NCBI GenBank assembly: GCA_003635315.1
Contig: PYJD01000018.1
Coordinates: 1 to 64,000, forward strand
Source: Candidatus Poribacteria bacterium
GTDB lineage: Bacteria > Poribacteria > WGA-4E > WGA-3G
Length of the DNA: 64,000 bases
Direction: 5' to 3'
A program made the translations under genes and the position numbers. This document shows, piece after piece, positions 1 to 64,000 of the stretch. Under the pieces are notes generated by a model. The model worked only from the letters and a program-made list of their open reading frames with translations, had not been told where the DNA came from and did no database searches. Position 1 is the first letter of the stretch, and each line of letters starts with the position of its first letter.

Positions 1-350
1 GGTTTGAATACTTGTGTCATTTGTGAGATAAGCGAACACATAGGAACTTTATGAGGTAGAGTGTATTTCAATGATAAATCTACAAGAACTATTCTAAAGA
101 ATATAATAGAAACACAATTTATCATAATAAACACTTTTGCACAAGATCCGAAATGTCATTGATAAAAACTGGGGGTAAACCAGGATTATGAGAAGGGGAG
201 AAGAAATCAGAGGCATTTTATAGTTGATGTTTGCTCCTAAAAGAAGGAATTAAGGAATCAACACCGAATCGGCGTGTGGAATTCGGTTGGTATGAATGCT
301 ATTTAGAATTCACCGGGTATTGGTCGGAATACGCGGATTTCAGGTAGAAG

Positions 351-476
351 ATGGTTTGGGATGGATTCGACGTGATTGAAAACCACCCCAGTATGGGAAA
401 TCTGGTGTTATTTATTCTTTCGATGTTTCTACTTCTTGTAGAAATGTATCAACGCTGGATAATGAAGATTAAATAA
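351..476 (+). CDS. Possible 41-aa membrane microprotein
   Basis: An ATG-to-TAA frame of 41 codons encodes an acidic/polar N-terminus (MVWDGFDVIENHPSMGN), one hydrophobic stretch of about 15 residues (LVLFILSMFLLLVEM) and a basic tail (QRWIMKIK). That layout matches a single-span membrane peptide oriented by the positive-inside rule. The upstream GGTAGAAG is only a weak ribosome binding site. I recognise no family. It lies upstream of a plus-strand terminator-like hairpin at 688-728, which would fit a short transcript. Equally it could be a chance frame or a gene remnant, because the surrounding DNA looks degraded. Confidence 0.2.
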   Translation: MVWDGFDVIENHPSMGNLVLFILSMFLLLVEMYQRWIMKIK

Positions 477-687
477 TACTTTGGGTAATTGACGGGCAAT
501 GAATTCCCTACTACAAACTAACTGGTTCGTAGTAGTGTGATTTATCGATCGTTGATAAATTACTGAATTAATAACTTAATTTTCATACGGGACTAAAGAT
601 TGTTAAGAGAAAACAGATATGTCGAATTCTATTTGCCAATGTGAATCAGTACCTAACAATTAGTCATTTAGCACAACTCGTTAGATA

Positions 688-728
688 ACTATAACGACAG
701 GGATGTGTTCCTGCCGTTATAGTGTTTT
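688..728 (+). terminator. Intrinsic terminator, plus strand
   Basis: Arms ACTATAACGACAGGGA (688-703) and TTCCTGCCGTTATAGT (708-723) pair over 16 positions with one A-C mismatch and one G-U, around a TGTG loop. GTTTT follows on the plus side, so it reads as a rho-independent terminator for a plus-strand transcript. No clear plus-strand gene precedes it in the window apart from the doubtful microprotein ORF at 351-476. Confidence 0.5.
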
Positions 729-961
729 ATGGATTGTCTTTATGTGCAAATTTCACAGCAGCTGTGATTGGCTGTTGGCTTGTTTCTGTTTCATAATCAT
801 TTACAACAATACCTTCCTCATTTTTGAATGCTTCAGTTGAATGAGTACATAGTGTTGTTCTACTATTGCTCTGTGATATTGTATGATTCTATGAATAAGA
901 ATAACTTCAGGTTTACGTTGAAGTATTTTTAATTACCATAGATCCTGTTTTGACAATTGGT

Positions 962-1036
962 ACAATCTAACAGAATGTGCTACAAAACGCACAATCTAAC
1001 AGAATGTGCTACAAAACACACAATCTAACAGAATGT
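962..1036. repeat. 29-bp direct tandem repeat, about 2.6 copies
   Basis: Units occupy 962-990, 991-1019 and a partial third 1020-1036. Each begins ACAATCTAACAGAATGT and continues GCTACAAAACRC. Copies differ at one position. They abut without spacers, so this is a tandem repeat and not a CRISPR array. It sits about 105 bp beyond the 3' end of the minus-strand propeller gene. Confidence 0.85.
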
Positions 1037-1142
1037 CTATTATTGGCGAAGGTATTGTTACAACAGACTTACTAACAATATTATCATAGACTTGTAGGTA
1101 TGAATGTGAATGTAGAAATTGGTTTTCTTAAGTTACAGATGT

Positions 1143-3023
1143 CTAATGTTGAAGTATTGTCGTAGAATCTCCTACGATCCACAATGTACCATCGGGAGTC
1201 TTCACAATATCTCTCAAATGGTTTCTTGTTGGTGATGGATAATCCAACCAAGTTTCACCACCATCAGTTGTATGGACGATGACACCTTTATCACCAACTG
1301 CCCAACCTATTTTTTTGTCAATAAAAAGAATAGCATTTAAATTTTCATTTGTTGGAACAGTCTGATCAATCCAGGTTTTTCCACCATCAGTGGTTACTAT
1401 TATTGTACCTTCACTCCCAACAACCCATGCGGTAGAAGGGTCAATTCCATAGACATCTTGTAATTCGGAAGCTCCAAATGATATTGCCCAGTTTTGTCCG
1501 GCATCTGTGGTCATAGCTATGGTTCCAGCATATCCAACTAACCAACCAACATTCTCATTAAGGAAATGAATCCCGAATAAATTATTGAAACCTGCCCCTG
1601 TAAAGCCGGGATCGAAATCAACACCGATCCAAGTTTCACCTCCATCTTCAGTTTTCATGACCTTTCCAGTTTCACCGACTGCCCATCCATGTTGATTTGA
1701 CCCGAAGCTCAATCCGTATGAACCGACAGCACTCTTGAAACTAAATGTATCACTGAACTTGATTCTTTCTGCAGTCCCGTGTCCTTCGTCACCTGGATCA
1801 CTTACACTATGCCAAGTATTTCCACCATCTAAAGTTTCAAGTAAGGCTGCATTACTTCCGACAATATAACCCTTCTTTTCGGTAACAAAACCTACACCAA
1901 AGAGTTCAAAAACATCTCCACTATTTTGAGGTATCCATGTATTTCCACCATCGTTTGTATGGAGAACACTGCCGGCTAAACCGACTGCCCATCCAAGATC
2001 ATCATTGTAAAAGTGAGCTGCTCTTAAATCGTTTGCATTTGAAATAACATCCCATGTATCACCCCCATCAATTGAATGGAGGATAGTAGCTTTGTCACCG
2101 ACAATCCAGCACTCCGTAGGACTAATCATATGAACACCTTGTAAACGTGCTGCTACAAGTCTTTCAGGGAATGGTTTCCATGTAGTACCACCATCCTGCG
2201 TAAGTAGTATCACACCAAATTCCGCAGCAGCGATTCCTGTTGACATATCGGCAAAGTGAACATCCCAAATGGGTTCTGGCATACCGTTTGATCTTGGTAC
2301 ATTGCTTTGTTGAACAGTCCAATTCATACCATCATTTGTAGAAACAATTGCTCCGCCAGCACCAACTGCCCATCCAGTATTTCCATCCAGCATTGAAATG
2401 GCATCCAGGGTATTGACAGTAGCACTTGTCTGGAAGATCCATGTTTTTCCACCATCAATTGTATGGAGTAAAGTACCACCTCCACCAGTTGCCCAGCCGG
2501 TCTCTGGAGATGTGAAATGTATACCTTCAATGGTATTATTGGTTTCGATTTCCTGCTGTGTCCAACTTACGCCCCCATTATTTGTATGCATGATGAAGCC
2601 ACCATCACCGCATGCCCATCCATGCTTTTCGTCAGCAAAAGATACACCTAATAATGCGACATTGGTATCTGTTGGTAATTTATTCCATAATACACCACCA
2701 TCCGTTGTTTTTAAAACCGTACCATTTTCACCAACAACCCATCCGATTTTAGGATTGATAAAACGTATTTTCTTTAATTCGACTTTAAAAGGTAATGGTT
2801 GGTTTGGTTGATTTTTCCAAGTTTTGCCACCATCCGTTGTGTTGAGTATGGTGGAATTGCTACCAACTATCCATCCGTTCTGATTATCAATGAAGAACAC
2901 ATCAGAAAAGGATGCATTCCATTGAGATTCACTTACTTTAACCCATTCATTTTGGGTATAGCCAAGTGAAATTGCGAATAGAAATAGTATCAAACTAAAC
3001 AGAGTAAAAATTCCGCGCGTCAT
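1143..3023 (-). CDS. Secreted YCF48-repeat beta-propeller protein
   Basis: The 626-residue protein starts with a signal peptide (MTRGIFTLFSLILFLFAISLGYTQ). An upstream in-frame start exists, but ATG 3023 has GGAGG at proper spacing and begins exactly at the signal peptide. The rest is 13 complete repeats of about 44 residues plus a partial last one. Each has the pattern GWxVGxxGTILxTxDGGxTW, the Asp-box/BNR signature of YCF48-like proteins related to the HCF136/photosystem II assembly factor fold. Such proteins form seven- or higher-bladed propellers; 13-14 repeats could make two propellers. Bacterial members are usually extracellular and of unknown ligand. No membrane anchor or sorting tail is visible at the C-terminus (WIVGDSTTILQH). 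The gene stands alone between noncoding regions. Catalytic sialidase residues are not expected here, so I call it a binding or structural protein. Confidence 0.85.
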   Translation of the reverse strand: MTRGIFTLFSLILFLFAISLGYTQNEWVKVSESQWNASFSDVFFIDNQNGWIVGSNSTILNTTDGGKTWKNQPNQPLPFKVELKKIRFINPKIGWVVGENGTVLKTTDGGVLWNKLPTDTNVALLGVSFADEKHGWACGDGGFIMHTNNGGVSWTQQEIETNNTIEGIHFTSPETGWATGGGGTLLHTIDGGKTWIFQTSATVNTLDAISMLDGNTGWAVGAGGAIVSTNDGMNWTVQQSNVPRSNGMPEPIWDVHFADMSTGIAAAEFGVILLTQDGGTTWKPFPERLVAARLQGVHMISPTECWIVGDKATILHSIDGGDTWDVISNANDLRAAHFYNDDLGWAVGLAGSVLHTNDGGNTWIPQNSGDVFELFGVGFVTEKKGYIVGSNAALLETLDGGNTWHSVSDPGDEGHGTAERIKFSDTFSFKSAVGSYGLSFGSNQHGWAVGETGKVMKTEDGGETWIGVDFDPGFTGAGFNNLFGIHFLNENVGWLVGYAGTIAMTTDAGQNWAISFGASELQDVYGIDPSTAWVVGSEGTIIVTTDGGKTWIDQTVPTNENLNAILFIDKKIGWAVGDKGVIVHTTDGGETWLDYPSPTRNHLRDIVKTPDGTLWIVGDSTTILQH

Positions 3024-3553
3024 TGTTATTCCTCCAATGAGAATCGTAGTATGTGTATGTTTTATTAAAGTGAGTACTATGTTTCGGATATTCAATCAAT
3101 ATAACGTGAAAAGCAAACTGGTAACTATTAGTAGGTAGGGTTCGCTTACAAATTCCAGGGAATGCTTTAATGGTTTCAGTCTATAGATATATTAGATTCA
3201 TTTCGATGAGTTTACTGATTAGTGGATGATTCACAAACTGATTTGTATATTTCCTTAGATAGATCATACTTTACATAATGAGCAATTAATATGCCAATTT
3301 CTAACATCAAAAACCGTATAGCATGGATGTATTAAAGCATTATATTTGCACATATAGGTGCATTGGTTAGGATTCTGCACAGTAACGGGCATAATATATA
3401 GGTTTGTTTTGTGTTATCTGAACCTTAAATCAAAAGTGAATTCGCGGAATCAACGGTATGAACGCCGTTAGGCGTTCCCCAGGAATTCGTTTGATTACAC
3501 ATAATACACTGATAGGAGTGTTGGTGAGGATAAGGAGTAACATAACAAACTAA

Positions 3554-3655
3554 ATGAAGATTAATTTTAATTTGGTAATATTCGGATGGGGAAACTGGGT
3601 TACTGGGATAATTTTTATAGGATGGATTACCGAAATATTTATAGTAAACTTTTGA
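3554..3655 (+). CDS. Doubtful 33-aa hydrophobic ORF
   Basis: An ATG-TGA frame encodes a short Trp/Ile-rich peptide (MKINFNLVIFGWGNW, then ITEIFIVNF) that would form one membrane helix. AAGGAG lies about 17 nt upstream, too far for a normal ribosome site. Its 3' end runs into the left end of MITE-like copy A, so it could be an interrupted gene or chance. Confidence 0.12.
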   Translation: MKINFNLVIFGWGNWVTGIIFIGWITEIFIVNF

Positions 3656-3789
3656 ATTAATGGAACATTTTGAGATGTAGGAGGACAGTTAACATGAATC
3701 TGGCCGATTCCCGACTATCACTGAGTTAAATCGCGATTCGGAGATCGCTCCTACAGGGATTTTGTGTTATTTTTTCAATGTTTACTATA
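3640..3789. mobile_element. MITE-like palindromic element, copy A
   Basis: About 150 bp bounded by imperfect terminal inverted repeats: TATAGTAAACTTTTGAA (3640-3656) and TTCAATGTTTACTATA (3774-3789). An inner inverted pair is TGTAGGAG/CTCCTACA. It shares nearly its whole length with copy B at 24552-24688; A has an extra segment of about 15 bp around 3685-3702. Both copies have TA at the outer edges, as expected for elements of the IS630/Tc1 group that duplicate a TA target. It carries no transposase, so it would be non-autonomous. Confidence 0.7.
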
Positions 3790-3889
3790 ATCTTCATCAA
3801 ACTGTCCCTACCGGTTTGTGGGAATTAGGAATACAGAGTTAAAAAATTAATCTTCAGAGGTATTTCTTTAGTCTTGACTTATACAATAT

Positions 3890-3918
3890 TTGACAATCCA
3901 AAATTGCTATGATACTAT
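3890..3918 (+). promoter_or_regulatory. Sigma70-type promoter of tyrS
   Basis: TTGACA at 3890-3895, a 17-bp spacer and TACTAT at 3913-3918, 34 bp before the tyrS start. The -35 box is perfect, the -10 box is partial. Confidence 0.5.
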
Positions 3919-3951
3919 TAATATAGGAATAACTTAGAGGGGATATGATAG

Positions 3952-5190
3952 ATGTCGAATGTCTTTGAATCCTTACAGGAACGAGGATTCGTTCAACAGT
4001 GTACACATACTGAATTAGTTTCTCGCGTCTTATCGGAGAATCAGATAACATTTTATGTCGGTTTTGATCCAACAGCAGACAGTCTTCATGTGGGGAGTCT
4101 TGTACCTATAATGGCAATGGCACATTTGCAACGTGCGGGACATAAACCTATTGCGATAATAGGTGGTGGAACAACCATGATAGGCGACCCAACTGATAAA
4201 ACGGAAATGCGACCCATGATATCCGCGGAGGAAATTGAGAGCAACGGAAATAAGATATTAACACAATTGCAGCGTTACCTTACATTAGATAATGCTGATG
4301 GTAAGTTTTTAAATAACGCAGATTGGTTAGTCTCCCTCAATTACATCGATTTTCTTAGAGATATTGGTAAACATTTTCGGGTTAATGAGATGATTAAGGC
4401 TGAAGGATATCGTCAAAGACTTGAACGGGAATTAGGTCTATCATTCCTTGAATTCAACTATCAATTGCTTCAAGCATACGACTATCTATATTTATATCGT
4501 GAATACAATTGTCTTCTACAACTTGGTGGTGATGATCAATGGGGGAACATCCTTGCAGGAACTGATCTTGTGAGACGGATAGAAGGAGATAGAGTTCATG
4601 GATTGACCTTTCCTCTATTAACAACAGCGACTGGAGCGAAGATGGGTAAGACTGCGGATGGTGCAGTTTGGCTTGATGCAGAAAAAACATCTCCATACGA
4701 ATTCTATCAATACTGGATAAATGTTGATGATAGGGACGTGAAGAGATTCTTAGCATATTTTACATTTTTACCCATTGATGAAGTCAATCGACTTGGTAGT
4801 TTAGAACATGATGAAATTCGGGAAGCAAAAACGATTCTGGCATACGAAGCAACCAAACTTGCACATGGTTCAATTGAGGCGGACAAATCACAAAAAGCAT
4901 CTAAGGCTGCTTTTGGTGGTGGTAGAGTTGATCTTGAGGCAATGCCGACCTCAACAATTGATACAGAAAGATTCAGTGAAGGTATACCTATAATAGAACT
5001 ATTTCATGAAGTTGGATTAGCCACCTCTCGTAGTGAAGCCCGTCGCCTAATTCAGCAAGGGGGAGGCTATATTAATGAAAAGCAGTATAAAGCAATAGAT
5101 GTTGTTATTGATTCAACATTTTTGGATGATGATACTTTACTTCTTCGTGCTGGTAAGAAAAGGTATCATCGTATTGTATTATCTGAATAG
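3952..5190 (+). CDS. tyrS: Tyrosyl-tRNA synthetase
   Basis: The 412-residue class I aminoacyl-tRNA synthetase charges tRNA-Tyr with tyrosine in the cytoplasm. The Rossmann catalytic core carries the HIGH-type motif as HVGS (DSLHVGSLVPIM, about residue 45) and the KMSKS-type loop as KMGKT (about residue 230), as is common in TyrS. The tyrosine-site segment QLGGDDQWGN is present near residue 190. The C-terminal 70 residues (SEARRLIQQGGGYINEKQ) are an S4 RNA-binding domain. Length is normal for the bacterial TyrS family. AGGGG precedes the ATG at about 10 nt. No T-box leader is visible in the short upstream region; a sigma70-type promoter lies at 3890-3918. Confidence 0.97.
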   Translation: MSNVFESLQERGFVQQCTHTELVSRVLSENQITFYVGFDPTADSLHVGSLVPIMAMAHLQRAGHKPIAIIGGGTTMIGDPTDKTEMRPMISAEEIESNGNKILTQLQRYLTLDNADGKFLNNADWLVSLNYIDFLRDIGKHFRVNEMIKAEGYRQRLERELGLSFLEFNYQLLQAYDYLYLYREYNCLLQLGGDDQWGNILAGTDLVRRIEGDRVHGLTFPLLTTATGAKMGKTADGAVWLDAEKTSPYEFYQYWINVDDRDVKRFLAYFTFLPIDEVNRLGSLEHDEIREAKTILAYEATKLAHGSIEADKSQKASKAAFGGGRVDLEAMPTSTIDTERFSEGIPIIELFHEVGLATSRSEARRLIQQGGGYINEKQYKAIDVVIDSTFLDDDTLLLRAGKKRYHRIVLSE

Positions 5191-5326
5191 AACTACATAC
5201 CCTATAAAATTACAGGGTTACAAAGAGAGCGAATATTTGGATGGAAGGCTCGTAAGGATGGAATCCGTCACCCACACTTCCACATTTTTGCCCTTCCAAT
5301 TCTGCAGGAAATTTCTCAACCACTAC

Positions 5327-5356
5327 TTGACAGAATAATATAGAGTGTGTTATAAT
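5327..5356 (+). promoter_or_regulatory. Consensus sigma70 promoter of the aroF-leuA leader
   Basis: TTGACA (5327-5332) and TATAAT (5351-5356) are both perfect matches to consensus, separated by 18 bp. Transcription would start near 5363, giving a leader of roughly 370 nt before aroF. The leader contains an ORF and an intrinsic terminator. Confidence 0.75.
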
Positions 5357-5453
5357 ATTTTTTAATAGAACTTTCATTAAACTATTTATTGCGAATTTCG
5401 TTATAATTAAAATATGATCACAGGCTAACACCTAAATTATATAGGTTTATCTA

Positions 5454-5585
5454 ATGAAGAAACATCAACCTCATACCACCTTTATTGTAGAATTAAGTTG
5501 GACAGGTTCCAATTTTCTTATTCACTTTGGGACATTAATTGCCTTATGGTTATATCCCTTCTTATACAGTGACGTTAGGTGGTGA
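5454..5585 (+). CDS. Putative Leu/aromatic leader peptide of aroF-leuA
   Basis: This 43-codon ATG-TGA frame lies between the consensus promoter and the intrinsic terminator upstream of aroF. It encodes six Leu, four Phe, three Trp and two Tyr. The densest run is LIALWLYPFLY, where 8 of 11 residues are Leu or aromatic. The downstream genes make DAHP synthase (aromatic pathway) and isopropylmalate synthase (leucine pathway). Its last four sense codons and stop (Asp-Val-Arg-Trp-stop, 5571-5585) are exactly the left arm of a potential antiterminator. The ribosome site is weak (AGGT 8-9 nt upstream). A small hydrophobic membrane peptide is the alternative reading. Confidence 0.5.
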   Translation: MKKHQPHTTFIVELSWTGSNFLIHFGTLIALWLYPFLYSDVRW

Positions 5586-5674
5586 TTGTCTGTTAGCCTA
5601 AAATAATATAGAATAAGTGAATCAATTGTCACCACCCAGCGTCGCTAAAGAGTCGATGTTGGGTTATTTTATTT
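5571..5674 (+). promoter_or_regulatory. Transcription attenuator: antiterminator and terminator
   Basis: Two mutually exclusive helices can be drawn. The antiterminator pairs GACGTTAGGTGGTGA (5571-5585) with TCACCACCCAGCGTC (5629-5643): 13 Watson-Crick pairs, one G-U and one mismatch. The terminator pairs CCCAGCGTCG (5635-5644) with CGATGTTGGG (5654-5663) around a 9-nt loop, followed by TTATTTTATTT. The antiterminator right arm covers nearly the whole left arm of the terminator. A ribosome finishing the leader ORF would mask 5571-5585 and favour termination. Stalling at upstream Leu/aromatic codons would leave it free. Confidence 0.6.
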
Positions 5675-5730
5675 AAATCAATGAAGTAATTGAAATTACA
5701 AAACGAGTTTGGCGGAGGGAATTGAAAACC

Positions 5731-6747
5731 ATGGTAATTGTTACCAAATCGGATGCAACACCTGACCAGATTGATGCTATAGTGAATAGGATTGAAAGTG
5801 TTGGGTTGAAAGCGCAAGTTTCAACAGGGGAACAACGCACCGTAATCGGTGTAATAGGAGATAAGACCTTGCTTGGTGATATTCCAATGGAGTCGATGTC
5901 TGGTGTAGAAAGGACAATGCCTATAACTGCACCTTATAAATTAGCCAGTCGTCAGTTCCGTGATGAAGCCACAGTAATCGGTGTAAACGGAACTAAGATT
6001 GGTGGCAAAAAGTTATCAGTCATGGCTGGTCCCTGTGCGGTTGAAAGTACAGAACAGATAGTGACCATTGCTAAACAGGTAAAACATGCGGGTGCAGAAT
6101 TCATTAGAGGTGGTGCATTTAAACCTCGAACGGGTCCCTATAGTTTCCAAGGTTTTGGAAAAGAAGCATTAAAAATGCTTGTAGCTGCCAAAGAGGAGAC
6201 AGGTTTAGGTATAGTCACAGAAGTGATGACCCCTCATGAGGTAGAAATTGTTGGTGAATCTACAGATGTTTTTCAACTTGGTACACGTAATATGACCAAT
6301 TTCTATCTGTTAAGAGAGGTGGGACGAGCGCGTAAACCTGTTATATTAAAAAGAGGGATGTCATCAACGATTGAAGAATGGCTCCTTGCAGCGGAATATA
6401 TCCTTTCCGAAGGGAATCCAGATGTGATTCTTTGTGAAAGAGGTATCCGTACTTTTGAAACACATACACGGAATACGTTGGATCTTAATGCCGTACCAGT
6501 TATACATGAATTAAGTCATCTTCCGATTGTCGTTGATCCAAGCCATGGAACAGGTATTCGTAGTCTGGTATGTGATATGACAAAAGCCTCTGTGGCAGCA
6601 GGTGCAGATGGGTTATTGCTTGAAGTTCATCATGATCCAGACAATTCCATGACAGGTGACGGTGCTCAGTCTCTATTCCCGGATCAATTTGAAACACTTA
6701 TGAATGAATTAAAACCGATTGCGATTGCAGTTGGTCGTGAAATATAG
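5731..6747 (+). CDS. aroF: 3-deoxy-7-phosphoheptulonate (DAHP) synthase
   Basis: The 338-residue enzyme joins phosphoenolpyruvate and erythrose 4-phosphate, the first step of the shikimate pathway. An N-terminal ferredoxin-like regulatory domain (about residues 1-75, [18 protein letters not shown]) precedes the TIM-barrel of the AroA-I-beta/KdsA-related class. Recognisable motifs are [32 protein letters not shown] and DPSHGTG. I prefer ATG 5731 because a TTG at 5722 lies only 2 nt after the GGAGGG, whereas 5731 has workable spacing and matches the family start. The leader upstream looks like an attenuator, and leuA follows after 63 nt on the same strand, probably in one transcript. Confidence 0.95.
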
Positions 6748-6810
6748 CGTATACTTAGAATTTACATTATCCATTGTTAGCGGTTTAATTAGACCTTGGA
6801 GGGTAATTCC

Positions 6811-8364
6811 GTGGACGATTTTAGAACGAATCAGGAAAAGGTATATATTTTTGATACGACACTCCGTGATGCAGAACAGACACCGGGTGCAGCACTTGGG
6901 ATTGAAGAAAAGTTAGAGATTGCCAAGCATCTTGCTAAGTTAAAAGTTGATATTATAGAAGCTGGGTTTCCTATCTCTTCACCTGGGGATTTTGATGCTG
7001 TGCAACGGATAGCCAACGAGGTAGAAGGTCCTGAGATCTGTGCTTTATCACGTGTTGTAGAGAAAGATATTACTGCTGCCTGGAATGCAATTCAGGATGC
7101 TCCACGTGCCAGAATCCATACATTTGTAGGCACATCTACGATCCATATGGAACGGATCACACGGACAACACCCGATAGGACATTAGAGATGGCGGTTGAA
7201 GCTGTTGCTTATGCTAAGAGTTTGTGTACTGGACATGCCGATGCGACGGTTGAGTTTTCGCCTATGGATGCAGGTAGGACAGAATTATCTTACCTATATG
7301 AAGTTGTGGAAGCCGTGATCGCAGCTGGTGCGTGTGTTGTAAATATTCCAGAAACAGTTGGATGGACGGTTCCAGCAGAATTTGGGAATCTTATTGCTGG
7401 GATAAAAGAAAATGTACCGAATATTGATGATGCAATAATCAGTGTTCATTGTCATAATGACTTAGGATTAGCAGTTGCGAACAGTCTAATTGCCGTTGAA
7501 CATGGTGCCCGTCAGATTGAGTGTACTATTAATGGACTGGGAGAACGCGCAGGGAATACTTCATTAGAGGAAGTCGTCATGGCAATCCGTACACGTAGGG
7601 ATTACTATGAAGGATACTATACGGACATAAATGCTACAGAGATAGTTCCGATAAGTAGGCGTGTGAGTAAGACAATGGGTATTCCAGTTCAACCGAATAA
7701 AGCTATAGTAGGTGAAAATGCATTTGCTCACAGTTCAGGAATTCACCAAGATGGAATCATCAAATCACGTGTAACATTTGAGATTATAGATCCGAAAGAG
7801 ATCGGATGGAAAGAGAGTCAGATAATACTCAGTCCGAGATCTGGACGCAATGCACTAAAACACCGTTTAAGTGAACTTGGGTATGAAATTGATCCTGATC
7901 AGTTAGAAAAAGTTTACGAACGGTTTCTTAAGGTTGCAGACAAGAAAAAAGCCATCCACGATGCTGACCTTGAAGCAATTATGAGTGATGAAATACGATC
8001 CGTACCTGCAACCTTTGAATTGGAATATATACAAGTGGTCAGTGGAACAAAGATAGCATCGACGACTACTATTGGAATCCGTACTGACGAAGGTATGGTT
8101 GAGAATGCCTCTACGGGGGATGGACCTGTTGATGCAGCTTTTAAGGCAATTAGTCAGATAGTAAAAATAAAACTGAATTTAATTGATTATCAGATACGAT
8201 CTGTGACGGAAGGTGAGGATGCCATTGGGGAGGTTACATTGAAGGTGCAGGATAATGGACATGTTATTACAGGGAATGGTGCGAGTACAGATATTATAGA
8301 AGCCAGTGCCAAGGCATATATTCATGCTGTTAATAAACTAATTCAACTTCGTTCCGAAGGTTAA
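6811..8364 (+). CDS. leuA: 2-isopropylmalate synthase
   Basis: The 517-residue enzyme condenses 2-oxoisovalerate with acetyl-CoA in leucine synthesis. The catalytic TIM barrel holds FDTTLRDAEQTPG near the N-terminus, HCHNDLGLAVANSL (metal ligands) and the GLGERAGNTSLEE segment. The C-terminal 120 residues form the LeuA regulatory domain that binds leucine as feedback inhibitor. GTG 6811 is chosen because GGAGGG sits 7 nt upstream; a TTG at 6796 overlaps that site. The closest alternative, citramalate synthase, shares the fold, but length and the GFPISSPGDF segment fit LeuA. It follows aroF and ends at a strong bidirectional terminator. Confidence 0.95.
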   Translation: MDDFRTNQEKVYIFDTTLRDAEQTPGAALGIEEKLEIAKHLAKLKVDIIEAGFPISSPGDFDAVQRIANEVEGPEICALSRVVEKDITAAWNAIQDAPRARIHTFVGTSTIHMERITRTTPDRTLEMAVEAVAYAKSLCTGHADATVEFSPMDAGRTELSYLYEVVEAVIAAGACVVNIPETVGWTVPAEFGNLIAGIKENVPNIDDAIISVHCHNDLGLAVANSLIAVEHGARQIECTINGLGERAGNTSLEEVVMAIRTRRDYYEGYYTDINATEIVPISRRVSKTMGIPVQPNKAIVGENAFAHSSGIHQDGIIKSRVTFEIIDPKEIGWKESQIILSPRSGRNALKHRLSELGYEIDPDQLEKVYERFLKVADKKKAIHDADLEAIMSDEIRSVPATFELEYIQVVSGTKIASTTTIGIRTDEGMVENASTGDGPVDAAFKAISQIVKIKLNLIDYQIRSVTEGEDAIGEVTLKVQDNGHVITGNGASTDIIEASAKAYIHAVNKLIQLRSEG

Positions 8365-8384
8365 TTCTTCTATACATAATACGA

Positions 8385-8418
8385 AAAAGGGATAGATGCT
8401 AAGTCTATCCCTTTTTAA
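8385..8418 (+). terminator. Bidirectional intrinsic terminator
   Basis: AAAAGGGATAG (8385-8395) and CTATCCCTTTT (8405-8415) form a perfect 11-bp stem with a 9-nt loop and T/A tracts on both sides. It serves leuA (+) and the converging pepA (-). Confidence 0.9.
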
Positions 8419-8435
8419 TTGTAATTTATATGGAT

Positions 8436-9923
8436 TTACCAATCTTCAACTAATTGGACTAACAAGCGTACCCCGTATCCAGATGCTGATTCAGGAATAT
8501 ATGTAGAACCCTTCATGCCCCATGCTGTGCCAGCAATATCAAGGTGAACCCACGGATAACCTTCTGCAAACTTTTTCAAGAAAGCTGCCCCTGCAATTGT
8601 TCCAGATGTGCCATCACCGATGTTCTTAACATCTGCGACAGTACTCTTTACACCTTCATCATAGTCATCCCATAACGGTAATTCCCAAACCCGCTCATGT
8701 GTTTTTTCACCTGCTTTTTTCACCTTCTCTATAAGCGCATCATCAGTGCCTAATGCGCCAGCAGCAATGTGCCCCAGACAAGTAATTACTGCACCAGTGA
8801 GTGTTGCTAAATCAACAACACCTTGTGGTTCATACTGTGCTGTCCAACCCAGAGCATCAGCTAATATTAATCGTCCCTCTGCATCAGTATTGAGGATTTC
8901 AATTGTTTTTCCACCATAAGAGGTTACAACATCTCCAGGTTTAATAGCTGTTGAACCGGGCATATTTTCTGAGGCAGCGATAAGACCAATAACGTGTAGA
9001 TTTGGTTTCAGGTGTCCTATCACTTGCATTGCGCCTAAGACAGCTGCGGCACCGGACATATCGTGTTTCATTTCATGCATCCCACTACCGGATTTGAGAG
9101 AAATACCACCAGTATCAAAGGTAATGCCTTTTCCAACGAGAACAACGGTATCCTTTTCATCGTCTACTGGTGTATGTTCTAATATAATGAACCTTGGCTC
9201 TTCCGCACTACCTTGTGAAACAGCTAAAAGCGTTCTGAATCCTTTTTCTTCAAGGGTTGCTTTGTCAAAGATAGTACATTTCAGTCCAGTAGATGCTGCC
9301 ACCTCTTTTGCTTTTTCAGCAAGTTGTGTTGGCGTGAGATGATTACTGGGTTGATTGCTAAGATCTCTTGCAAGGGTAGTTCCATCTGCTATAGTATTCC
9401 CACGGTTAACAGCGCGGTCCAGTGATGCTTTTTCTATATCACTACTAACAAGAAGCGTGAGTGAATTCAGTTTTTTATTTTCATTTTCATCATTATCATC
9501 TTCAGTTTGGTGTTGTTTAAATTCATATAAGGATAATAGACTTGCTTCCACTGCCCCTTGTATCCAGTCATCTTGTGCTTCAGGAGGAATGGGTACAGCA
9601 AGCGACTCTATTCCAAGGTCACGTGCATATTTGGCAGTATGTCCTGCAACTTGTCTTACCTTTTCAGTATCAAGTTCTGAAAACTTTCCAAGACCTATTA
9701 GGATAATCCGCGGAGCATTAATTGATCCATTTGTATATATTACAGCAGTCGACTTAAGCTTTCCTTTAAAGTCACCAAGATTTAATAGCGATTGTATCCG
9801 TCCCTCTAATGCGGAATCAGCAGCTAAGAGTAGATCATTGTGAAGATCATCTTCAAGGATAGGGATTATCACTGCATCAGTTTGTATTTGACGAAAATCT
9901 CCAATTTCTATAGTAATATTCAT
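8436..9923 (-). CDS. pepA: Leucyl (cytosol) aminopeptidase, M17
   Basis: The 495-residue protein is an M17 metallo-aminopeptidase that removes N-terminal residues from peptides; the family works as a hexamer with two metal ions. The variable N-terminal macro-like domain (residues 1-170) precedes the catalytic domain. Metal-binding and signature motifs are visible: VGKGITFDTGGISLK, HDMSGAAA and the M17 signature NTDAEGRL. Length is typical. AAAGGA precedes the ATG. It stands as a single gene ending at the shared terminator. Between it and the cupin gene is a 9-bp inverted repeat TCTCTGAAT/ATTCAGAGA (9976-9984, 10013-10021) with a long loop, of unclear role. Confidence 0.95.
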   Translation of the reverse strand: MNITIEIGDFRQIQTDAVIIPILEDDLHNDLLLAADSALEGRIQSLLNLGDFKGKLKSTAVIYTNGSINAPRIILIGLGKFSELDTEKVRQVAGHTAKYARDLGIESLAVPIPPEAQDDWIQGAVEASLLSLYEFKQHQTEDDNDENENKKLNSLTLLVSSDIEKASLDRAVNRGNTIADGTTLARDLSNQPSNHLTPTQLAEKAKEVAASTGLKCTIFDKATLEEKGFRTLLAVSQGSAEEPRFIILEHTPVDDEKDTVVLVGKGITFDTGGISLKSGSGMHEMKHDMSGAAAVLGAMQVIGHLKPNLHVIGLIAASENMPGSTAIKPGDVVTSYGGKTIEILNTDAEGRLILADALGWTAQYEPQGVVDLATLTGAVITCLGHIAAGALGTDDALIEKVKKAGEKTHERVWELPLWDDYDEGVKSTVADVKNIGDGTSGTIAGAAFLKKFAEGYPWVHLDIAGTAWGMKGSTYIPESASGYGVRLLVQLVEDW

Positions 9924-10070
9924 AAGAGTCCTTTCAGTTTAGAAGTAAATAGTTTAAGAATAAGAGAATGTATTTTCTCTGAATGATTTTAGATTTATCG
10001 TATTTTAATATTATTCAGAGAGAGGAAGGAGTTAAGTGAAGTCAATATAAATTTCAATGTACCCTAACAA

Positions 10071-10379
10071 CTATTTCCCTTTTCGCATACCTGTTAGCAC
10101 TACGAGTGGTTCAGTGCTTGTGACAGTTAGAGAATGGTATGTATTAGCAGGGACATCAATTCTATCACCACGTTTAACAGTGTCGGTAGAATCTTCGACT
10201 TTTGCCTCAGCAGTACCAGATAATACACATACGACTTCATCCTGTGTATGTATATAATCAAGGTATGCACCTCCTGGTCGACCAGACCACTGGTAGGGAT
10301 CGAAACCTTCTTCTTCTAATTGTGTCTTTAGTGCTTCAACATCGTCACTCTTTTCTAACCAACTTGATTTCCATTTCAT
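10071..10379 (-). CDS. Small cupin-domain protein
   Basis: This 102-residue protein is a single cupin barrel: HTQDEVVCVLSGTAEAKVED carries the first motif region, and GDRIDVPANTYHSLTV the second with its metal-type histidine. The first motif has only one of the usual two histidines, so metal binding may be altered. It starts 11 nt after the formate dehydrogenase stop, so the two are probably cotranscribed. Cupins this small often bind small metabolites or act as redox-linked sensors. I cannot assign a substrate. Confidence 0.75.
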   Translation of the reverse strand: MKWKSSWLEKSDDVEALKTQLEEEGFDPYQWSGRPGGAYLDYIHTQDEVVCVLSGTAEAKVEDSTDTVKRGDRIDVPANTYHSLTVTSTEPLVVLTGMRKGK

Positions 10380-10390
10380 AGATATTCTCC

Positions 10391-13087
10391 TTATAATGGT
10401 TCAATTTTTACGGGGCATACCTTTAGTTCTGCGGTATGTGTAATCGGATCGTAACCTGATCCTGTTAATACATTGACAGGCACATCTGAGAAGCTGAAAC
10501 TTGCAAAAACGGTACCGCGTGGGGATCGGTCAGTAGCTTTAACTTTAATCTCAATAGCACCTCTTGCACTCCTCATTCTACACCATTCACCATCCACCAA
10601 TTTCCACTTTTTTAGGTCATTTGGATTCACTTCCAGAGATTCTTCAGGTAATAGATAGTCAATCCCTTGTGCTCTTCCTGTTTGGGTTCGTGTATGATAT
10701 GATTCTAACCTTCTACCGGTAGTTAGCCATACAGGGAATTCATCACTTATCGTTTCAGCGGGATCTCTATAATGAACATTAGAAAATATACCTTTCCCAT
10801 TGATAAATGCGTCTTCGTGTAATCTGGGTGTACCTGGGTGATCTGTATGTGGCACTGGCCACTGATATTCTCCATTATCAATTCTATCCCAATCCAATCC
10901 TGCATAAATCGGTGATAGATCACATAGTTCATTGAAGATTTCTTTTGGTGCAATATAGTCAAACCCCTTGAATCCAAGCCGTTGAGCAATCTGAGAAATT
11001 ATCCACCAATCTGGTTTTGCTTCTCCAGGTGGTGGAACAGCTGCTCGCATGCGTTGTACACGTCGTTCAGTGTTAGTGCAAACTCCATCTGTTTCGCCCC
11101 AAGCGGATGCAGGTAATACAACATCAGCAAGTTCAGCTGTTTCGGTTAAGAAAATATCAATGACAACGAGATGATTTAAGGAACGGAGGGCATGTTCACA
11201 ATGTTCACGGTCTGGATCAGAAATAAGCGTATTCTCACCATCAATAAGCATGGCATGGATACTATCCCCACATAGATCTAATGCTGTGACTTTTGTAATT
11301 CCTTTTTCGTTGTCGATTTCTTTTCCATAGGCTTCCTTGAATTTCTCCTGATGTTTAATATCGGTGACGGATTGAAAACCGGGATAGTTATTAGGTAATG
11401 CCCCTGAATCACCTGCCCCTTGAATATTGTTTTGACCTCGCATAGGGTTGATACCCGTACCTTCACGTCCTACATGTCCGGTCATCAATGCAAGGTTGCA
11501 TAAACTTTGAACATTTTCTACACCACAGATATGCTCAGTAATACCAAGCGTATAATATATCGCACCTTTAACAGCTGCCCCATACCACATTGCTGCAGTT
11601 TCAATGTCTTTTGCCGGTACACCAGTGATAGATTCTGCCCATTCAGGTGTCCATTGGCTGATGTGTTCAAAGAAATCATCGAAACCAGTTGTTCTATTTT
11701 GGATAAAATCCTCATTAATCAGACCTTCCCGTGCGATGACGTGTGCTATTCCGAGAAGTAATGCAGTATCTGAACCCACCCGTAACGGTAGATATAGGTG
11801 TGATAATTCTGCTAATCCGATACGTCTTGGATCTGCTACGATTAGCTTTGCACCACGCGCAATAGCCTTTTTAAGTCCGGTAGCAGCCACAGGATGGCAT
11901 TCTGTCATGTTGGTGCCGATGCAGAAGATGACATCAGGTTTTTGCATATCAACCAACGGATTAGACATCGCCCCGCGTCCGATTGTCGCTGCCAGACCGG
12001 CAACGGTTGGGGCATGTCAGGCACGACTGCAATTGTCAATGTAGTTGGTTCCGAATCCCGCTCGAATGAATTTCTGCATAGAATATGATGCTTCACTGGG
12101 TGCGCGTCCTGAGGCAATTCCATATATACTATACTTACCGTATTCTTCATATACTTTTCTGAAACCTTCTGCAGCTATATCAAGGGCATCATCCCAAGAA
12201 CATTCGTGTAGGTTTCCGTCTTCAGCACGAATAAGTGGGGTTTTTAGACGGTCAGGATGTTGGACGAAATCATAAGCGAACTGACCTTTTACGCAGAGTG
12301 CTCCTTCGTTTGCTGGACCATCCATTGCCGGATGAATACCTATAATTTTCTCATTATTTGTCAATATATCAACAGAACAACCTACCCCACAATAGGCACA
12401 AATAGTACGCGTTTTATTGATTTCAGCGTCATTTACATGTTCAACAGATCGGAGTGCCTTCTTATCTGCGAGAGCTCCCGTTGGACAAGTTTGGATACAT
12501 TGACCACAGAAAGTACAGGCAGAATCCTTTAGTAATCCATCGAATTCAGTAATAATCTGTGTATGAAATCCTCGATTCATAACATTTATGGCATGGTCAC
12601 CTTCCTGTTCAGCACAGACCCGTACACATCGATAACAGGAGATACATAGTTCATAATCTCTAAGAATAAAAGGGTTATCATCAGACTTAGTAGTGCCAGA
12701 CTTTGTACCAGAAAAATGAGATGTATCAACTTGATACTGTGCACTGAGATTTTCGAATTCGTTCGAAGCATATCCACGCAATGGATGGACGTCAATTTCC
12801 CGATTTTCACTCGCCACCATTTCAAGGAGAGTTTTCCGATATGTTTCAATGGTATCGGTTGCAGTGTAAATAACCATTCCTTCAGTAGCTTTAGTTGTGC
12901 AAGAAGCAATAGGGTTTCGTGCCCCAACTAATTCTACGATACAGAGACGACATCCACCAAACGGTTCTAATCGATTGTCATAACATAATGTGGGGATATT
13001 CTTTTGATGACGTTGTGCTACTTCAAGTACAGTTTCACCATCAGAAAAAGTGATTTCTACATCATCAATTTGCATTTTTAGAGTCAT
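10391..13087 (-). CDS. fdhA: Selenocysteine formate dehydrogenase, catalytic subunit
   Basis: This is one 898-residue molybdopterin oxidoreductase interrupted by an in-frame TGA at 12017-12019, read here as selenocysteine 357 (NCSRA-Sec-HAPTVAGL). Formate dehydrogenases have Cys or Sec at exactly this place as a Mo/W ligand. A SECIS-like hairpin follows at once. Domains: 2Fe-2S ferredoxin-like (1-80), two 4Fe-4S clusters (CISCYRCVRVC and CTFCGQCIQTCPTGA), a molybdopterin Fe4S4 domain (CAYCGVGC), the catalytic domain and the C-terminal dinucleotide-binding domain. The His-Cys 4Fe-4S motif normally following the 2Fe-2S domain is not visible (EIDVHPLRGYASNEF lacks its cysteines). No NuoE/NuoF-like partner or FdhD lies in the window, so the electron acceptor is unknown. 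A cupin gene follows 11 nt downstream. Confidence 0.9.
11987..12019 (-). promoter_or_regulatory. Bacterial SECIS element in fdhA
   Basis: From the TGA (12019-12017), 11 nt are followed by stem CGTTGCC (12005-11999), apical loop GGTCT (11998-11994) and stem GGCAGCG (11993-11987), with one G-U pair. The GGUCU apical loop and its distance to the TGA match the well-known fdhF SECIS of E. coli, which SelB recognises through loop guanosines. Confidence 0.8.
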
Positions 13088-13192
13088 CTCATAAAACCTA
13101 TATTATGTCATTGTGGATGGAATTATCGACTTAATTGATTGTGTAAATATGGTGCAATTGCCGATAACATTGGAAACAGGTATTGATTTCTT

Positions 13193-14257
13193 TTATTCCT
13201 CGTTTGCTTTGTTTGTAAAGTCAATTTGAGGAACTTCCAACTTACCAGATAGTATTTGTGCTTTTGCTTTAGCAACTGCATCAATAACTTCTTTGGGTAT
13301 CTGATCTTTCATTTCAGGGTTATAATTAAATGAAATTGCTTCATCGGTTATCATGTTAAAGGTAAAGAGTTTAGTCTTAAACACTTTGTTTTGATTTTCT
13401 TTAGCATCTTTAACCAATTTAGCGACTTTAACAAATGCTTTTGGTGTTATTACACCATTTGCCAAAACAGTTGTAGGTGAAATTTCACTCTTATCCCTAT
13501 TTACACCGAAGGTATATACTTTATTCCCTTCTTTCTGTGCGTCCTCAGCTGCATAATATGCCCCAAGTCCAGCAGCATCAGCATTTGGAAATAAGAAGTC
13601 AACACCTTCATTAATTAGCTGCACACAAAGTTCTTTACCTTTCCCAGCATCGTGCCAGTTCCCGACATATACATTTCGCACATCTATATTCGGATTGACA
13701 CTTTTAGCCCCAGCCTCAAAAGCCATAAAAGTACTCTTGATAGAGTTGATATTCTCGCCACCAATAGTGCCAATTTTCCCTTCTTTTGCCATCATTCCAG
13801 CTATAATACCCATTAGATAGGCAGGTTGTTCAATTCGGAAGTTCACAGGAGCTATATTATCTGTTGTTGTACCACCAGATGAGGTGATAAAAATAGTGTT
13901 GGGAAAGTCTGGTGCTACTTTTATGGCAGGACCTTGATATTCATATCCATGTCCGAAAATTAGGTCATATCCATCAGCAGCGTAATGTCGAAAGTGTTCT
14001 GCCTGTTCAGACGGAGTAGGACTTTCAACATAACCGATTTTGGCATCAAGTTCTGTTTCGATTGCTTGTAGTCCTTCATAGGCTAACTGATTCCATCCTC
14101 CATCTGTAATTGAAGAAGGTAGTAACATTGCAACCTTAAATCCATCTTTCGTTTTTGAATCAGTACAGCCAAGAAATAATGAACATATACAAAATGATAA
14201 AATCAATAAGAATATAGAAGTCTTAGGAATACTTAGTGAAAATCGAGCTTTACTCAT
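13193..14257 (-). CDS. BMP-family substrate-binding lipoprotein
   Basis: The 354-residue protein has a lipoprotein signal peptide ending in the lipobox LFLGC (Cys31), so it would be anchored at the cell envelope. The mature part is a periplasmic binding protein of the BMP/PnrA-Med family: GGWNQLAYEGL near the N-terminus, then GHGYEYQGPA and FPNADAAGLGAYYAAEDA. Characterised relatives bind nucleosides or other small ligands for ABC import. No ABC ATPase or permease of that type is adjacent. Instead TRAP permease genes lie 212 bp upstream on the same strand. ATG 14257 is chosen for AGGAG 8 nt upstream and the complete signal peptide. It has its own promoter at 14286-14314. Confidence 0.85.
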   Translation of the reverse strand: MSKARFSLSIPKTSIFLLILSFCICSLFLGCTDSKTKDGFKVAMLLPSSITDGGWNQLAYEGLQAIETELDAKIGYVESPTPSEQAEHFRHYAADGYDLIFGHGYEYQGPAIKVAPDFPNTIFITSSGGTTTDNIAPVNFRIEQPAYLMGIIAGMMAKEGKIGTIGGENINSIKSTFMAFEAGAKSVNPNIDVRNVYVGNWHDAGKGKELCVQLINEGVDFLFPNADAAGLGAYYAAEDAQKEGNKVYTFGVNRDKSEISPTTVLANGVITPKAFVKVAKLVKDAKENQNKVFKTKLFTFNMITDEAISFNYNPEMKDQIPKEVIDAVAKAKAQILSGKLEVPQIDFTNKANEE

Positions 14258-14285
14258 GATATGTCTCCTAATTAAAATTATCACA

Positions 14286-14314
14286 ATTATAACATATATA
14301 GAATTACATGTAAA
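14286..14314 (-). promoter_or_regulatory. Promoter of the BMP lipoprotein gene
   Basis: Reading the minus strand: TTTACA (14314-14309), 17-bp spacer, TATAAT (14291-14286), 28 bp before the ATG. This separates the lipoprotein transcriptionally from dctM. Confidence 0.6.
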
Positions 14315-14468
14315 ATGGTTAGAAATTTATATAAGTGTCTATACGATGTAGGGAATTTATACTTGTATACAACCGATAGTGATTAGAGCTTAATCGGCTT
14401 GTATTCTGTCTGACAACTTAATAGAATAAATAAATAGTTAGCTGTGGAATAGATTCATCCTTATAGAA

Positions 14469-15785
14469 TTATAATAAGGGTTCTGATGTGATACCAAGTA
14501 AACGTGGAAGCCAGAGACTCAATTCTGGTATATAAGTTACACATATCAGGGCAATAATTAATAGTCCTATAAACAGAAGAACTGACCTATAGAGTAAGAT
14601 GACTGACCTGTCAAACTTCATACTGGAAATAAAAAGATTCATACCTATGGGTGGCGTTAAATATCCGATTTCAAGGTTTGTTAAAACGATTATACCGAGG
14701 TGCACTTTGTCTATTCCTAATAATTCTGCCATTGGAATGAGTAAGGGAACTACAATTACTATAGCTGAGAATATATCCATTAGGCAGCCAACAAGAAGTA
14801 AGAAGATGTTTAAACCTATTAGTGTGATAATTTCATTATCAGTAATGGATTGAATCCAATCAAGTACGGTAAATGGCACTTCAAGAGTGATAAGGTAGTT
14901 CGATAACCCTAAAGCTATACCCAGAATAATCAGTATTGCCCCAACGAGTATCATACTTTCTTTCACTAATTTTGGTAATATTTTAAAAGAGATAGATCGA
15001 TGGACACAGATTTCTATAATACATACATAAATCACTGTTAAAGCTGCAGCTTCATCCAGAGAAACTAATCCAGTAATGTATTTTAGAATTGGGAGTTTTA
15101 TCTTAATTATTCCTCCGAGGATAAGGAATGGTAAGAGGAGTTCCCACTTTGCATCCAATAATGAATTTAGGAATTCACGGAATTTGAATGGGGTGGTTTC
15201 AGTCCGTTTGAAAATACTCCATCCACAACAGTATATACCCAAGATAGTAAGAATCAATACGCCAGGAATCATTCCCGCTACGAACATTGCCGTAATTGGA
15301 ACTTGTGCGATTATTGCATATAGAACCAAAGGAATACTTGGGGGAAATAGAAGACCAATGCTGCCCGATGCTGTTATCAGACCTAATGAAAACCTATCAC
15401 TATAAGTTTCTCGTAGAATTGGATAAACTAATCCTCCAAGTGCAATTATGGTTACACCAGATGCCCCTGTAAAAGTGGTAAAGAATGCACAGGTGACAAG
15501 AACAACAATTGCTATTCCGCCTGGTAACCATCCCACACTCGCCCGTGCAAATGTAACTAATCTTTGAGGAGCTTTTCCTTCTGCGATTATATATCCTGCA
15601 AAGGTAAATAGTGGTATAATCAGGATGGTAGGATTTCTGGTAACCCTATTTATATCAATTATTATTTGAGATATGGGTTCTCCTTCAATCGCATATCCGA
15701 TGATAGATGCACCGCCGAGGAGAATAAATAAAGCACCACCGAATAGAGCAAATGCAACTAATCCTATTCCTATAATGTACCCCAT
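14469..15785 (-). CDS. dctM: TRAP transporter large permease subunit
   Basis: The 438-residue, about 12-helix membrane protein is the DctM-type transport subunit of a tripartite ATP-independent periplasmic transporter, which imports organic acids with sodium. Signature segments include IPLFTFAGYIIAEG, FFTTFTGASGVTIIALGG, GSIGLLFPPSIPLVLYA and LTNLEIGYLTPPIGMNLF. Its ATG overlaps the dctQ stop codon by one base (TAATG), indicating translational coupling. No DctP-type binding protein gene is found nearby. The upstream larA suggests a 2-hydroxyacid substrate, but that is inference. Confidence 0.92.
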   Translation of the reverse strand: MGYIIGIGLVAFALFGGALFILLGGASIIGYAIEGEPISQIIIDINRVTRNPTILIIPLFTFAGYIIAEGKAPQRLVTFARASVGWLPGGIAIVVLVTCAFFTTFTGASGVTIIALGGLVYPILRETYSDRFSLGLITASGSIGLLFPPSIPLVLYAIIAQVPITAMFVAGMIPGVLILTILGIYCCGWSIFKRTETTPFKFREFLNSLLDAKWELLLPFLILGGIIKIKLPILKYITGLVSLDEAAALTVIYVCIIEICVHRSISFKILPKLVKESMILVGAILIILGIALGLSNYLITLEVPFTVLDWIQSITDNEIITLIGLNIFLLLVGCLMDIFSAIVIVVPLLIPMAELLGIDKVHLGIIVLTNLEIGYLTPPIGMNLFISSMKFDRSVILLYRSVLLFIGLLIIALICVTYIPELSLWLPRLLGITSEPLL

Positions 15786-16309
15786 TAATCCGATTCTCCT
15801 ACGATTACATTATCATCATCCTCTGGACCTGTAATATCCAAGAATAGATGTAATATCAAATGTATCCCCATCAATAAAAATCCTGATGGGAGGATTGCTT
15901 TTGCATACCAGAGTGGGATAGGACCAATCAACTTTGCGTCACTTTTCATTTCTTCGAAAAAATATATACAACTGAAATAGACTAAAAAGCCGATGACAAT
16001 TAGACTCAATCCATCAATGATGAAACCTCGAAATCGTTGTAGTTGTTTAGGAAGTATTCTATTGAGTGCATCTATGCTAATATGCCGTTTTTCACAGGAT
16101 GCAAGGGCAGCGCCAAGAAAACATAACCAGAGTGTAAGGTTTTCAAGCATCACCGTTTTCCACAACAAACTTGTTTTGAAGACATAACGGAGGATGATTT
16201 CAAGGACTGCAAGAGCAATCATCATTGCTACAATAGCACATAGCATTCCTGTTTCAACTTTACCAAGGAAGGTATTAATGCGAATTATATAACGTCTTAA
16301 AAAATTCAT
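15785..16309 (-). CDS. dctQ: TRAP transporter small permease subunit
   Basis: This 174-residue protein has four predicted membrane helices, as in DctQ small subunits (GMLCAIVAMMIALAVLEIIL, LWLCFLGAALASCEKRHI, a third and a fourth near the C-terminus). The conserved cytosolic segment EKRHISIDAL after helix 2 is the usual family hallmark. I take ATG 16309 rather than an in-frame upstream start at 16399. Position 16309 begins at the amphipathic lead-in and lies only 7 nt after the larA stop, while the longer version would overlap larA with non-family sequence. It is coupled to dctM. Confidence 0.88.
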   Translation of the reverse strand: MNFLRRYIIRINTFLGKVETGMLCAIVAMMIALAVLEIILRYVFKTSLLWKTVMLENLTLWLCFLGAALASCEKRHISIDALNRILPKQLQRFRGFIIDGLSLIVIGFLVYFSCIYFFEEMKSDAKLIGPIPLWYAKAILPSGFLLMGIHLILHLFLDITGPEDDDNVIVGESD

Positions 16310-16316
16310 TGTGTTG

Positions 16317-17579
16317 TCAGTTGGTTCCGTTTGCCAATACTTGAATACCGGCTGATGGTAGAACAGCAACCTTCGCTTGTGGAGGGAGAACTTCTTCAAA
16401 GAGATTGATCAATTGTTCTAAGTCGCGGAAGAGTAGTGCGTCTGGATGTTTCTTGTAGAAATCATCTACAAGGAAGTTTTCAGACCACACATGAAGTTGG
16501 GTTTGATTTCCAAGTTTGGGTTCGGGGAGAGCTGGAGGCGTAATTTCTTCTCTCTGCTGCTGGAAACGTGCAAAATCAATTTGATCGAATAACCCATGAT
16601 AGCATATTCCATCACATGCAGGGTTAAGTGCCATGCGATATGCTTTTTCGAAATAGCCTGCTGCCCATAAGGCTTTTCCTGTTTGTATAGGATCACTATC
16701 AAGTGGATAACAGTTAAGAATTACAAGGTCAGTATCTTTTCTTGATTTTTCTGGGATTTCTGTGCCGTAGGTTTCTAATGCAAACTTCGCGGCGGAGCGA
16801 TGTGCCTTTATATGGTCTCCCACAAATAAACCACATATTTCACGTTTTTTATTTACGACAACATTGGCAATTATATCAAGTCCAATCACAGCTGCTGTAG
16901 CCTCGGCATAATCTCGATGGTCAAGATCTGATCCTTCTCTTTCAATGACTGCGTGTCCCCGACTATTAGAGAAAGTGTGAAAATAGAACATCGTATCGAA
17001 TCCAGAGATTCCAGGAACAATTAACTTTGCACCACCACCAAATCCAACCGCACCATGCGGATAAATTCCGCCCAAACACATTTTAAAATCTGAATCAGCG
17101 ACAACTTTATTAATGTAGATAGGCATTCCATTGTCAAGGGCTCCATAACCCTGTAGATCTCCACTCATGAAGTTATGTGAGGAAACTTCATATTCGGAAA
17201 CAATTTCTGTGCCTACTTTCTTACCCATTTCTTCTTGTGTCAAAGGACGGTGTGATCCACCGCCGATGACAAACCGTATTTCGGATTTCGGTATACCTGC
17301 CAATGTGAGTTCATGAAGAATATGTGGAATTACCTTCGCAGCAGGAGTAGGTCTACTCAGGTCATCAACAATAATGGCAGCACTCTTTCTCCCTTTTGCC
17401 AGCTCAGTTATTCCACGAGATGCTATAGGTCTTGAGAAAGCATTTTCAATTTGCTGATCAGAAAGCGCTGGGGCATCTTTTGGTCCCAACATTTCTACTT
17501 CCCAATCTGTTGGAAATGTCAATGTAAGTTCTTCATCACCATACCAGGCTTGAGAATGGACAGTTGCAGTGTTTTTCAT
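16317..17579 (-). CDS. larA: LarA-family nickel-pincer racemase/epimerase, copy 1
   Basis: The 420-residue protein belongs to the nickel-dependent lactate racemase family, which interconverts stereoisomers of 2-hydroxyacids with a nickel-pincer nucleotide cofactor. Catalytic residues of L. plantarum LarA (His108, His174, Lys184, His200) have counterparts: His110 (GGGSHRP), His175 (IYPHGAVG), Lys185 (GGGAKLIVPG) and His201 (FYFHTF). The 10- and 16-residue spacings are exactly kept. The N-terminal motif VDDLSRPTP is also present. The true substrate may not be lactate, since many relatives act on other acids. The cofactor genes larB, larC and larE are not in the window. It is followed by dctQM, suggesting uptake and epimerisation of the same acid. 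A promoter lies 52 bp upstream. Confidence 0.88.
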   Translation of the reverse strand: MKNTATVHSQAWYGDEELTLTFPTDWEVEMLGPKDAPALSDQQIENAFSRPIASRGITELAKGRKSAAIIVDDLSRPTPAAKVIPHILHELTLAGIPKSEIRFVIGGGSHRPLTQEEMGKKVGTEIVSEYEVSSHNFMSGDLQGYGALDNGMPIYINKVVADSDFKMCLGGIYPHGAVGFGGGAKLIVPGISGFDTMFYFHTFSNSRGHAVIEREGSDLDHRDYAEATAAVIGLDIIANVVVNKKREICGLFVGDHIKAHRSAAKFALETYGTEIPEKSRKDTDLVILNCYPLDSDPIQTGKALWAAGYFEKAYRMALNPACDGICYHGLFDQIDFARFQQQREEITPPALPEPKLGNQTQLHVWSENFLVDDFYKKHPDALLFRDLEQLINLFEEVLPPQAKVAVLPSAGIQVLANGTN

Positions 17580-17893
17580 AGGTGTTCTCCAATGTATACG
17601 TTGTGAACACAGATTCCTATAATAATCTTCATTGTATAAGATAATCAGTCCTATGTCAAGATTCGGTGTAAATTATATATTGAATTTTAACTTTAGTTAT
17701 GGATCCTCACTACAGAATATGTCATTACAAAAGACTTCGGTGAAGGTAATAAACTATCAAGATGTATATGTTGAAATTGGTTGGATTTCTACCGATAGGT
17801 TTCTATTGGAAGGATGCAGGTTTAACATCTAAAATGAGTTTTTCGGAATTATGTTATATGAACAATACTCATAAAAGCGATTACCTCTGGGGA
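17580..17893. other. Intergenic region between the two larA genes
   Basis: This 314-bp stretch separates the second larA from the first and contains the promoter at 17631-17659. A short plus-strand frame here looks like chance. Nothing else recognisable is seen. Confidence 0.6.
17631..17659 (-). promoter_or_regulatory. Promoter of the larA-dctQM operon
   Basis: On the minus strand TTGACA (17659-17654, perfect), a 17-bp spacer and TACAAT (17636-17631), about 52 bp before the larA copy 1 ATG. Confidence 0.65.
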
Positions 17894-19150
17894 CTATGGT
17901 GATAATACCTGAATTCCTGCCACAGGTAATATAGCTACTCTTGATTGAGCTGGAAGTTCATCAGCGAATAGGTTTATGAGTTGATCTATGTCTCGGAAAA
18001 GAAGGGAAGATGGGTATTCCTTGTAGAAATCATCTCTATCAAAACTCTCCGACCAAACATGTAGTTGATTTCGCGTGCCAAGTTTTGGTTCTGGTGAAGG
18101 TCCACTGGGTATGTGTTCTAATTTCTGCTTGAGATAACGTGGATAATCAAGTTTATCGAATAATCCGTGGAAACATGATCCGTCAGAAGCAGGATATAGT
18201 GCTATTGTATATGCATTTTCAAAATACGAAAAAGCTGCAAGTGCTTTATCAAGTTGTATACCATCAGCATCTAAAGGATAGCAATTTATTACCACAAGAT
18301 CGCTTTGCGTTCGAGTTGTTTCAGTTATTTCAGTCTTATATGTATTCATTGCAAAATGTGCACCTTTACGATGTGCTTTTACAAAATCACCAACAAAAAG
18401 ACCGGCAATTTCACGACGACTATTTAGAACGACATTCGCAATCGCATTTAGTCCCAGGAGTCCGGCAGCCATTTCAATGGTATCTCGTCGATCGGGTTCG
18501 TCACTGTCCCCTTCTATATTTGCTGGTCCCCTACCTGGTGGGAATTTATGAAAATAGAACATTGTTGAAAAACCAGCGGTACCGGGAACAATTAACTTCG
18601 CTCCACCGCTAAATCCAACTGAACTGTGAGGATATATTCCACCCAAGCAAATTTTGAAATCTGAATCAGCTACTGTTCGATTAATATATACAGGCGTTCC
18701 GTTATTAAGTTTTCCTATAGCTCTTAAATCTCCACTGAGAAAATCATGATTTGTAACTTCGAACTCAGAAAAGATATCTGCTCCAACTTTTTTTACCATT
18801 TCTTCTTCTGAGATAGGACGGTGTCCACCTACACCGACAACGAAACGAATCTCAGATTTTGGCACCCCAGCGGTAAAAAGCTCCTTTAGTAAGAATGGTA
18901 TAACCCTATATGCAGGCGTTGGTCGACTAAGGTCATCTACGATGATAGCAGCACTCTTTTTATCTTTGGCTAATTCAGAAATCCGTTTTGTTCCAATTGG
19001 TTCAGCAAATGCTTTCTGAATTTCAGCATCAGAAAGTGGCGGTGCATCATTCTGATTAAGCATTTCAACTTCCCAACCATTTGGGAAGTTGAGTGAGAGT
19101 TCATTATCACCATACCATGCACCCGTATATACAGTTGCAGTATTATTCAT
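17894..19150 (-). CDS. larA: LarA-family nickel-pincer racemase/epimerase, copy 2
   Basis: This 418-residue paralogue of the preceding larA keeps the same catalytic set: His in VGVGGHRP, His in IYPHSSVG, Lys in GGAKLIVPG 10 residues on, and His in FYFHKF 16 residues further. The two copies are clearly homologous along their full length but diverged enough to suggest different substrates. ATG 19150 is chosen over an ATG two codons upstream because GGAG then has normal spacing. The start lies inside the 3' end of pyrG (8-nt overlap), so it is the last gene of the symporter-kdsB-pyrG block. The link to those genes may be only transcriptional. Confidence 0.87.
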   Translation of the reverse strand: MNNTATVYTGAWYGDNELSLNFPNGWEVEMLNQNDAPPLSDAEIQKAFAEPIGTKRISELAKDKKSAAIIVDDLSRPTPAYRVIPFLLKELFTAGVPKSEIRFVVGVGGHRPISEEEMVKKVGADIFSEFEVTNHDFLSGDLRAIGKLNNGTPVYINRTVADSDFKICLGGIYPHSSVGFSGGAKLIVPGTAGFSTMFYFHKFPPGRGPANIEGDSDEPDRRDTIEMAAGLLGLNAIANVVLNSRREIAGLFVGDFVKAHRKGAHFAMNTYKTEITETTRTQSDLVVINCYPLDADGIQLDKALAAFSYFENAYTIALYPASDGSCFHGLFDKLDYPRYLKQKLEHIPSGPSPEPKLGTRNQLHVWSESFDRDDFYKEYPSSLLFRDIDQLINLFADELPAQSRVAILPVAGIQVLSP

Positions 19151-20774
19151 GATCATCTCCTGTATTTCTTCTCTCTTGCTGGTGAGTTAATACTGCAGAA
19201 ATGAATTCTTTGAATAAGGGGTGTGGCGCCAAAGGTTTTGACTGAAATTCGGGATGAAATTGCGATCCAACCATCCATGGATGGTCTGGCACTTCAGCGA
19301 TTTCGACAAGACTTTCATCTGGTGAAACACCGCTAAAACAGAGACCCGCGTTTTCCAATTCTGTACGGAAATCGTTATTCAATTCATATCTGTGTCGATG
19401 TCGTTCTATAATAATTGGTTGTTGATAAGCATTGTAACTTTTTGTATCTTCCTTAAGTACACAAGGATAATGTCCAAGTCTCATCGTTGCCCCCAAATCT
19501 GCTATTGAACGTTGGTCTAACATCAAATCAATAACAGGATATTGGGTATTTTCATCAACTTCCGTACTATTAGCATTTTCTAAGTTTGCCACATTCCGAG
19601 CATATTCAATTACAAGACATTGCATCCCAAGACATAACCCAAAGTAAGGAATCTGATTCTCACGAGCGTATTTGACAGTCGTTAACATGCCTTCAATGCC
19701 ACGATCACCAAACCCTCCTGGAACTAAAATACCATCTATATTTTCAAACAACTTGTTTAGATTGCTTAGCTCTGTTACCCCTTCTGCTTCGATCCATTCA
19801 ATGTTTACTGCAGCTTCGTTTGCAATACCACCATGTTTAATTGCTTCTTGAACACTGATATATGCATCACTTCCAGTCGTATACTTCCCAACAATAGCGA
19901 TGTTAGTGTGGTGTTTAGGATTTTTTAATTTTTCGACCATTGCGATCCACTCAGAATCTAATGTTGCGCGTCTTTCAAGACCCAATTTCTTCGCAACAAG
20001 GTGTCCCATACCCTGTTCCTCAAAATTCAGAGGTATTTCATCCACACAGTTCGTATCTAAACCTTCAATGATAAAATCTTCACCGATTCCACATAGAAGC
20101 GAGATTTTTCGTCTGATACTATCTTCAAGATGTTGGTTGGTTCGGCATAATAATAGGTCGGGTTGGATTCCTAATTCTTGAAGTTTTCTAATGCTATGTT
20201 GTGTAGGTTTACTCTTACTTTCACCATTGGGTAATGTATATATAAGAGAGACGTGAATGAACAACGTATTTTCTCGGCTGACTTCCATTGCAATTTGCCT
20301 TATTGCCTCAACAAAAGGAAACATTTCAAAATCACCAATAGTTCCACCAATTTCAGTAATTACAACATCAACATGGTTATCTTTACCAATTTGATAAATT
20401 CGTTTCTTGATTTCATCTGTAATATGGGGTATTAGTTGGACGGTTTGACCGAGGTAATCCCCTCTTCGTTCTTTTTGAATAACTTCATTATATACTGAAC
20501 CTGTAGTGAAATTTGATTGTTGGTTTAGGTCAACACCTAAGAATCGCTCATAGTTACCGACATCTAAATCCGTTTCTGCCCCATCGTGTGTAACAAAAAC
20601 TTCTCCATGTTGAAAAGGATTCATGACCCCCGCATCAACATTTAGATATGGATCAATTTTGACCACATTAACTTTAAAACCGCGATTTATCAGTAATCTT
20701 CCGAGAGAAGCCGTTGTAATTCCCTTTCCAATACCTGAGATCACACCACCTGTTACAAAGATATATTTTGTCAT
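19143..20774 (-). CDS. pyrG: CTP synthase
   Basis: The 543-residue amidotransferase makes CTP from UTP, ATP and glutamine. The N-terminal synthetase domain begins TKYIFVTGGVISGIGKGITT with its ATP-binding loop. The C-terminal class I glutaminase domain carries the nucleophile Cys in GLCLGMQC, the oxyanion glycine segment GGFGDRG, and His-Glu in SQFHPEFQSKP. Length is typical. Its start overlaps the kdsB stop by four bases (ATGA). CTP is the cosubstrate of KdsB, so the pairing makes metabolic sense. Confidence 0.97.
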   Translation of the reverse strand: MTKYIFVTGGVISGIGKGITTASLGRLLINRGFKVNVVKIDPYLNVDAGVMNPFQHGEVFVTHDGAETDLDVGNYERFLGVDLNQQSNFTTGSVYNEVIQKERRGDYLGQTVQLIPHITDEIKKRIYQIGKDNHVDVVITEIGGTIGDFEMFPFVEAIRQIAMEVSRENTLFIHVSLIYTLPNGESKSKPTQHSIRKLQELGIQPDLLLCRTNQHLEDSIRRKISLLCGIGEDFIIEGLDTNCVDEIPLNFEEQGMGHLVAKKLGLERRATLDSEWIAMVEKLKNPKHHTNIAIVGKYTTGSDAYISVQEAIKHGGIANEAAVNIEWIEAEGVTELSNLNKLFENIDGILVPGGFGDRGIEGMLTTVKYARENQIPYFGLCLGMQCLVIEYARNVANLENANSTEVDENTQYPVIDLMLDQRSIADLGATMRLGHYPCVLKEDTKSYNAYQQPIIIERHRHRYELNNDFRTELENAGLCFSGVSPDESLVEIAEVPDHPWMVGSQFHPEFQSKPLAPHPLFKEFISAVLTHQQERRNTGDDHE

Positions 20775-21526
20775 TTTCTTTCAATACCTCTCTTTTCTAA
20801 GATATGTCTTACCCGATCTAAGTCTGTAGGAACATCAACTCCAATAAGGTGTTTATCCGTTTCAACGACATGTATATTTACATCGTGTTCCAGAAATCGT
20901 AACTGTTCTAACCCTTCGGCTTTTTCATTAGGGGTAGATTCCCATGTAATGAATTCAAGAAGTTGTTCTCTCCGATAGGCGTATAAACCAATATGCCTAT
21001 ATATATGCATGTTTTTATTGATCTCATTCTGATTTTTATCAGGAATATGTGGCAGAGAACTTCTTGAAAAATACAACGCATCTCCGTTAAGATTTGTAAC
21101 AACTTTAACTACGTTTGGGTCCAGATAATCCTCAATTGAATAAACTCTCTCTTTTAATGTACAGACTTGAATAGATGGTGTTGTTAAGAATGGTTGAAGC
21201 ATTATATCAATATGTTCAGGTTCAAGTAATGGCTCATCACCTTGTATGTTGAGTACGATATCACATTCCAACTCTTTAGCAACGACGGCAACCCGTTCAG
21301 TTCCAGTGGCACACTCAGATGTCATTACAATTTTTCCGTTAAAATTCTGAACTACCTCAAAAATACGTTCATCATCGGTAGCAACAATCACTTGGTCAAG
21401 AAACTTCGATTTGCATGCCCCTTCATATACATGCTGTATCATCGGTTTACCTAATATATCAGCTAAAGGTTTACCCTCAAACCGAGATGATGCATATCGT
21501 GCGGGAATGATTCCTATGCTTTTCAA
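20771..21526 (-). CDS. kdsB: CMP-Kdo synthetase (3-deoxy-manno-octulosonate cytidylyltransferase)
   Basis: The 251-residue enzyme activates Kdo with CTP for lipopolysaccharide core synthesis. The nucleotide-binding motif IIPARYASSRFEGKPL lies at the start, and NIQGDEPLLEPEHID (metal and substrate site) and GLYAYRREQLLEF follow, all typical of KdsB. Length is as expected. It overlaps the upstream symporter and downstream pyrG by four bases each. Its presence is the best evidence in the window for a Gram-negative outer membrane with LPS. Confidence 0.96.
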   Translation of the reverse strand: MKSIGIIPARYASSRFEGKPLADILGKPMIQHVYEGACKSKFLDQVIVATDDERIFEVVQNFNGKIVMTSECATGTERVAVVAKELECDIVLNIQGDEPLLEPEHIDIMLQPFLTTPSIQVCTLKERVYSIEDYLDPNVVKVVTNLNGDALYFSRSSLPHIPDKNQNEINKNMHIYRHIGLYAYRREQLLEFITWESTPNEKAEGLEQLRFLEHDVNIHVVETDKHLIGVDVPTDLDRVRHILEKRGIERK

Positions 21527-23307
21527 GAGTTGTCTTTCTCTTTACGAGGTAAATTCAGATACATGATAAATCCTGAGATAATTGCAATAAATAGATATAA
21601 AACACCTATATCAGTAAATCCTAAGATAAACTTACCTATACCAAATAACAGTGAATATATGAAAACCACACCAATTATCCAATTTATCATTGGAGGAATT
21701 CCACTTGAAACAGGTTCAATACTTGTGGTTTTATCTTCACTATTTATAATTTTGATAATCTGTTTCCAGCCTAATCTTGATGGTCTTACTCTTTTGTAAA
21801 AGCTAATCAATGTCTTAGTGGAAACGGGTTGTGAGTTAAATGTGACAACTAACCAGACTACTGTTGAGATTGGAACAATGAACAGCATTTGAAGTGCGAA
21901 TTCACCTTTGGTTGCAGGAATAATAAAGACACAAATGGAAACGACTAATGCTGCGACCATAGCAGATATTTCTGACCAAGCATTTATTCGCCACCAGTAC
22001 CATCTTAATATTTGGACAAGTCCAATTCCAGCATTTAAGGCAATGAGAAACTTCCACGCACCAGCAATTGAATCCATGAATAAACTGGTTATACCAGCAA
22101 AAACCATTATCAGAATTACGGAAATACGCGAGATGGTAACATAATGTTCAGGAGATTCCTCTGGTGCAATGAACCTTTTATAAAAATCATTTACAAGGTA
22201 GGATGCTCCCCAATTCAGATGTGTATCAATTGTAGACATGAAGGCAGCTAAGAATGCTGTAAGCATTAACCCCAATAGACCGACAGGTAAATAATCCAGC
22301 ATTAGCATGACATATCCTGCAGCAGGATCCTGCAATGATGGATCAATATGATTGGGATCACCTATTCCCGGATACACCACCATTGCTACCAATGCCACAA
22401 GGATCCAGGGCCAAGGACGGAGTGTGTAGTGCGCAATGTTAAACCAAAGTGTTGCGAGGAGCGTATGTCGTTCATTTTTCGCAGCAAACATTCTCTGTGC
22501 TATGTAACCACTTCCATCCACACCGTTTGATGCCCACCATTGCATTCCAAGATAAACACCAAAGGTAATTATTGCCATTTTCCCAGTACTGAAATCGGGA
22601 TTGAAATCCAGTATATTGTGTTCTACACCATAGTTTTGAACCAGTTTATCTTTTAATGCACCAATACCACCAATTTTTGTTATGGCGATAATTGCGAGAG
22701 AGAATGAACCAATCATTGCCATACCAAATTGGACAAGGTCGGTCATGACAACACCCCAAAATCCTGACAAGGCACAATAGACACCTGCAATTACAAGACA
22801 TCCTAATACGACGAGGATTTTGGTATATGTCGTGTCGGGTAGGGCAAAGGTAATCACGACTATCTTCTGCATTGCCAAGATAACCCACCCCATTGTGATG
22901 CAGTTAATTGGCAGTCCGATATATAAGGCACGGAAACCACGTAGAAAACTTGCTGATGGTCCAGAATAACGTAACTCTGTAAATTCCACATCTGTGATGA
23001 TTTCAGAACGACGCCATAATCGAGAAAAAAGGAATGTTGCTAACATTCCACTCAGGACTGCATTCCACCATAACCAATTACCTGATATACCATCTTTTAC
23101 AACGATTTCGGTTACTGCAAGTGGAGTGTCTGAAGCGAAGGTAGTTGCGACCATAGATGTGCCAGCAAGCCACCAAGGGAGGTTGCGTCCAGAGATGAAG
23201 AATTCACTTATATTCTTACCGGCTCTTTTGGAGAAATAGATGCCAAGCCCTAATGCAAAGAAGATATAGCCGATAATTATTGCCCAATCTATAGGTGATA
23301 TTCTCAT
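21523..23307 (-). CDS. Sodium:solute symporter family transporter
   Basis: The 594-residue inner-membrane protein with about 13-14 helices belongs to the SSS/SLC5 family that drives uptake with sodium. The early segments AKRAGKNISEFFISGRNLPWW-like (residues about 25-47) and GTSMVATTFASDTPLA are characteristic, as is AFLAAFMSTIDTHLNWGASY later. The substrate cannot be read from sequence; sugars, amino acids and organic acids are all known in the family. It is the first gene of the overlapping block with kdsB, pyrG and larA copy 2. A Kdo-related or hydroxyacid substrate is possible but unproven. Confidence 0.9.
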   Translation of the reverse strand: MRISPIDWAIIIGYIFFALGLGIYFSKRAGKNISEFFISGRNLPWWLAGTSMVATTFASDTPLAVTEIVVKDGISGNWLWWNAVLSGMLATFLFSRLWRRSEIITDVEFTELRYSGPSASFLRGFRALYIGLPINCITMGWVILAMQKIVVITFALPDTTYTKILVVLGCLVIAGVYCALSGFWGVVMTDLVQFGMAMIGSFSLAIIAITKIGGIGALKDKLVQNYGVEHNILDFNPDFSTGKMAIITFGVYLGMQWWASNGVDGSGYIAQRMFAAKNERHTLLATLWFNIAHYTLRPWPWILVALVAMVVYPGIGDPNHIDPSLQDPAAGYVMLMLDYLPVGLLGLMLTAFLAAFMSTIDTHLNWGASYLVNDFYKRFIAPEESPEHYVTISRISVILIMVFAGITSLFMDSIAGAWKFLIALNAGIGLVQILRWYWWRINAWSEISAMVAALVVSICVFIIPATKGEFALQMLFIVPISTVVWLVVTFNSQPVSTKTLISFYKRVRPSRLGWKQIIKIINSEDKTTSIEPVSSGIPPMINWIIGVVFIYSLLFGIGKFILGFTDIGVLYLFIAIISGFIMYLNLPRKEKDNS

Positions 23308-23502
23308 TCTGGATTCTCCATATTTCTTCTCATAATTTACATAATTATTTTTGATTAATCAAGTAAAAAGAATTGAGAGTAGAAGTGTTTTCTTCAATTA
23401 AATTCAACCAAAATACCATGTATGGGTGAATGTATAACTATAAGAAAAATGCTTATTGAAGATTGAAATTATTTATTAAACGATGTTATTGATGAATTTG
23501 AT

Positions 23503-23531
23503 TTGCCTTACATGCTTAACTCTGTTATACT
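23503..23531 (+). promoter_or_regulatory. Promoter of the LamG-domain gene
   Basis: TTGCCT (23503-23508), 17-bp spacer, TATACT (23526-23531), 56 bp before the ATG. Confidence 0.45.
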
Positions 23532-23587
23532 TATCTACACTTAGCAATCAAAATGTTGATATCATTCAAAAATAGGGAGTAATCTAA

Positions 23588-24379
23588 ATGAAACGTTTGA
23601 TAATGGTAGCTATATGTTTGATGTTTGCATCTCATATAAGTAGTTTATCCGCAAATGTGTTAGATGAAGATTTAGTATTCTACTTTGGTTTTGAAGAATT
23701 TTCTGGAAATAAAGTGATTGATCAATCAGGTCATGGCTATGACGGTACGATCAATGGAACTGTGACGCAAGCGAATGCGGGTAAATTTGGTAAAGCTGGA
23801 CATTTTGTCTCTGGGAGTTATCTGGATATAGATGGTCCAAACGTTGATCCAGACCATATACCCACACAAGGTATGAGTATTGTCGCATGGATTAATGTTG
23901 ATGCGGTTACCGATATGGCACTCTTCAACGCACGTGCAACAGATGGTACATGGTTAGTACACCCTGAAGCCAGAGGAGATGGTAATTTTCGTTGGCTCAA
24001 TCGGGGACATAATCCAGGTAAAACATTATTTGATATCCGCGCCGGTAAAAACACTGCAAAAGTATGGACACATTATGCTGGGACATTCAGTCGGGAAGAA
24101 GCTATGGCGTACCTATATATAAATGGTGAAAAAGTTGGCGAGGAAAAAGCACGTTTGCCAGATCCTATCGCAGGAGATTGGGGGCAAGGGGCACGTGTTG
24201 GTTTTAATATCGACAATAAACGTCCTTTTGCTGGACTCATGGATGACATGCAAGTTTGGAAACGTGGGTTAACCCACGATGAAGTAAAATCTGTGATGGA
24301 AGATGGAATCTCTGCTATTACTGCTGTTGAAGCAGTTGGCAAGTTGACAACAACTTGGGGGAATCTGAAGACAAAATAG
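23588..24379 (+). CDS. Secreted LamG/concanavalin-A-like domain protein
   Basis: The 263-residue protein has a signal peptide (MKRLIMVAICLMFASHISSLSA) and one LamG/concanavalin-type jelly-roll domain over residues 26-235 (YFGFEEFSGNKVIDQSGHG at the start, GLMDDMQVWKRGLTHDEV at the end). Such domains usually bind carbohydrate or protein ligands outside the cell. The C-terminus is KLTTTWGNLKTK, closely resembling the end of the PD40 protein at 58964-59998, so it may be a shared envelope-targeting tail. GGGAG precedes the ATG. A monocistronic unit is indicated by its own promoter and a strong terminator 40 bp downstream. Confidence 0.85.
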   Translation: MKRLIMVAICLMFASHISSLSANVLDEDLVFYFGFEEFSGNKVIDQSGHGYDGTINGTVTQANAGKFGKAGHFVSGSYLDIDGPNVDPDHIPTQGMSIVAWINVDAVTDMALFNARATDGTWLVHPEARGDGNFRWLNRGHNPGKTLFDIRAGKNTAKVWTHYAGTFSREEAMAYLYINGEKVGEEKARLPDPIAGDWGQGARVGFNIDNKRPFAGLMDDMQVWKRGLTHDEVKSVMEDGISAITAVEAVGKLTTTWGNLKTK

Positions 24380-24418
24380 TAATCATCACAATACCCACAA
24401 AAAATTCTTGGACTTACC

Positions 24419-24462
24419 AATAAACTCCATCAATGAAAAATTGATGGAGTTTATTGCTTTTT
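24419..24462 (+). terminator. Strong intrinsic terminator after LamG gene
   Basis: AATAAACTCCATCAAT (24419-24434) pairs perfectly over 16 bp with ATTGATGGAGTTTATT (24440-24455) around GAAAA, followed by GCTTTTT. Confidence 0.92.
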
Positions 24463-24551
24463 AGAGGATAGGATTTCGATACTCAAATCTCCATATACCG
24501 ACTATTAGTTTGAATATATGGGATATTATTGTAAGATACTTATGTGTAATT

Positions 24552-24688
24552 TATAGTAAATTATTGAATTTATGGAACATTTTGAGATGTAGGAGGGAAC
24601 TCCGATTCCCGACTATCACTGAGTTGAATCGCGATTCGGAGATCGCTCCTACAGGGATTTTGTGTTATTATTTTCAATGTTTACTATA
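24552..24688. mobile_element. MITE-like palindromic element, copy B
   Basis: About 137 bp with terminal inverted repeats TATAGTAAATTATTGAA (24552-24568) and TTCAATGTTTACTATA (24673-24688). The inner pair is TGTAGGAG (24589-24596)/CTCCTACA (24646-24653). It is nearly identical to copy A at 3640-3789 over the shared core, including TTGAATCGCGATTCGGAGA (A: TTAAATCGCGATTCGGAGA). TA flanks suggest mobilisation by an IS630/Tc1-type transposase in trans. Confidence 0.7.
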
Positions 24689-24766
24689 TAATTCAGACTC
24701 TATGAAAATATTTGGATATAAAAGAATTAGTGCTTCCCTTTTCATTGATGAAAGCATTACCGATCT

Positions 24767-26410
24767 CTATCTACTTTGTTCTATTGATATAGTTAGTAGA
24801 AATGCATTTATGCTTCCTTCATCACTAAACCAATTACCCGTAGCACCGAGCTTAAAGACTTGCCCTTTCTTGAATTTATACCTGATGATTTTACTATTAC
24901 CGGGTGATATATCCCATGCGTTAGCGAGTGCGTCTCTTGGAACCCCTTCTATGGGTATCTTTGTCTGATTATCAAACAGATCAAATGAACCACTTGCTTC
25001 AGCACTCCCGACCGAGATATCAATAGAAAGTATACCGCCGTTAATAAAGGCAGAGGTGTCAATTTCAATGACAGTATAATCTTGATACCCTCTTTTTGGC
25101 GTTCGAAAAACGTTGAGGATCTGTTGTTCAGATTTCTCGGCAGTCAGTTTAACTTTTTGCCCTTTCACTATTGCAGGATCTAAGTTATCTATCACTTCAA
25201 CATCTAACCCTGGGTATTCCACTGCTAATGCTTCCTGTAAAAACACGAAGTAATCCCGTCCCCAGTCTGATGATGGGAATTCATTGACCGGTTGTCTCCC
25301 CATAACTTCAAGATCTGTTGAGATGACTAAAGAGTCTGCTGGTGAACGCTCTTTCCAACCTTTGATGACGGCTTGAATTAAAGGTTCACTTTTGTCTAAT
25401 TTACGAAATCCCTTTTCATGTCTTTTCGTGATATAAGTGTGCATTACTGATGTGCGTCCTAATTCTATATTTGATATCCAAGTATTAATAAACTTATCGT
25501 TCAATAATTGTATATTCCGTTTATTAGAGAGGGCAACTGCCCTCAAGGCTTTGCCACTTCCTCAGCAGGCTTCGTCATTCAACGGACCATCTATTGAGAT
25601 AACATGGATCGGTTTTTCTTGTTCTTGTGCCAACCTTAATGCATCATCAAGAGGGACCCAATTAATTTGGTAAAAACTATAGAAACGATGTGCAAGAGTC
25701 ATCTCTGCTGCCTGTTGTGTAATGGATTCATCGAATTGGATATTCTCCAAAATATCTTGTCTCCCACTACAGAGTTCCATTTGTGTACAGACACCAGAAT
25801 CTATTATACTATAATTCCTATCTTTATATTTTTTCCATCCAACATCAAAGTTAATTACCCCATCAGGGACATACATATTGAAAAACACGACCTTTTTTTT
25901 CATGCGATCAAGTATAAGATGCCCCTTAAACTGTGATGGCGTGAACCGACCGTCTTTTAACTCAAACTCTGCATGAATTCGAAACACGATGTCAGCATAT
26001 TTATCGTTATAGGCACGTAGACATGCCAACAATCCATAGGAATCACCGGCGTCAATGTGCATAGAATACTTTGGTTTTGGGAGGAGTTGTTGCAATAATG
26101 GGAGCACTCCTTCTGCATTTATTTTCCACAGTTCACCGACTGATACCGGTTTGTCTGGTAGGAAAGCCTGAAAAACCTTTGTTTGATGCTGTTTTTCCGG
26201 TTCGTTTACCCGTAGATTTGCTAATGCATCCCACTCCATATGAAAATTGTTTATAGTTATTTCAATCGGAGCAATGAATGCGTTGACTGATATCTGTGAT
26301 GTATCTTCAAGAGTAAGGGAAATTCTGTCTCGGTTCACTAAACTGTCCTCTGCGAAAATATGGCAGTTGATTAAAATCAAAATAGAGCAATACCAAATTA
26401 CGATTTTCAT
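24767..26410 (-). CDS. Thioredoxin-like selenoprotein with signal peptide
   Basis: Two frames on the minus strand are in register and separated by one TGA (25562-25564). Read as selenocysteine they give one 547-residue protein with Sec at 283 in the motif EAC-Sec-GSGKALR. The preceding strand (KPIHVISIDGP) and following helix with LLNDKFINTW look like a thioredoxin-type redox centre, where Cys-Sec or Sec-x-Ser would be the active site. Residues 1-20 (MKIVIWYCSILILINCHIFA) form a signal peptide, so it would act in the envelope. The N-terminal 240 residues and C-terminal 230 residues match nothing I recognise. ATG 26410 has AAGGA 8 nt upstream. A SECIS-like hairpin follows the TGA. The alternative is a nonsense-mutated pseudogene, which the hairpin and conserved downstream frame argue against. 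Confidence 0.7.
25529..25564 (-). promoter_or_regulatory. Bacterial SECIS-like hairpin in the thioredoxin-like gene
   Basis: After the TGA (25564-25562) come 17 nt, then GAGGGC, apical loop AGTT and GCCCTC: a perfect 6-bp stem with a guanosine at the second loop position, about 24 nt from the TGA. This meets the usual bacterial SECIS requirements of distance and loop G. Confidence 0.6.
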
Positions 26411-26609
26411 TTTAAGAATCCTTCTATTTGTGTATTTTATTTTATATACAATGAATTTACTGTTATCAACGGTATTTCTACACATAGAAAATCGGACATT
26501 GTTGTAATGTCAAATATTTTTGCATATTCTTATTTAGGTCCTAAAATCTAAATAAGAAAGTACACAAACAAACGACTGGAGAATGTATTAAACAGAATCT
26601 GTTTTAACA

Positions 26610-28916
26610 CTATGTTGTAGATATTACATAGGTTTTTCCAATTTCGGTGCTGAATGTTATCACTGAATCAGATTCAGTTGTTTCAATTTCTTCACCTTCA
26701 CACGACACTGAAACAGTTATAGTCGATCGAACCGAACATTCCCTACCAAGTAGAGAAGTTATACTCGATTTGGTAAGAGAACCATTTTCCCATTCAATAT
26801 CCACTTGAAACCCACCTCGAGCACGTAATCCGCCAACATAACCTGTATCCCATGCTTTTGGTAGGGCAGGAAGTAGGTTAATTTCTCCGTCATGACTTTG
26901 AATAAGCATCTCAGCAATTCCTGCTGTGCCCCCAAAGTTTCCATCAATCTGGAATGGTGGGTGGGTATCAAACAGATTGGTCAAGGTACACCTTGCAAGG
27001 AGTGCATGTAAATGATTATATGCTTCTTCTGCATCCTCAAGTCGCGCTAAGAAATTCACTAACCATGCCCGACTCCATCCAGTTTGTCCACCACCATGTT
27101 GTAATCGATATTCCAAAGATTTCCTTGCTGCTTCTGCCAACTCAGGCGTACCACGTAGTGTGATTTGACAGCTGGGATGCAGACCATACATATGCGACAT
27201 ATGTCTATGTCCTGGTTCCGGTTCATCATAGTCATATATCCACTCCTGCAGTCTCCCTGTTTTCTCACTAATCTGTAAGGGTGCCAACCGTTCCAGAGAT
27301 GAAACTAATTCCTCACGGAAATCTGCATCAATACCAAGAACATCAAGACAATCTATACAATTCGTAAATAGTTCATGAATTATCTCAAGGTCAATTGTTG
27401 CTGCATATGTGAAGAGGGAACGTGTACCATCTGCTTTTTGGAAACTATTTTCAGGTGAATGGGAAGGATTCGTTACGAGTTTTCCGGCAAAAGGTGTTCC
27501 TTCTGGTGCTTCAATTAGAAAATCAAGCATAAAACGTGCAGCCCCTTTCATTAAGGGATATCCTTGCTTTCGAAGAAAATCTTCATCACCACCAAATAGG
27601 TAATGTTCCCAAACATGTTCACTTAACCATGCTGCACCCACAGGTGATATACCCCAAATGCCATCTGCGGGAGTTGTAAATCCCCAGATATCAGATAAGT
27701 GATGAACTACCCAACCACCTGCACCATAATGCCGTTTTGCTGTTTCACTACCGGGTTCAACGAGTGTATCCATATAATCAAAAAGTGGTTTATGACACTC
27801 AGCGAGATTGCATACTTCTGGAACCCAGTAATTCATCTGTAGATTTATATTGGTATGGTAATCACTGTTCCAAGGAGCTTTCATATGATGGTTCCAAACT
27901 CCCTGAAGGTTCGCTGGGAGACATCCCGGTCTTGAACTTCCCATTAACAGATAGCGGCCAAACTGGAAATATAAGGAAACCAGTCCTGGGTCAGATCCAC
28001 CCTCCTTCACCTTTGCTAAACGTCTATCTGTAGGTAGATTATCCGCATCGCTTGAACCAAGGTTTATGTCCACCCGTTGAAAAAGGGATTGATGTTCCTT
28101 GATGTGGTCAGAACGTAATTCATCATAGGATTTACTTTCTACAGATGTAAGAAATTCTTCACACAATTCATGTGGATTTCCAGTTGCATCTTTCTGATTG
28201 ATATAACTCGTTGCTCCAGACAGTAGTATTGTTACACTATTTGCTAAACGAATAGAGAAACTGTCACTATCCGATTCTATTAATCCATCATCAACAATCA
28301 TCTTTAGATATGCAGAAAAACGCAGACCACCATCACTACATTCACCATCAAGTCTTAATGTGTTGTCAGATATACTGGCAACCGATGCATCCTGTTCTCG
28401 GGTCATCGTAACATCAAAACTTACACCATCGGCTGAATCAGATTCAATTCTTATGACGATGATATCATCAACAGCAGTTGCAAAGACTTCTCTGTTGATA
28501 TTGTTATTACCGACCTGATAGGTTGTCTTTGCTATACCTGTATCTAAATCAAGTTGTCTGTGATACTCTGTAATTTCACCATGATTGGCAAAATCAATAA
28601 TAATGTCCCCTAAAGACTGATAGGATTTTATCCGATGAGGAACTCCTAACATTGTTTCGCCAGCAAGTTTTGTGGCTTCATCATTTTTGTCTTCAAACAA
28701 CAGTTGTTGAACAATTGGAAGTGCTTCCAACGCTTTAGGATTGTTTGTATCCTGAAAACAACCTTCCCAAAGACTCTCCTCATTTAGTTGAATTCGTTCC
28801 TGTTCAACGCCACCAAAAACCATTGCACCAAGTCGACCATTTCCAACAGGGAGGGCATCCGTCCACTCGTGTGCAGGTTTGTCATACCATAATACATAAC
28901 TATTTTTGTTAATCAT
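26610..28916 (-). CDS. Glycoside hydrolase family 95 (alpha-L-fucosidase type)
   Basis: The 768-residue protein begins with the GH95 N-terminal beta domain ([24 protein letters not shown], shown in two halves: [22 protein letters not shown]). A catalytic (alpha/alpha)6 barrel follows, with [26 protein letters not shown] sequence around residues 340-365 and [13 protein letters not shown]95 enzymes are inverting alpha-L-fucosidases or, less often, alpha-galactosidases. No signal peptide is visible, so a cytoplasmic role on imported oligosaccharides is likely, unless export is unconventional. ATG 28916 is preferred to a TTG two codons earlier. It is the gene just downstream of the FGE-paralogue cluster but separated from it by 58 bp, so cotranscription is possible. 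Confidence 0.9.
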
Positions 28917-28974
28917 AATCAATTTCTCTTTAGGTTATTTAATCAAAGTTTACTAAATGTGATTATCACAAGAA

Positions 28975-30495
28975 TCATGAATTCGTTTTTACCTTTGTAT
29001 CCCATACACATCTGAAGCCAATGTTTGCAGCGATTGTCCTTGTAAAAGTATCTAAAAACTTAGTCAGATAGGAGGCAGTAAATTCAGTAAGAATAGGTAT
29101 TCCACCCCATCGTGCCGAAGTATGGATGGGTTCAGATGAAATAAAGGATGTGCCACCTCGTAAAACATGATCACTATCGACCTCTCTAAAATTGCGAATT
29201 AAATTATCCAAGTCCTTCTTTGAGTCAACACCTGCGATAGGATTCAGAGATGTAGAGGAAGTATAAAAATCCATTACATATTCATCAAGGCACCATTCCC
29301 ATATATTCCCAACCATATCAAAAATACCGAAATTGTTTGCTGGATACTTACCTATAGATGTGGTTTTATCTGCATTCTCACTACAATTTGCCATGCTTGA
29401 ATTTATAGAATCACCCCAAGGATATTTCTGACCATTTAGCCCTCCACGTGCAGCTTTTTCCCACTCAGCTTCCGTTGGCAGACGTTTGCCAACCCATTGT
29501 GCATACGCCATTGCTGCATACCAACTTACATTCGTAACAGGATGATCAGCTGTTTCAGAAGGGAACTCATTGTTTTTCCAATGTCTCAGATACTCTCCAT
29601 CATGATATTTATCATATATGTAATTATACCGGACGTTTCCTTTATCATACCAATTTTGAAGATCTAACCACATTCTATCAGATGGTTTCCGCCATAATGG
29701 AGGCCATAATGGGTTTGCATCTATAAACGCCTTATATTTATCATACCATTTTTGAAGATCTAACCACATTCTATCAGATGGTTTCCGCCATAATGGGTTT
29801 GCATCTATAAACGCCTTATATTGTTCATTTGTAACTGGATATTTGTCAATATAAAAGGCATCTGTTTCGACAATATGTACGGGTGTTTCCCGTATATTTG
29901 CATTCTCATCACTATTACCCATCTGAAATTCCCCTGACGGGATTAAGACCATTTCTTGAAATTCCCCTGACGGGATTAAGACCATTTCTTCTGGAACTGC
30001 CACCTGTAAAGAGGTATCTGCGGGGTTAGATAATTCATTCACTATTGACGATGGTTTTTCTTCATGAGATGTCTGAGTCTGTAAGTTCTGAATATGATCC
30101 TCTCGTTTAATTGGATCTTTCAATGTATCATAAGCTTGATTTAAAATTTTACGCCACTGTTCTTGGGTTTTACCATCCTGACGGGGTAACCCACCTGCCT
30201 GTAATGATTCGGTGTAGTGTTTTATGTGAGCATTTTCAAGATTCTTAGCAATAGAAGATTCATCTTGCGATGTTAATTCTTCGATAGAAAATCCCAATAC
30301 CTCAAAGTAGTTAATCCTTTCCCCCACAGTTATCCCTAATGATTCGATTATCTCTAACGCTGTCTCTACTGAGAGACCATGGTTGTGGACTGCTTGTTGT
30401 AACAAACTCCTATTCTGTTCATCTGTAATTGTATGAGAGAGAGTTTTGAGTGTATTTACGACAGCAATAAAATCATCACGATTAGACATATCCAT
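28975..30495 (-). CDS. J-like/FGE-fold fusion protein, paralogue 1
   Basis: This 506-residue cytosolic protein is the last and longest of seven tandem paralogues. Residues 1-60 form a helical module (ITDEQNRSLLQQAVHNHGLS). Residues 62-140 resemble a J domain (YFEVLGFS, then helix and LPRQDGKTQEQW, then TLKDPIKRE), with R-Q-D in place of HPD. The FGE/SUMF1-type C-type-lectin fold runs from about residue 170 to the end (IPSGEFQMG, YPVTNEQYKAF, RLPTEAEWEKAARGG, GNIWEWCLDEY, VLRGGTSF, IGFRCV). The catalytic cysteine pair of true FGEs is absent. Two in-frame internal duplications are visible: EMVLIPSGEFQ twice in a row, and a segment of about 30 residues containing WRKPSDRMWLDLQ twice. Confidence 0.85.
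   Translation of the reverse strand: MDMSNRDDFIAVVNTLKTLSHTITDEQNRSLLQQAVHNHGLSVETALEIIESLGITVGERINYFEVLGFSIEELTSQDESSIAKNLENAHIKHYTESLQAGGLPRQDGKTQEQWRKILNQAYDTLKDPIKREDHIQNLQTQTSHEEKPSSIVNELSNPADTSLQVAVPEEMVLIPSGEFQEMVLIPSGEFQMGNSDENANIRETPVHIVETDAFYIDKYPVTNEQYKAFIDANPLWRKPSDRMWLDLQKWYDKYKAFIDANPLWPPLWRKPSDRMWLDLQNWYDKGNVRYNYIYDKYHDGEYLRHWKNNEFPSETADHPVTNVSWYAAMAYAQWVGKRLPTEAEWEKAARGGLNGQKYPWGDSINSSMANCSENADKTTSIGKYPANNFGIFDMVGNIWEWCLDEYVMDFYTSSTSLNPIAGVDSKKDLDNLIRNFREVDSDHVLRGGTSFISSEPIHTSARWGGIPILTEFTASYLTKFLDTFTRTIAANIGFRCVWDTKVKTNS
29641..29820. repeat. 96/84-bp tandem duplication inside paralogue 1
   Basis: Copy 1 (29641-29736) and copy 2 (29737-29820) are nearly identical. They differ at about one base, plus a 12-bp insertion in copy 1 that itself duplicates the local GGCCATAATGG. 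All length differences are multiples of three, so the frame stays open. It encodes two copies of a segment with YKAFIDANPLW and WRKPSDRMWLDLQ. Confidence 0.9.
29924..29989. repeat. Perfect 33-bp tandem duplication inside paralogue 1
   Basis: Two identical abutting 33-bp units (29924-29956, 29957-29989), each beginning TGAAATTCCCCTGACGGG, encode the 11-residue block EMVLIPSGEFQ twice at the start of the FGE-fold domain. Perfect identity points to a very recent event. Confidence 0.92.
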
Positions 30496-30552
30496 ATACC
30501 AGCAATTTAATGTGTAGATTTATCGAAATTTGGAATAAGACCAGTACCAAAA

Positions 30553-31929
30553 TTATGCTGTTGGTAACTTTACACAACGAAACCCAATTCTTGCAAGTGT
30601 TCGAGTGGGTTTATTCCTATAGCGAGATGCAGAACGGACAAAATGAGACGCATCAAGCCAAGAACCTCCGCGCATGACACGCGCATGTCCATTATCCATA
30701 TCACTATATTTTATCGATTCTACCGTATTTGCACCGCAAATTGGGTTCTTCCGTTTTGAGCTTGCATAATAATCTTCCTGATACTCATCAAGGCACCATT
30801 CCCAAACATTACCAATCATATCATGAATTCCATATCCGTTAGCAGGATACTCACCGACCGAAGTTGTTTCACCAATATAGCTATTATAATTAGCCTTAGT
30901 ATAATCAATTGATTCACCCCAAGGATAATTCTGTCCAGTCATCGAACCGCGTGCAGCTTTTTCCCATTCTGCCTCTGATGGGAGACGTTTCCCCACCCAT
31001 TCTGCATACGCCATTGCTGCATACCAACTCACCCATGTCACAGGATGTTCTGCTTTACTATCAGGGTATGTATTCTCATTCCAATGTTTAAGATAATCCC
31101 CGTCATGGTATTTTTCCTGTATATAAGATTTTCTATTTTTCTCCAAATGATACCATTTTGTTGGTTTTGTCCATTGAGGATTTTCATCTACAAACTCTTT
31201 ATATTCCGCATTGGTAACTAAACACTTGTCTATAAGAAAATCGTCAAGATACACGACATGAGCCGGTTTTTCCCTGTTACTAACTTTTTCATCATTACTC
31301 CCCATTCTGAAATCTCCTGCAGGTATATATGCCATGTCTGCGGGAACCTCAGAGTGAGTGAATACAGGTTTGTTTTCAACAATCGAAGATGCATGTACTA
31401 AATGTGCTTCTTCAGTAATTGAGATTGATTGATCCTGAATCTGTTGATCGTTTTCCTTATCAGTGGTATTAGTATCGGGATCATCATGAATGAGACTATC
31501 AGATGAATCTACTTCACTTAATATTTGTGATAGATGCTCTTCGCGTTTATGAGGATCTTTTAAAGTAGTGCGTGCATGATTTAGGATAATTCGCCACTGT
31601 TCTTGAGTTCTCCCGTCAGGACGAGGAAGTCCACCTGCTTTTAATGATTCTGTATAATGTTTTCTATGTGCTTCCTCTACTATTGATGAAATAGTAGTTT
31701 CATTTAGATTCTCAAATTCATGATTGGACAAACCCAAAACTCTAAAATAATTAAGAGTACCACCGATAATTAATCCTGTTTCTTTGATTATCTCATCGGC
31801 TTCTATTATTGATAGTCCATACTCCTGAACAGCTTGTTGTAAAAGCCCTATCCGTTGTTCCACGGAAATGGTCTTGGATGCAGATCTAAACAAGTTGATA
31901 GCATCGATAAATTGTTCACGTTTTGCCAT
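30553..31929 (-). CDS. J-like/FGE-fold fusion protein, paralogue 2
   Basis: 458 residues with the same layout: helical module (1-56), J-like module (about 57-132; YFRVLGLS, GGLPRPDGRTQEQW, TLKDPHKREEH), an acidic linker (130-200) and an FGE-fold domain (about 202-455; YIPAGDFRMGS, PVTWVSWYAAMAYAEWVGK, GNVWEWCLDEY). The J-loop reads R-P-D, the closest to HPD in the set. The terminal segment MRGGSWLDASHFVRSASRY shows no cysteine where active FGE has its redox pair. It lies 57 bp before paralogue 1 and 58 bp after paralogue 3, all one direction. No signal peptide. Confidence 0.85.
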   Translation of the reverse strand: MAKREQFIDAINLFRSASKTISVEQRIGLLQQAVQEYGLSIIEADEIIKETGLIIGGTLNYFRVLGLSNHEFENLNETTISSIVEEAHRKHYTESLKAGGLPRPDGRTQEQWRIILNHARTTLKDPHKREEHLSQILSEVDSSDSLIHDDPDTNTTDKENDQQIQDQSISITEEAHLVHASSIVENKPVFTHSEVPADMAYIPAGDFRMGSNDEKVSNREKPAHVVYLDDFLIDKCLVTNAEYKEFVDENPQWTKPTKWYHLEKNRKSYIQEKYHDGDYLKHWNENTYPDSKAEHPVTWVSWYAAMAYAEWVGKRLPSEAEWEKAARGSMTGQNYPWGESIDYTKANYNSYIGETTSVGEYPANGYGIHDMIGNVWEWCLDEYQEDYYASSKRKNPICGANTVESIKYSDMDNGHARVMRGGSWLDASHFVRSASRYRNKPTRTLARIGFRCVKLPTA

Positions 31930-31987
31930 TAATACAGATCCAAAAGATGCACTCAGTTATTTTGTATATGCTAAAATTGAAGACATT

Positions 31988-33277
31988 TTACCCTTGAAGA
32001 TCCTTGACACATCGAAACCCGTAGCTGTAATATGTAAAATCAGGGGTAGCACTTCCCTTATATCCCACTCTAAGTGATCGTTCACTACTTGCCCAAGAAC
32101 CCCCACGTAACACACGATTGCTATTGATCGCTAAGTAGGTATTCACGATATGCTGAATCTCTTCAGCAGATATACCGGGTCTTTGTTCTGGTGAATTGTA
32201 ACTATAAGGATTAAGGCACCATTCCCAGACATTTCCTACCATATCATAGACGCCATACTCATTTGGAGGGTAGGTCCCAACAGGGGTTGTACTCCCAACT
32301 ACCATTCCGTAATTTGCCAGGTCGTTAGTAATATTATCACCCCATGGATACGTTTTCTCAGTTAATCCACCGCGTGCAGCTTTTTCCCATTCAATATCTG
32401 TCGGAAGACGTTTCTCTTTCCATTGAGCATAAGCCATTGCGGCATACCAACAAACATCTACAACCGGATCATTCCCTCTATTTCTTGGATATTTATTGCC
32501 GTTCCAAGAACTAAGGTAATTACCGTTGTGGTATTTATTGGAAATGTTGTTCTTCTGCCATTGTTCGTTTTCTGTCAGAAAAACACTGAATTCTGTATTC
32601 GTCACAGGATATTTGTCAATTAGGAATCCATTTAAGTAGATATTTTGTAGTGAAATATCATTACCATTTATATCCTCCCTTTGAGATCCCAGCATAAATA
32701 CACCAGAGCGGATCAAAACCATATCTGTAGGTATTTCAATTTCAGCAGGATCAGTAATTTTGTTAGGGGTTGGTTCAATCAGCGATTCACTTGTCTGAAT
32801 AGAATTCGGTTCATTACGCTGAATCATTGGTGTATTCGGAGTTGTAAGTTCTACAGATTCTTCATGAAGTAGGGATGAGATGTATTCGTTTCTCTTACCT
32901 GTATCAATCAGTATATCCCGTGCTTGATTCAGTAGCATCCGCCACTGGTCTTCAGTCCTTCCATCTGATCTTATCCGTGCTCCAGCGGTTAACGATGCTT
33001 TATACAGATTATCATGTGCGGATCTAACAATCGCAGCAATTGACTGATCTTCCATACCTTGAATTTCCTCAAGGGATAGTCCCAATATGTCGAAATGATT
33101 AATCTCATCACCGACAACGATTCCTAATGAATCCAATATCTCAATACCTTCTCCAATAGAGAGATTGTATATATTTACAGCCTGTTGCAACAAACCTCGT
33201 CTCTGATAGTCTGTTATTGTTGCAGACACCGATTTAAAAGTGTTGATGATCTGAATGAATTCTTCACGTTTTGCCAT
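31988..33277 (-). CDS. J-like/FGE-fold fusion protein, paralogue 3
   Basis: 429 residues: helical module, J-like module (HFDILGLS, ARIRSDGRTEDQW, ILIDTGKRNEY; loop R-S-D), then FGE-fold domain (VLIRSGVFMLGSQ, AYAQWKEKRLPTDIEW, GNVWEWCLNPY, VLRGGSWASSERSLRVGYK, YGFRCVKD). The residues between RGGSW and GFRCV differ from every sister protein, whereas the framework around them is the same. No catalytic cysteines. The third-position pattern of the neighbours is kept, so it is not a recent import. Confidence 0.85.
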   Translation of the reverse strand: MAKREEFIQIINTFKSVSATITDYQRRGLLQQAVNIYNLSIGEGIEILDSLGIVVGDEINHFDILGLSLEEIQGMEDQSIAAIVRSAHDNLYKASLTAGARIRSDGRTEDQWRMLLNQARDILIDTGKRNEYISSLLHEESVELTTPNTPMIQRNEPNSIQTSESLIEPTPNKITDPAEIEIPTDMVLIRSGVFMLGSQREDINGNDISLQNIYLNGFLIDKYPVTNTEFSVFLTENEQWQKNNISNKYHNGNYLSSWNGNKYPRNRGNDPVVDVCWYAAMAYAQWKEKRLPTDIEWEKAARGGLTEKTYPWGDNITNDLANYGMVVGSTTPVGTYPPNEYGVYDMVGNVWEWCLNPYSYNSPEQRPGISAEEIQHIVNTYLAINSNRVLRGGSWASSERSLRVGYKGSATPDFTYYSYGFRCVKDLQG

Positions 33278-33341
33278 GTTTAGTAAGTCGATTTTATATT
33301 CAGTATTCTATGAAATTATTCAATTGATAGGACCATTCCCA

Positions 33342-34634
33342 TCAGATATACTTGACACAACGAAAACTGTAAGTAGATAAAGTATCTGTTGGATTACTTT
33401 TGAGTCGTTGTGATACACGTGCCCCTAAAGCATCGAAACCCCAAGGACCACCGCGCAATACTCGTTCGAATGTTATTTGCCTATAGTTATCTACGACCCA
33501 TTCTATGCTATTTGGTCCATAAAATGGATTATTCTGTGGGGCATCATTATAGAAATCCACATTATATGCATCAAGACACCATTCCCACACATTTCCACAC
33601 ATGTCATAAAGTCCATAATGATTGGCAGGTATAAGACCAATTGGTAAAGTATCTTCACCATCTAAATACTTATCAATATTATCCGAATCTTCGACATTAC
33701 CCCATGGATAGTTCTTACCATCCAATCCGCCGCGTGCAGCTCTTTCCCATTCTGCTTCAGTTGGTAGACGTTTACTCACCGACTCTGCATAAGCCATCGC
33801 GGCATACCAACTAACCTGTGTCACTGGATGGTCTCCTTCCCCAGGTGGGTACATATTCATTTGCCAATCCTTCAAATATAAACCATCATGTAAATTCGAA
33901 CTGATATGAGTAAAATTAGATTCAGGTTTCTGCCACTCAGGATTAGTATTCAGAAATTCTCTAAATTTTCTATTTGTCACAGGATATTTATCCATAAGAA
34001 ATGCATTAACAAAAACTGTGTGAATAGGTTGTTCATCCTCCTCAGCATCTACATGTTCACTCCCCATTTGAAATTCTCCTGCTGGTATATATACCATATC
34101 ATCAGGTACATCAATACCATCCGGTACAAATGTACTACTTAAGGCATGAGGTATATTTGTATTTGCATCGGATGAATCCAATTCTTGTGATGGTTCAGCA
34201 CGTAAATCCTGTATTTTTTCCTGTTGTAGAATGGAAATATATTCACTTCTTTTTAGTGGATCTGTTATTGTATCTTTTGCTTGATTCAAAAGGTTTCGCC
34301 ACTCTACTTCTGATCTACCATCAGACCGTGGACGACCACCTGCATTCAAAGAAGTTCTATAAAGTCTGTCGTGAATAGATTCAATGTGTGCAACGATATC
34401 AGCTTCACTGAGATTTTCCAGTTCTTCAACTGAGATTCCTAACACATCAAAAAAGCTATCTTGTACTCCAACAATTAATCCTGATGATTTCAGAATATCA
34501 TCCGCTTCATCTGTAGTGAGACCATATTCTTGCACACCTTGTCGCAAAAGACCAATACGTTGTGCATCAGTGATGATTGGAGATAATACTTTGAGCGTAT
34601 TGATCACATTAATAAATTCTTCATATTCACGCAT
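33342..34634 (-). CDS. J-like/FGE-fold fusion protein, paralogue 4
   Basis: 430 residues. J-like module: FFDVLGISVEELENL, helix, GGRPRSDGRSEVEW, TITDPLKRSEY (loop R-S-D). The FGE-fold part runs from YIPAGEFQMGSE to YSFRCVKYI, with RGGPW replacing the usual RGGSW and SESVSKRLPTEAEWERAARGG-like framework around residue 285. GAGGA lies 6 nt before the ATG. It is most similar in its N-terminal half to paralogue 5 (GLTTDEAD, LIVGxQDSxFDVLGIS), suggesting duplication between neighbours. Confidence 0.85.
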   Translation of the reverse strand: MREYEEFINVINTLKVLSPIITDAQRIGLLRQGVQEYGLTTDEADDILKSSGLIVGVQDSFFDVLGISVEELENLSEADIVAHIESIHDRLYRTSLNAGGRPRSDGRSEVEWRNLLNQAKDTITDPLKRSEYISILQQEKIQDLRAEPSQELDSSDANTNIPHALSSTFVPDGIDVPDDMVYIPAGEFQMGSEHVDAEEDEQPIHTVFVNAFLMDKYPVTNRKFREFLNTNPEWQKPESNFTHISSNLHDGLYLKDWQMNMYPPGEGDHPVTQVSWYAAMAYAESVSKRLPTEAEWERAARGGLDGKNYPWGNVEDSDNIDKYLDGEDTLPIGLIPANHYGLYDMCGNVWEWCLDAYNVDFYNDAPQNNPFYGPNSIEWVVDNYRQITFERVLRGGPWGFDALGARVSQRLKSNPTDTLSTYSFRCVKYI

Positions 34635-34676
34635 TCTTGATCCTCAAATAGGTCTTTAACAAGAGATATAATCGGT

Positions 34677-35897
34677 TTACTGGTAAATTTGATTCACACA
34701 ACGAAATCCTACTACACTTGCTGTTTTCCTTGGTGATGTGCCTGTTCTGTAGGATATTCGTAGATTATTAACGGAAGAATACCAAGAACAGCCTCTTATC
34801 ACGCGTTTCTTTCTTGGGTTTGTTTGTGTCTCAATAATACTCTCAATACTCCCACCAGCAACCGGATTAATAGATGGTGAATCATGATAGAATCCTTCAT
34901 CCCACTGATCTAAACACCATTCATATACATTTCCTACCATATCGTAAACTTCATAACCGTTTGCGGGATAATTGCCAATTGGGGTGGTCTCACCTATGTT
35001 ACTACCGAAATTTGCAGATGATTTATCCACCGAATTACCCCATGGATATTTCTTCCCTACTAAACCTCCACGTGCGGCTTTTTCCCATTCAGCTTCTGTT
35101 GGTAATCTCTTACCTAACCATTGAGCGTATGCCATAGCAGCATACCAACTCACCCATGTTACTGGATGATCTTCTTTTCCATCTGGAAATTTATTTCTCA
35201 CCCATGTTTTCAAGTAATCTCTATCACGAAGTTTTCTTATCTTATAAATATCAAATCCATTAGCAGTTTTCCATTGAGGGTTCGCGTCCAAAAATAATTT
35301 GTACTGTAAGTTTGTTACTGGAAATGTATCTATATAAAATGCGTCAACATAAACAGTATGGACCGGTTTCTCATTTTTGTTAGCTTTGAAATCATCACTC
35401 CCCATCTGAAACTCCCCTTCTGGGATTAAAACCATTTTATCGGAACTTTGATGGGTATTGCCTTTATCTATGGGAAGCTGTTGTAATTGTATTGTTGAAA
35501 CGTGTAAATTACGTAATACGGGGTCTATTAATTTATCTCGTGTCTGATTTAGTAGTGTCCGCCACTCTTCTTCTGTCCTACCATCGGTTCTTGGACGACC
35601 CCCTGCATTCAAAGATGTTCGGTAAAGTTTGGCGTGGACAGATTCAACATACGCGACGATATCAGTTTCACTAAGTCCTTCAAGGTCTTCAATCGAGATT
35701 CCTAACACATCAAAATAACTATCTTGTTCTCCAACAACTAATCCTGATGTTTTCAGAATACCATCCGCTTCATCAGTGGTAAGGTTATATTCGTGAATAC
35801 CTTGACGTAGAAGACCAATACGCTGCTCTTCTGTTATGTTCGGTGATAGTGTCTTTAATCTATTTACAAATGCTATGAATTCTTTGCTTTCTGCCAT
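34677..35897 (-). CDS. J-like/FGE-fold fusion protein, paralogue 5
   Basis: 406 residues, the shortest, with only a brief linker between the J-like module (YFDVLGISIEDLEGLSE, GGRPRTDGRTEEEW, KLIDPVLRN; loop R-T-D) and the FGE-fold domain (VLIPEGEFQMGSDD, VTWVSWYAAMAYAQWLGKR, GNVYEWCLDQW). Its terminal block begins IRGCSWYSSVNNLRISYR. The Cys here sits in the RGGSW position, not at the FGE redox-pair positions, so it does not restore the active site. Cytosolic by sequence. Confidence 0.85.
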   Translation of the reverse strand: MAESKEFIAFVNRLKTLSPNITEEQRIGLLRQGIHEYNLTTDEADGILKTSGLVVGEQDSYFDVLGISIEDLEGLSETDIVAYVESVHAKLYRTSLNAGGRPRTDGRTEEEWRTLLNQTRDKLIDPVLRNLHVSTIQLQQLPIDKGNTHQSSDKMVLIPEGEFQMGSDDFKANKNEKPVHTVYVDAFYIDTFPVTNLQYKLFLDANPQWKTANGFDIYKIRKLRDRDYLKTWVRNKFPDGKEDHPVTWVSWYAAMAYAQWLGKRLPTEAEWEKAARGGLVGKKYPWGNSVDKSSANFGSNIGETTPIGNYPANGYEVYDMVGNVYEWCLDQWDEGFYHDSPSINPVAGGSIESIIETQTNPRKKRVIRGCSWYSSVNNLRISYRTGTSPRKTASVVGFRCVNQIYQ

Positions 35898-35951
35898 AGA
35901 TAGAATGATTTATATAAGAAAAAATAGTAAAAAATTAATAAAATATGTAGA

Positions 35952-37337
35952 TTATTTAGATCTTACACAACGGAATCCAATACTGGAACTTGTTAAATCA
36001 GGTGTGTTTCTATGTCGATATGAAACTCGTGTGTTTCTCGGTGTACTTACAAATGACCCACCCCGCACGACTCTCGGCGTAATTACGCTTGCGAAATCAG
36101 CTAAAATATCTGCTAAATATCCATCAGCAATTGGATTATTGTATGGAGAATTAGTATAGTAATTTTCATCCCATAAATCTATACACCATTCAAATACGTT
36201 ACCAGCCATATCATAAATACCAAAACCATTTTCAGGATATTGCCCAACTTCTGTCGTATTACTGATATATAACTCGTTGTTCAGATGTCTTAGACTCAGC
36301 GTATTTCCCCAAGGATATTTCATACCTTCTAAACCTCCGCGTGCAGCTTTTTCCCATTCCGCTTCAGTTGGTAGTCGTTTGCCTTTCCACTGTGCGTAAG
36401 CCATTGCTGCATACCAACTAACCCAAGTTACAGGATGATGATCTTTATTTTTACGGAACTTGTTTCTATTCCAGTTCTTTAAGTAATCACCATCATGAAA
36501 TTTCTTGTGAATACTGGAAGTTTCTTCAGTATTATCATGCCATTTTTTAGGTTTTCCCCATTCAGGGTTGGCATTAATAAACTCTCTATATTCTGCATTA
36601 GTGACAGGATATTTATCAATATAGAATGTATCAATGTATACAGTATGTAAAGGTTTTTCGTCTTTGTATGCCTCATTGTCCTCACTTCCCATTTGAAATT
36701 CTCCTGCAGGAATGAGTGCCATACCATCCTCTATTATGGGTTGTGATAATATGCATTCTTCAAGTGTATCAGTTCCTTTTATTGATTCATCTTCAGGGAG
36801 TACTTTTACGGATGGCAATACACTTGACTGTTCTGAAGGTTGTGTTGCAATTGTTTCTTGTATTGTATCCGTCTCTTGTAATGGAATATCTTCAGAAAGG
36901 ATTTCTGTTGGTGGTGGGACATCGGTTTGTAATATTTCAATATGAGATATTCGTTTTTCAACATTCTTCAGCGTATCACGCGCTTCATTTAGTATAATAC
37001 GCCACTGCTCCTCGGTCCTTCCATCTGAACGAATACGTCCTCCTGCTTTTAAGGATGCGTTATATAGCTCTCTGTGTCTCAGATCAACTTCTGCTGTAAT
37101 TATGTCCTCGTTTTGGTTCTGTATATATTCTATGGATAAACCTAATACATTAAAATAATCTATCTGCTCACCGATAATTAATCCTGATGATAGAATTATG
37201 TTCTCTGCTTCAGCCATTGATAAACCATGTTGCTGAATACCTCTTCGTAGAAGACCGATCCGTTGTTCATCGGTAATAGTTGGAGATACTGTTTTGAATT
37301 CATTAATAAAGTCTATATACTCATTAAGATTTAGCAT
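35952..37337 (-). CDS. J-like/FGE-fold fusion protein, paralogue 6
   Basis: 461 residues with the longest acidic Glu/Thr/Ser-rich linker (about residues 140-205) between the J-like module (YFNVLGLSIEYIQN, GGRIRSDGRTEEQW, TLKNVEKRISH; loop R-S-D) and the FGE-fold domain (ALIPAGEFQMGSED, AYAQWKGKRLPTEAEW, GNVFEWCIDLW, VVRGGSFVSTPRNTRVSYR). In this copy the DP of the third J-helix end is NV. The hypervariable terminal block again differs from all sisters. It lies 31 bp after paralogue 7. Confidence 0.85.
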   Translation of the reverse strand: MLNLNEYIDFINEFKTVSPTITDEQRIGLLRRGIQQHGLSMAEAENIILSSGLIIGEQIDYFNVLGLSIEYIQNQNEDIITAEVDLRHRELYNASLKAGGRIRSDGRTEEQWRIILNEARDTLKNVEKRISHIEILQTDVPPPTEILSEDIPLQETDTIQETIATQPSEQSSVLPSVKVLPEDESIKGTDTLEECILSQPIIEDGMALIPAGEFQMGSEDNEAYKDEKPLHTVYIDTFYIDKYPVTNAEYREFINANPEWGKPKKWHDNTEETSSIHKKFHDGDYLKNWNRNKFRKNKDHHPVTWVSWYAAMAYAQWKGKRLPTEAEWEKAARGGLEGMKYPWGNTLSLRHLNNELYISNTTEVGQYPENGFGIYDMAGNVFEWCIDLWDENYYTNSPYNNPIADGYLADILADFASVITPRVVRGGSFVSTPRNTRVSYRHRNTPDLTSSSIGFRCVRSK

Positions 37338-37368
37338 ACTCTAATTATGATATAGAAGCTTAGATAGT

Positions 37369-38613
37369 TCATAAAACGGAAGGAGGTAGAGGAGATTTAT
37401 CCCTTTGTAAGACCTGATCTACACATCGAAACCCAATTACATTCAGTGAAAACCATGGAGATTCCGCATTTCGTTTTGCTGTTCTCACTAATAAGGCAGG
37501 TATACGCCATGAACCTCCCCGTAATACACGATTGGATTTAATATCTAAGAAGTTGTTGTTCAACCGGTCAAAAGTATCATCACCAGCAATAGGGTTACGA
37601 TACGGTGAATTTCTATAATAATGTTTCTCATATCTATCAAGACACCATTCCCATACATTGCCACACATGTCGTAGAGTTGATATCCATTAGCAGGATATT
37701 TCCCAACTGGTGTGGTACTTCCCTCATTCCAGTCGTAATTCGCTTCTGTAGAATCTAATGAATTACCGTGCGGATATTGTGTGTTAATTAGACCACCCCG
37801 AGCAGCTTTCTCCCATTCAGCTTCAGTTGGAAGACGTTTACCTTGCCATTGAGCATAAGCCATAGCGGCATACCAACTTACATTGACAACAGGATAATTC
37901 GCTTCCCCACTGGGAAAATTATTCTGACGCCAATGCTTAAGATAGTCAATATCACAATACTTTTTTGGTATTTCACGTCTACTCCACTGTGGATTCGCAT
38001 CAAGGAATTCCTTAAATTGGCCATTCGTTACAGGATATTGGTCTATAAAGAAATCGTCGAGAAATACTGTATGAATCGGCTGTTCATCATCAAATGCGTT
38101 GTTATCATCACTACCCATTTCGAACTCACCTTCATGAATAAGGGACATATTCTTATGACCTGTAGTACGCGAGGCTATAGCAATGAAGGTATCTTTTTCC
38201 TGGATTGTGGTTATATATTCGTGCCTTTTCTGCGGGTCAGTAAGCGTATCTCGTGCTTGATTTAATAACCTACGCCACTGTTCTTCTGACCTTCCATCTG
38301 GTCGTGGGCGACCACCTGAATTCAATGATTCTCTATAGAGTTTCATGTGTGTTGAGGCAACACGATCTGCAATCTCCGAATTGGTTTTACTTTCTATGTC
38401 TTCGTATAATATACCTAAAACTTCAAAATAATTTTCCTGAAGTTCTCCAATTACAAGTCCCGATAATTCCAATATTCTATTTGCATCTTCAACGGTCAGA
38501 CCGTGTTGATGTACTGCTCTACGTAAGAGACCTTTACGTTGTTCCTCCGAAATAATAGGTGAGACGACTCTAAAATCATCAACAAATGAGATAAATTCAT
38601 CACGAATGGACAT
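37369..38613 (-). CDS. J-like/FGE-fold fusion protein, paralogue 7
   Basis: 414 residues, the paralogue nearest the dnaK-like gene (67-bp gap). J-like module: YFEVLGILYEDIESK, GGRPRPDGRSEEQW, TLTDPQKRHEY (loop R-P-D). The FGE-fold domain runs from LIHEGEFEMGSDD to IGFRCVDQVLQ, with LRGGSWRIPALLVRTAKR in the variable block. AGGA precedes the ATG at 8 nt. The retained DPxKR after the third helix is the most J-domain-like in the set. No catalytic cysteine pair. Confidence 0.85.
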   Translation of the reverse strand: MSIRDEFISFVDDFRVVSPIISEEQRKGLLRRAVHQHGLTVEDANRILELSGLVIGELQENYFEVLGILYEDIESKTNSEIADRVASTHMKLYRESLNSGGRPRPDGRSEEQWRRLLNQARDTLTDPQKRHEYITTIQEKDTFIAIASRTTGHKNMSLIHEGEFEMGSDDNNAFDDEQPIHTVFLDDFFIDQYPVTNGQFKEFLDANPQWSRREIPKKYCDIDYLKHWRQNNFPSGEANYPVVNVSWYAAMAYAQWQGKRLPTEAEWEKAARGGLINTQYPHGNSLDSTEANYDWNEGSTTPVGKYPANGYQLYDMCGNVWEWCLDRYEKHYYRNSPYRNPIAGDDTFDRLNNNFLDIKSNRVLRGGSWRIPALLVRTAKRNAESPWFSLNVIGFRCVDQVLQRDKSPLPPSVL

Positions 38614-38680
38614 TCGTAAGTTCCTAAGGTAAGATATACTACTAATCTAGGCTTAAGTAAATGTTATTGGATAAGGGAAT

Positions 38681-40276
38681 CTATTCAACTGTAAGTTCCT
38701 GCAGATCTGTTTGGGCTTGGGAGACCTCTTCTTCATTAAGGGTTGGTCGTTCAATTATTGAAAAGATATCAAAAACGGCTGTAGGACCATCATCTGTCAA
38801 TGATTTTGCAGTTACCTCAAGATTTTGGTCTAAATTATATTTATAATTTACCTCAATTGGAGATCCTTGTGGCAATCCCATAGGTAACTCAAGTATACAT
38901 TCTCCAAGCTTATATTCCTCAAAAAATGGGATGTGCTCCTTAAGCTGATCTTGTTCAAGTCCTTGAACTACCTCAATTAGTACAGTGGGTTGGTTTTCAT
39001 CAACAGTCAAGAATTGATCAGCAATTTCACACGGTACTGCAGTCATTTTTGGGATCATCACATGAATAATATAATCTCGTTGTGAATTGAGGACAACAAG
39101 TCCCAGATTATGTGTTGCACCATCAGTTACAGTCACCTTAGGTGCACCATCAGATCCAATAAACCGTTCAATAACTGCTTCTGGCATTTCTTGAGTATCA
39201 ACACTATCATCAGTGATTTGGCGAAGAGTTCCTTGAATTGCCGCACCTAATGCCACCACTTCATCAGGATTAACTTCATGTGGATTAATCTCTTTATCGC
39301 TTATAGTGCGGATCATCTCCTGTACCATAGGCATCCGTGTCGAACCCCCAACCAATAAGATCTTGTCAATATCTGTCCAAGACAATTCTGCCTCTGATAG
39401 TACTAACTCGCACAAAGTTCGACATCTTTCGAGGAGATCTGTCGTAAGTTCTTCAAATTTCTCTCGGAGTAATTCCACACGAGTTGTCTTCCCATTATAT
39501 CCACATACAATTAATGCTCTTTGCCGTTGAGATAAAGATTCTTTAGCTCCAATTGCATCAAGTTGAAGGTCTTGATAGGTATGAAGATCATCCAGAGGAT
39601 TCTCTCCATGTTCTATCTCAAACATCTCAGCAACATAGGTAATAATTTTGTCGTCCCAATCTTTGCCGCCTAACCTATGGTCACCATTCGTCGCTAACAT
39701 CTGTATTTCCGAATCGGAAACTTGCATAATTGTTACATCTAATGTACCACCACCCAGGTCGAATACAAATACAATCTGGTTATTACCAAGTTGATCCATT
39801 CCATAAGCAAGAGCTGCTGCGGTAGGTTCGTTTAGGACTTGAAGCACATTAAAACCGGCAATTTTACCTGCATTACGTGTGGCTTCCCTTTCTGCGTCGT
39901 GAAAATACGCAGGTACAGTAATTACAGCATCACTTACCTCTTCATTAAGATAGATTTGAGCATCTTGTTTTAATTTTCGCAAAATTAGTGCGGATAGTTC
40001 TTCAGGAGAATAGTCTTTTTCATCAAATGTACGAAAGAAATTCGTCCTTGATTTACCCATCTCTCTTTTGATAAACTCAACAATCTGTTCAGGGACAGCT
40101 CTGGCATTCTGCTTAGCAATTTTTCCAACAGTCACAAGATTGTCTTCGAACATTACGACAGATGGTGTAATTCGATCACTTTCCAAATTGGGAATGATTT
40201 CAGGTTGTCCATGCTCATTTATATGTGCTATCACAGAAAAAGTCGTTCCTAAATCTATTCCGACAACTTTACCCAT
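38681..40276 (-). CDS. Hsp70 (DnaK-like) chaperone, lid-less
   Basis: This 531-residue Hsp70 has a complete ATPase domain: GIDLGTTFSVIA (phosphate 1), NEPTAAALAYG, FVFDLGGGTLDVTI (phosphate 2) and LLVGGSTRMPMVQEM (adenosine). A beta substrate-binding domain follows (about 385-500; VLIEVVQG, then PMGLPQGSPIEV). It is roughly 100 residues shorter than housekeeping DnaK because the helical lid is missing and replaced by an acidic tail ending QELTVE. It starts immediately after the grpE-like stop (TAAATG) and is followed by the seven J-like/FGE genes. That makes it a dedicated chaperone rather than the cell's main DnaK. Substrate release and client choice would be unusual without the lid. Confidence 0.88.
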   Translation of the reverse strand: MGKVVGIDLGTTFSVIAHINEHGQPEIIPNLESDRITPSVVMFEDNLVTVGKIAKQNARAVPEQIVEFIKREMGKSRTNFFRTFDEKDYSPEELSALILRKLKQDAQIYLNEEVSDAVITVPAYFHDAEREATRNAGKIAGFNVLQVLNEPTAAALAYGMDQLGNNQIVFVFDLGGGTLDVTIMQVSDSEIQMLATNGDHRLGGKDWDDKIITYVAEMFEIEHGENPLDDLHTYQDLQLDAIGAKESLSQRQRALIVCGYNGKTTRVELLREKFEELTTDLLERCRTLCELVLSEAELSWTDIDKILLVGGSTRMPMVQEMIRTISDKEINPHEVNPDEVVALGAAIQGTLRQITDDSVDTQEMPEAVIERFIGSDGAPKVTVTDGATHNLGLVVLNSQRDYIIHVMIPKMTAVPCEIADQFLTVDENQPTVLIEVVQGLEQDQLKEHIPFFEEYKLGECILELPMGLPQGSPIEVNYKYNLDQNLEVTAKSLTDDGPTAVFDIFSIIERPTLNEEEVSQAQTDLQELTVE

Positions 40277-41011
40277 TTATTTTCCTTTTTGTTCATCAGT
40301 AGAATGTCCACTATTGTCATTTTCAGAGTCTGCTGTGGAGGACACATAACGATAAATGGTTACATCTTCTGGACGGAACACTTTCTCACGCCAATAGAAT
40401 CCAATTTTATGTACTTCTGCTACTTTCTGATCCAAATTTGGATCGTCTGTAGAAATGACTTTCCGTGTCTTGTGTAACTGCCTATCCAATGTATCTGGTG
40501 AATCCTTATAAGGGGTTACATCTATTCGATATAAAACTTCTTCAAGTTCAAACCGAAAATTCTGTAAATTTCTACTATATTGACCCAATTCATTTGATAG
40601 TGTATTATCACTATTCTCATCAATAAGGTTCGTAAGTTGAGATTCAAGCGATACAAAACTATCGTAAAGTTGAATTAAGTTATGAATAACCGGTTTATGT
40701 AGTACTTCAAGTAGAAAACTCTCTTTATAGTCCTTCATCTCTGTATACATTTTATCAAACATCTGGACTTGATTCTGATTTCCAGATATATGTTTCTCAA
40801 ATAATTCGAGTAATACCGCCAATGATTGGGTAATTTCTGTAAGTGTATTTGTTTGATGTACTTCCAAGTTATCCATTGGAATTTCCTCATCTGTATCTAC
40901 TGTATCATCAGAATCTATTGACTGTACATCCACATCATCAGGATTATCAGCATCTAAATTTGACTCACTATCCAAGATTGCTTTTAATTTTGCGTCAAGG
41001 TCGTTATTCAT
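40277..41011 (-). CDS. GrpE-like nucleotide exchange factor
   Basis: The 244-residue protein has an acidic disordered N-terminus (about 1-55), a long helical segment (about 60-170) and a compact C-terminal part with KIGFYWREKVFRPEDVTIYRY, which matches the GrpE beta-wing end (GFYWREKVxRPxxVxVYxY). Classical GrpE exchanges ADP on DnaK. Overall similarity is low, so it is a divergent member. ATG 41011 is chosen over a TTG four codons upstream. It is the first gene of the cluster and abuts the dnaK-like start. The acidic tail ends TDEQKGK. Confidence 0.7.
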   Translation of the reverse strand: MNNDLDAKLKAILDSESNLDADNPDDVDVQSIDSDDTVDTDEEIPMDNLEVHQTNTLTEITQSLAVLLELFEKHISGNQNQVQMFDKMYTEMKDYKESFLLEVLHKPVIHNLIQLYDSFVSLESQLTNLIDENSDNTLSNELGQYSRNLQNFRFELEEVLYRIDVTPYKDSPDTLDRQLHKTRKVISTDDPNLDQKVAEVHKIGFYWREKVFRPEDVTIYRYVSSTADSENDNSGHSTDEQKGK

Positions 41012-41225
41012 TTTACTGCTCAAACTGAATCCTTACATACACCATGCTTCTCATGAAGATTTCCAGGTTTAACCTGATATCATAGTAGTTTTCTAGGTGG
41101 TGAAAACAATATCTGTCCAACTTATAAACGCCAACTATCTCGGATTGTTCACATAAACATAGATTCACATTGAATTAATCTTTGATGTGAATAGGATCAT
41201 TGAATATTTAAGGTGTTATAGATTG

Positions 41226-41254
41226 ATTATACAACGGATTTTGTAGCATGTCAA
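41226..41254 (-). promoter_or_regulatory. Consensus promoter of the grpE-dnaK-FGE cluster
   Basis: On the minus strand TTGACA (41254-41249), a 17-bp spacer and TATAAT (41231-41226): both boxes perfect and ideally spaced. Transcription would start near 41219, giving a 5' leader of about 208 nt. Confidence 0.8.
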
Positions 41255-41279
41255 TGTTAACGAAATGCGTATGTATATA

Positions 41280-41306
41280 GTATAACTCTACTTTAAAGAG
41301 TTATAA
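41280..41306. promoter_or_regulatory. CIRCE-like inverted repeat
   Basis: GTATAACTC (41280-41288), a 9-nt spacer and GAGTTATAA (41298-41306). The CIRCE operator bound by HrcA is TTAGCACTC-N9-GAGTGCTAA; 13 of 18 arm positions agree, and the ACTC-N9-GAGT core and spacing are exact. It lies 25 bp upstream of the -35 box of a promoter for grpE/dnaK-like genes. Confidence 0.45.
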
Positions 41307-41650
41307 AAAATTCAAAAGATAGTTGATTCTGAGGATAAATATGTGGAGAGTAGATAGATCTATTTTAGACTTATACCATTTCTATTAATTTTTATCCCAT
41401 TACCTAATCAACGCCAAATGCGCGTATGGCATTTGTCGGGACTAAAGACATCAATATCAGACAACTATAAACCGCTAAATTGACACCTATGGGGTTGAGG
41501 TACGAAACCCAACATGAGATCCTGTTCTAAAAATAAATTGAAGAAATTAAAAAAACAGACATCATATATACGAAAAGAGATTGACACAAGCGTAAATATA
41601 CGTTACAATAACATATAGAGAACTGCTATTATACTTATACTAATAATTAA

Positions 41651-41692
41651 TATAGGATAAATCAATATGATTATAGGATAAATCAATATGAT
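41651..41692. repeat. Perfect 21-bp tandem duplication
   Basis: Two identical units, 41651-41671 and 41672-41692, each beginning TATAGGATAAATCAATATG. Noncoding as far as can be seen. Confidence 0.9.
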
Positions 41693-41865
41693 TAAAGAAA
41701 ATATACACAGTTATACAAATGTCAATGTCCCACATCTTATTCGAAAATAATGTGTTAAGAAATCTGTCAAGAAAACTTTTTATTCTTTTATAGAAAATCG
41801 TAAATTGGCTGTAAACATAGACGGGGACAGACCTAACAGCGACTATACTAAAATTGGTGTAACAG

Positions 41866-41893
41866 AAAAAAGTTACGATTTCGTAACTTTTTT
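41866..41893. terminator. Bidirectional terminator-like hairpin
   Basis: AAAAAAGTTACG (41866-41877) pairs perfectly with CGTAACTTTTTT (41882-41893) around ATTT. The A and T tracts make it functional in either direction. No gene end is close, so it may end an unrecognised transcript. Confidence 0.6.
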
Positions 41894-42412
41894 ACATAAA
41901 TACAGAAAACTATCTAATGACTATCCAAAACATTCATAATTATCTTATAAACAAAAACAGCATCACCTTTACCTTTTCTGAGAAAAAAAGTTCCATTGAT
42001 GGTTTATGGGGATGTCATCTATTAGGGTACGTCCTAAAATATTATGTCACAATAATGAGATATTATTTTTTAGAAAATGTATTACAAATGTCTGTATCGG
42101 ATGGTATCGAAAAAAAAAGAATAACGACACAAAATCATACAATTCAAGAATTGTTACTATTCAAAAAAAACACCGATGAACGCAGACTGTGACAGGGCGG
42201 ACAGCCGTATTACTAATGACACACAATGTGTCAAAAAGTGTAACATTTTTAACATAATAAATATAAAAGATTACTTATGTGAATATTGAAATACCAATAA
42301 TTTAGAGTGTTTTTTATACTAAGTTCTATATAATTAGTTCCCATTACGAACACTCTTTATAGTCGCACTGATTATGGGTGGGAATCTCTTAACAGCATTC
42401 ATTATAGAGTCA

Positions 42413-43693
42413 TTAGGTTTTTTGCCAAGGAGTGCTACCTGATTTCTGTATCTCCTGTGCAAAAAGATTTCCCATTTCTCTGAATAGATCTGTATTCGTT
42501 CCCGCAGTATCGGTAGTTTCCAACGGATCGTTTGATAGATCATAGAGTTCAAGAGATTCAAATGGTCTGTTATGAAGTAGTTTTATGTCGCCACGTCTAA
42601 CTGCATGTTGACAATCACCTAAGAACTGTTGTCCTCCTTCTCTCCGAACCCAGTAGAGTAGACGTTCGGATAAATCCTGTTTTTCACCTTGTAGTGTACT
42701 CAAAATTGACTGTCCTTCAATCTCATGAGTAATTGGTACCCCAGTTATTTCACAAAGTGTAGGATAAAAATCCATAATCATACCGACTTGATCAGATACA
42801 TAACCTTCAGGAATAGTTCCTTCCCACATGGCACAGGTAGGTACACGTATACCACCTTCATACATTTCACCCTTCTGACCTCGTAGGGGTCCATTATGTG
42901 CACCAACCCCCATTTGCCCACCGTTGTCCGATGTATATATAACAAGCGTATTTGAAAGTTGATCCGTTTTTTCAAGTGAATCAAGAACTCGTCCAATGCC
43001 TGCATCCATATGTTCGACAAGTGCGATATATTTTGCCCGTTGATCTGTTATCTCCGGTTCACGATCCTTAACTTTCTCTACCCAATCATCGGGTGGTTGA
43101 ATTGGTGTATGCGGTGCATTATATGCAAGATATAGAAAGAAAGGTTGTGAAGAATGTGCCTGTTCTTGGATAAACTCAACACTCCAATCTGAGAACAGAT
43201 CCGTCGCATGTCCTCTGGGGTCTATGGTTTCAAAATCACGACGCATATAGTTATTCTGATGGCGTAGATGCGTGTAATAGTCATCCATCATATCACCAAG
43301 AAATCCGTGAAAGTAATCAAATCCTCTTTTACAAGGATGATTCTCATCTTCAAGACCAAGATGCCACTTACCAATTAGAGAGGTTTTGTAATCTTTCTCT
43401 TTTAATATAGATGGGAGTGTAACTGCATCCTGTAGAAAATATCCCCAATTGTTTTGTGCATGTGTTCGAATTACCCCTGGAACACCCACTCTATCGGGAT
43501 ATCGTCCTGTCATGAGGGATGCGCGACTTGGTGAACAGACAGATGAATTAGCATAAAATTGGGTTAGTCGTATGCCTCCTTCTGCGATCCTATCAATATG
43601 AGGTGTTTGAATTGAGGGTCCATTCTGTGCTGAGATATCACCATAACCGTGATCGTCAGCGAGGATAAAAACAATGTTGGGTGACTTTGCCAT
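42413..43693 (-). CDS. Type I sulfatase (formylglycine-dependent)
   Basis: The 426-residue enzyme belongs to the alkaline-phosphatase-fold arylsulfatase family. The calcium site begins VFILADDHGYGDIS. The maturation motif is CSPSR (VCSPSRASLMTGR), whose Cys must be oxidised to formylglycine. WHLGL, NAPHTPIQPP and YTSDNGGQMG are further active-site segments. No signal peptide is visible. The seven FGE-fold proteins 4 kb away lack catalytic cysteines and so are unlikely to be its maturase. ATG 43693 is chosen for GGAG 6 nt upstream. The substrate would be a sulfated sugar or polysaccharide. A TPR gene lies just upstream on the same strand. Confidence 0.92.
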   Translation of the reverse strand: MAKSPNIVFILADDHGYGDISAQNGPSIQTPHIDRIAEGGIRLTQFYANSSVCSPSRASLMTGRYPDRVGVPGVIRTHAQNNWGYFLQDAVTLPSILKEKDYKTSLIGKWHLGLEDENHPCKRGFDYFHGFLGDMMDDYYTHLRHQNNYMRRDFETIDPRGHATDLFSDWSVEFIQEQAHSSQPFFLYLAYNAPHTPIQPPDDWVEKVKDREPEITDQRAKYIALVEHMDAGIGRVLDSLEKTDQLSNTLVIYTSDNGGQMGVGAHNGPLRGQKGEMYEGGIRVPTCAMWEGTIPEGYVSDQVGMIMDFYPTLCEITGVPITHEIEGQSILSTLQGEKQDLSERLLYWVRREGGQQFLGDCQHAVRRGDIKLLHNRPFESLELYDLSNDPLETTDTAGTNTDLFREMGNLFAQEIQKSGSTPWQKT

Positions 43694-43737
43694 ATTTTTC
43701 TCCATGTTTAGTTTTATTGCGTAAATCTAAGAACTAA

Positions 43738-44904
43738 TCAATGTAATATTTCACACCATACTGCAGGAGCACCCATCGGTGCCCCAATCGGGGAGATCTG
43801 TAGTTCAGACGCATCAACGGTTTCTGATTCTGATGTAATCATAGTTAAATTGTAGTGTGCCTCCTCCAAATTATCACCTTGAATAGCAGCCTTGAATTCC
43901 GTAACGGCAGCGTCTTGATTGCCTTTTTGATAATAGACAATCCCTATATTATTACGTGCTTCAGCCAGAGTATTTGCTTTTTTGAAGGAAGAAATCGCTT
44001 CAGTTGTCCTATTTTGTAAGAAATGGATTATTCCTATATTGTTGTTTGCTTCTGCGGAATTTGGATCTGTTCGGAGTGCATCCTTTAGAGTCTTCATTGC
44101 TTCATCAAGTTTATTCTGAGAATAGTATGTATATGCTAAATTGATAAGTACTTCCGTTGTATCGGGTGCCATTTCAAGTGCTTCTTGATGTAAGGAAATG
44201 GCATTATCAAAATCCTCTTGCCACATATAAAGCAATCCAAGGTTTGTATGTGGTTCTTCTCCACCATCAAGATCAATGGACGTTCTGAATGCTTTGATAG
44301 CTTTATCAATTTCACCTTTAAACATATATAGCAATCCAAGATTATTATGCGGTTCCGCTAAGGTTGGATCGGTTTCAATTGCTTTTTTATAGAGAACTAC
44401 AGCTTTATCAAATTGTCCTTGCCATGTATAGATTAACCCGAGATTTGAACGTGCTTCCCCTCCATCACCAAGACGGATTGCTTCTTGAGTTGAGGCAATA
44501 GCGGTATCAATATCACCTTGAGAAATATAGATGAACCCAAGACAGGTATGTGCTTCGGCAGAATTTGGATTGAATTGGAGGGCAGTTTTAACGGACCGAA
44601 TTGCAAAGTCAAGTTGTCCATTCCACGCATAAGCCACACCAAGGTTCGTGTGTGGTGCTGAGAGATTGGGATCCAGATGTCGCGCTTTTAGATGTAATGT
44701 GATTGCTTCATCTAACTTTCCTTCCCAACAATATAAAACCCCTAAATTGGTATGTGGTGCAGCCAAGGTGGGTGCTAATCGGATTGCATGAAGTAGTTTC
44801 TCACTTGCGGATTCAATTTCTCCCTGAGAAATATCCTCACAAGCAAGACGGTTTAACTCCCGTGCGCGTTCGATTTTTAAAGCACTATTTTCGACATTTC
44901 TCAT
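43738..44904 (-). CDS. Tetratricopeptide-repeat protein
   Basis: The 388-residue protein consists of about ten TPR units of 33-34 residues (pattern AHTNLGVxYxWxGxLDxAIxxxxxAxxLxP) from residue 12 to about 355. The tail of about 30 residues contains PIGAPMGAPAVWCEILH. No signal peptide or membrane helix is seen. TPR superhelices mediate protein-protein contacts; no enzymatic domain is attached. It lies 44 bp upstream of the sulfatase and could be cotranscribed with it. The first two repeat pairs are very alike (APHTNLGV twice), showing internal duplication. Confidence 0.85.
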   Translation of the reverse strand: MRNVENSALKIERARELNRLACEDISQGEIESASEKLLHAIRLAPTLAAPHTNLGVLYCWEGKLDEAITLHLKARHLDPNLSAPHTNLGVAYAWNGQLDFAIRSVKTALQFNPNSAEAHTCLGFIYISQGDIDTAIASTQEAIRLGDGGEARSNLGLIYTWQGQFDKAVVLYKKAIETDPTLAEPHNNLGLLYMFKGEIDKAIKAFRTSIDLDGGEEPHTNLGLLYMWQEDFDNAISLHQEALEMAPDTTEVLINLAYTYYSQNKLDEAMKTLKDALRTDPNSAEANNNIGIIHFLQNRTTEAISSFKKANTLAEARNNIGIVYYQKGNQDAAVTEFKAAIQGDNLEEAHYNLTMITSESETVDASELQISPIGAPMGAPAVWCEILH

Positions 44905-44963
44905 TTATATCCTTATGTTTAACGGGACTTCAGTATAAGCAATATTTGGTATGAATTGTAGAA

Positions 44964-45950
44964 TTAATTCACAGAGTTAACCGCTTGAATCAATGCAATA
45001 ATATACCCAAATTGGTATGCCCACGCTTGACGAACACGACCAGAAACACCTTCAGGTGCTTTATCATCTGGATGTGATGGGGCATGGTCAGGCATCAACA
45101 TGTATGGATATTCTACATCACGTAAGGTTTTTGCAACCTTATACATATCAACATCTCCCTCATCTGGCCATACCTCTTGGAAATTATGTAAGCCACCTTT
45201 AATATTACGAAAATGGATGTTGAATATTCTTTTACGTCTGCCGAAATAATCTATGATCTCATACAATTCTGTTCCTGGATCCTCTAATCCTTCCGATACA
45301 ACACCACAACAAAAGTTAAAACCGTTGTAAGGACTATCTACTATCTCACTATATTGTTTTAATCCGTCAAAAATCGGATAATTCCATCTTTCAACACCCC
45401 GTAATACAGGTGCAGGTGGATCATTAGGATGACATGCCATTTGGATGTTGTTTTCTTCTGCCACTGGTATTACTCTTTCAAGAAAATAGCCAATACGGTC
45501 AAACGCTTCTTCGCGGCTTACTTCTCCAGCGTCTGATAGGGTATCGTTGTCATATTTCGATATGTCGAATGTACTATAGCTCGAACCACCCCGTCCTTTT
45601 GTACTCTCTGTTCGTTGATGATTTAGGATACAGAAATTGTAATTCAATCCGCGCAAACCGGCTATTGCGGCATTTTCTATAGTCTTACATACACCATCAA
45701 GATCCTTATCCCGTTGTGGATCTTGTGCGAGAGTAATACTTCTTGGCAATCCAATATGAATCATCTCAAGGCTAACACCTGCTGCCTCTGCTTCAGCTTT
45801 GTGTTCCATAAGTGTTTCCGGGTCGGTTCCTCTGACTGATGCATCCATATGTGTAACACCGTGCCGGACAAGAAATTCCAGTTCTTCTTTTGAAGTTCCA
45901 ATGCCTTGAACACCGACATGCATATCTGCTTTTGTATAATTAGTTTTCAA
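44964..45950 (-). CDS. Mannonate dehydratase-like (UxuA family) enzyme
   Basis: This 328-residue TIM-barrel protein resembles UxuA, which dehydrates D-mannonate to 2-keto-3-deoxygluconate in uronate breakdown. Family segments are ACHPNDPP, FNFCCGVVSEG, IFNIHFRNIKGG, FQEVWPDEGDVDM and LMPDHAPSHP, which supply metal-binding His, Cys and Asp. I accept a TTG start because AGGAG lies 7 nt upstream; the first internal ATG would remove the initial strand. Related barrels with other substrates are common, so the exact reaction is not certain. It sits 59 bp upstream of the TPR gene. Confidence 0.8.
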   Translation of the reverse strand: MKTNYTKADMHVGVQGIGTSKEELEFLVRHGVTHMDASVRGTDPETLMEHKAEAEAAGVSLEMIHIGLPRSITLAQDPQRDKDLDGVCKTIENAAIAGLRGLNYNFCILNHQRTESTKGRGGSSYSTFDISKYDNDTLSDAGEVSREEAFDRIGYFLERVIPVAEENNIQMACHPNDPPAPVLRGVERWNYPIFDGLKQYSEIVDSPYNGFNFCCGVVSEGLEDPGTELYEIIDYFGRRKRIFNIHFRNIKGGLHNFQEVWPDEGDVDMYKVAKTLRDVEYPYMLMPDHAPSHPDDKAPEGVSGRVRQAWAYQFGYIIALIQAVNSVN

Positions 45951-46069
45951 TGCTTTTCTCCTATGAAGTACGAAATATATCCTATGTTATTACACAACCA
46001 ATTGATCTACATTTTATCATTCATTGAATATCTGGTCAAATCCTGAACAGGAAACACAATAGTATTCAA

Positions 46070-46098
46070 TTGTCTATGTGAAAGAGATATGCTATAAT
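46070..46098 (+). promoter_or_regulatory. Promoter of the restriction-modification operon
   Basis: TTGTCT (46070-46075), 17-bp spacer, TATAAT (46093-46098), 122 bp before the methyltransferase start. Confidence 0.5.
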
Positions 46099-46220
46099 TT
46101 TAATGTAGAATGAAGTTACCCAAGTTAAAACTATCGTCATTAAATGTATAATCTAATTCGATATGAAGTGCCAAAAAGTCCGATACTTTATCCTTTTGTG
46201 TTTCAAACCATTTATATAAT

Positions 46221-47081
46221 ATGAGAGAAATAAAAACAGACCTATATCTTGGTGATTGCTTAGAAATCCTTAAAGACTTTGATGCCGATTCAATTGATCT
46301 AATTGTCACCTCACCACCTTATGCCGATAGACGATCTAAAACTTATGGCGGTATAAAACCTGAAGAATATGTAAACTGGTTTATGCCTCGAGCTGAACAT
46401 TTTCTAAGAGTCCTTAAGCCATCTGGTACATTCATCCTTAATATAAAAGAGAAGGCTGTTAATGGAGAACGACACACTTACGTCATCGAACTAATTCTTG
46501 AGATGAAAAGGCAAGGATGGCTATGGACAGAGGAATTTGTCTGGCATAAAAAAAATAGTTACCCAGGGAAATGGCCAAACCGTTTCAGAGATGCATGGGA
46601 GAGATGTTTACAATTTAACAAAGACAAAAACTTCAATATGTACCAAGATGAAGTGATGGTTCCGATGGGAGATTGGGCAGAAAAGAGATTAAAAAAACTA
46701 AGTAAGACAGACCAAACACGGGACACCTCAAAGGTAGGGAGTGGTTTCGGTAAAAATGTCTCAAATTGGTTAGACCGAAAGATGGCATATCCGACGAATG
46801 TATTGCATTTAGCGACAGAAACTGGCAATCGTAATCATAGTGCCGTCTTTCCTAAGACCTTACCTGAATGGTTCATAAAGCTCTTCACAAAAGAAAATGA
46901 TTGGGTATTAGATCCGTTTGCAGGTTCTGGAACAACCTGCCAGGTCGCACATAGTTTGTATAGAAATTCTGCTGGGATCGAAATCTTACCAGAGTATTAC
47001 CAAGTTGCTAAAGAGAATATCCAACCAACACAATATCTACTTTTTGAAGAGTCAGAATATGAAACTCATTACACAACATGA
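46221..47081 (+). CDS. Type II DNA methyltransferase (N4-C or N6-A)
   Basis: The 286-residue enzyme carries the catalytic motif IV as TSPPY (residues 30-34) before the AdoMet motif I (DPFAGSGTT, about residues 233-241). This order is that of beta-class amino-methyltransferases, and TSPPY is the form typical of N4-cytosine methylases. The target-recognition region lies between (about 90-220). Its 3' end overlaps the restriction gene by 23 nt, so the two form one modification-first operon. The start has no clear ribosome site, which may lower expression or reflect a leaderless-like arrangement. Recognition sequence cannot be inferred. Confidence 0.92.
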   Translation: MREIKTDLYLGDCLEILKDFDADSIDLIVTSPPYADRRSKTYGGIKPEEYVNWFMPRAEHFLRVLKPSGTFILNIKEKAVNGERHTYVIELILEMKRQGWLWTEEFVWHKKNSYPGKWPNRFRDAWERCLQFNKDKNFNMYQDEVMVPMGDWAEKRLKKLSKTDQTRDTSKVGSGFGKNVSNWLDRKMAYPTNVLHLATETGNRNHSAVFPKTLPEWFIKLFTKENDWVLDPFAGSGTTCQVAHSLYRNSAGIEILPEYYQVAKENIQPTQYLLFEESEYETHYTT

Positions 47082-47799
47082 AATTACCAAATATGTTGAA
47101 GATCACATTCAATCTTTTCATCAGAGAAGGATAGAGAGTCTTCAAAAACTGAAATTAATGGATGTGATTAAAAGAAAAAATCCTTATTTATTCAAGGCTA
47201 AAGATATAAATTGTGCTTCTGACTTTGTTAAGAAAATCCTTGATGCCAGATTATCCTCACAGGAAGAAACTATTTTTGGGGACTTTTTGGAAGGACTTGC
47301 GATATTTATCAATACGAAGGTATTTGATGGTCATAAATCTTCGGCTGAAGGAATTGACTTAGAATTTGAGAAAGACAATATCAGGTATATAGTATCAATT
47401 AAATCAGGACCCAATTGGGGTAATAGTAGTCAAATATCAAAATTGAAGGATAATTTTAGAAAAGCTAAACGGATCATAGGAACGAATCAATCGGCTATAA
47501 ATGTTGTTGCTATTAATGGGTGTTGTTATGGGAAGAGTCGTAATCATGATAAGGGAGAATACTTAAAATATTGTGGACAGACTTTCTGGGAGTTTATCTC
47601 TGGAGATTCCAATTTATATACGGAGATAATTGAACCTTTGGGACATCAAGCAAAAGAGAGAAATGAGCAATTCAAGATGGAATATGATAATGTCATAAAC
47701 AAGTTTCCAGGCGAATTTATCAGTAGATTTTGCGATAATAATGGACAAATCCTCTGGGATGAAGTCATAAAGTTTAATTCATCTGACAAAACATCATAA
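47059..47799 (+). CDS. Type II restriction endonuclease, PmeII-like
   Basis: The 246-residue protein follows the methyltransferase with a 23-nt overlap. Its sequence resembles the PmeII family as I remember it (LMDVIKRKNPYLFKAK, LSSQEETIFGDFLEGLA). A probable PD-(D/E)XK core is seen as GIDLEF followed by YIVSIKSGPNWGNSSQ, where Asp and Lys would bind metal and the NWGNSSQ loop is family-typical. ATG 47059 begins the family-like sequence; a longer frame upstream lies within the methyltransferase gene and is not plausible. Overlap with the methylase helps keep the pair together. Family naming rests on memory, nuclease nature on motif and context. Confidence 0.8.
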   Translation: MKLITQHEITKYVEDHIQSFHQRRIESLQKLKLMDVIKRKNPYLFKAKDINCASDFVKKILDARLSSQEETIFGDFLEGLAIFINTKVFDGHKSSAEGIDLEFEKDNIRYIVSIKSGPNWGNSSQISKLKDNFRKAKRIIGTNQSAINVVAINGCCYGKSRNHDKGEYLKYCGQTFWEFISGDSNLYTEIIEPLGHQAKERNEQFKMEYDNVINKFPGEFISRFCDNNGQILWDEVIKFNSSDKTS

Positions 47800-48045
47800 T
47801 ATATACCAAGGAAATATCACTTCATTCTCCAATACACATCTATCTTCCAATTAATACCTAACTCGGTATAATAAGACAATCCACCCATCAATCTCTTTAA
47901 TGTTCAAACATTATCGCGTAAGTAGAATTACTACTTGCCAATATATCCTGTTACACATCAATTTTAGCTATTAAAATTCTGGACAGAGGACGATTGCTAT
48001 GATATGTTAATCACAAATTCTCAATATCTTTGTAGAGGAGAAACT

Positions 48046-49602
48046 ATGGCAAACGAAGACTTTACCTCCAAAGTTCCACATTATACATACTCAGATACAC
48101 TTGAAGAACAAGAAAAAGAATTAGCATCAAACCCCTTATTACAACGGATGAATGACGCACGGAAAGCTTTTGAAGGTGATCCACATCGTCCGATTTACCA
48201 CTATATCAATCCAGAAGCGATGTTAAATGATCCAAATGGACTCTGTTTCTGGCAGGGACGGTGGCACCTATTCTATCAAGCATATCCACCTGAGGATACA
48301 CGTCAACACTGGGGACACGCAATTAGTGACGACTTAATCCACTGGCGTGATCTGCCTTATGCAATCTATCCCAATCCTGAACGTTGCTGTTTTTCGGGTT
48401 CAACTTATGTTGAAGAAGATCGTGTAATAGCGATGTACCACGGAACTGTTGTTGGGAACATGGTAGCCGTTTCAAGTGACCCCCTTCTACTCAATTGGGA
48501 AAAGGTATCCGGACAAGCTGTCATTCCATCAAGACACGCGGATGGTACAACACCTGTGTATAGGGTATTTGATCCATGTATTTGGAAAAAAGAGGACATG
48601 TACTATTCTTTATCAGGTGGAACACTTCCGAATGGACCGGGTAGGAAACCTGTACGTGCTAATTTCCTACTGAGATCAGCAGATTTAGCAAACTGGGTAT
48701 ACCTGCATCCCTTCGTTGAGGATGATCAATTTACATTGGTTGGTGATGATGGAGCATGTCCATATTTCTGGCCAATTGGTGATCGACACATTCTACTCTT
48801 CTTCAGCCATATGAGTGGTGGACAATATCTACTTGGGGATTACGTTAAAGCTCGGGACAAGTTCGTTGTCACAGGAGGTGCAAAAAACAACTTTGGTGCT
48901 GCTTCTCCAGCTGGAGTCCACGCGCCTTCCGCAACACCTGATGGTAATGGTGGTGTTCTCGTTATTTACAACATGAACCCAGCAAAACCGACTAAGGGTT
49001 GGAACCAGATAATGACCTTACCACGTCGTTTAACACTCCTCTCAAGGGATGATTTAGGTGTAGAACCAGCAGGAGATATTGAATCGTTGCGTTATGATCA
49101 TCAGCATGTAGATACAACCACATTACCTGCCAATGAGGAGGTTGTTCTTGATGGTATAAACGGAAATGCAATGGAACTTGATCTTGAAATTGATGTAAAA
49201 GGTGCACCTATGGTTGAACTTAATGTGCTCCGTTCTCCCAACAAAGAGGAATATACCAGAATTGCATTCTTCAGAGAACGCGGTATGAACAACCACAATT
49301 CTGAGAGAAATGTTCGTGAAAGCTTACTGACCATTGATTCCTCGTATTCGTCCATTGCTCCAGATGTACGTTCACGTGCCCCGGAAACGGGTGGTTTATC
49401 TATTTTAGGTGATGAAACACTAAAATTACGCGTCTTTGTTGACAAAAGTGTTGTAGAAGTATTCGCCAATGGTCGTCAATGTGTCGCAATGCGTGTGTAT
49501 CCTGATAGAGGAGATAGTGTTGGTGTCTCTCTTCGTTCACAAGGTCAGGAGAGTCAGCTTGTATCGTTGGATGCTTGGCAAATGCAGAATATTTATGTGT
49601 AA
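48046..49602 (+). CDS. GH32-like glycoside hydrolase (clan GH-J), altered active site
   Basis: The 518-residue protein has the five-bladed propeller N-terminus of GH32 with nucleophile motif LNDPNG (HYINPEAMLNDPNGLCFW), the WGHAISDDLIHW strand, and a C-terminal beta-sandwich (LRVFVDKSVVEVFANGRQ). Two other GH32 signatures are changed: the RDP motif reads FDP (VFDPCIW), and the ECPD acid/base motif reads GACPYF, with Ala for the catalytic Glu. It may therefore hydrolyse a different bond, use another acid, or only bind. No signal peptide is visible. GAGGAG 6 nt before ATG 48046 decides the start against an upstream in-frame ATG. Confidence 0.8.
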   Translation: MANEDFTSKVPHYTYSDTLEEQEKELASNPLLQRMNDARKAFEGDPHRPIYHYINPEAMLNDPNGLCFWQGRWHLFYQAYPPEDTRQHWGHAISDDLIHWRDLPYAIYPNPERCCFSGSTYVEEDRVIAMYHGTVVGNMVAVSSDPLLLNWEKVSGQAVIPSRHADGTTPVYRVFDPCIWKKEDMYYSLSGGTLPNGPGRKPVRANFLLRSADLANWVYLHPFVEDDQFTLVGDDGACPYFWPIGDRHILLFFSHMSGGQYLLGDYVKARDKFVVTGGAKNNFGAASPAGVHAPSATPDGNGGVLVIYNMNPAKPTKGWNQIMTLPRRLTLLSRDDLGVEPAGDIESLRYDHQHVDTTTLPANEEVVLDGINGNAMELDLEIDVKGAPMVELNVLRSPNKEEYTRIAFFRERGMNNHNSERNVRESLLTIDSSYSSIAPDVRSRAPETGGLSILGDETLKLRVFVDKSVVEVFANGRQCVAMRVYPDRGDSVGVSLRSQGQESQLVSLDAWQMQNIYV

Positions 49603-49911
49603 TCATACATTATATAAACAGAAATATGAGACTACTATTGGCTGATATTATGTTTCAATTTTGTTTATAGCGATATGCCTAATTGACATTTGTCCGAATT
49701 GTTACACTTAAATAGTATCTTCAACCATGCATATTGACAAATTGTTTCACTTTGTTCTCCTGTTTGGTTTTGTTGTACGTGTTTATCCATTCCAATATGA
49801 TCGCATTGGTATTACCTTTATTAAAGAAGATGTGCAATGGACTACGATGAATGTTTACTGAGATATTCTTTCTGGGTAGAATTAATTACTCATGGAGATG
49901 AATAGTTAGAG
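49603..49911. other. Noncoding gap between GH32-like and Nudix genes
   Basis: A 309-bp AT-rich stretch. Two TTGACA boxes (49683-49688 and about 49734-49739) lack good -10 partners. I see no gene, terminator or repeat here. Confidence 0.5.
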
Positions 49912-50547
49912 ATGAATCTACCTTTTGAAAAAGTCTCTTCCTTTATAACACAAAAAAGGAATGATATAGTTTCTCTACTTGTATTCAGACACCCCACTGC
50001 AGGCATCCAAATCCCCGCAGGAAGCGTGGAACCCGGTGAAAACATTGAGACTACGGCAATTCGAGAAACCTATGAAGAAACAGGACTACAACATGTAAAG
50101 ATTGAAGCGTATCTTGGTTATATGGAGAATGAACTGGACGCACATCAGCGGATAATTACAAATACTACAAGCGTCTATATACAACCAGATTTAAATGCAG
50201 TACCTTACAAGGAAAAACTCACAAGAGGACTCACTGCAGATTATCGTTCTACCGACAAAGACTTTACACACGTTAGATATATTGAATATGAGTTTGACGA
50301 ACATTTCAAACCTAAATGCATCGACTATATCATTGACGGATGGGTACCGAATGAAAATATAAGTGCTCAGAAAAGGCGACATTTTTTCCATTTATCCACA
50401 GATGAGAAAACTGCGGATGCTTGGGAATTGAAAAGTGATAGAGATTATATCTTTAAGCCTTACTGGACACCACTTTCACCGAAACCTGATCTAATACCGC
50501 CACAAGACAAATGGCTGGATTTTGTTTATGAGAAATTACTTGAATAA
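49912..50547 (+). CDS. Nudix hydrolase
   Basis: The 211-residue protein has a full Nudix box, GSVEPGENIETTAIRETYEE then TGL (residues about 37-59), fitting Gx5Ex7REUxEExGU, which binds Mg for cleaving nucleoside-diphosphate-linked compounds. The extra 80 residues after the Nudix fold (HFFHLSTDEKTADAWELK) are unfamiliar. The substrate is not predictable. It lies 36 nt upstream of the Gfo/Idh/MocA gene and may share its message. No strong ribosome site is seen. Confidence 0.88.
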   Translation: MNLPFEKVSSFITQKRNDIVSLLVFRHPTAGIQIPAGSVEPGENIETTAIRETYEETGLQHVKIEAYLGYMENELDAHQRIITNTTSVYIQPDLNAVPYKEKLTRGLTADYRSTDKDFTHVRYIEYEFDEHFKPKCIDYIIDGWVPNENISAQKRRHFFHLSTDEKTADAWELKSDRDYIFKPYWTPLSPKPDLIPPQDKWLDFVYEKLLE

Positions 50548-50583
50548 TAACTGGGGTTATAGCATCTTACGAAGGAGATAAAC

Positions 50584-51687
50584 ATGTCAACATATCGTGC
50601 AGGTGTAATCGGTTTAGGACGGATGGGAAGTACTTTTGATGATGAAATCACACAAGGTGGGTCGCTATTTCTACCTTATTGTCACGGTCCAAGTTATGCA
50701 GCCTCACCCAAAACGGAATTGGTAGCTGGTGCTGATTTACATGAGGAGCAGGCATCCATTTTCGGTGAACGTTGGGGACTTGATTCCGATCATATCTATA
50801 GTGATTACCGCGAGATGTTAGAGAATGAGAATCTTGACCTTGTCAGTGTTTGTACAACAGCAAGGGTGCGGTCAACAATTGTGCAAAACATCGCCCGTGC
50901 TGGTGTCAAAGGAATTTGGGCAGAAAAGCCGATCTCGCTCAGTCTTGCTGAAGCGGATGAGATGGTGAAAGTTTGTAAAGAGAATGGGACCGTATTAGCC
51001 ATTAATTGTGCACGTCGTTGGAATCCTTTCTTTAGTGAAGCACGAAAACTCATAGATGAAGATGAAATAGGCAATGTATTGCAAGTTACGGTATATGCAC
51101 AATGCGGATTATCTCATAACGGGAGTCATGCAATTGATATCCTCCGATATATGGCAGGTGGAAATGTGGAGTGGGTTTTCGGTGAAATGCAATCCGATGA
51201 AGCTGCTGAAGGTGAAAGTGATTTGATGGGTAATGGTTATCTTGTTTTTGATAACGGTGTTCGAGGTTATCTTCGAAGCACAGCATGTGGCGTAGCATCG
51301 TGGGAGGTGGATGTTATCGGTACATCTGGACGTATACGATCCATCAATAACGCAGAAAAGTTTGAGTTGATACGATCTGTTCCAGGGGGTAGACGAGGAC
51401 GTGGTGTGCCTGCAACCTGTCCATTTCCTTATCCTGTACGCATGCAAGGTATGGGTTTGACGATTGTTGATGATATAATTAATTCCATAGAAAATGGTGG
51501 TTCACCAAAATGTTCTGGTGATGACGGTTTGGAAGCATTAGAGGTTGCAATTGCTTTAAGAGAATCGCATCGACGTGGTGGTGTAAGGGTGAACTTACCG
51601 ATCAAAGATCGGAGTCAACGTATATTATCCTCAGAAATTCATGGTGATGATACACCTGCCCGTGTAAGACGCATGCGGTCTGGTTAA
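50584..51687 (+). CDS. Gfo/Idh/MocA-family oxidoreductase
   Basis: The 367-residue NAD(P)-dependent enzyme starts with a Rossmann fold (GVIGLGRMGSTFDDE) and has the family EKP motif (WAEKPISLSLAEAD, about residue 117), whose Lys supports catalysis on sugars or inositols. The C-terminal beta-sheet substrate domain includes SHNGSHAIDILRYMAGG. AAGGAGAT is an excellent ribosome site. The real substrate is unknown; such genes are abundant in polysaccharide-using bacteria and fit the glycosidase and sulfatase neighbours. A hairpin 30 bp downstream may end the transcript. Confidence 0.92.
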   Translation: MSTYRAGVIGLGRMGSTFDDEITQGGSLFLPYCHGPSYAASPKTELVAGADLHEEQASIFGERWGLDSDHIYSDYREMLENENLDLVSVCTTARVRSTIVQNIARAGVKGIWAEKPISLSLAEADEMVKVCKENGTVLAINCARRWNPFFSEARKLIDEDEIGNVLQVTVYAQCGLSHNGSHAIDILRYMAGGNVEWVFGEMQSDEAAEGESDLMGNGYLVFDNGVRGYLRSTACGVASWEVDVIGTSGRIRSINNAEKFELIRSVPGGRRGRGVPATCPFPYPVRMQGMGLTIVDDIINSIENGGSPKCSGDDGLEALEVAIALRESHRRGGVRVNLPIKDRSQRILSSEIHGDDTPARVRRMRSG

Positions 51688-51716
51688 AAAAATAAATTTG
51701 ATGACGCTAACAAACT

Positions 51717-51748
51717 AATACCAATTCTATATACATAGAATTGGTATT
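51717..51748. terminator. Perfect 14-bp stem-loop after oxidoreductase gene
   Basis: AATACCAATTCTAT (51717-51730) pairs with ATAGAATTGGTATT (51735-51748) around ATAC. It lacks a strong T tract, so it may be a weak terminator or an RNA-stabilising hairpin. Confidence 0.55.
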
Positions 51749-51779
51749 ACATACTTAACACAAAATATGGAGAATACAA

Positions 51780-52358
51780 ATGATATCTAAAAAATATATA
51801 CAAAATAAAAAGACATATCAACTTTCAAGAAAGATTCTAACATTATTAGGACTAATCCTCTTGTCTATATCTACTCTTAGTTGCGGTAACCTTTTCATAA
51901 GCGAGACAAAATATGTTGCACCAGAATTACCTGAATCAGAAGTCGCCACAATCCAAATTGATACAGAGGGAAATTGGATTCAGAGGACAAATATAATCGT
52001 ATTGCGAATAAACGGAAAGGTTGCATTGCGTAAAGAGATTGGTGAGAACAAAAATATTAAGATTGACGATATTCCAGTTGTACCCGGTAAGCATAACATG
52101 TCTATATTAGCTATAACGGAATCTTATGGAGAAAATAAACCGCATGATCGTCAGTCTATGTATAAGTTTACTGCGGAATTACAGCCTAATAGAACTTACC
52201 TATTAAAGGGAGAGTATAATTATAAGTCAGAAGAGGATTATTCATTTGAATTAATCAACACTGCAAATGATAAGGTCGTTAGCAAATCAAAATTGTTCGG
52301 TAAATCAGTCTTTAAAGTTCAAAAAGAGAAGGACTTCTCCGTAGAATCTGAGTTTTAG
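51780..52358 (+). CDS. Small lipoprotein of unknown function
   Basis: The 192-residue protein has a basic N-terminus (MISKKYIQNKKTYQLSRK) and a hydrophobic core ending in the lipobox STLSC, so it is likely a lipid-anchored envelope protein after cleavage at Cys35. The mature part is predicted beta-rich (TIQIDTEGNWIQRTNIIVLR, FTAELQPNRTYLLKGEY), similar in style to PEGA-like or transthyretin-like small folds, but I recognise no family. GGAG precedes the ATG. It stands alone between a stem-loop and a converging sulfatase gene. Confidence 0.75.
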   Translation: MISKKYIQNKKTYQLSRKILTLLGLILLSISTLSCGNLFISETKYVAPELPESEVATIQIDTEGNWIQRTNIIVLRINGKVALRKEIGENKNIKIDDIPVVPGKHNMSILAITESYGENKPHDRQSMYKFTAELQPNRTYLLKGEYNYKSEEDYSFELINTANDKVVSKSKLFGKSVFKVQKEKDFSVESEF

Positions 52359-52420
52359 TCGCTTTATCTAAGACAAGTTTGATAAGTTCAGAATTGCAAT
52401 TTTATATAGCAATAGTACTT

Positions 52421-53938
52421 CTATGCATAGGATGACCGTTCAACACGTTTCTCCAATGTCTCCATTTCCTCAAGGATTACACTGATTAGACCTGCTTTAT
52501 CAGCCGCATAAGCATGATTATCCCATTGGTTCACGCGTTCGGCAGGATCATTCTCTAAGTCGTAGAGTTCACCATACGGGTGACCACAATACCATGTTAA
52601 TTTACGGTTGTCTGTAACAATAGTTTTTAATCGTAAACCTTGGGGATCGTCGACACACTCAATTAGGAGTGAATCTCGTACAGAATCTTGTTCTCGGCTA
52701 AGCATAGGCATAGCATCAACACCATCTGTATCTGAAGGAATGGGTAATCCTACCGCACCAAGTATAGTAGGAACAATATCGGCATGGCTGAATAGAGCGT
52801 TTGTCCGTTGCCCAGATGGGATTCCTGCAGGGTATCGAATTATCGTAGGAACTCGAACCAACTGTTCATAGTGAAATGGTCCTTTCATCCACAAGCCGTG
52901 ATCACCTAAAAGTTCCCCATGATCGGTTGTAAATACTACCAATGTATTTTCGCTCAGTCCGTATTTATCAAGACACTCCATTATTCGTCCCATTTGTTGG
53001 TCAATGATCTTCACCATATTGTAATAGTATGCTCTTCCGAGACGCGCGTCCTCCTCAGAAACTTTACGAAAATCTGAACCGCCACCCTGTCCAGCCATAG
53101 CAAACTTCCCACGCGTTTCCAATGTGCTTAACTCTCCACATCGTGCAGCAATAAAATGGGGTGGTTTGTCATCTAATTCTCCTTCAACATAATCTGGGAG
53201 TGGTACTTCACTTGGATCAACACGATCCTCAAATTCAGTTGGTACACAGTGTGGATGATGTGGATCTTGAAAACCGACTGACAATAGGAACGGTTTTTTT
53301 GTATCGTGTTTCGCCAAGAAATCTATTGTACGATCAGCAGTCCAAACGCTGTTATGGTATTTAAGTGGTATATCCCAATCGTGTGCACCGCCACCGAATC
53401 CTGTTTTGGATAATCGTCTTGCTTTACTGTAACTTTGAAAGGTTTCATTGGAAACCTGGGTTTTAACCCATTCCCCATAATGTCCTGCGATACCGTATGT
53501 TGCATGACCGAGTGCAAGTTCTACTGTTTCAAATCCGTAATAAGGTCCACAAAACTCAGGGTATCGGTTATTGTTATCATTTCTTGTTTCAATTGATTGT
53601 TCAGGGGATGCGCCAAACGGTTGGAAGTGCGCTTTACCTATATAGTGTGTACGATAACCGACATCCGCAAGTCGATGTGAGATCATCGGTTCATCATCAG
53701 GAACGTTCATACCGACATTCCATGCCCCGTGCCGACTAACATATTTACCAGTAAAAATGGATGCACGGGCAGGTGTACAAACAGGATTCGTACAATAAGC
53801 ACGTTCTAAACATACACCTTCAACGGCTAATTGATCAAGATGTGGTGTATCTGTAAAAGTAGAACCGTAGCAACTAAGGGTATCTGTACGTTGTTGGTCT
53901 GTCGTGATGATAAGTATATTCGGATGTTGTGTTTTCAT
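52421..53938 (-). CDS. Type I sulfatase (formylglycine-dependent)
   Basis: The 505-residue enzyme has the sulfatase start PNILIITTDQQRTDTLSCYG with the Asp pair for calcium and the maturation motif CTPAR (NPVCTPARASIFTGKY). It also has HYIGKAHF, GFQDPHHPHC and TTDHGELLGDHGLWMKGPF. It belongs to the same superfamily as the enzyme at 42413-43693 but to a different subgroup, closer to choline-sulfatase or iduronate-sulfatase-like proteins. No signal peptide is visible. Activity needs an FGE or anaerobic maturase not found among intact genes here. No convincing ribosome site precedes the ATG. Confidence 0.93.
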   Translation of the reverse strand: MKTQHPNILIITTDQQRTDTLSCYGSTFTDTPHLDQLAVEGVCLERAYCTNPVCTPARASIFTGKYVSRHGAWNVGMNVPDDEPMISHRLADVGYRTHYIGKAHFQPFGASPEQSIETRNDNNNRYPEFCGPYYGFETVELALGHATYGIAGHYGEWVKTQVSNETFQSYSKARRLSKTGFGGGAHDWDIPLKYHNSVWTADRTIDFLAKHDTKKPFLLSVGFQDPHHPHCVPTEFEDRVDPSEVPLPDYVEGELDDKPPHFIAARCGELSTLETRGKFAMAGQGGGSDFRKVSEEDARLGRAYYYNMVKIIDQQMGRIMECLDKYGLSENTLVVFTTDHGELLGDHGLWMKGPFHYEQLVRVPTIIRYPAGIPSGQRTNALFSHADIVPTILGAVGLPIPSDTDGVDAMPMLSREQDSVRDSLLIECVDDPQGLRLKTIVTDNRKLTWYCGHPYGELYDLENDPAERVNQWDNHAYAADKAGLISVILEEMETLEKRVERSSYA

Positions 53939-53968
53939 AGATTGATCGTTAGTTAAACAGAGAAATTG

Positions 53969-54568
53969 TTAGTTTGATTGAATTGCTTTGAAAACTGAAT
54001 CCATAGCACCGAATAGAACTGGAATATTGTCCAAACTAAAATTCGTTCTATTACGAGTAAAGGTGTCTCCAACAAGTCTACCAAATTGCCACAAGATTCC
54101 ATCTGTAACAATTCCATGAATTGGAAAGCTTGTATCGTCATTTATTTTTTGTGCGGCAACCAATTCAGCCAGACATTGTCCCCATCCCTGTTCAAAGTCA
54201 TTCTTTTTTGCTTCAACTAACATTATCAAAGGCATTCCAACAACTGTTATACCCAATTCAGACTTTGTAGCAATAAGATAATCTGGTGTACCATTCAATG
54301 TATCATCATAAGTGATAGACTTCTTTACCCAAAGTCCAAAGTCATCGGCATAATCTTTGTATATCTCTTTTATAGTAGGAAAAATAACCACTTCACATCG
54401 TGAACCTTCAGATGTAAAAAAGTCTATATGTTTCTGACTAAATTCAAGTTCATTTAGAAATTGTTCTGAAGGATATTTTGGCTTAACATTGAAAAAGTCA
54501 TTATACGAGTATTTGATGTTGAATTTTTCTTGAACTTCAGAAATTGCATTGAAATCACTGAATGCCAT
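53969..54568 (-). CDS. PD-(D/E)XK nuclease-like protein
   Basis: The 199-residue protein contains GTPDYLIA and, 20 residues later, LIMLVEAKKNDFEQGWGQCL, an arrangement typical of the PD-(D/E)XK fold (Asp, then Glu-x-Lys, then a Gln helix; AELVAAQKIN follows). Relatives are widespread as stand-alone proteins of unknown role, often in cyanobacteria and mobile regions. It may be a nuclease or an inactive DNA-binding relative. GAGGG lies 9 nt before the ATG. It lies between a sulfatase and a sugar isomerase with which it has no evident functional link, suggesting recent acquisition. Confidence 0.72.
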   Translation of the reverse strand: MAFSDFNAISEVQEKFNIKYSYNDFFNVKPKYPSEQFLNELEFSQKHIDFFTSEGSRCEVVIFPTIKEIYKDYADDFGLWVKKSITYDDTLNGTPDYLIATKSELGITVVGMPLIMLVEAKKNDFEQGWGQCLAELVAAQKINDDTSFPIHGIVTDGILWQFGRLVGDTFTRNRTNFSLDNIPVLFGAMDSVFKAIQSN

Positions 54569-54628
54569 AGTAATACCCTCACAATTCTTGTTGACTTTTA
54601 AGGCTTATACCACGATATAGTATTACAC

Positions 54629-55450
54629 TCATCTGCGAAATTGCTTCAAATAGTCATAACTCTGTTCAGCTGCGTCTTCTGGTTCCATAATCTCACGGAA
54701 TGCCTGATGAACTGTAACATACCCATCATAATCAATAGTCTCTAAACCTTCAAACACCAGCGGAAAATCAATCCCGCCTTCATCTTGTAAACGTATAGGA
54801 TCGTGCGGAACAACACCCTGAATCCACGTTAACAGATGTGTTTTTCCTTCTGGTCTACGGATGTGATTTTGAAGATATACATTGAACAGATAGGGAGAAA
54901 ACCTTTTGAGTGTTTCGACACCATAATCCTGCGCACATAGGTCAAGGTTAGCAGGTTCATAAATAATACCAAAATTATCCCTACCAACCCGTTTTAGCAC
55001 ATCAATAGATCCATCAACAGTTTCAAACAGACTCTGTGTATGGGACTGGTGTGCGATCCGTATATTGCGTTCGGATGCTTCATCAGATGCACGTTGTGCC
55101 CAGACAATATCCTCCTCAACCTTCATGGCAATCCGAATCAGATCTGATCCAAGCAGTTCTGTCAGATCTAAATAAGGAGTGATATTACGGAGTCCATCTG
55201 GTCCTTCATCGTTATTAAGGGGGACAGGAAAATCACCTGTGATCATAGAGATTTTTAGGTTTAAGGAATCTGCTTGTTTACGTACAGCAGTTATGTCTTC
55301 TAATGGGGAGTGAATACCAACTTGAGATGCACGCATACACATTGCCTCATACCCAAGATTCGCTGCAAGTTCAGATAATTCAACAAATGTGTGTGTTGAA
55401 TCTGTTTTTGATGATGTTTCTGAAACACGAACGGATAAAGATAGTTTCAT
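54629..55450 (-). CDS. Sugar phosphate isomerase/epimerase-like TIM barrel
   Basis: The 273-residue protein belongs to the xylose-isomerase-like barrel family (AP endonuclease 2 superfamily). Segments include NLGYEAMCMRASQVGI, IAHQSHTQS with a metal-type His, GIIYEPANLDLC, and FEGLETIDYDGYVTVHQAF near the end. Members isomerise or epimerise free or phosphorylated sugars using divalent metals. Exact substrate is open. It is the last gene of the LarA-like/UbiX/UbiA run, 29 nt after UbiA, so cotranscription is likely though the functional link is unclear. GGAG precedes the ATG. Confidence 0.85.
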   Translation of the reverse strand: MKLSLSVRVSETSSKTDSTHTFVELSELAANLGYEAMCMRASQVGIHSPLEDITAVRKQADSLNLKISMITGDFPVPLNNDEGPDGLRNITPYLDLTELLGSDLIRIAMKVEEDIVWAQRASDEASERNIRIAHQSHTQSLFETVDGSIDVLKRVGRDNFGIIYEPANLDLCAQDYGVETLKRFSPYLFNVYLQNHIRRPEGKTHLLTWIQGVVPHDPIRLQDEGGIDFPLVFEGLETIDYDGYVTVHQAFREIMEPEDAAEQSYDYLKQFRR

Positions 55451-55479
55451 GATAATATCTCCAATAGAAGGTTGTTAGA

Positions 55480-56331
55480 CTATAGAAGGATATCGGTAAT
55501 TGAAAGTGCCATTAAAACTAAACTAATCATGCCATTCAATGTGAAGAATGCGAGATTAACACGGGAAAGATCATCTGGCTTGACAATTGCGTGTTCATAA
55601 ATAAATATGAGTACAACAATACCCACCCCTATGTAGTAGAACAGTCCTAATTCTGTAAGCATTGGAATAGCAAAAAGAAGTAATACTGCAATTACATGTA
55701 GAGCAGAGGATGTCCATAATGACCAGCGAATTCCTATTCGGGCGGGAATAGAGTATAGTCCATGTTTTCTGTCGAAATTAACATCTTGACAAGCATAAAT
55801 AATGTCAAAACCAGCTGTCCACAGTAATACTACACAACACAATACTATCGGTGTCCAGTCAAATCTACCTGTAATTGCAATCCATGCCCCAACTGGTGAA
55901 ATTGAAAGTGCAAGTCCTAACCAGAAATGTGATAGGGATGTGAATCGCTTGGTATAAGAATATCCCATAATTACTAAGAGGGCAACAGGTGATAATGCAA
56001 AAGCGAGAGGATTCAAACGCCACGCAGCAAATACCAGTAATCCTGCAGAAACTACCGTAAATAGCCAAACTGACCCTGTTGTAATAAGTCCTGCAGGGAT
56101 TGCACGCATTGATGTTCGGGGATTTTGACTATCAATTTTTGAATCAACAAGTCGGTTAAATGCCATTGCACAACTACGAGCACCCACCATTGCAACGAGT
56201 ATCCACCCAAGTTTGGATAGATGTGGAAGACCATTGGATGCTATAAATGCACTCATGATTGCAAACGGTAGAGCAAACACAGTGTGTTCGAATTTTATCA
56301 TCTCAAGAATAATTCTTAACTTACGTAGCAA
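55480..56331 (-). CDS. UbiA-family prenyltransferase (probable quinone synthesis)
   Basis: The 283-residue membrane protein with about nine helices prenylates an aromatic acid. Both Asp-rich motifs for the prenyl diphosphate are present: NRLVDSKIDSQNPRT (about residues 60-75) and DVNFDRKHGLYSIPARIG (about 178-195). The start FEHTVFALPFA and pairing with a UbiX homologue point to the MqnP branch of the futalosine menaquinone pathway or to UbiA itself. The start is a TTG just 4 nt after the UbiX stop. An ATG at 56301 is the alternative. Confidence 0.88.
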   Translation of the reverse strand: MLRKLRIILEMIKFEHTVFALPFAIMSAFIASNGLPHLSKLGWILVAMVGARSCAMAFNRLVDSKIDSQNPRTSMRAIPAGLITTGSVWLFTVVSAGLLVFAAWRLNPLAFALSPVALLVIMGYSYTKRFTSLSHFWLGLALSISPVGAWIAITGRFDWTPIVLCCVVLLWTAGFDIIYACQDVNFDRKHGLYSIPARIGIRWSLWTSSALHVIAVLLLFAIPMLTELGLFYYIGVGIVVLIFIYEHAIVKPDDLSRVNLAFFTLNGMISLVLMALSITDILL

Positions 56332-56335
56332 GTCT

Positions 56336-56926
56336 CTACCCTTTCCACCGTTGTGTTAGTCCAGATTCAATATCAAACTGGTCCAAGATTTTTGTCACTA
56401 TAAAGTTAATTTGGTCGTCTACGGTTTTTGGAAAATGATAAAATCCTGGCATGGCTGGCAAGACACACACACCATTTTGAGATAACTTCAGCATATTTTC
56501 AAGATGGATAGAACTCAGTGGTGTTTCTCGAGGCACTATAACAAGTTTACGCCGTTCCTTAATACACACATCGGCTGCACGATGAATTAGGTTGCGGGAT
56601 ATACCAGCGGCAATAGAGGCAACAGTTCCCATACTACATGGAACAACAATCATACCAGCAGTACGGAAAGACCCACTTGCAATTGAAGCACCGATATTGT
56701 TTTGGTGATGATATATCAACTGTTTGGTGGGTGAGTCTATAAGCGATTCAATGTCGAAATTATCAATATCTACTTTAATCTGTAATTCTTCCCAGAGGGC
56801 ACGTGCCCCAGATGAAGAAATGGTAAGATGAACTTCTACATTTTCATGTTGTGAAAGCACTTCAAGTAAACGCACACCATAGACTACAGCACTTGCACCT
56901 GTGATACCAACGATTAATCTTTTCAA
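56336..56926 (-). CDS. ubiX: Flavin prenyltransferase (UbiX/Pad1 family)
   Basis: The 196-residue flavoprotein makes the prenylated FMN cofactor used by UbiD-type decarboxylases. It begins RLIVGITGASAVVYGVRLL and carries SGSFRTAGMIVVPCSMGT and RAADVCIKERRKLVIVPRE, all standard for the family. A TTG start is read with GGAG 9 nt upstream. It sits between a LarA-family gene (14-nt gap) and UbiA (4-nt gap). With UbiA this indicates menaquinone or ubiquinone synthesis; the UbiD partner is outside the window. Confidence 0.93.
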   Translation of the reverse strand: MKRLIVGITGASAVVYGVRLLEVLSQHENVEVHLTISSSGARALWEELQIKVDIDNFDIESLIDSPTKQLIYHHQNNIGASIASGSFRTAGMIVVPCSMGTVASIAAGISRNLIHRAADVCIKERRKLVIVPRETPLSSIHLENMLKLSQNGVCVLPAMPGFYHFPKTVDDQINFIVTKILDQFDIESGLTQRWKG

Positions 56927-56940
56927 CGAAAAATCTCCGA

Positions 56941-58206
56941 TTAGAATGGTAACAGGTTACCCGATGTATCAAACTGTAATGGAAGCGTGGCACCGACAAC
57001 TTCAAGATTTGAATGTAAATCCACATCCTTCAATAATACTTCAGATATATCAAAATCTGTCAATCTCAAAGTGCTCTCAATTCGGATTACTCGAGCATTC
57101 TCAGACTTAGTTAAACCGATTGTTTCAAGTGCGACTTCAATCGCTTCTTTATCGGTATCGTAGTAAAACGGGATCTTTGATTTCTGTGGTCCCAGAGCGG
57201 TGATACCGTTCATATAGGTAGAATGACGGTCAATCTGATTCACCAGACGGGTTGTTGTAAAATCAGCGAGTCCAATTCCTGTAGCATTCCCATCACTCTC
57301 CTCAGTGAGATCACGAACAAATATACGAAGAATAGCTGGTTTGAGAGGTTCAGGTTCGAAGTTCTGCATCATTCTGCCTATAACATTTGTATCCATTCCT
57401 GTTCCACTGATGTTCTTACCTGACCAATCCACAATTAATAGATCAAGTTCATCAAAGGGAAGTCGTCCCATCATAGATTTTGCTTCCACGAGAAGTTCTC
57501 GTTCTGTTCTAAGTAAATTCTTAGCTGGCATCGCTACCGCTTTAGCAGTGTCTTCATGTGCGTTTTCGATTAGACCAATACCAAATGCAATCTTACCTGT
57601 GTCAAGGATAAATCCCCCAACTGCAGTTATGACATGTTCAAAACCGTATTGAAAAAATGCCCGATGATAGTAATTTGCTCCTTGCTGTTTTCCGAGACCG
57701 ATTACCATCATTTTTAGAACACCGCTCTCTATGGATCCGTTGAAATCGGTATGGGCTTTAATTCGATTTAGCGGTACAACATGATCTGCTTCAGCTGCGT
57801 ATCTATCCATAAACACAGGTAAATCATCAGCATCAGCATTTTTAATACTACCCAGTTTTACAACCTCCATTGTTGCCTTTACTGGTGCCCCTACAGTCGT
57901 TTCTGTAATACCATAATGCTCCAATACACTTGTCTGTCCTTCTGCTGTTGCACCCCCATGACTTCCCATCGCTGGTACAACAAACGGTTTTGCTCCAAGA
58001 TTTTTTAGGTAATCTACCGTTGCCTTTACTGCAGTTGCTATGTTAGCAACACCACGACTCCCAGCAGTGATTGCAACAGTATCACCTGATTTAATAATTG
58101 ATGATGCATTAATCCGATCTAATTCACTATGAATTGCTTTGGGTAGATCTGTGAGAACGGGGGCATCAAAATGTTGCTTAACTCTTGCCATTTTTGGAAG
58201 TGCCAT
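56941..58206 (-). CDS. LarA-family protein (DUF2088-type), copy 3, divergent
   Basis: The 421-residue protein is a distant relative of the two larA products. MGSHGGAT aligns with the His108 region of LarA. AHTDFNGSIESGVLKMM places a His 13 residues before a Lys, and a second His (NYYHRAF) comes 16 residues after that Lys. The Lys-to-His spacing equals that of LarA (Lys184-His200), whereas the first spacing is 3 longer. It may bind the nickel-pincer cofactor and epimerise a different acid. It heads a close-packed run with ubiX, ubiA and an isomerase. Confidence 0.78.
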   Translation of the reverse strand: MALPKMARVKQHFDAPVLTDLPKAIHSELDRINASSIIKSGDTVAITAGSRGVANIATAVKATVDYLKNLGAKPFVVPAMGSHGGATAEGQTSVLEHYGITETTVGAPVKATMEVVKLGSIKNADADDLPVFMDRYAAEADHVVPLNRIKAHTDFNGSIESGVLKMMVIGLGKQQGANYYHRAFFQYGFEHVITAVGGFILDTGKIAFGIGLIENAHEDTAKAVAMPAKNLLRTERELLVEAKSMMGRLPFDELDLLIVDWSGKNISGTGMDTNVIGRMMQNFEPEPLKPAILRIFVRDLTEESDGNATGIGLADFTTTRLVNQIDRHSTYMNGITALGPQKSKIPFYYDTDKEAIEVALETIGLTKSENARVIRIESTLRLTDFDISEVLLKDVDLHSNLEVVGATLPLQFDTSGNLLPF

Positions 58207-58439
58207 TATCTACCTTCCTTATAGGTTAGTTTGGAATCTGTGACTATGCGGAATTCTATCAAAAACAGAATGTGATTGCAAGATTTATGAACTATAAAAT
58301 CAGTTAATATTACCTCAGTCAGACCTAATACCTGATTACATCAATTCAAACAGGATACCAGATATATATTGCCTGGTTCATAGATTATACCATTTCACCT
58401 TCATCCCGGAACTGATCTGATAGACTCAAATATTCTATT

Positions 58440-58817
58440 TTAATCATCCTTTAAAATATCTGAAATAGTGCTTTGTAATTCTGTGGAATGTTCTGATATT
58501 CCTGTAATAGTCTTCTCTATTTCTTCAGAATGTTTAGGTATAGCCTCAACACCTTTTTGCAGTTGCTCAGAATGTTCTGATATTATTGCAAGTGCTTCAA
58601 GTAAATCTCCTGAATGTCCTGTCACACTCGCAATCGCCTGTCGCAATTCCTCAGAATGTCTCGGGATTCCAGAAATAGTTTCTTGTAATTCTTCAAAATG
58701 CTTTGGTAAAGTAGCCATAACTTCTTGGTATACTTCAAGCTGTTTACGTATACCATTCATACATTCTTGGTATTTTTCAAACTGTTTTTGAATATCTGTA
58801 CTATTCTTGTTTGTCAT
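58440..58817 (-). CDS. Tetradecad-repeat coiled-coil protein
   Basis: The 125-residue protein is almost entirely eight consecutive 14-residue repeats starting near residue 10: KQFEKYQECMNGIR, KQLEVYQEVMATLP, KHFEELQETISGIP, RHSEELRQAIASVT, GHSGDLLEALAIIS, EHSEQLQKGVEAIP, KHSEEIEKTITGIS, EHSTELQSTISDIL. Fourteen equals two heptads, so a continuous amphipathic coiled coil or helical hairpin array is expected. No signal peptide or enzyme motif. ATG 58817 has AGGA 8 nt upstream and is preferred to an in-frame start at 58844. Family unknown. Confidence 0.75.
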   Translation of the reverse strand: MTNKNSTDIQKQFEKYQECMNGIRKQLEVYQEVMATLPKHFEELQETISGIPRHSEELRQAIASVTGHSGDLLEALAIISEHSEQLQKGVEAIPKHSEEIEKTITGISEHSTELQSTISDILKDD

Positions 58818-58963
58818 AAGAGTATTCCTATACATTAATCCCATGTTAATTTGGATATTGATTCATACGGTTCATATAAAAAGTTAAGTTAACACATCAT
58901 TTAATGGTTACTATAGTTTGTTTTATATCAATAGAGGACTATTTCAAAACTGCTCATAACTTT

Positions 58964-59998
58964 CTACTTTTTTAGTTGTCCCCAATTCGTTGTAAGCATA
59001 TTGTGTTGTGGGTTAACTGACAATGACGTATATTCAGGATCAAACCAGTCGCCCCCAACATTTGCTTGAAAGAAAATACCACCATGTGTTAATTGCGTTT
59101 TTTCACCACTGGTAATCTCTAATTTGAAGATTTGCAGACGTCCGTTTATTTCCTGTGTATATAGTACTTTTGTACCATCAGGAGATAACTTAGGAAAAGC
59201 GGCATCTGGACCTGCTTCATCAACGAGTAATCTTAATCCTGAACCGTCTCGATTCACGAGGTAGATACTCCGTTTATCCATCCATGCGTCGTGTAACGCT
59301 CTATCCAAGATTACTGGTAAGGGATGTTTGTTTCCTGAAAAAGCAATTCTATCGCCTGTAGAAGACCAAGATGGTTGAGATTGCCAGAGAAGTATTTTAT
59401 CTTTTATCGGTTGTTCTCGCTTACGGGTTCGAATGTTTAAGAATGTTAGTCGTGACCCGTTAGGATGTCCAACAGAACAAGCGATTTCTGAACCATCTGG
59501 AGACCAGGCAGGTGAATTGCCCCACGGGAGGAGTTTGGAATCTTCTTCACCAAAAGTCCCAAGATGCAGACTTAACCCTTGACGTTCACGGTCTACAGTT
59601 ATGTATGCAAAATTCTTTCCGTCTGGTGCCCACGTTGGATTTGTTCTCCATTCTGTAATTTTCCTCTTAAAAACACGACGAACATTGGACCCGTCAGCAT
59701 CCATTATATACAAGTCTCGTACTCGAGTTCCTTGTCGATTTGAAACAAAAAGAATTTGTTCACCGGATGGAGACCACACTGCACTCAGATCTGAAGAGGG
59801 ATGTTTAGTCAAGTTTACCTGTTCGGATCCATCAGGATTCATCATATATATATCCCAATTGCCATCACGGGTTGATGTAAACAGGATCTTTGGGGACGTA
59901 GGAGCTTTTCCAATAGACCAGCATACATTCAGAGGTATAAATAGAATGAGAAAAATATATATAATCGGTATCGATCTCTTGCAGATTTGCTTTATCAT
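58964..59998 (-). CDS. Secreted PD40/TolB-like beta-propeller protein
   Basis: The 344-residue protein has a signal peptide (RSIPIIYIFLILFIPLNVCWS region) followed by six WD40-like PD40 repeats: ILFTSTRDGNWDIYMMNPDG, ILFVSNRQGTRVRDLYIMD, then WSPDGSEIA and LSPDGTKVLY types. Unlike TolB it lacks the N-terminal alpha/beta domain, so it is a stand-alone propeller. Its C-terminus, MLTTNWGQLKK, closely resembles the end of the LamG protein at 23588-24379. ATG 59998 is preferred to a TTG at 60019. Single gene with no clear partner. Confidence 0.85.
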   Translation of the reverse strand: MIKQICKRSIPIIYIFLILFIPLNVCWSIGKAPTSPKILFTSTRDGNWDIYMMNPDGSEQVNLTKHPSSDLSAVWSPSGEQILFVSNRQGTRVRDLYIMDADGSNVRRVFKRKITEWRTNPTWAPDGKNFAYITVDRERQGLSLHLGTFGEEDSKLLPWGNSPAWSPDGSEIACSVGHPNGSRLTFLNIRTRKREQPIKDKILLWQSQPSWSSTGDRIAFSGNKHPLPVILDRALHDAWMDKRSIYLVNRDGSGLRLLVDEAGPDAAFPKLSPDGTKVLYTQEINGRLQIFKLEITSGEKTQLTHGGIFFQANVGGDWFDPEYTSLSVNPQHNMLTTNWGQLKK

Positions 59999-60373
59999 GT
60001 AATTCTTAGGATATATCAAGCTGTTTAGAAATGGGAGATATTTTCATTGATTCATGGTATTAATCTTATTATACCATATTCTCATCAAAAAGTATTCATA
60101 CATACATGTTTGTATTAAGAGTCATGGAATTTTAATATACAGATCCATTCTGACAGAAGAGCATCTGGTATGTTAATTGTATATAGTCTGTTAGAATGGT
60201 TGAATAATTGAATCTTCTGGTTAATATTAGTAGTATATTCACCAAATTATATCAACTATTATAGGTAAGAATTCAGTGAGTAATGGAACAGTGCTTCAAT
60301 TTTAACATTTTATGTTGTATAGTCTAAAAACATGTCTAATGGATATATAAACATGTTGATAGATATAAGAATT

Positions 60374-60402
60374 TTGACAAAATTATTTTTTAATGTCATA
60401 AT
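60374..60402 (+). promoter_or_regulatory. Promoter of the PhyH-family gene
   Basis: TTGACA (60374-60379, perfect), 17-bp spacer, CATAAT (60397-60402). The predicted leader is about 105 nt and contains the hairpin at 60470-60491. Confidence 0.6.
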
Positions 60403-60469
60403 TCTGTAATAGTCGTAATGTAAGAGAGTTTTTGTTTTAATCACACCTACTTTTCAAGACCGACTTCTG

Positions 60470-60491
60470 TGCTAAGTTTGTCAACTTAGCA
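60470..60491 (+). promoter_or_regulatory. Perfect inverted repeat in the 5' leader
   Basis: TGCTAAGTT (60470-60478), TGTC loop, AACTTAGCA (60483-60491), 22 nt before the ATG and close to the AAGGA ribosome site. With no T tract it is not a terminator; it could be an operator or a leader hairpin affecting translation. Confidence 0.5.
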
Positions 60492-60513
60492 TAGACGGGA
60501 AGGATGGAATGAA

Positions 60514-61683
60514 ATGGAAGCTAATGAATCAGAAACTAAGGAAACTTATCGAGCAACATCATTTGCGGATTTTAATCCGGAACATTCAGCTCCTGGTGGT
60601 ACACCAGAACGAATAGAACACTTGAAAGAACACGGATATGTCATCATCAACGATTTTGTTGATAGTCCTTGGATACCGATTCTTCGTGAAGCAGGACGAC
60701 GTGTAACCCAAGCATGTGCCCCTGAGAACAAATATGATGTCATTGACTGTTCGAAAGGGTTTATTCATCGAACAGGTGAGGAACAACCATGGGCGTTACG
60801 TGGGATCATACATCCTGCATTTGGAGAACCGAGTTTTAATGAATTCCACGGATCAACAGAGTTTTTAGACTTCGTTGCCTCTTGGTGTCACGGACTTCAA
60901 CCTGAAGATCTCACTTTCCGAGGTACACTTCTGTGGGCAAATCCAAGAACCCATGAAAACAAGTTGGGGTGGCACAGAGACACAACTTGGTGGGGGACAG
61001 GTAAAGGCTACTTTGCCCAAAAAGAGGTACGTGGTGATGGTCCAGAAGCCTACTCTGAGGAGGTAGAACGTATTCGCTGGAAAGAAATCCAGGAAAATAA
61101 TGAAAAAAGTATCAAAGAACGTAATGGCGTAGGTATGTTCTTGGCACTTGCAGATGACGAATGTCATGAGATGGTTCCTGGAAGTCACAATAGATGGCGG
61201 ACACCTTTTGAGCATGATGTCCTATTACCCAAGTCAATGAAAGATCAAGGTGTTCCATATACACCAAGTTGGAATGGATCAGATCCGTTACCTGGTCAAG
61301 TCGCTATTCGGCTTAGAGCTGGAGAAGCGCTTATCCGGAATGGAACTGCTATCCACACCGGCCATTGTGTACCTGAACGTGAGCGAAATACTCTGTCAAT
61401 AGGTTGGTCAAAATGGGGTGGTGAGTCTACCGATGAACCTTCAGTAGCAGATGTTCGGCATGCATGGCAGCTTGATCCTGCTGTAAGAGATGCATTACCT
61501 CACGAGTGGATGAAGATCGCTTGGGACCGTTGGGCAGTAACTCAGAAACTCGGTGATACACTTGAAGATCGTTACACAGGTTTTGATATAAAACATATTA
61601 AGTCTGGAATGGTACTTGGGTGGAGAGGTGAGTTAGAAAAGAAAGCTGCAGCAGAAGCAGAAGAAGCCAAAGATGAAGGTTAA
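60514..61683 (+). CDS. Phytanoyl-CoA dioxygenase (PhyH) family protein
   Basis: The 389-residue protein belongs to the Fe(II)/2-oxoglutarate oxygenases of the PhyH type. The jelly-roll carries HxD as WHRDTTWW (about residue 150) for iron, and the distal His with an Arg for 2-oxoglutarate in NGTAIHTGHCVPERERNT (about 275-292). MVPGSHNRWRTPF is the usual family turn. The substrate is unknown; many homologues are seen in marine and sponge-associated bacteria. The tail is Ala/Glu-rich (KKAAAEAEEAKDEG). It is a single-gene unit with its own promoter and terminator. Confidence 0.9.
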   Translation: MEANESETKETYRATSFADFNPEHSAPGGTPERIEHLKEHGYVIINDFVDSPWIPILREAGRRVTQACAPENKYDVIDCSKGFIHRTGEEQPWALRGIIHPAFGEPSFNEFHGSTEFLDFVASWCHGLQPEDLTFRGTLLWANPRTHENKLGWHRDTTWWGTGKGYFAQKEVRGDGPEAYSEEVERIRWKEIQENNEKSIKERNGVGMFLALADDECHEMVPGSHNRWRTPFEHDVLLPKSMKDQGVPYTPSWNGSDPLPGQVAIRLRAGEALIRNGTAIHTGHCVPERERNTLSIGWSKWGGESTDEPSVADVRHAWQLDPAVRDALPHEWMKIAWDRWAVTQKLGDTLEDRYTGFDIKHIKSGMVLGWRGELEKKAAAEAEEAKDEG

Positions 61684-61693
61684 AACTGAATCA

Positions 61694-61722
61694 GGGTGGG
61701 TTTCTGAACCCACCCTTCTTTT
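61694..61722 (+). terminator. Intrinsic terminator after PhyH-family gene
   Basis: AGGGTGGGTT (61694-61703), loop TCTG, AACCCACCCT (61708-61717), then TCTTTTTT. Perfect 10-bp GC-rich stem. Confidence 0.92.
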
Positions 61723-61745
61723 TTATAATATACGAACAGATTAAT

Positions 61746-62942
61746 TCATTTTTCACTTACAACCGATTCATAAATACCGACCAATTTTTTCCCAATATTT
61801 CGCCAATCATAATCCTGTTCAACTCTTTTACGTCCATTTTCACCTATTTCCTTTCGTAAGGATGGAATTGTAAGTAGATGGACTACCTCTTCAGCAAAAG
61901 CAGTAGGTTCATCAGCAATAACAATCTCTTCGCGATTCTGAAGTGATAGTCCTTCTGCTCCAACAGAGGTAGAAACAACAGCCTTCCCCATAGCAAGGGC
62001 TTCTAATATCTTCAGTCGTGTACCACTACCAATCCTTAATGGAACAACGAAAATTGTTGCTTCGGCGAAATAGGGTTTTATTTCTGGAACTCGACCCGTA
62101 ACTTCAATTCCTTCCTCATTTGCTAATCTTTGAACACGTTCAGACGGATTACCACCAACGATTGTAAATCTCACATCTGGCACACTCTTTCGGATTAATG
62201 GCAATATATCTTCAGCAAAGAAAGTTACAGCATCCTCGTTAGGAAACCAATCCATACTCCCTATATAGATAAGGTGTGCTAAGACTTGAGATGTTGTTTC
62301 AGGTGAGAAATGTGCAACATCTACCCCGTTTGGAATTACGACAACACGATTCTCCGAACAATATTGTTGATATACAGAAGCGTCAATATCAGAAGTACAT
62401 GTAACAACATCGAACATTGGACTTAATCTTTCTTCATATCGCTTAAATGCACGGAATTGTGTCCAATAAGCGAATTTATAAAATGGATTCATCGTTTCCT
62501 GTTGGAGTCTACCCCAGATTGCAGAATCTACATTTTGGAGAGAAAGAATGCTGGGTAGGTCTGTTTCAACATGAAACTGTGCTGTATGCAACATCTCATA
62601 ATGGACAACATCATAGGTGTGTGTTTCCAATAGTTCTCTAAATTTCTGTTGGTATGTAGAGATATTATAGCGGGTAACTGTAATGGGTTGTCTGTTTATG
62701 AGAGATGAAAGTATAGTATTGATTGAAACTGCCGGGGGAGTTGTATCATTCTCTACAAGATGAACATTGACACCCAATTCTTGTATTATAGTAATACTGT
62801 CTTTGTCTGTGTCCTGTGTTTCCAAAGCTAATATAGAAACATCATTATTTTGAGCAATCTGTTTAAGGAGGTTAAATACCCGGATGCGACCACCGTCAGT
62901 CAATGGGTATGGTAGGGTAGGAGACAGAAATAGGATCTTCAT
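61746..62942 (-). CDS. Glycosyltransferase family 4 type enzyme
   Basis: The 398-residue GT-B enzyme starts KILFLSPTLPYPLTDGGRIR with the N-terminal acceptor domain, and has the C-terminal donor domain from IYIGSMDWFPNEDAV onward. The nucleotide-sugar motif region is VPLRIGSGTRLKILEALAMG, where the second Glu contacts the donor. Such enzymes build polysaccharide or glycolipid chains in the cytosol or at the inner membrane. Donor and acceptor are unknown. No glycan cluster surrounds it, so it may be a stand-alone gene. Confidence 0.9.
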   Translation of the reverse strand: MKILFLSPTLPYPLTDGGRIRVFNLLKQIAQNNDVSILALETQDTDKDSITIIQELGVNVHLVENDTTPPAVSINTILSSLINRQPITVTRYNISTYQQKFRELLETHTYDVVHYEMLHTAQFHVETDLPSILSLQNVDSAIWGRLQQETMNPFYKFAYWTQFRAFKRYEERLSPMFDVVTCTSDIDASVYQQYCSENRVVVIPNGVDVAHFSPETTSQVLAHLIYIGSMDWFPNEDAVTFFAEDILPLIRKSVPDVRFTIVGGNPSERVQRLANEEGIEVTGRVPEIKPYFAEATIFVVPLRIGSGTRLKILEALAMGKAVVSTSVGAEGLSLQNREEIVIADEPTAFAEEVVHLLTIPSLRKEIGENGRKRVEQDYDWRNIGKKLVGIYESVVSEK

Positions 62943-63020
62943 GTATAGTGCCTTAACACAACAACTCTTGTAATATGGAATGGTGAGTAATTCACTTATT
63001 TAAATGTGAACTATTTTGGA

Positions 63021-63905
63021 CTATAATGTCTGTGTATCCGTTTCATTAGAATTACTCACCATATCTTTAATCTGTGCGAAAAGTGTCAGTAACTTAACCT
63101 TTAATTCCTGTCGTGAACTTAACATGGGTTTAGGAGGTACATGAATTGTACCCGTAATTCGTTGCATCCAACCTTTTAACGTATCATTTACTCGTACTAA
63201 AAGCCAAGTACTATCAAGATCAAGATAAACTCTTAGGGAATTCTCCTCATTGTGTATTCGATATAGTTGTTGCCCATCAGTAATTTTCCATTTTAATCCT
63301 ATTTCATCTGAGCTTAACTTGACATTAGGTGACAATGGTGCTTTTAAATCTGTAAATCCTTGCCGTATTTCTGATGTTAAATTTCCTTTATTTAATGACT
63401 CCAAGGATGCTAAATCGACGCTGAATAGGAATGACTGAATAGGGTATTTTGATTGTTGGAATACATCCAATTTGTTTTTATTATTTCTGATTTCATAAAC
63501 TTGAACTGTATCCCGATCATTAATCAACCATTGCTTCCCTACATCTTCAATTGAGAATTCCAAATTGTCAGAGAGCGTAATCTTGTTATTGTTAAATTCC
63601 TCACGCAAATCGGGGAGATAAACACTTAGATGATTATCAACTTTTTCAATATGATAGCTTGCCCCAGTACTGTCAGATAGGATCCAATCTCTTCCACTTA
63701 AGAGCACTTTAATGGTAGGTTTCCCTGAACTAAACTTCATATCCGGTGCAGAGTTTAAGAATGTCTTCTTCCAGTCAAATGAAGTTTGTAGCTCTTTATC
63801 TAAAAGTTCCGCGCTAAAATTAGTTCTTTGACCCAGTGCAATACTAAACAGCAGCTCACTACTGAGTATTCCACTGTTTAAATTACTAAGATATTGACTA
63901 TCCAT
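63021..63905 (-). CDS. Unknown protein with three internal repeats
   Basis: The 294-residue protein matches no family I know. Three related units can be aligned: residues about 30-95 (SGRDWILSD, YHIEKVDNHLSVYL), 98-150 (VGKQWLINDRD, YEIRNNKNKLDVFQ) and 175-235 (IGLKWKITDGQ, YRIHNEENSLRVYLD). Each has the form G-x-x-W-x-I-x-D...Y-x-I-x-(n)-L-x-V-(Y/F), probably a small beta fold with Trp core. The C-terminus is helical (ELKVKLLTLFAQIKDM). No signal peptide or ribosome site is evident. It lies 78 bp upstream of the glycosyltransferase on the same strand. Confidence 0.65.
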   Translation of the reverse strand: MDSQYLSNLNSGILSSELLFSIALGQRTNFSAELLDKELQTSFDWKKTFLNSAPDMKFSSGKPTIKVLLSGRDWILSDSTGASYHIEKVDNHLSVYLPDLREEFNNNKITLSDNLEFSIEDVGKQWLINDRDTVQVYEIRNNKNKLDVFQQSKYPIQSFLFSVDLASLESLNKGNLTSEIRQGFTDLKAPLSPNVKLSSDEIGLKWKITDGQQLYRIHNEENSLRVYLDLDSTWLLVRVNDTLKGWMQRITGTIHVPPKPMLSSRQELKVKLLTLFAQIKDMVSNSNETDTQTL

Positions 63906-64000
63906 ACTGAATATGAATACATCTTTTGTGTATAAAATTGGTTTGGAATTAACAGAAGGTCTTCCACGTAGTGCGGTACGTTTATGTATTTGTAATTTTG

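Follow-up and report, generated by a model that had tools for sequence, protein, structure and literature searches.

Nine minus-strand genes in the window, a 64,000-nucleotide stretch of a Candidatus Poribacteria contig, probably encode a private Hsp70 machine (we put the probability at about 0.6), in which each adaptor would use a changed J-Hsp70 contact to recruit Hsp70 to the target of its C-terminal domain. The cluster is likely to be private, apart from the main chaperone of the cell, because the HPD "key" is missing from the adaptors and the "lock" residues of the Hsp70 are changed.

Layout, distribution and chromosomal site of the array

The array opens with a grpE-like gene, followed by a dnaK-like gene for a lid-less Hsp70 and by seven paralogues, with intergenic gaps of 0-67 bp. 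Each paralogue joins helical and J-fold modules to an FGE/C-type-lectin domain. This gene content, order, spacing and architecture had been described in the first-pass annotation and were confirmed in the sequence. The grpE-like gene at the head of the array (40277..41023, minus strand, 248 aa) clears the curated Pfam cut-off of GrpE (PF01025, 32.6 vs. 25.8 bits) and directly adjoins the gene of the lid-less Hsp70 (38681..40276, minus strand, 531 aa; PF00012, E 5e-119). The same helical and J-fold module opens all seven adaptors (seven module matches), which are encoded on the minus strand and end in an FGE-fold domain (PF03781). These are adaptor 1 (37369..38613, 414 aa, PF03781 E 1.7e-62, PF00226 E 0.17), adaptor 2 (35952..37337, 461 aa, E 3.1e-66), adaptor 3 (34677..35897, 406 aa, E 1.8e-62), adaptor 4 (33342..34634, 430 aa, E 4.2e-58), adaptor 5 (31988..33277, 429 aa, E 9.3e-59), adaptor 6 (30553..31929, 458 aa, E 5.5e-64) and adaptor 7 (28975..30495, 506 aa, E 1e-56), the last of which also matches HscB (TIGR00714, E 7e-5). 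Adaptor 7 shows small internal duplications where its FGE domain begins, with a tandem repeat at 29924-29990. Upstream of the grpE-like gene, a putative sigma-70-type promoter (TTGACA-17-TATAAT, 41226..41254, minus strand) matches the motif perfectly. It is the sole 12/12 match in 28800-42420, with 0.031 expected per shuffled region.

The array occupies a fixed chromosomal site, which is empty in other genomes. In the window it is flanked upstream by a sulfatase gene (PF00884; 42413..43705, minus strand) and downstream by a GH95 glycoside hydrolase gene (26610..28922, minus strand), both outside the machine. Upstream of the array, 18 loci have a sulfatase; downstream of it, 15 have GH95. In array-less genomes the two are still neighbours in 8/10 loci.

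All relatives of the array belong to Candidatus Poribacteria. The module was found in 29 of 84 genomes, and the cluster-type Hsp70 in all 29 of these, whereas the 55 module-less genomes hold it only as one truncated copy in a single genome. This supports the idea that a dedicated Hsp70 co-occurs with the J-fold adaptors. As for direct neighbourhood, dnaK is present in 25/33 module loci but in none of the fetched stretches of the other 8, three of which reach contig ends. A grpE gene adjoins dnaK or is fused to it in just 18/25 dnaK-bearing loci and is therefore not obligatory locally. Up to 13 module matches occur in one genome, and the largest number of intact adaptors in a fetched locus is 8 (L046). 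A contig scan, whose loci (L104-L135) did not enter the other analyses, placed 32/32 in Poribacteria, which is no proof of absence elsewhere since it used a single pattern.

J fold and Hsp70 contact residues

In adaptor 1, the module (38194..38613, minus strand) comprises helical residues 1-57 and J-fold residues 58-140, including the loop that replaces HPD, as delimited by an alignment of 108 modules, a structural model and loop conservation. Prediction of the N-terminal 145 residues supports a four-helix J fold, not the lack of one that the first-pass annotation had named as counter-evidence. In the module alignment the HPD motif between helices II and III is present in 0/108 modules. Its place is taken by an RxDG loop in 105/108, and this loop is better conserved than any other part of the module. 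Without HPD in any of the 108 modules examined, the adaptors are not ordinary J proteins. PMC13012618 describes HPD conservation as universal and the motif as critical for activating Hsp70, partial exceptions being seen in mutants only.

With an E-value limit of 0.1, the J-domain profile PF00226 matched 17/108 modules, the best at E 0.014. Bit scores were reported for two matches, 12.5 and 13.4, both short of the curated cut-off (27.8); every reported score being too low, a known J family was rejected as identity of the module. Among solved structures, a profile search returned HscB as the best match (E 0.2), and two of the 108 modules weakly match Pam16 (best E 0.024). The charge of helix II differs modestly (mean -0.39, range -3 to 2, vs. 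0, 2 and 4). For the helical module, the fold search of the 145-residue model returned no identity, its matches covering almost only residues 55-145.

The window Hsp70 consists of a nucleotide-binding domain (residues 1-353), a substrate-binding beta domain (about 382-492), which is present in the cluster Hsp70, and one C-terminal helix (515-526 in the predicted structure) without an alpha-helical lid. Only 132-138 residues follow the linker in the 20 of 24 cluster copies that were measured, compared to 240-256 in canonical DnaK. The residues that contact HPD (R167, L391 and L392) are gone from the cluster Hsp70 and kept in the canonical DnaK of the same genomes. R167 is retained in 0/24 cluster copies vs. 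21/21 canonical DnaKs and is replaced by Q in 22/24, the window Hsp70 among them; L391 and L392 are each found in 0/23 copies having a linker. The catalytic residues are kept (D194, T199 and E171 in 24/24, K70 in 23/24). A segment of lobe I of the nucleotide-binding domain is short, with 12 residues in 23/24 copies vs. 31 in canonical DnaK. The site counts exclude a split dnaK (L049) and a 1209-aa protein (L072).

C-terminal domains and age of the paralogues

FGE is the commonest of several C-terminal domains on the adaptor module. In some adaptors it is replaced by WD40, ankyrin, membrane/Ig-like (weak matches), BPD_transp_1, DctQ or T2SSG domains, so that the FGE-fold C-terminus first described holds for all seven window genes and is merely the most frequent choice among their relatives. 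The architectures show that one adaptor module takes FGE, WD40 and ankyrin domains as interchangeable heads. In a catalytic FGE, the cysteine pair is presumably to be expected in the eight residues following GGSW. A cysteine in this stretch was found in 0/107 FGE rows of the fetched loci (HMM alignment; no positive control in the genome), and the pair is also absent from 19 other FGE rows of the window genome. The domains look non-catalytic, and their suggested role as binding scaffolds is supported. By inspection of the sequences, the adaptors carry no signal sequence.

The nearest relative lies within the same array for only 5/86 modules and 1/86 FGE domains, and recent tandem expansion was rejected on these grounds. 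Adaptors are orthologous between species with conserved order (266/296 comparisons concordant, among array pairs with three or more reciprocal hits). The dN/dS of the FGE domain is 0.163 (19 orthologue pairs) vs. 0.188 for the adaptor module. Distances of the cluster Hsp70 track those of canonical DnaK (Mantel r 0.83, 18 genomes, without G012, G028, G031 and the genome of the window). The paralogues are thus old, conserved in order and under purifying selection, and a rapidly diversifying receptor repertoire is therefore unsupported; the first-pass annotation had proposed a diversified set of receptors or effectors. A search of the window's own genome, which is 90.2% complete, gave no match to a reverse transcriptase (RVT_1, PF00078). 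A diversity-generating retroelement or hypervariable receptor was rejected as the main mechanism, given the lack of RVT_1 in the genome, the low dN/dS and the nearest relatives of the paralogues in other species.

Related systems, alternative explanations and the proposed machine

Within the literature searched, no described system has this exact composition, as was claimed at the outset, but its theme has been described. The work on GTPase-centric GAP1-N2 systems (Kaur et al. 2020; PMC7159879) reports HSP70 and GrpE genes that neighbour fusions of a DnaJ domain with another domain, a subset with a second Hsp70, and FGS (=FGE) domains in some planctomycete systems. The cluster shares these features, including the pairing of HSP70 and GrpE in the 18 loci mentioned above. 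In that theme, the DnaJ domain sits on FNIII-repeat proteins, whereas here an HPD-less J fold sits on FGE, WD40, ankyrin, membrane and transporter domains; no DnaJ-FNIII-repeat fusion was among the C-terminal fusions identified. The cluster also differs in its host, Poribacteria, and in its number of adaptors per locus (the eight of L046). A GTPase/GAP1-N2 component was not identified among the nine window genes, the flanks being scanned in part.

The cluster further resembles HscA-HscB and HscC-DjlB/DjlC, in which a second Hsp70 works with J proteins of its own on a narrow range of clients. As described in PMC8215388, HscC lacks residues 76-101 in lobe I, the same region that is short in the cluster Hsp70, a deletion shared by many other bacterial DnaKs; HscA and HscC work without a nucleotide exchange factor, and HscA retains its lid. 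In contrast, the cluster mostly has grpE, lacks the lid, has lost HPD and R167 together and uses one Hsp70 for many adaptors. Pam16/Magmas is also a J fold without HPD. It acts by binding a true J protein, whereas the cluster contains no HPD-bearing partner. The FGE/FGS-fold variable proteins of diversity-generating retroelements likewise carry a non-catalytic-looking FGE fold at the C-terminus behind an N-terminal adaptor (PMC8195603), but the window genome has no reverse transcriptase, and the paralogues are orthologous and under purifying selection.

Three other explanations were weighed. A chaperone-gated conflict system for immunity or self-killing, such as Kaur et al. describe, in which FGE, WD40 and ankyrin domains sense an invader and Hsp70 sets the threshold of an effector, appears unlikely. 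The GAP1-N2 theme itself and the proposal of FGS domains as invader sensors (PMC7159879 and PMC8195603) speak for it, as do the patchy presence of the array at a fixed site, the J module paired with an Hsp70-vWA fusion in the variant loci L064 and L066, and its position beside a caspase-PEGA-FGE gene in L067, L069 and L070. However, no effector domain was recognised in the nine window genes, these caspase proteins appear by inspection to start with signal sequences, and the conserved adaptor order, the FGE dN/dS below that of the module, the absence of RVT_1 from the genome and the Hsp70 distances following DnaK argue against it. PADLOC was unconvincing as well: a known defence system was rejected, the matches of the core proteins being weak and partial (adaptor E 0.0011, Hsp70 6e-5, GrpE-like none). 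The sole good score, for an ankyrin variant, is owed to generic repeats.

It is rather improbable that the J-fold module has ceased to act on Hsp70 and forms, together with the helical module, a scaffold for adaptor oligomers with Hsp70 as their folding helper. HPD-less J-like proteins that regulate instead of activate exist (Pam16), and the loss of both HPD and R167, the weak Pam16 matches and an ORF of L064 in which an Hsp70 nucleotide-binding domain is fused to the helical module and to GrpE, a hint that docking may fall to the helical module, would fit such a scaffold. The strong conservation of the HPD-equivalent loop and the consistent, not random, replacement at position 167 are instead expected of a kept contact. 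A service to the neighbouring sulfatase and GH95, with Hsp70 holding sulfatases unfolded and FGE domains maturing them, is hardly credible, despite the frequent flanking genes and a CSPSR motif in the window sulfatase, which we take to be of the Cys-type. Sulfatase maturation was judged unlikely, as the FGE domains lack the cysteines (a count without positive control), the sulfatase-GH95 pair mostly persists where the array is missing and the adaptors show no signal sequence on inspection.

In the private Hsp70 machine that we favour, the J-fold module would dock close to position 167 of the cluster Hsp70 and may trigger ATP hydrolysis without HPD. The change on both sides of the contact would insulate the machine from the normal DnaJ/DnaK of the cell. 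The GrpE-like protein presumably resets the Hsp70, whose lid-less substrate domain may contact briefly a small, fixed set of clients picked by the adaptors. The self-contained machine first proposed is retained in its dedicated Hsp70 and J-fold adaptors, which are inherited together; it is HPD-less, FGE is not universal, and grpE and dnaK are not always local. As a guess, its role could be the upkeep or disassembly of particular protein assemblies, some of them at the membrane. More tentatively, and with rather less than even odds, the cluster could be a natural orthogonal Hsp70 channel, in which an RxDG loop and Q167 with a polar linker replace the HPD-R167 contact on both sides, with HPD-independent activation, a plug-in library of adaptors including transporter-subunit grafts, and no cross-talk with the housekeeping DnaK-DnaJ.

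The joint loss of HPD and its partner residues, with the ATPase residues kept, would illustrate how the specificity between J proteins and Hsp70 can be rewritten. Such a lineage would offer a ready-made orthogonal chaperone pair, and sponge-symbiont biology gains a widespread but unstudied machine.

Organization of the array and its adaptor module

The first-pass annotation described nine minus-strand genes (28975..41023) in the order grpE-like, dnaK-like and seven paralogues, here called adaptors, and both number and order were confirmed. The first gene encodes GrpE, above Pfam's own cut-off, the second was assigned to Hsp70 by Pfam, and all seven remaining genes carry a terminal FGE/C-type-lectin-fold domain (FGE, PF03781) in the Pfam analysis. 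Adaptor 1 shares 45-54% identity with the other six. The interval between the sulfatase gene and grpE spans 1.4 kb and contains a single perfect match to a sigma-70-type promoter (41254-41226), with 0.031 expected in mononucleotide shuffles. One terminator-like site was found inside the array (minus strand, 33660-33642). Because of the promoter match upstream and this one internal site, the array is likely one transcription unit. An A/T-flanked palindrome upstream of grpE (41866-41893), read by eye, could be a bidirectional terminator; it was not recovered by the promoter and terminator scan. Within 29650-29990, adaptor 7 shows a perfect 33-bp tandem duplication (29924-29990) and, just after it, a further in-frame duplication, imperfect and some 30 residues long, found by reading.

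In adaptor 1 the module consists of a helical part (residues 1-57) and a predicted J-fold (58-140). HPD was found in none of the 108 modules compared. The loop in its place reads RxDG in 105 of them, and the three exceptions all belong to one genome (G028). This loop and the beginning of helix III (96-118) form the best-conserved stretch, where 12 of 23 sites reach at least 90% and mean conservation is 0.80, compared with 0.55-0.66 elsewhere in the module.

Co-inheritance, chromosomal site and age

A scan of genome contigs with the adaptor alignment (a single pattern) revealed 32 loci, all in Poribacteria. The window genome (4.3 Mb, 50 contigs, 90.2% complete) was analyzed together with 58 relatives. 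The module is present in 22 of these 59 genomes, and the cluster-type Hsp70 occurs in the same 22 and is absent from the other 37 (by reading of the Hsp70 table). For independent genomes, agreement this complete would have a chance probability of 1.1e-16, but these genomes are not independent. Among 25 further genomes of the phylum, seven carry the module, each with a match at least 61% identical to the window Hsp70. Among the 18 lacking the module, one (G061) contains a frame of 311 aa that is 75% identical across residues 1-281, as well as a 698-aa Hsp70 with 49% identity. Altogether, the module was found in 29 of 84 genomes and 3 of 21 genera, all in one family.

All 34 other family genomes of the 59-genome set have a full-length match to canonical dnaK (E 8.1e-264 or better). 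The window genome, which is 90% complete, gave no such match despite ordinary HPD-bearing dnaJ genes (C36:101500-103500, L099), and this is probably an assembly gap. A 1209-aa protein of the window genome with a partial Hsp70 match (contig C46, L072) seems to belong to another family. The phylum has further Hsp70-like proteins, both long and short (L101, L102, L103) and including some of about 855 and 909 aa, which appear to form a separate family.

Of 34 genomic stretches fetched and mapped, 33 contain the module and 25 of these the cluster dnaK; the stretches were picked by module, so the genome-level counts are the fair test. In the dnaK-bearing loci grpE adjoins dnaK in 17, is fused in one and was not detected in seven. 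Eight of the module loci lack dnaK: two are transporter fusions (L055, L058), five are parts of arrays (L041, L044, L050, L054, L057) and one is a variant gene (L068); L044, L050 and L068 reach contig ends. Stops or frame changes interrupt several array genes in L043, L044, L048, L049, L051 and L059, including dnaK in L049, and may represent assembly errors, decay or phase variation. Some arrays also include a DUF2971 gene (L046:15464-16255, Pfam on this copy; relatives in L051 and L057).

The array occupies a fixed chromosomal site, with a sulfatase gene upstream in 18 loci and a GH95 gene downstream in 15. GH95 was also found in 10 of 12 array-less genomes queried. In eight of these ten, GH95 and the sulfatase lie 0.06-2.8 kb apart (about 64 bp in G001), and the stretch has no match to grpE, dnaK or the module; one of the remaining two lies at a contig end and one has no sulfatase in reach.

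Among 86 full adaptors with helical, J-fold and FGE parts, only 5 modules and 1 FGE domain have their nearest relative in the same array. When reciprocal best hits were compared across arrays, gene order was kept in 266 of 296 comparisons, which cover the 49 of 91 array pairs with at least three such hits. In 19 orthologue pairs with at least 80% identity, the module had a dN/dS of 0.188 and FGE one of 0.163. Cross-array relatives, kept order and low dN/dS argue against a fast-evolving repertoire. Distances between cluster Hsp70s track those between canonical DnaKs (Mantel r 0.83, 0 of 2000 permutations, 18 genomes). Together with the kept order and the relatives in other arrays, this suggests that the array is old and mostly vertically inherited, with losses.

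Alternative heads and variant loci

The module is also joined to other C-terminal domains (heads). Fusions to WD40 propellers occur once each in L039, L045, L048, L052 and L056 and twice in L046, and a fusion to ankyrin repeats occurs in L064. Helical, Ig-like and membrane regions follow the module in L061, L064, L065 and L066 (weak Pfam matches, partly by reading). It is fused to an ABC permease whose neighbour encodes a solute-binding protein (L055:9064-11130) and to TRAP DctQ next to DctM (L058:7501-8577). A search of 5.8 billion proteins found 158 relatives; among the 120 listed, query included, the heads were FGE (109), WD40 (5), BPD_transp_1 (1) and T2SSG (1), and four had no precomputed family.

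One ORF (L064:4331-6313) combines an Hsp70 nucleotide-binding domain, the helical module and GrpE without a substrate-binding domain. It has K at Hsp70 position 167, and the neighbouring modules are without RxDG. This fusion is a hint that the three parts meet physically; it was seen in a single genome and might be an artefact of assembly. Among variant loci, L067 and L069 encode large membrane-FGE proteins that have the J module but not the helical one, L064 and L066 an Hsp70-vWA fusion and L070 a longer Hsp70 without vWA; in L067, L069 and L070 a caspase-PEGA-FGE gene is next door.

Hsp70 contact residues and likely function

Hsp70 sites were compared between 24 cluster Hsp70s, 21 canonical DnaKs (one per module-bearing genome of the 59-genome set, window genome excepted) and three second-type Hsp70s, two of them with a vWA domain; the split L049 copy and the 1209-aa L072 protein were left out. 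The R167 position is R in all 21 canonical and all three second-type proteins, compared with Q (22), H (1) or K (1) in the cluster copies. N147 is kept in none of the 24 cluster copies, E206 in one (K or R in 18) and E217 in six, and the linker leucines L391 and L392 in none of 23, the L064 copy having no linker. All three second-type proteins keep E206; none of the three has E217, and most of their linker leucines are missing as well. The sites that distinguish the cluster copies from both other groups are therefore R167, N147 and E206. Of the catalytic residues, D194, T199 and E171 are present in every one of the 24 cluster copies and K70 in 23.

According to published work (PMC13012618), the partner of HPD residue D35 is R167 and that of H33 is L391, and DnaJ D35N rescues DnaK R167A. 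The same work reports that in some systems part of the activation persists with an HPD/AAA variant, although it forms no stable complex in simulations. By analogy, the cluster may represent a natural counterpart of this two-sided change. No publication describing this cluster was recognised within the literature searched; the nearest account is section 29 of PMC7159879. The Poribacteria single-cell paper (PMC3909097) treats eukaryote-like repeats, and "chaperone", "dnaj" and "heat shock" are absent from its main text.

The adaptors have in common a J-like module whose Hsp70 contact appears rewritten, whereas most of their heads are folds that bind proteins. J proteins generally supply Hsp70 with targets in this way, one Hsp70 working with several adaptors that have different binding heads. 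Because of the shared module and the stable orthologous adaptors, we favour an insulated client-targeting Hsp70 machine (probability about 0.6). The main rival use, a chaperone-gated conflict system, appears rather unlikely, and its mechanism would be largely the same; a fixed client set fits stable orthologous adaptors better than an arms race does. The putative two-sided change of contact, as read from sequence, is what makes an unusual Hsp70 operon the basis of a hypothesis open to experiment.
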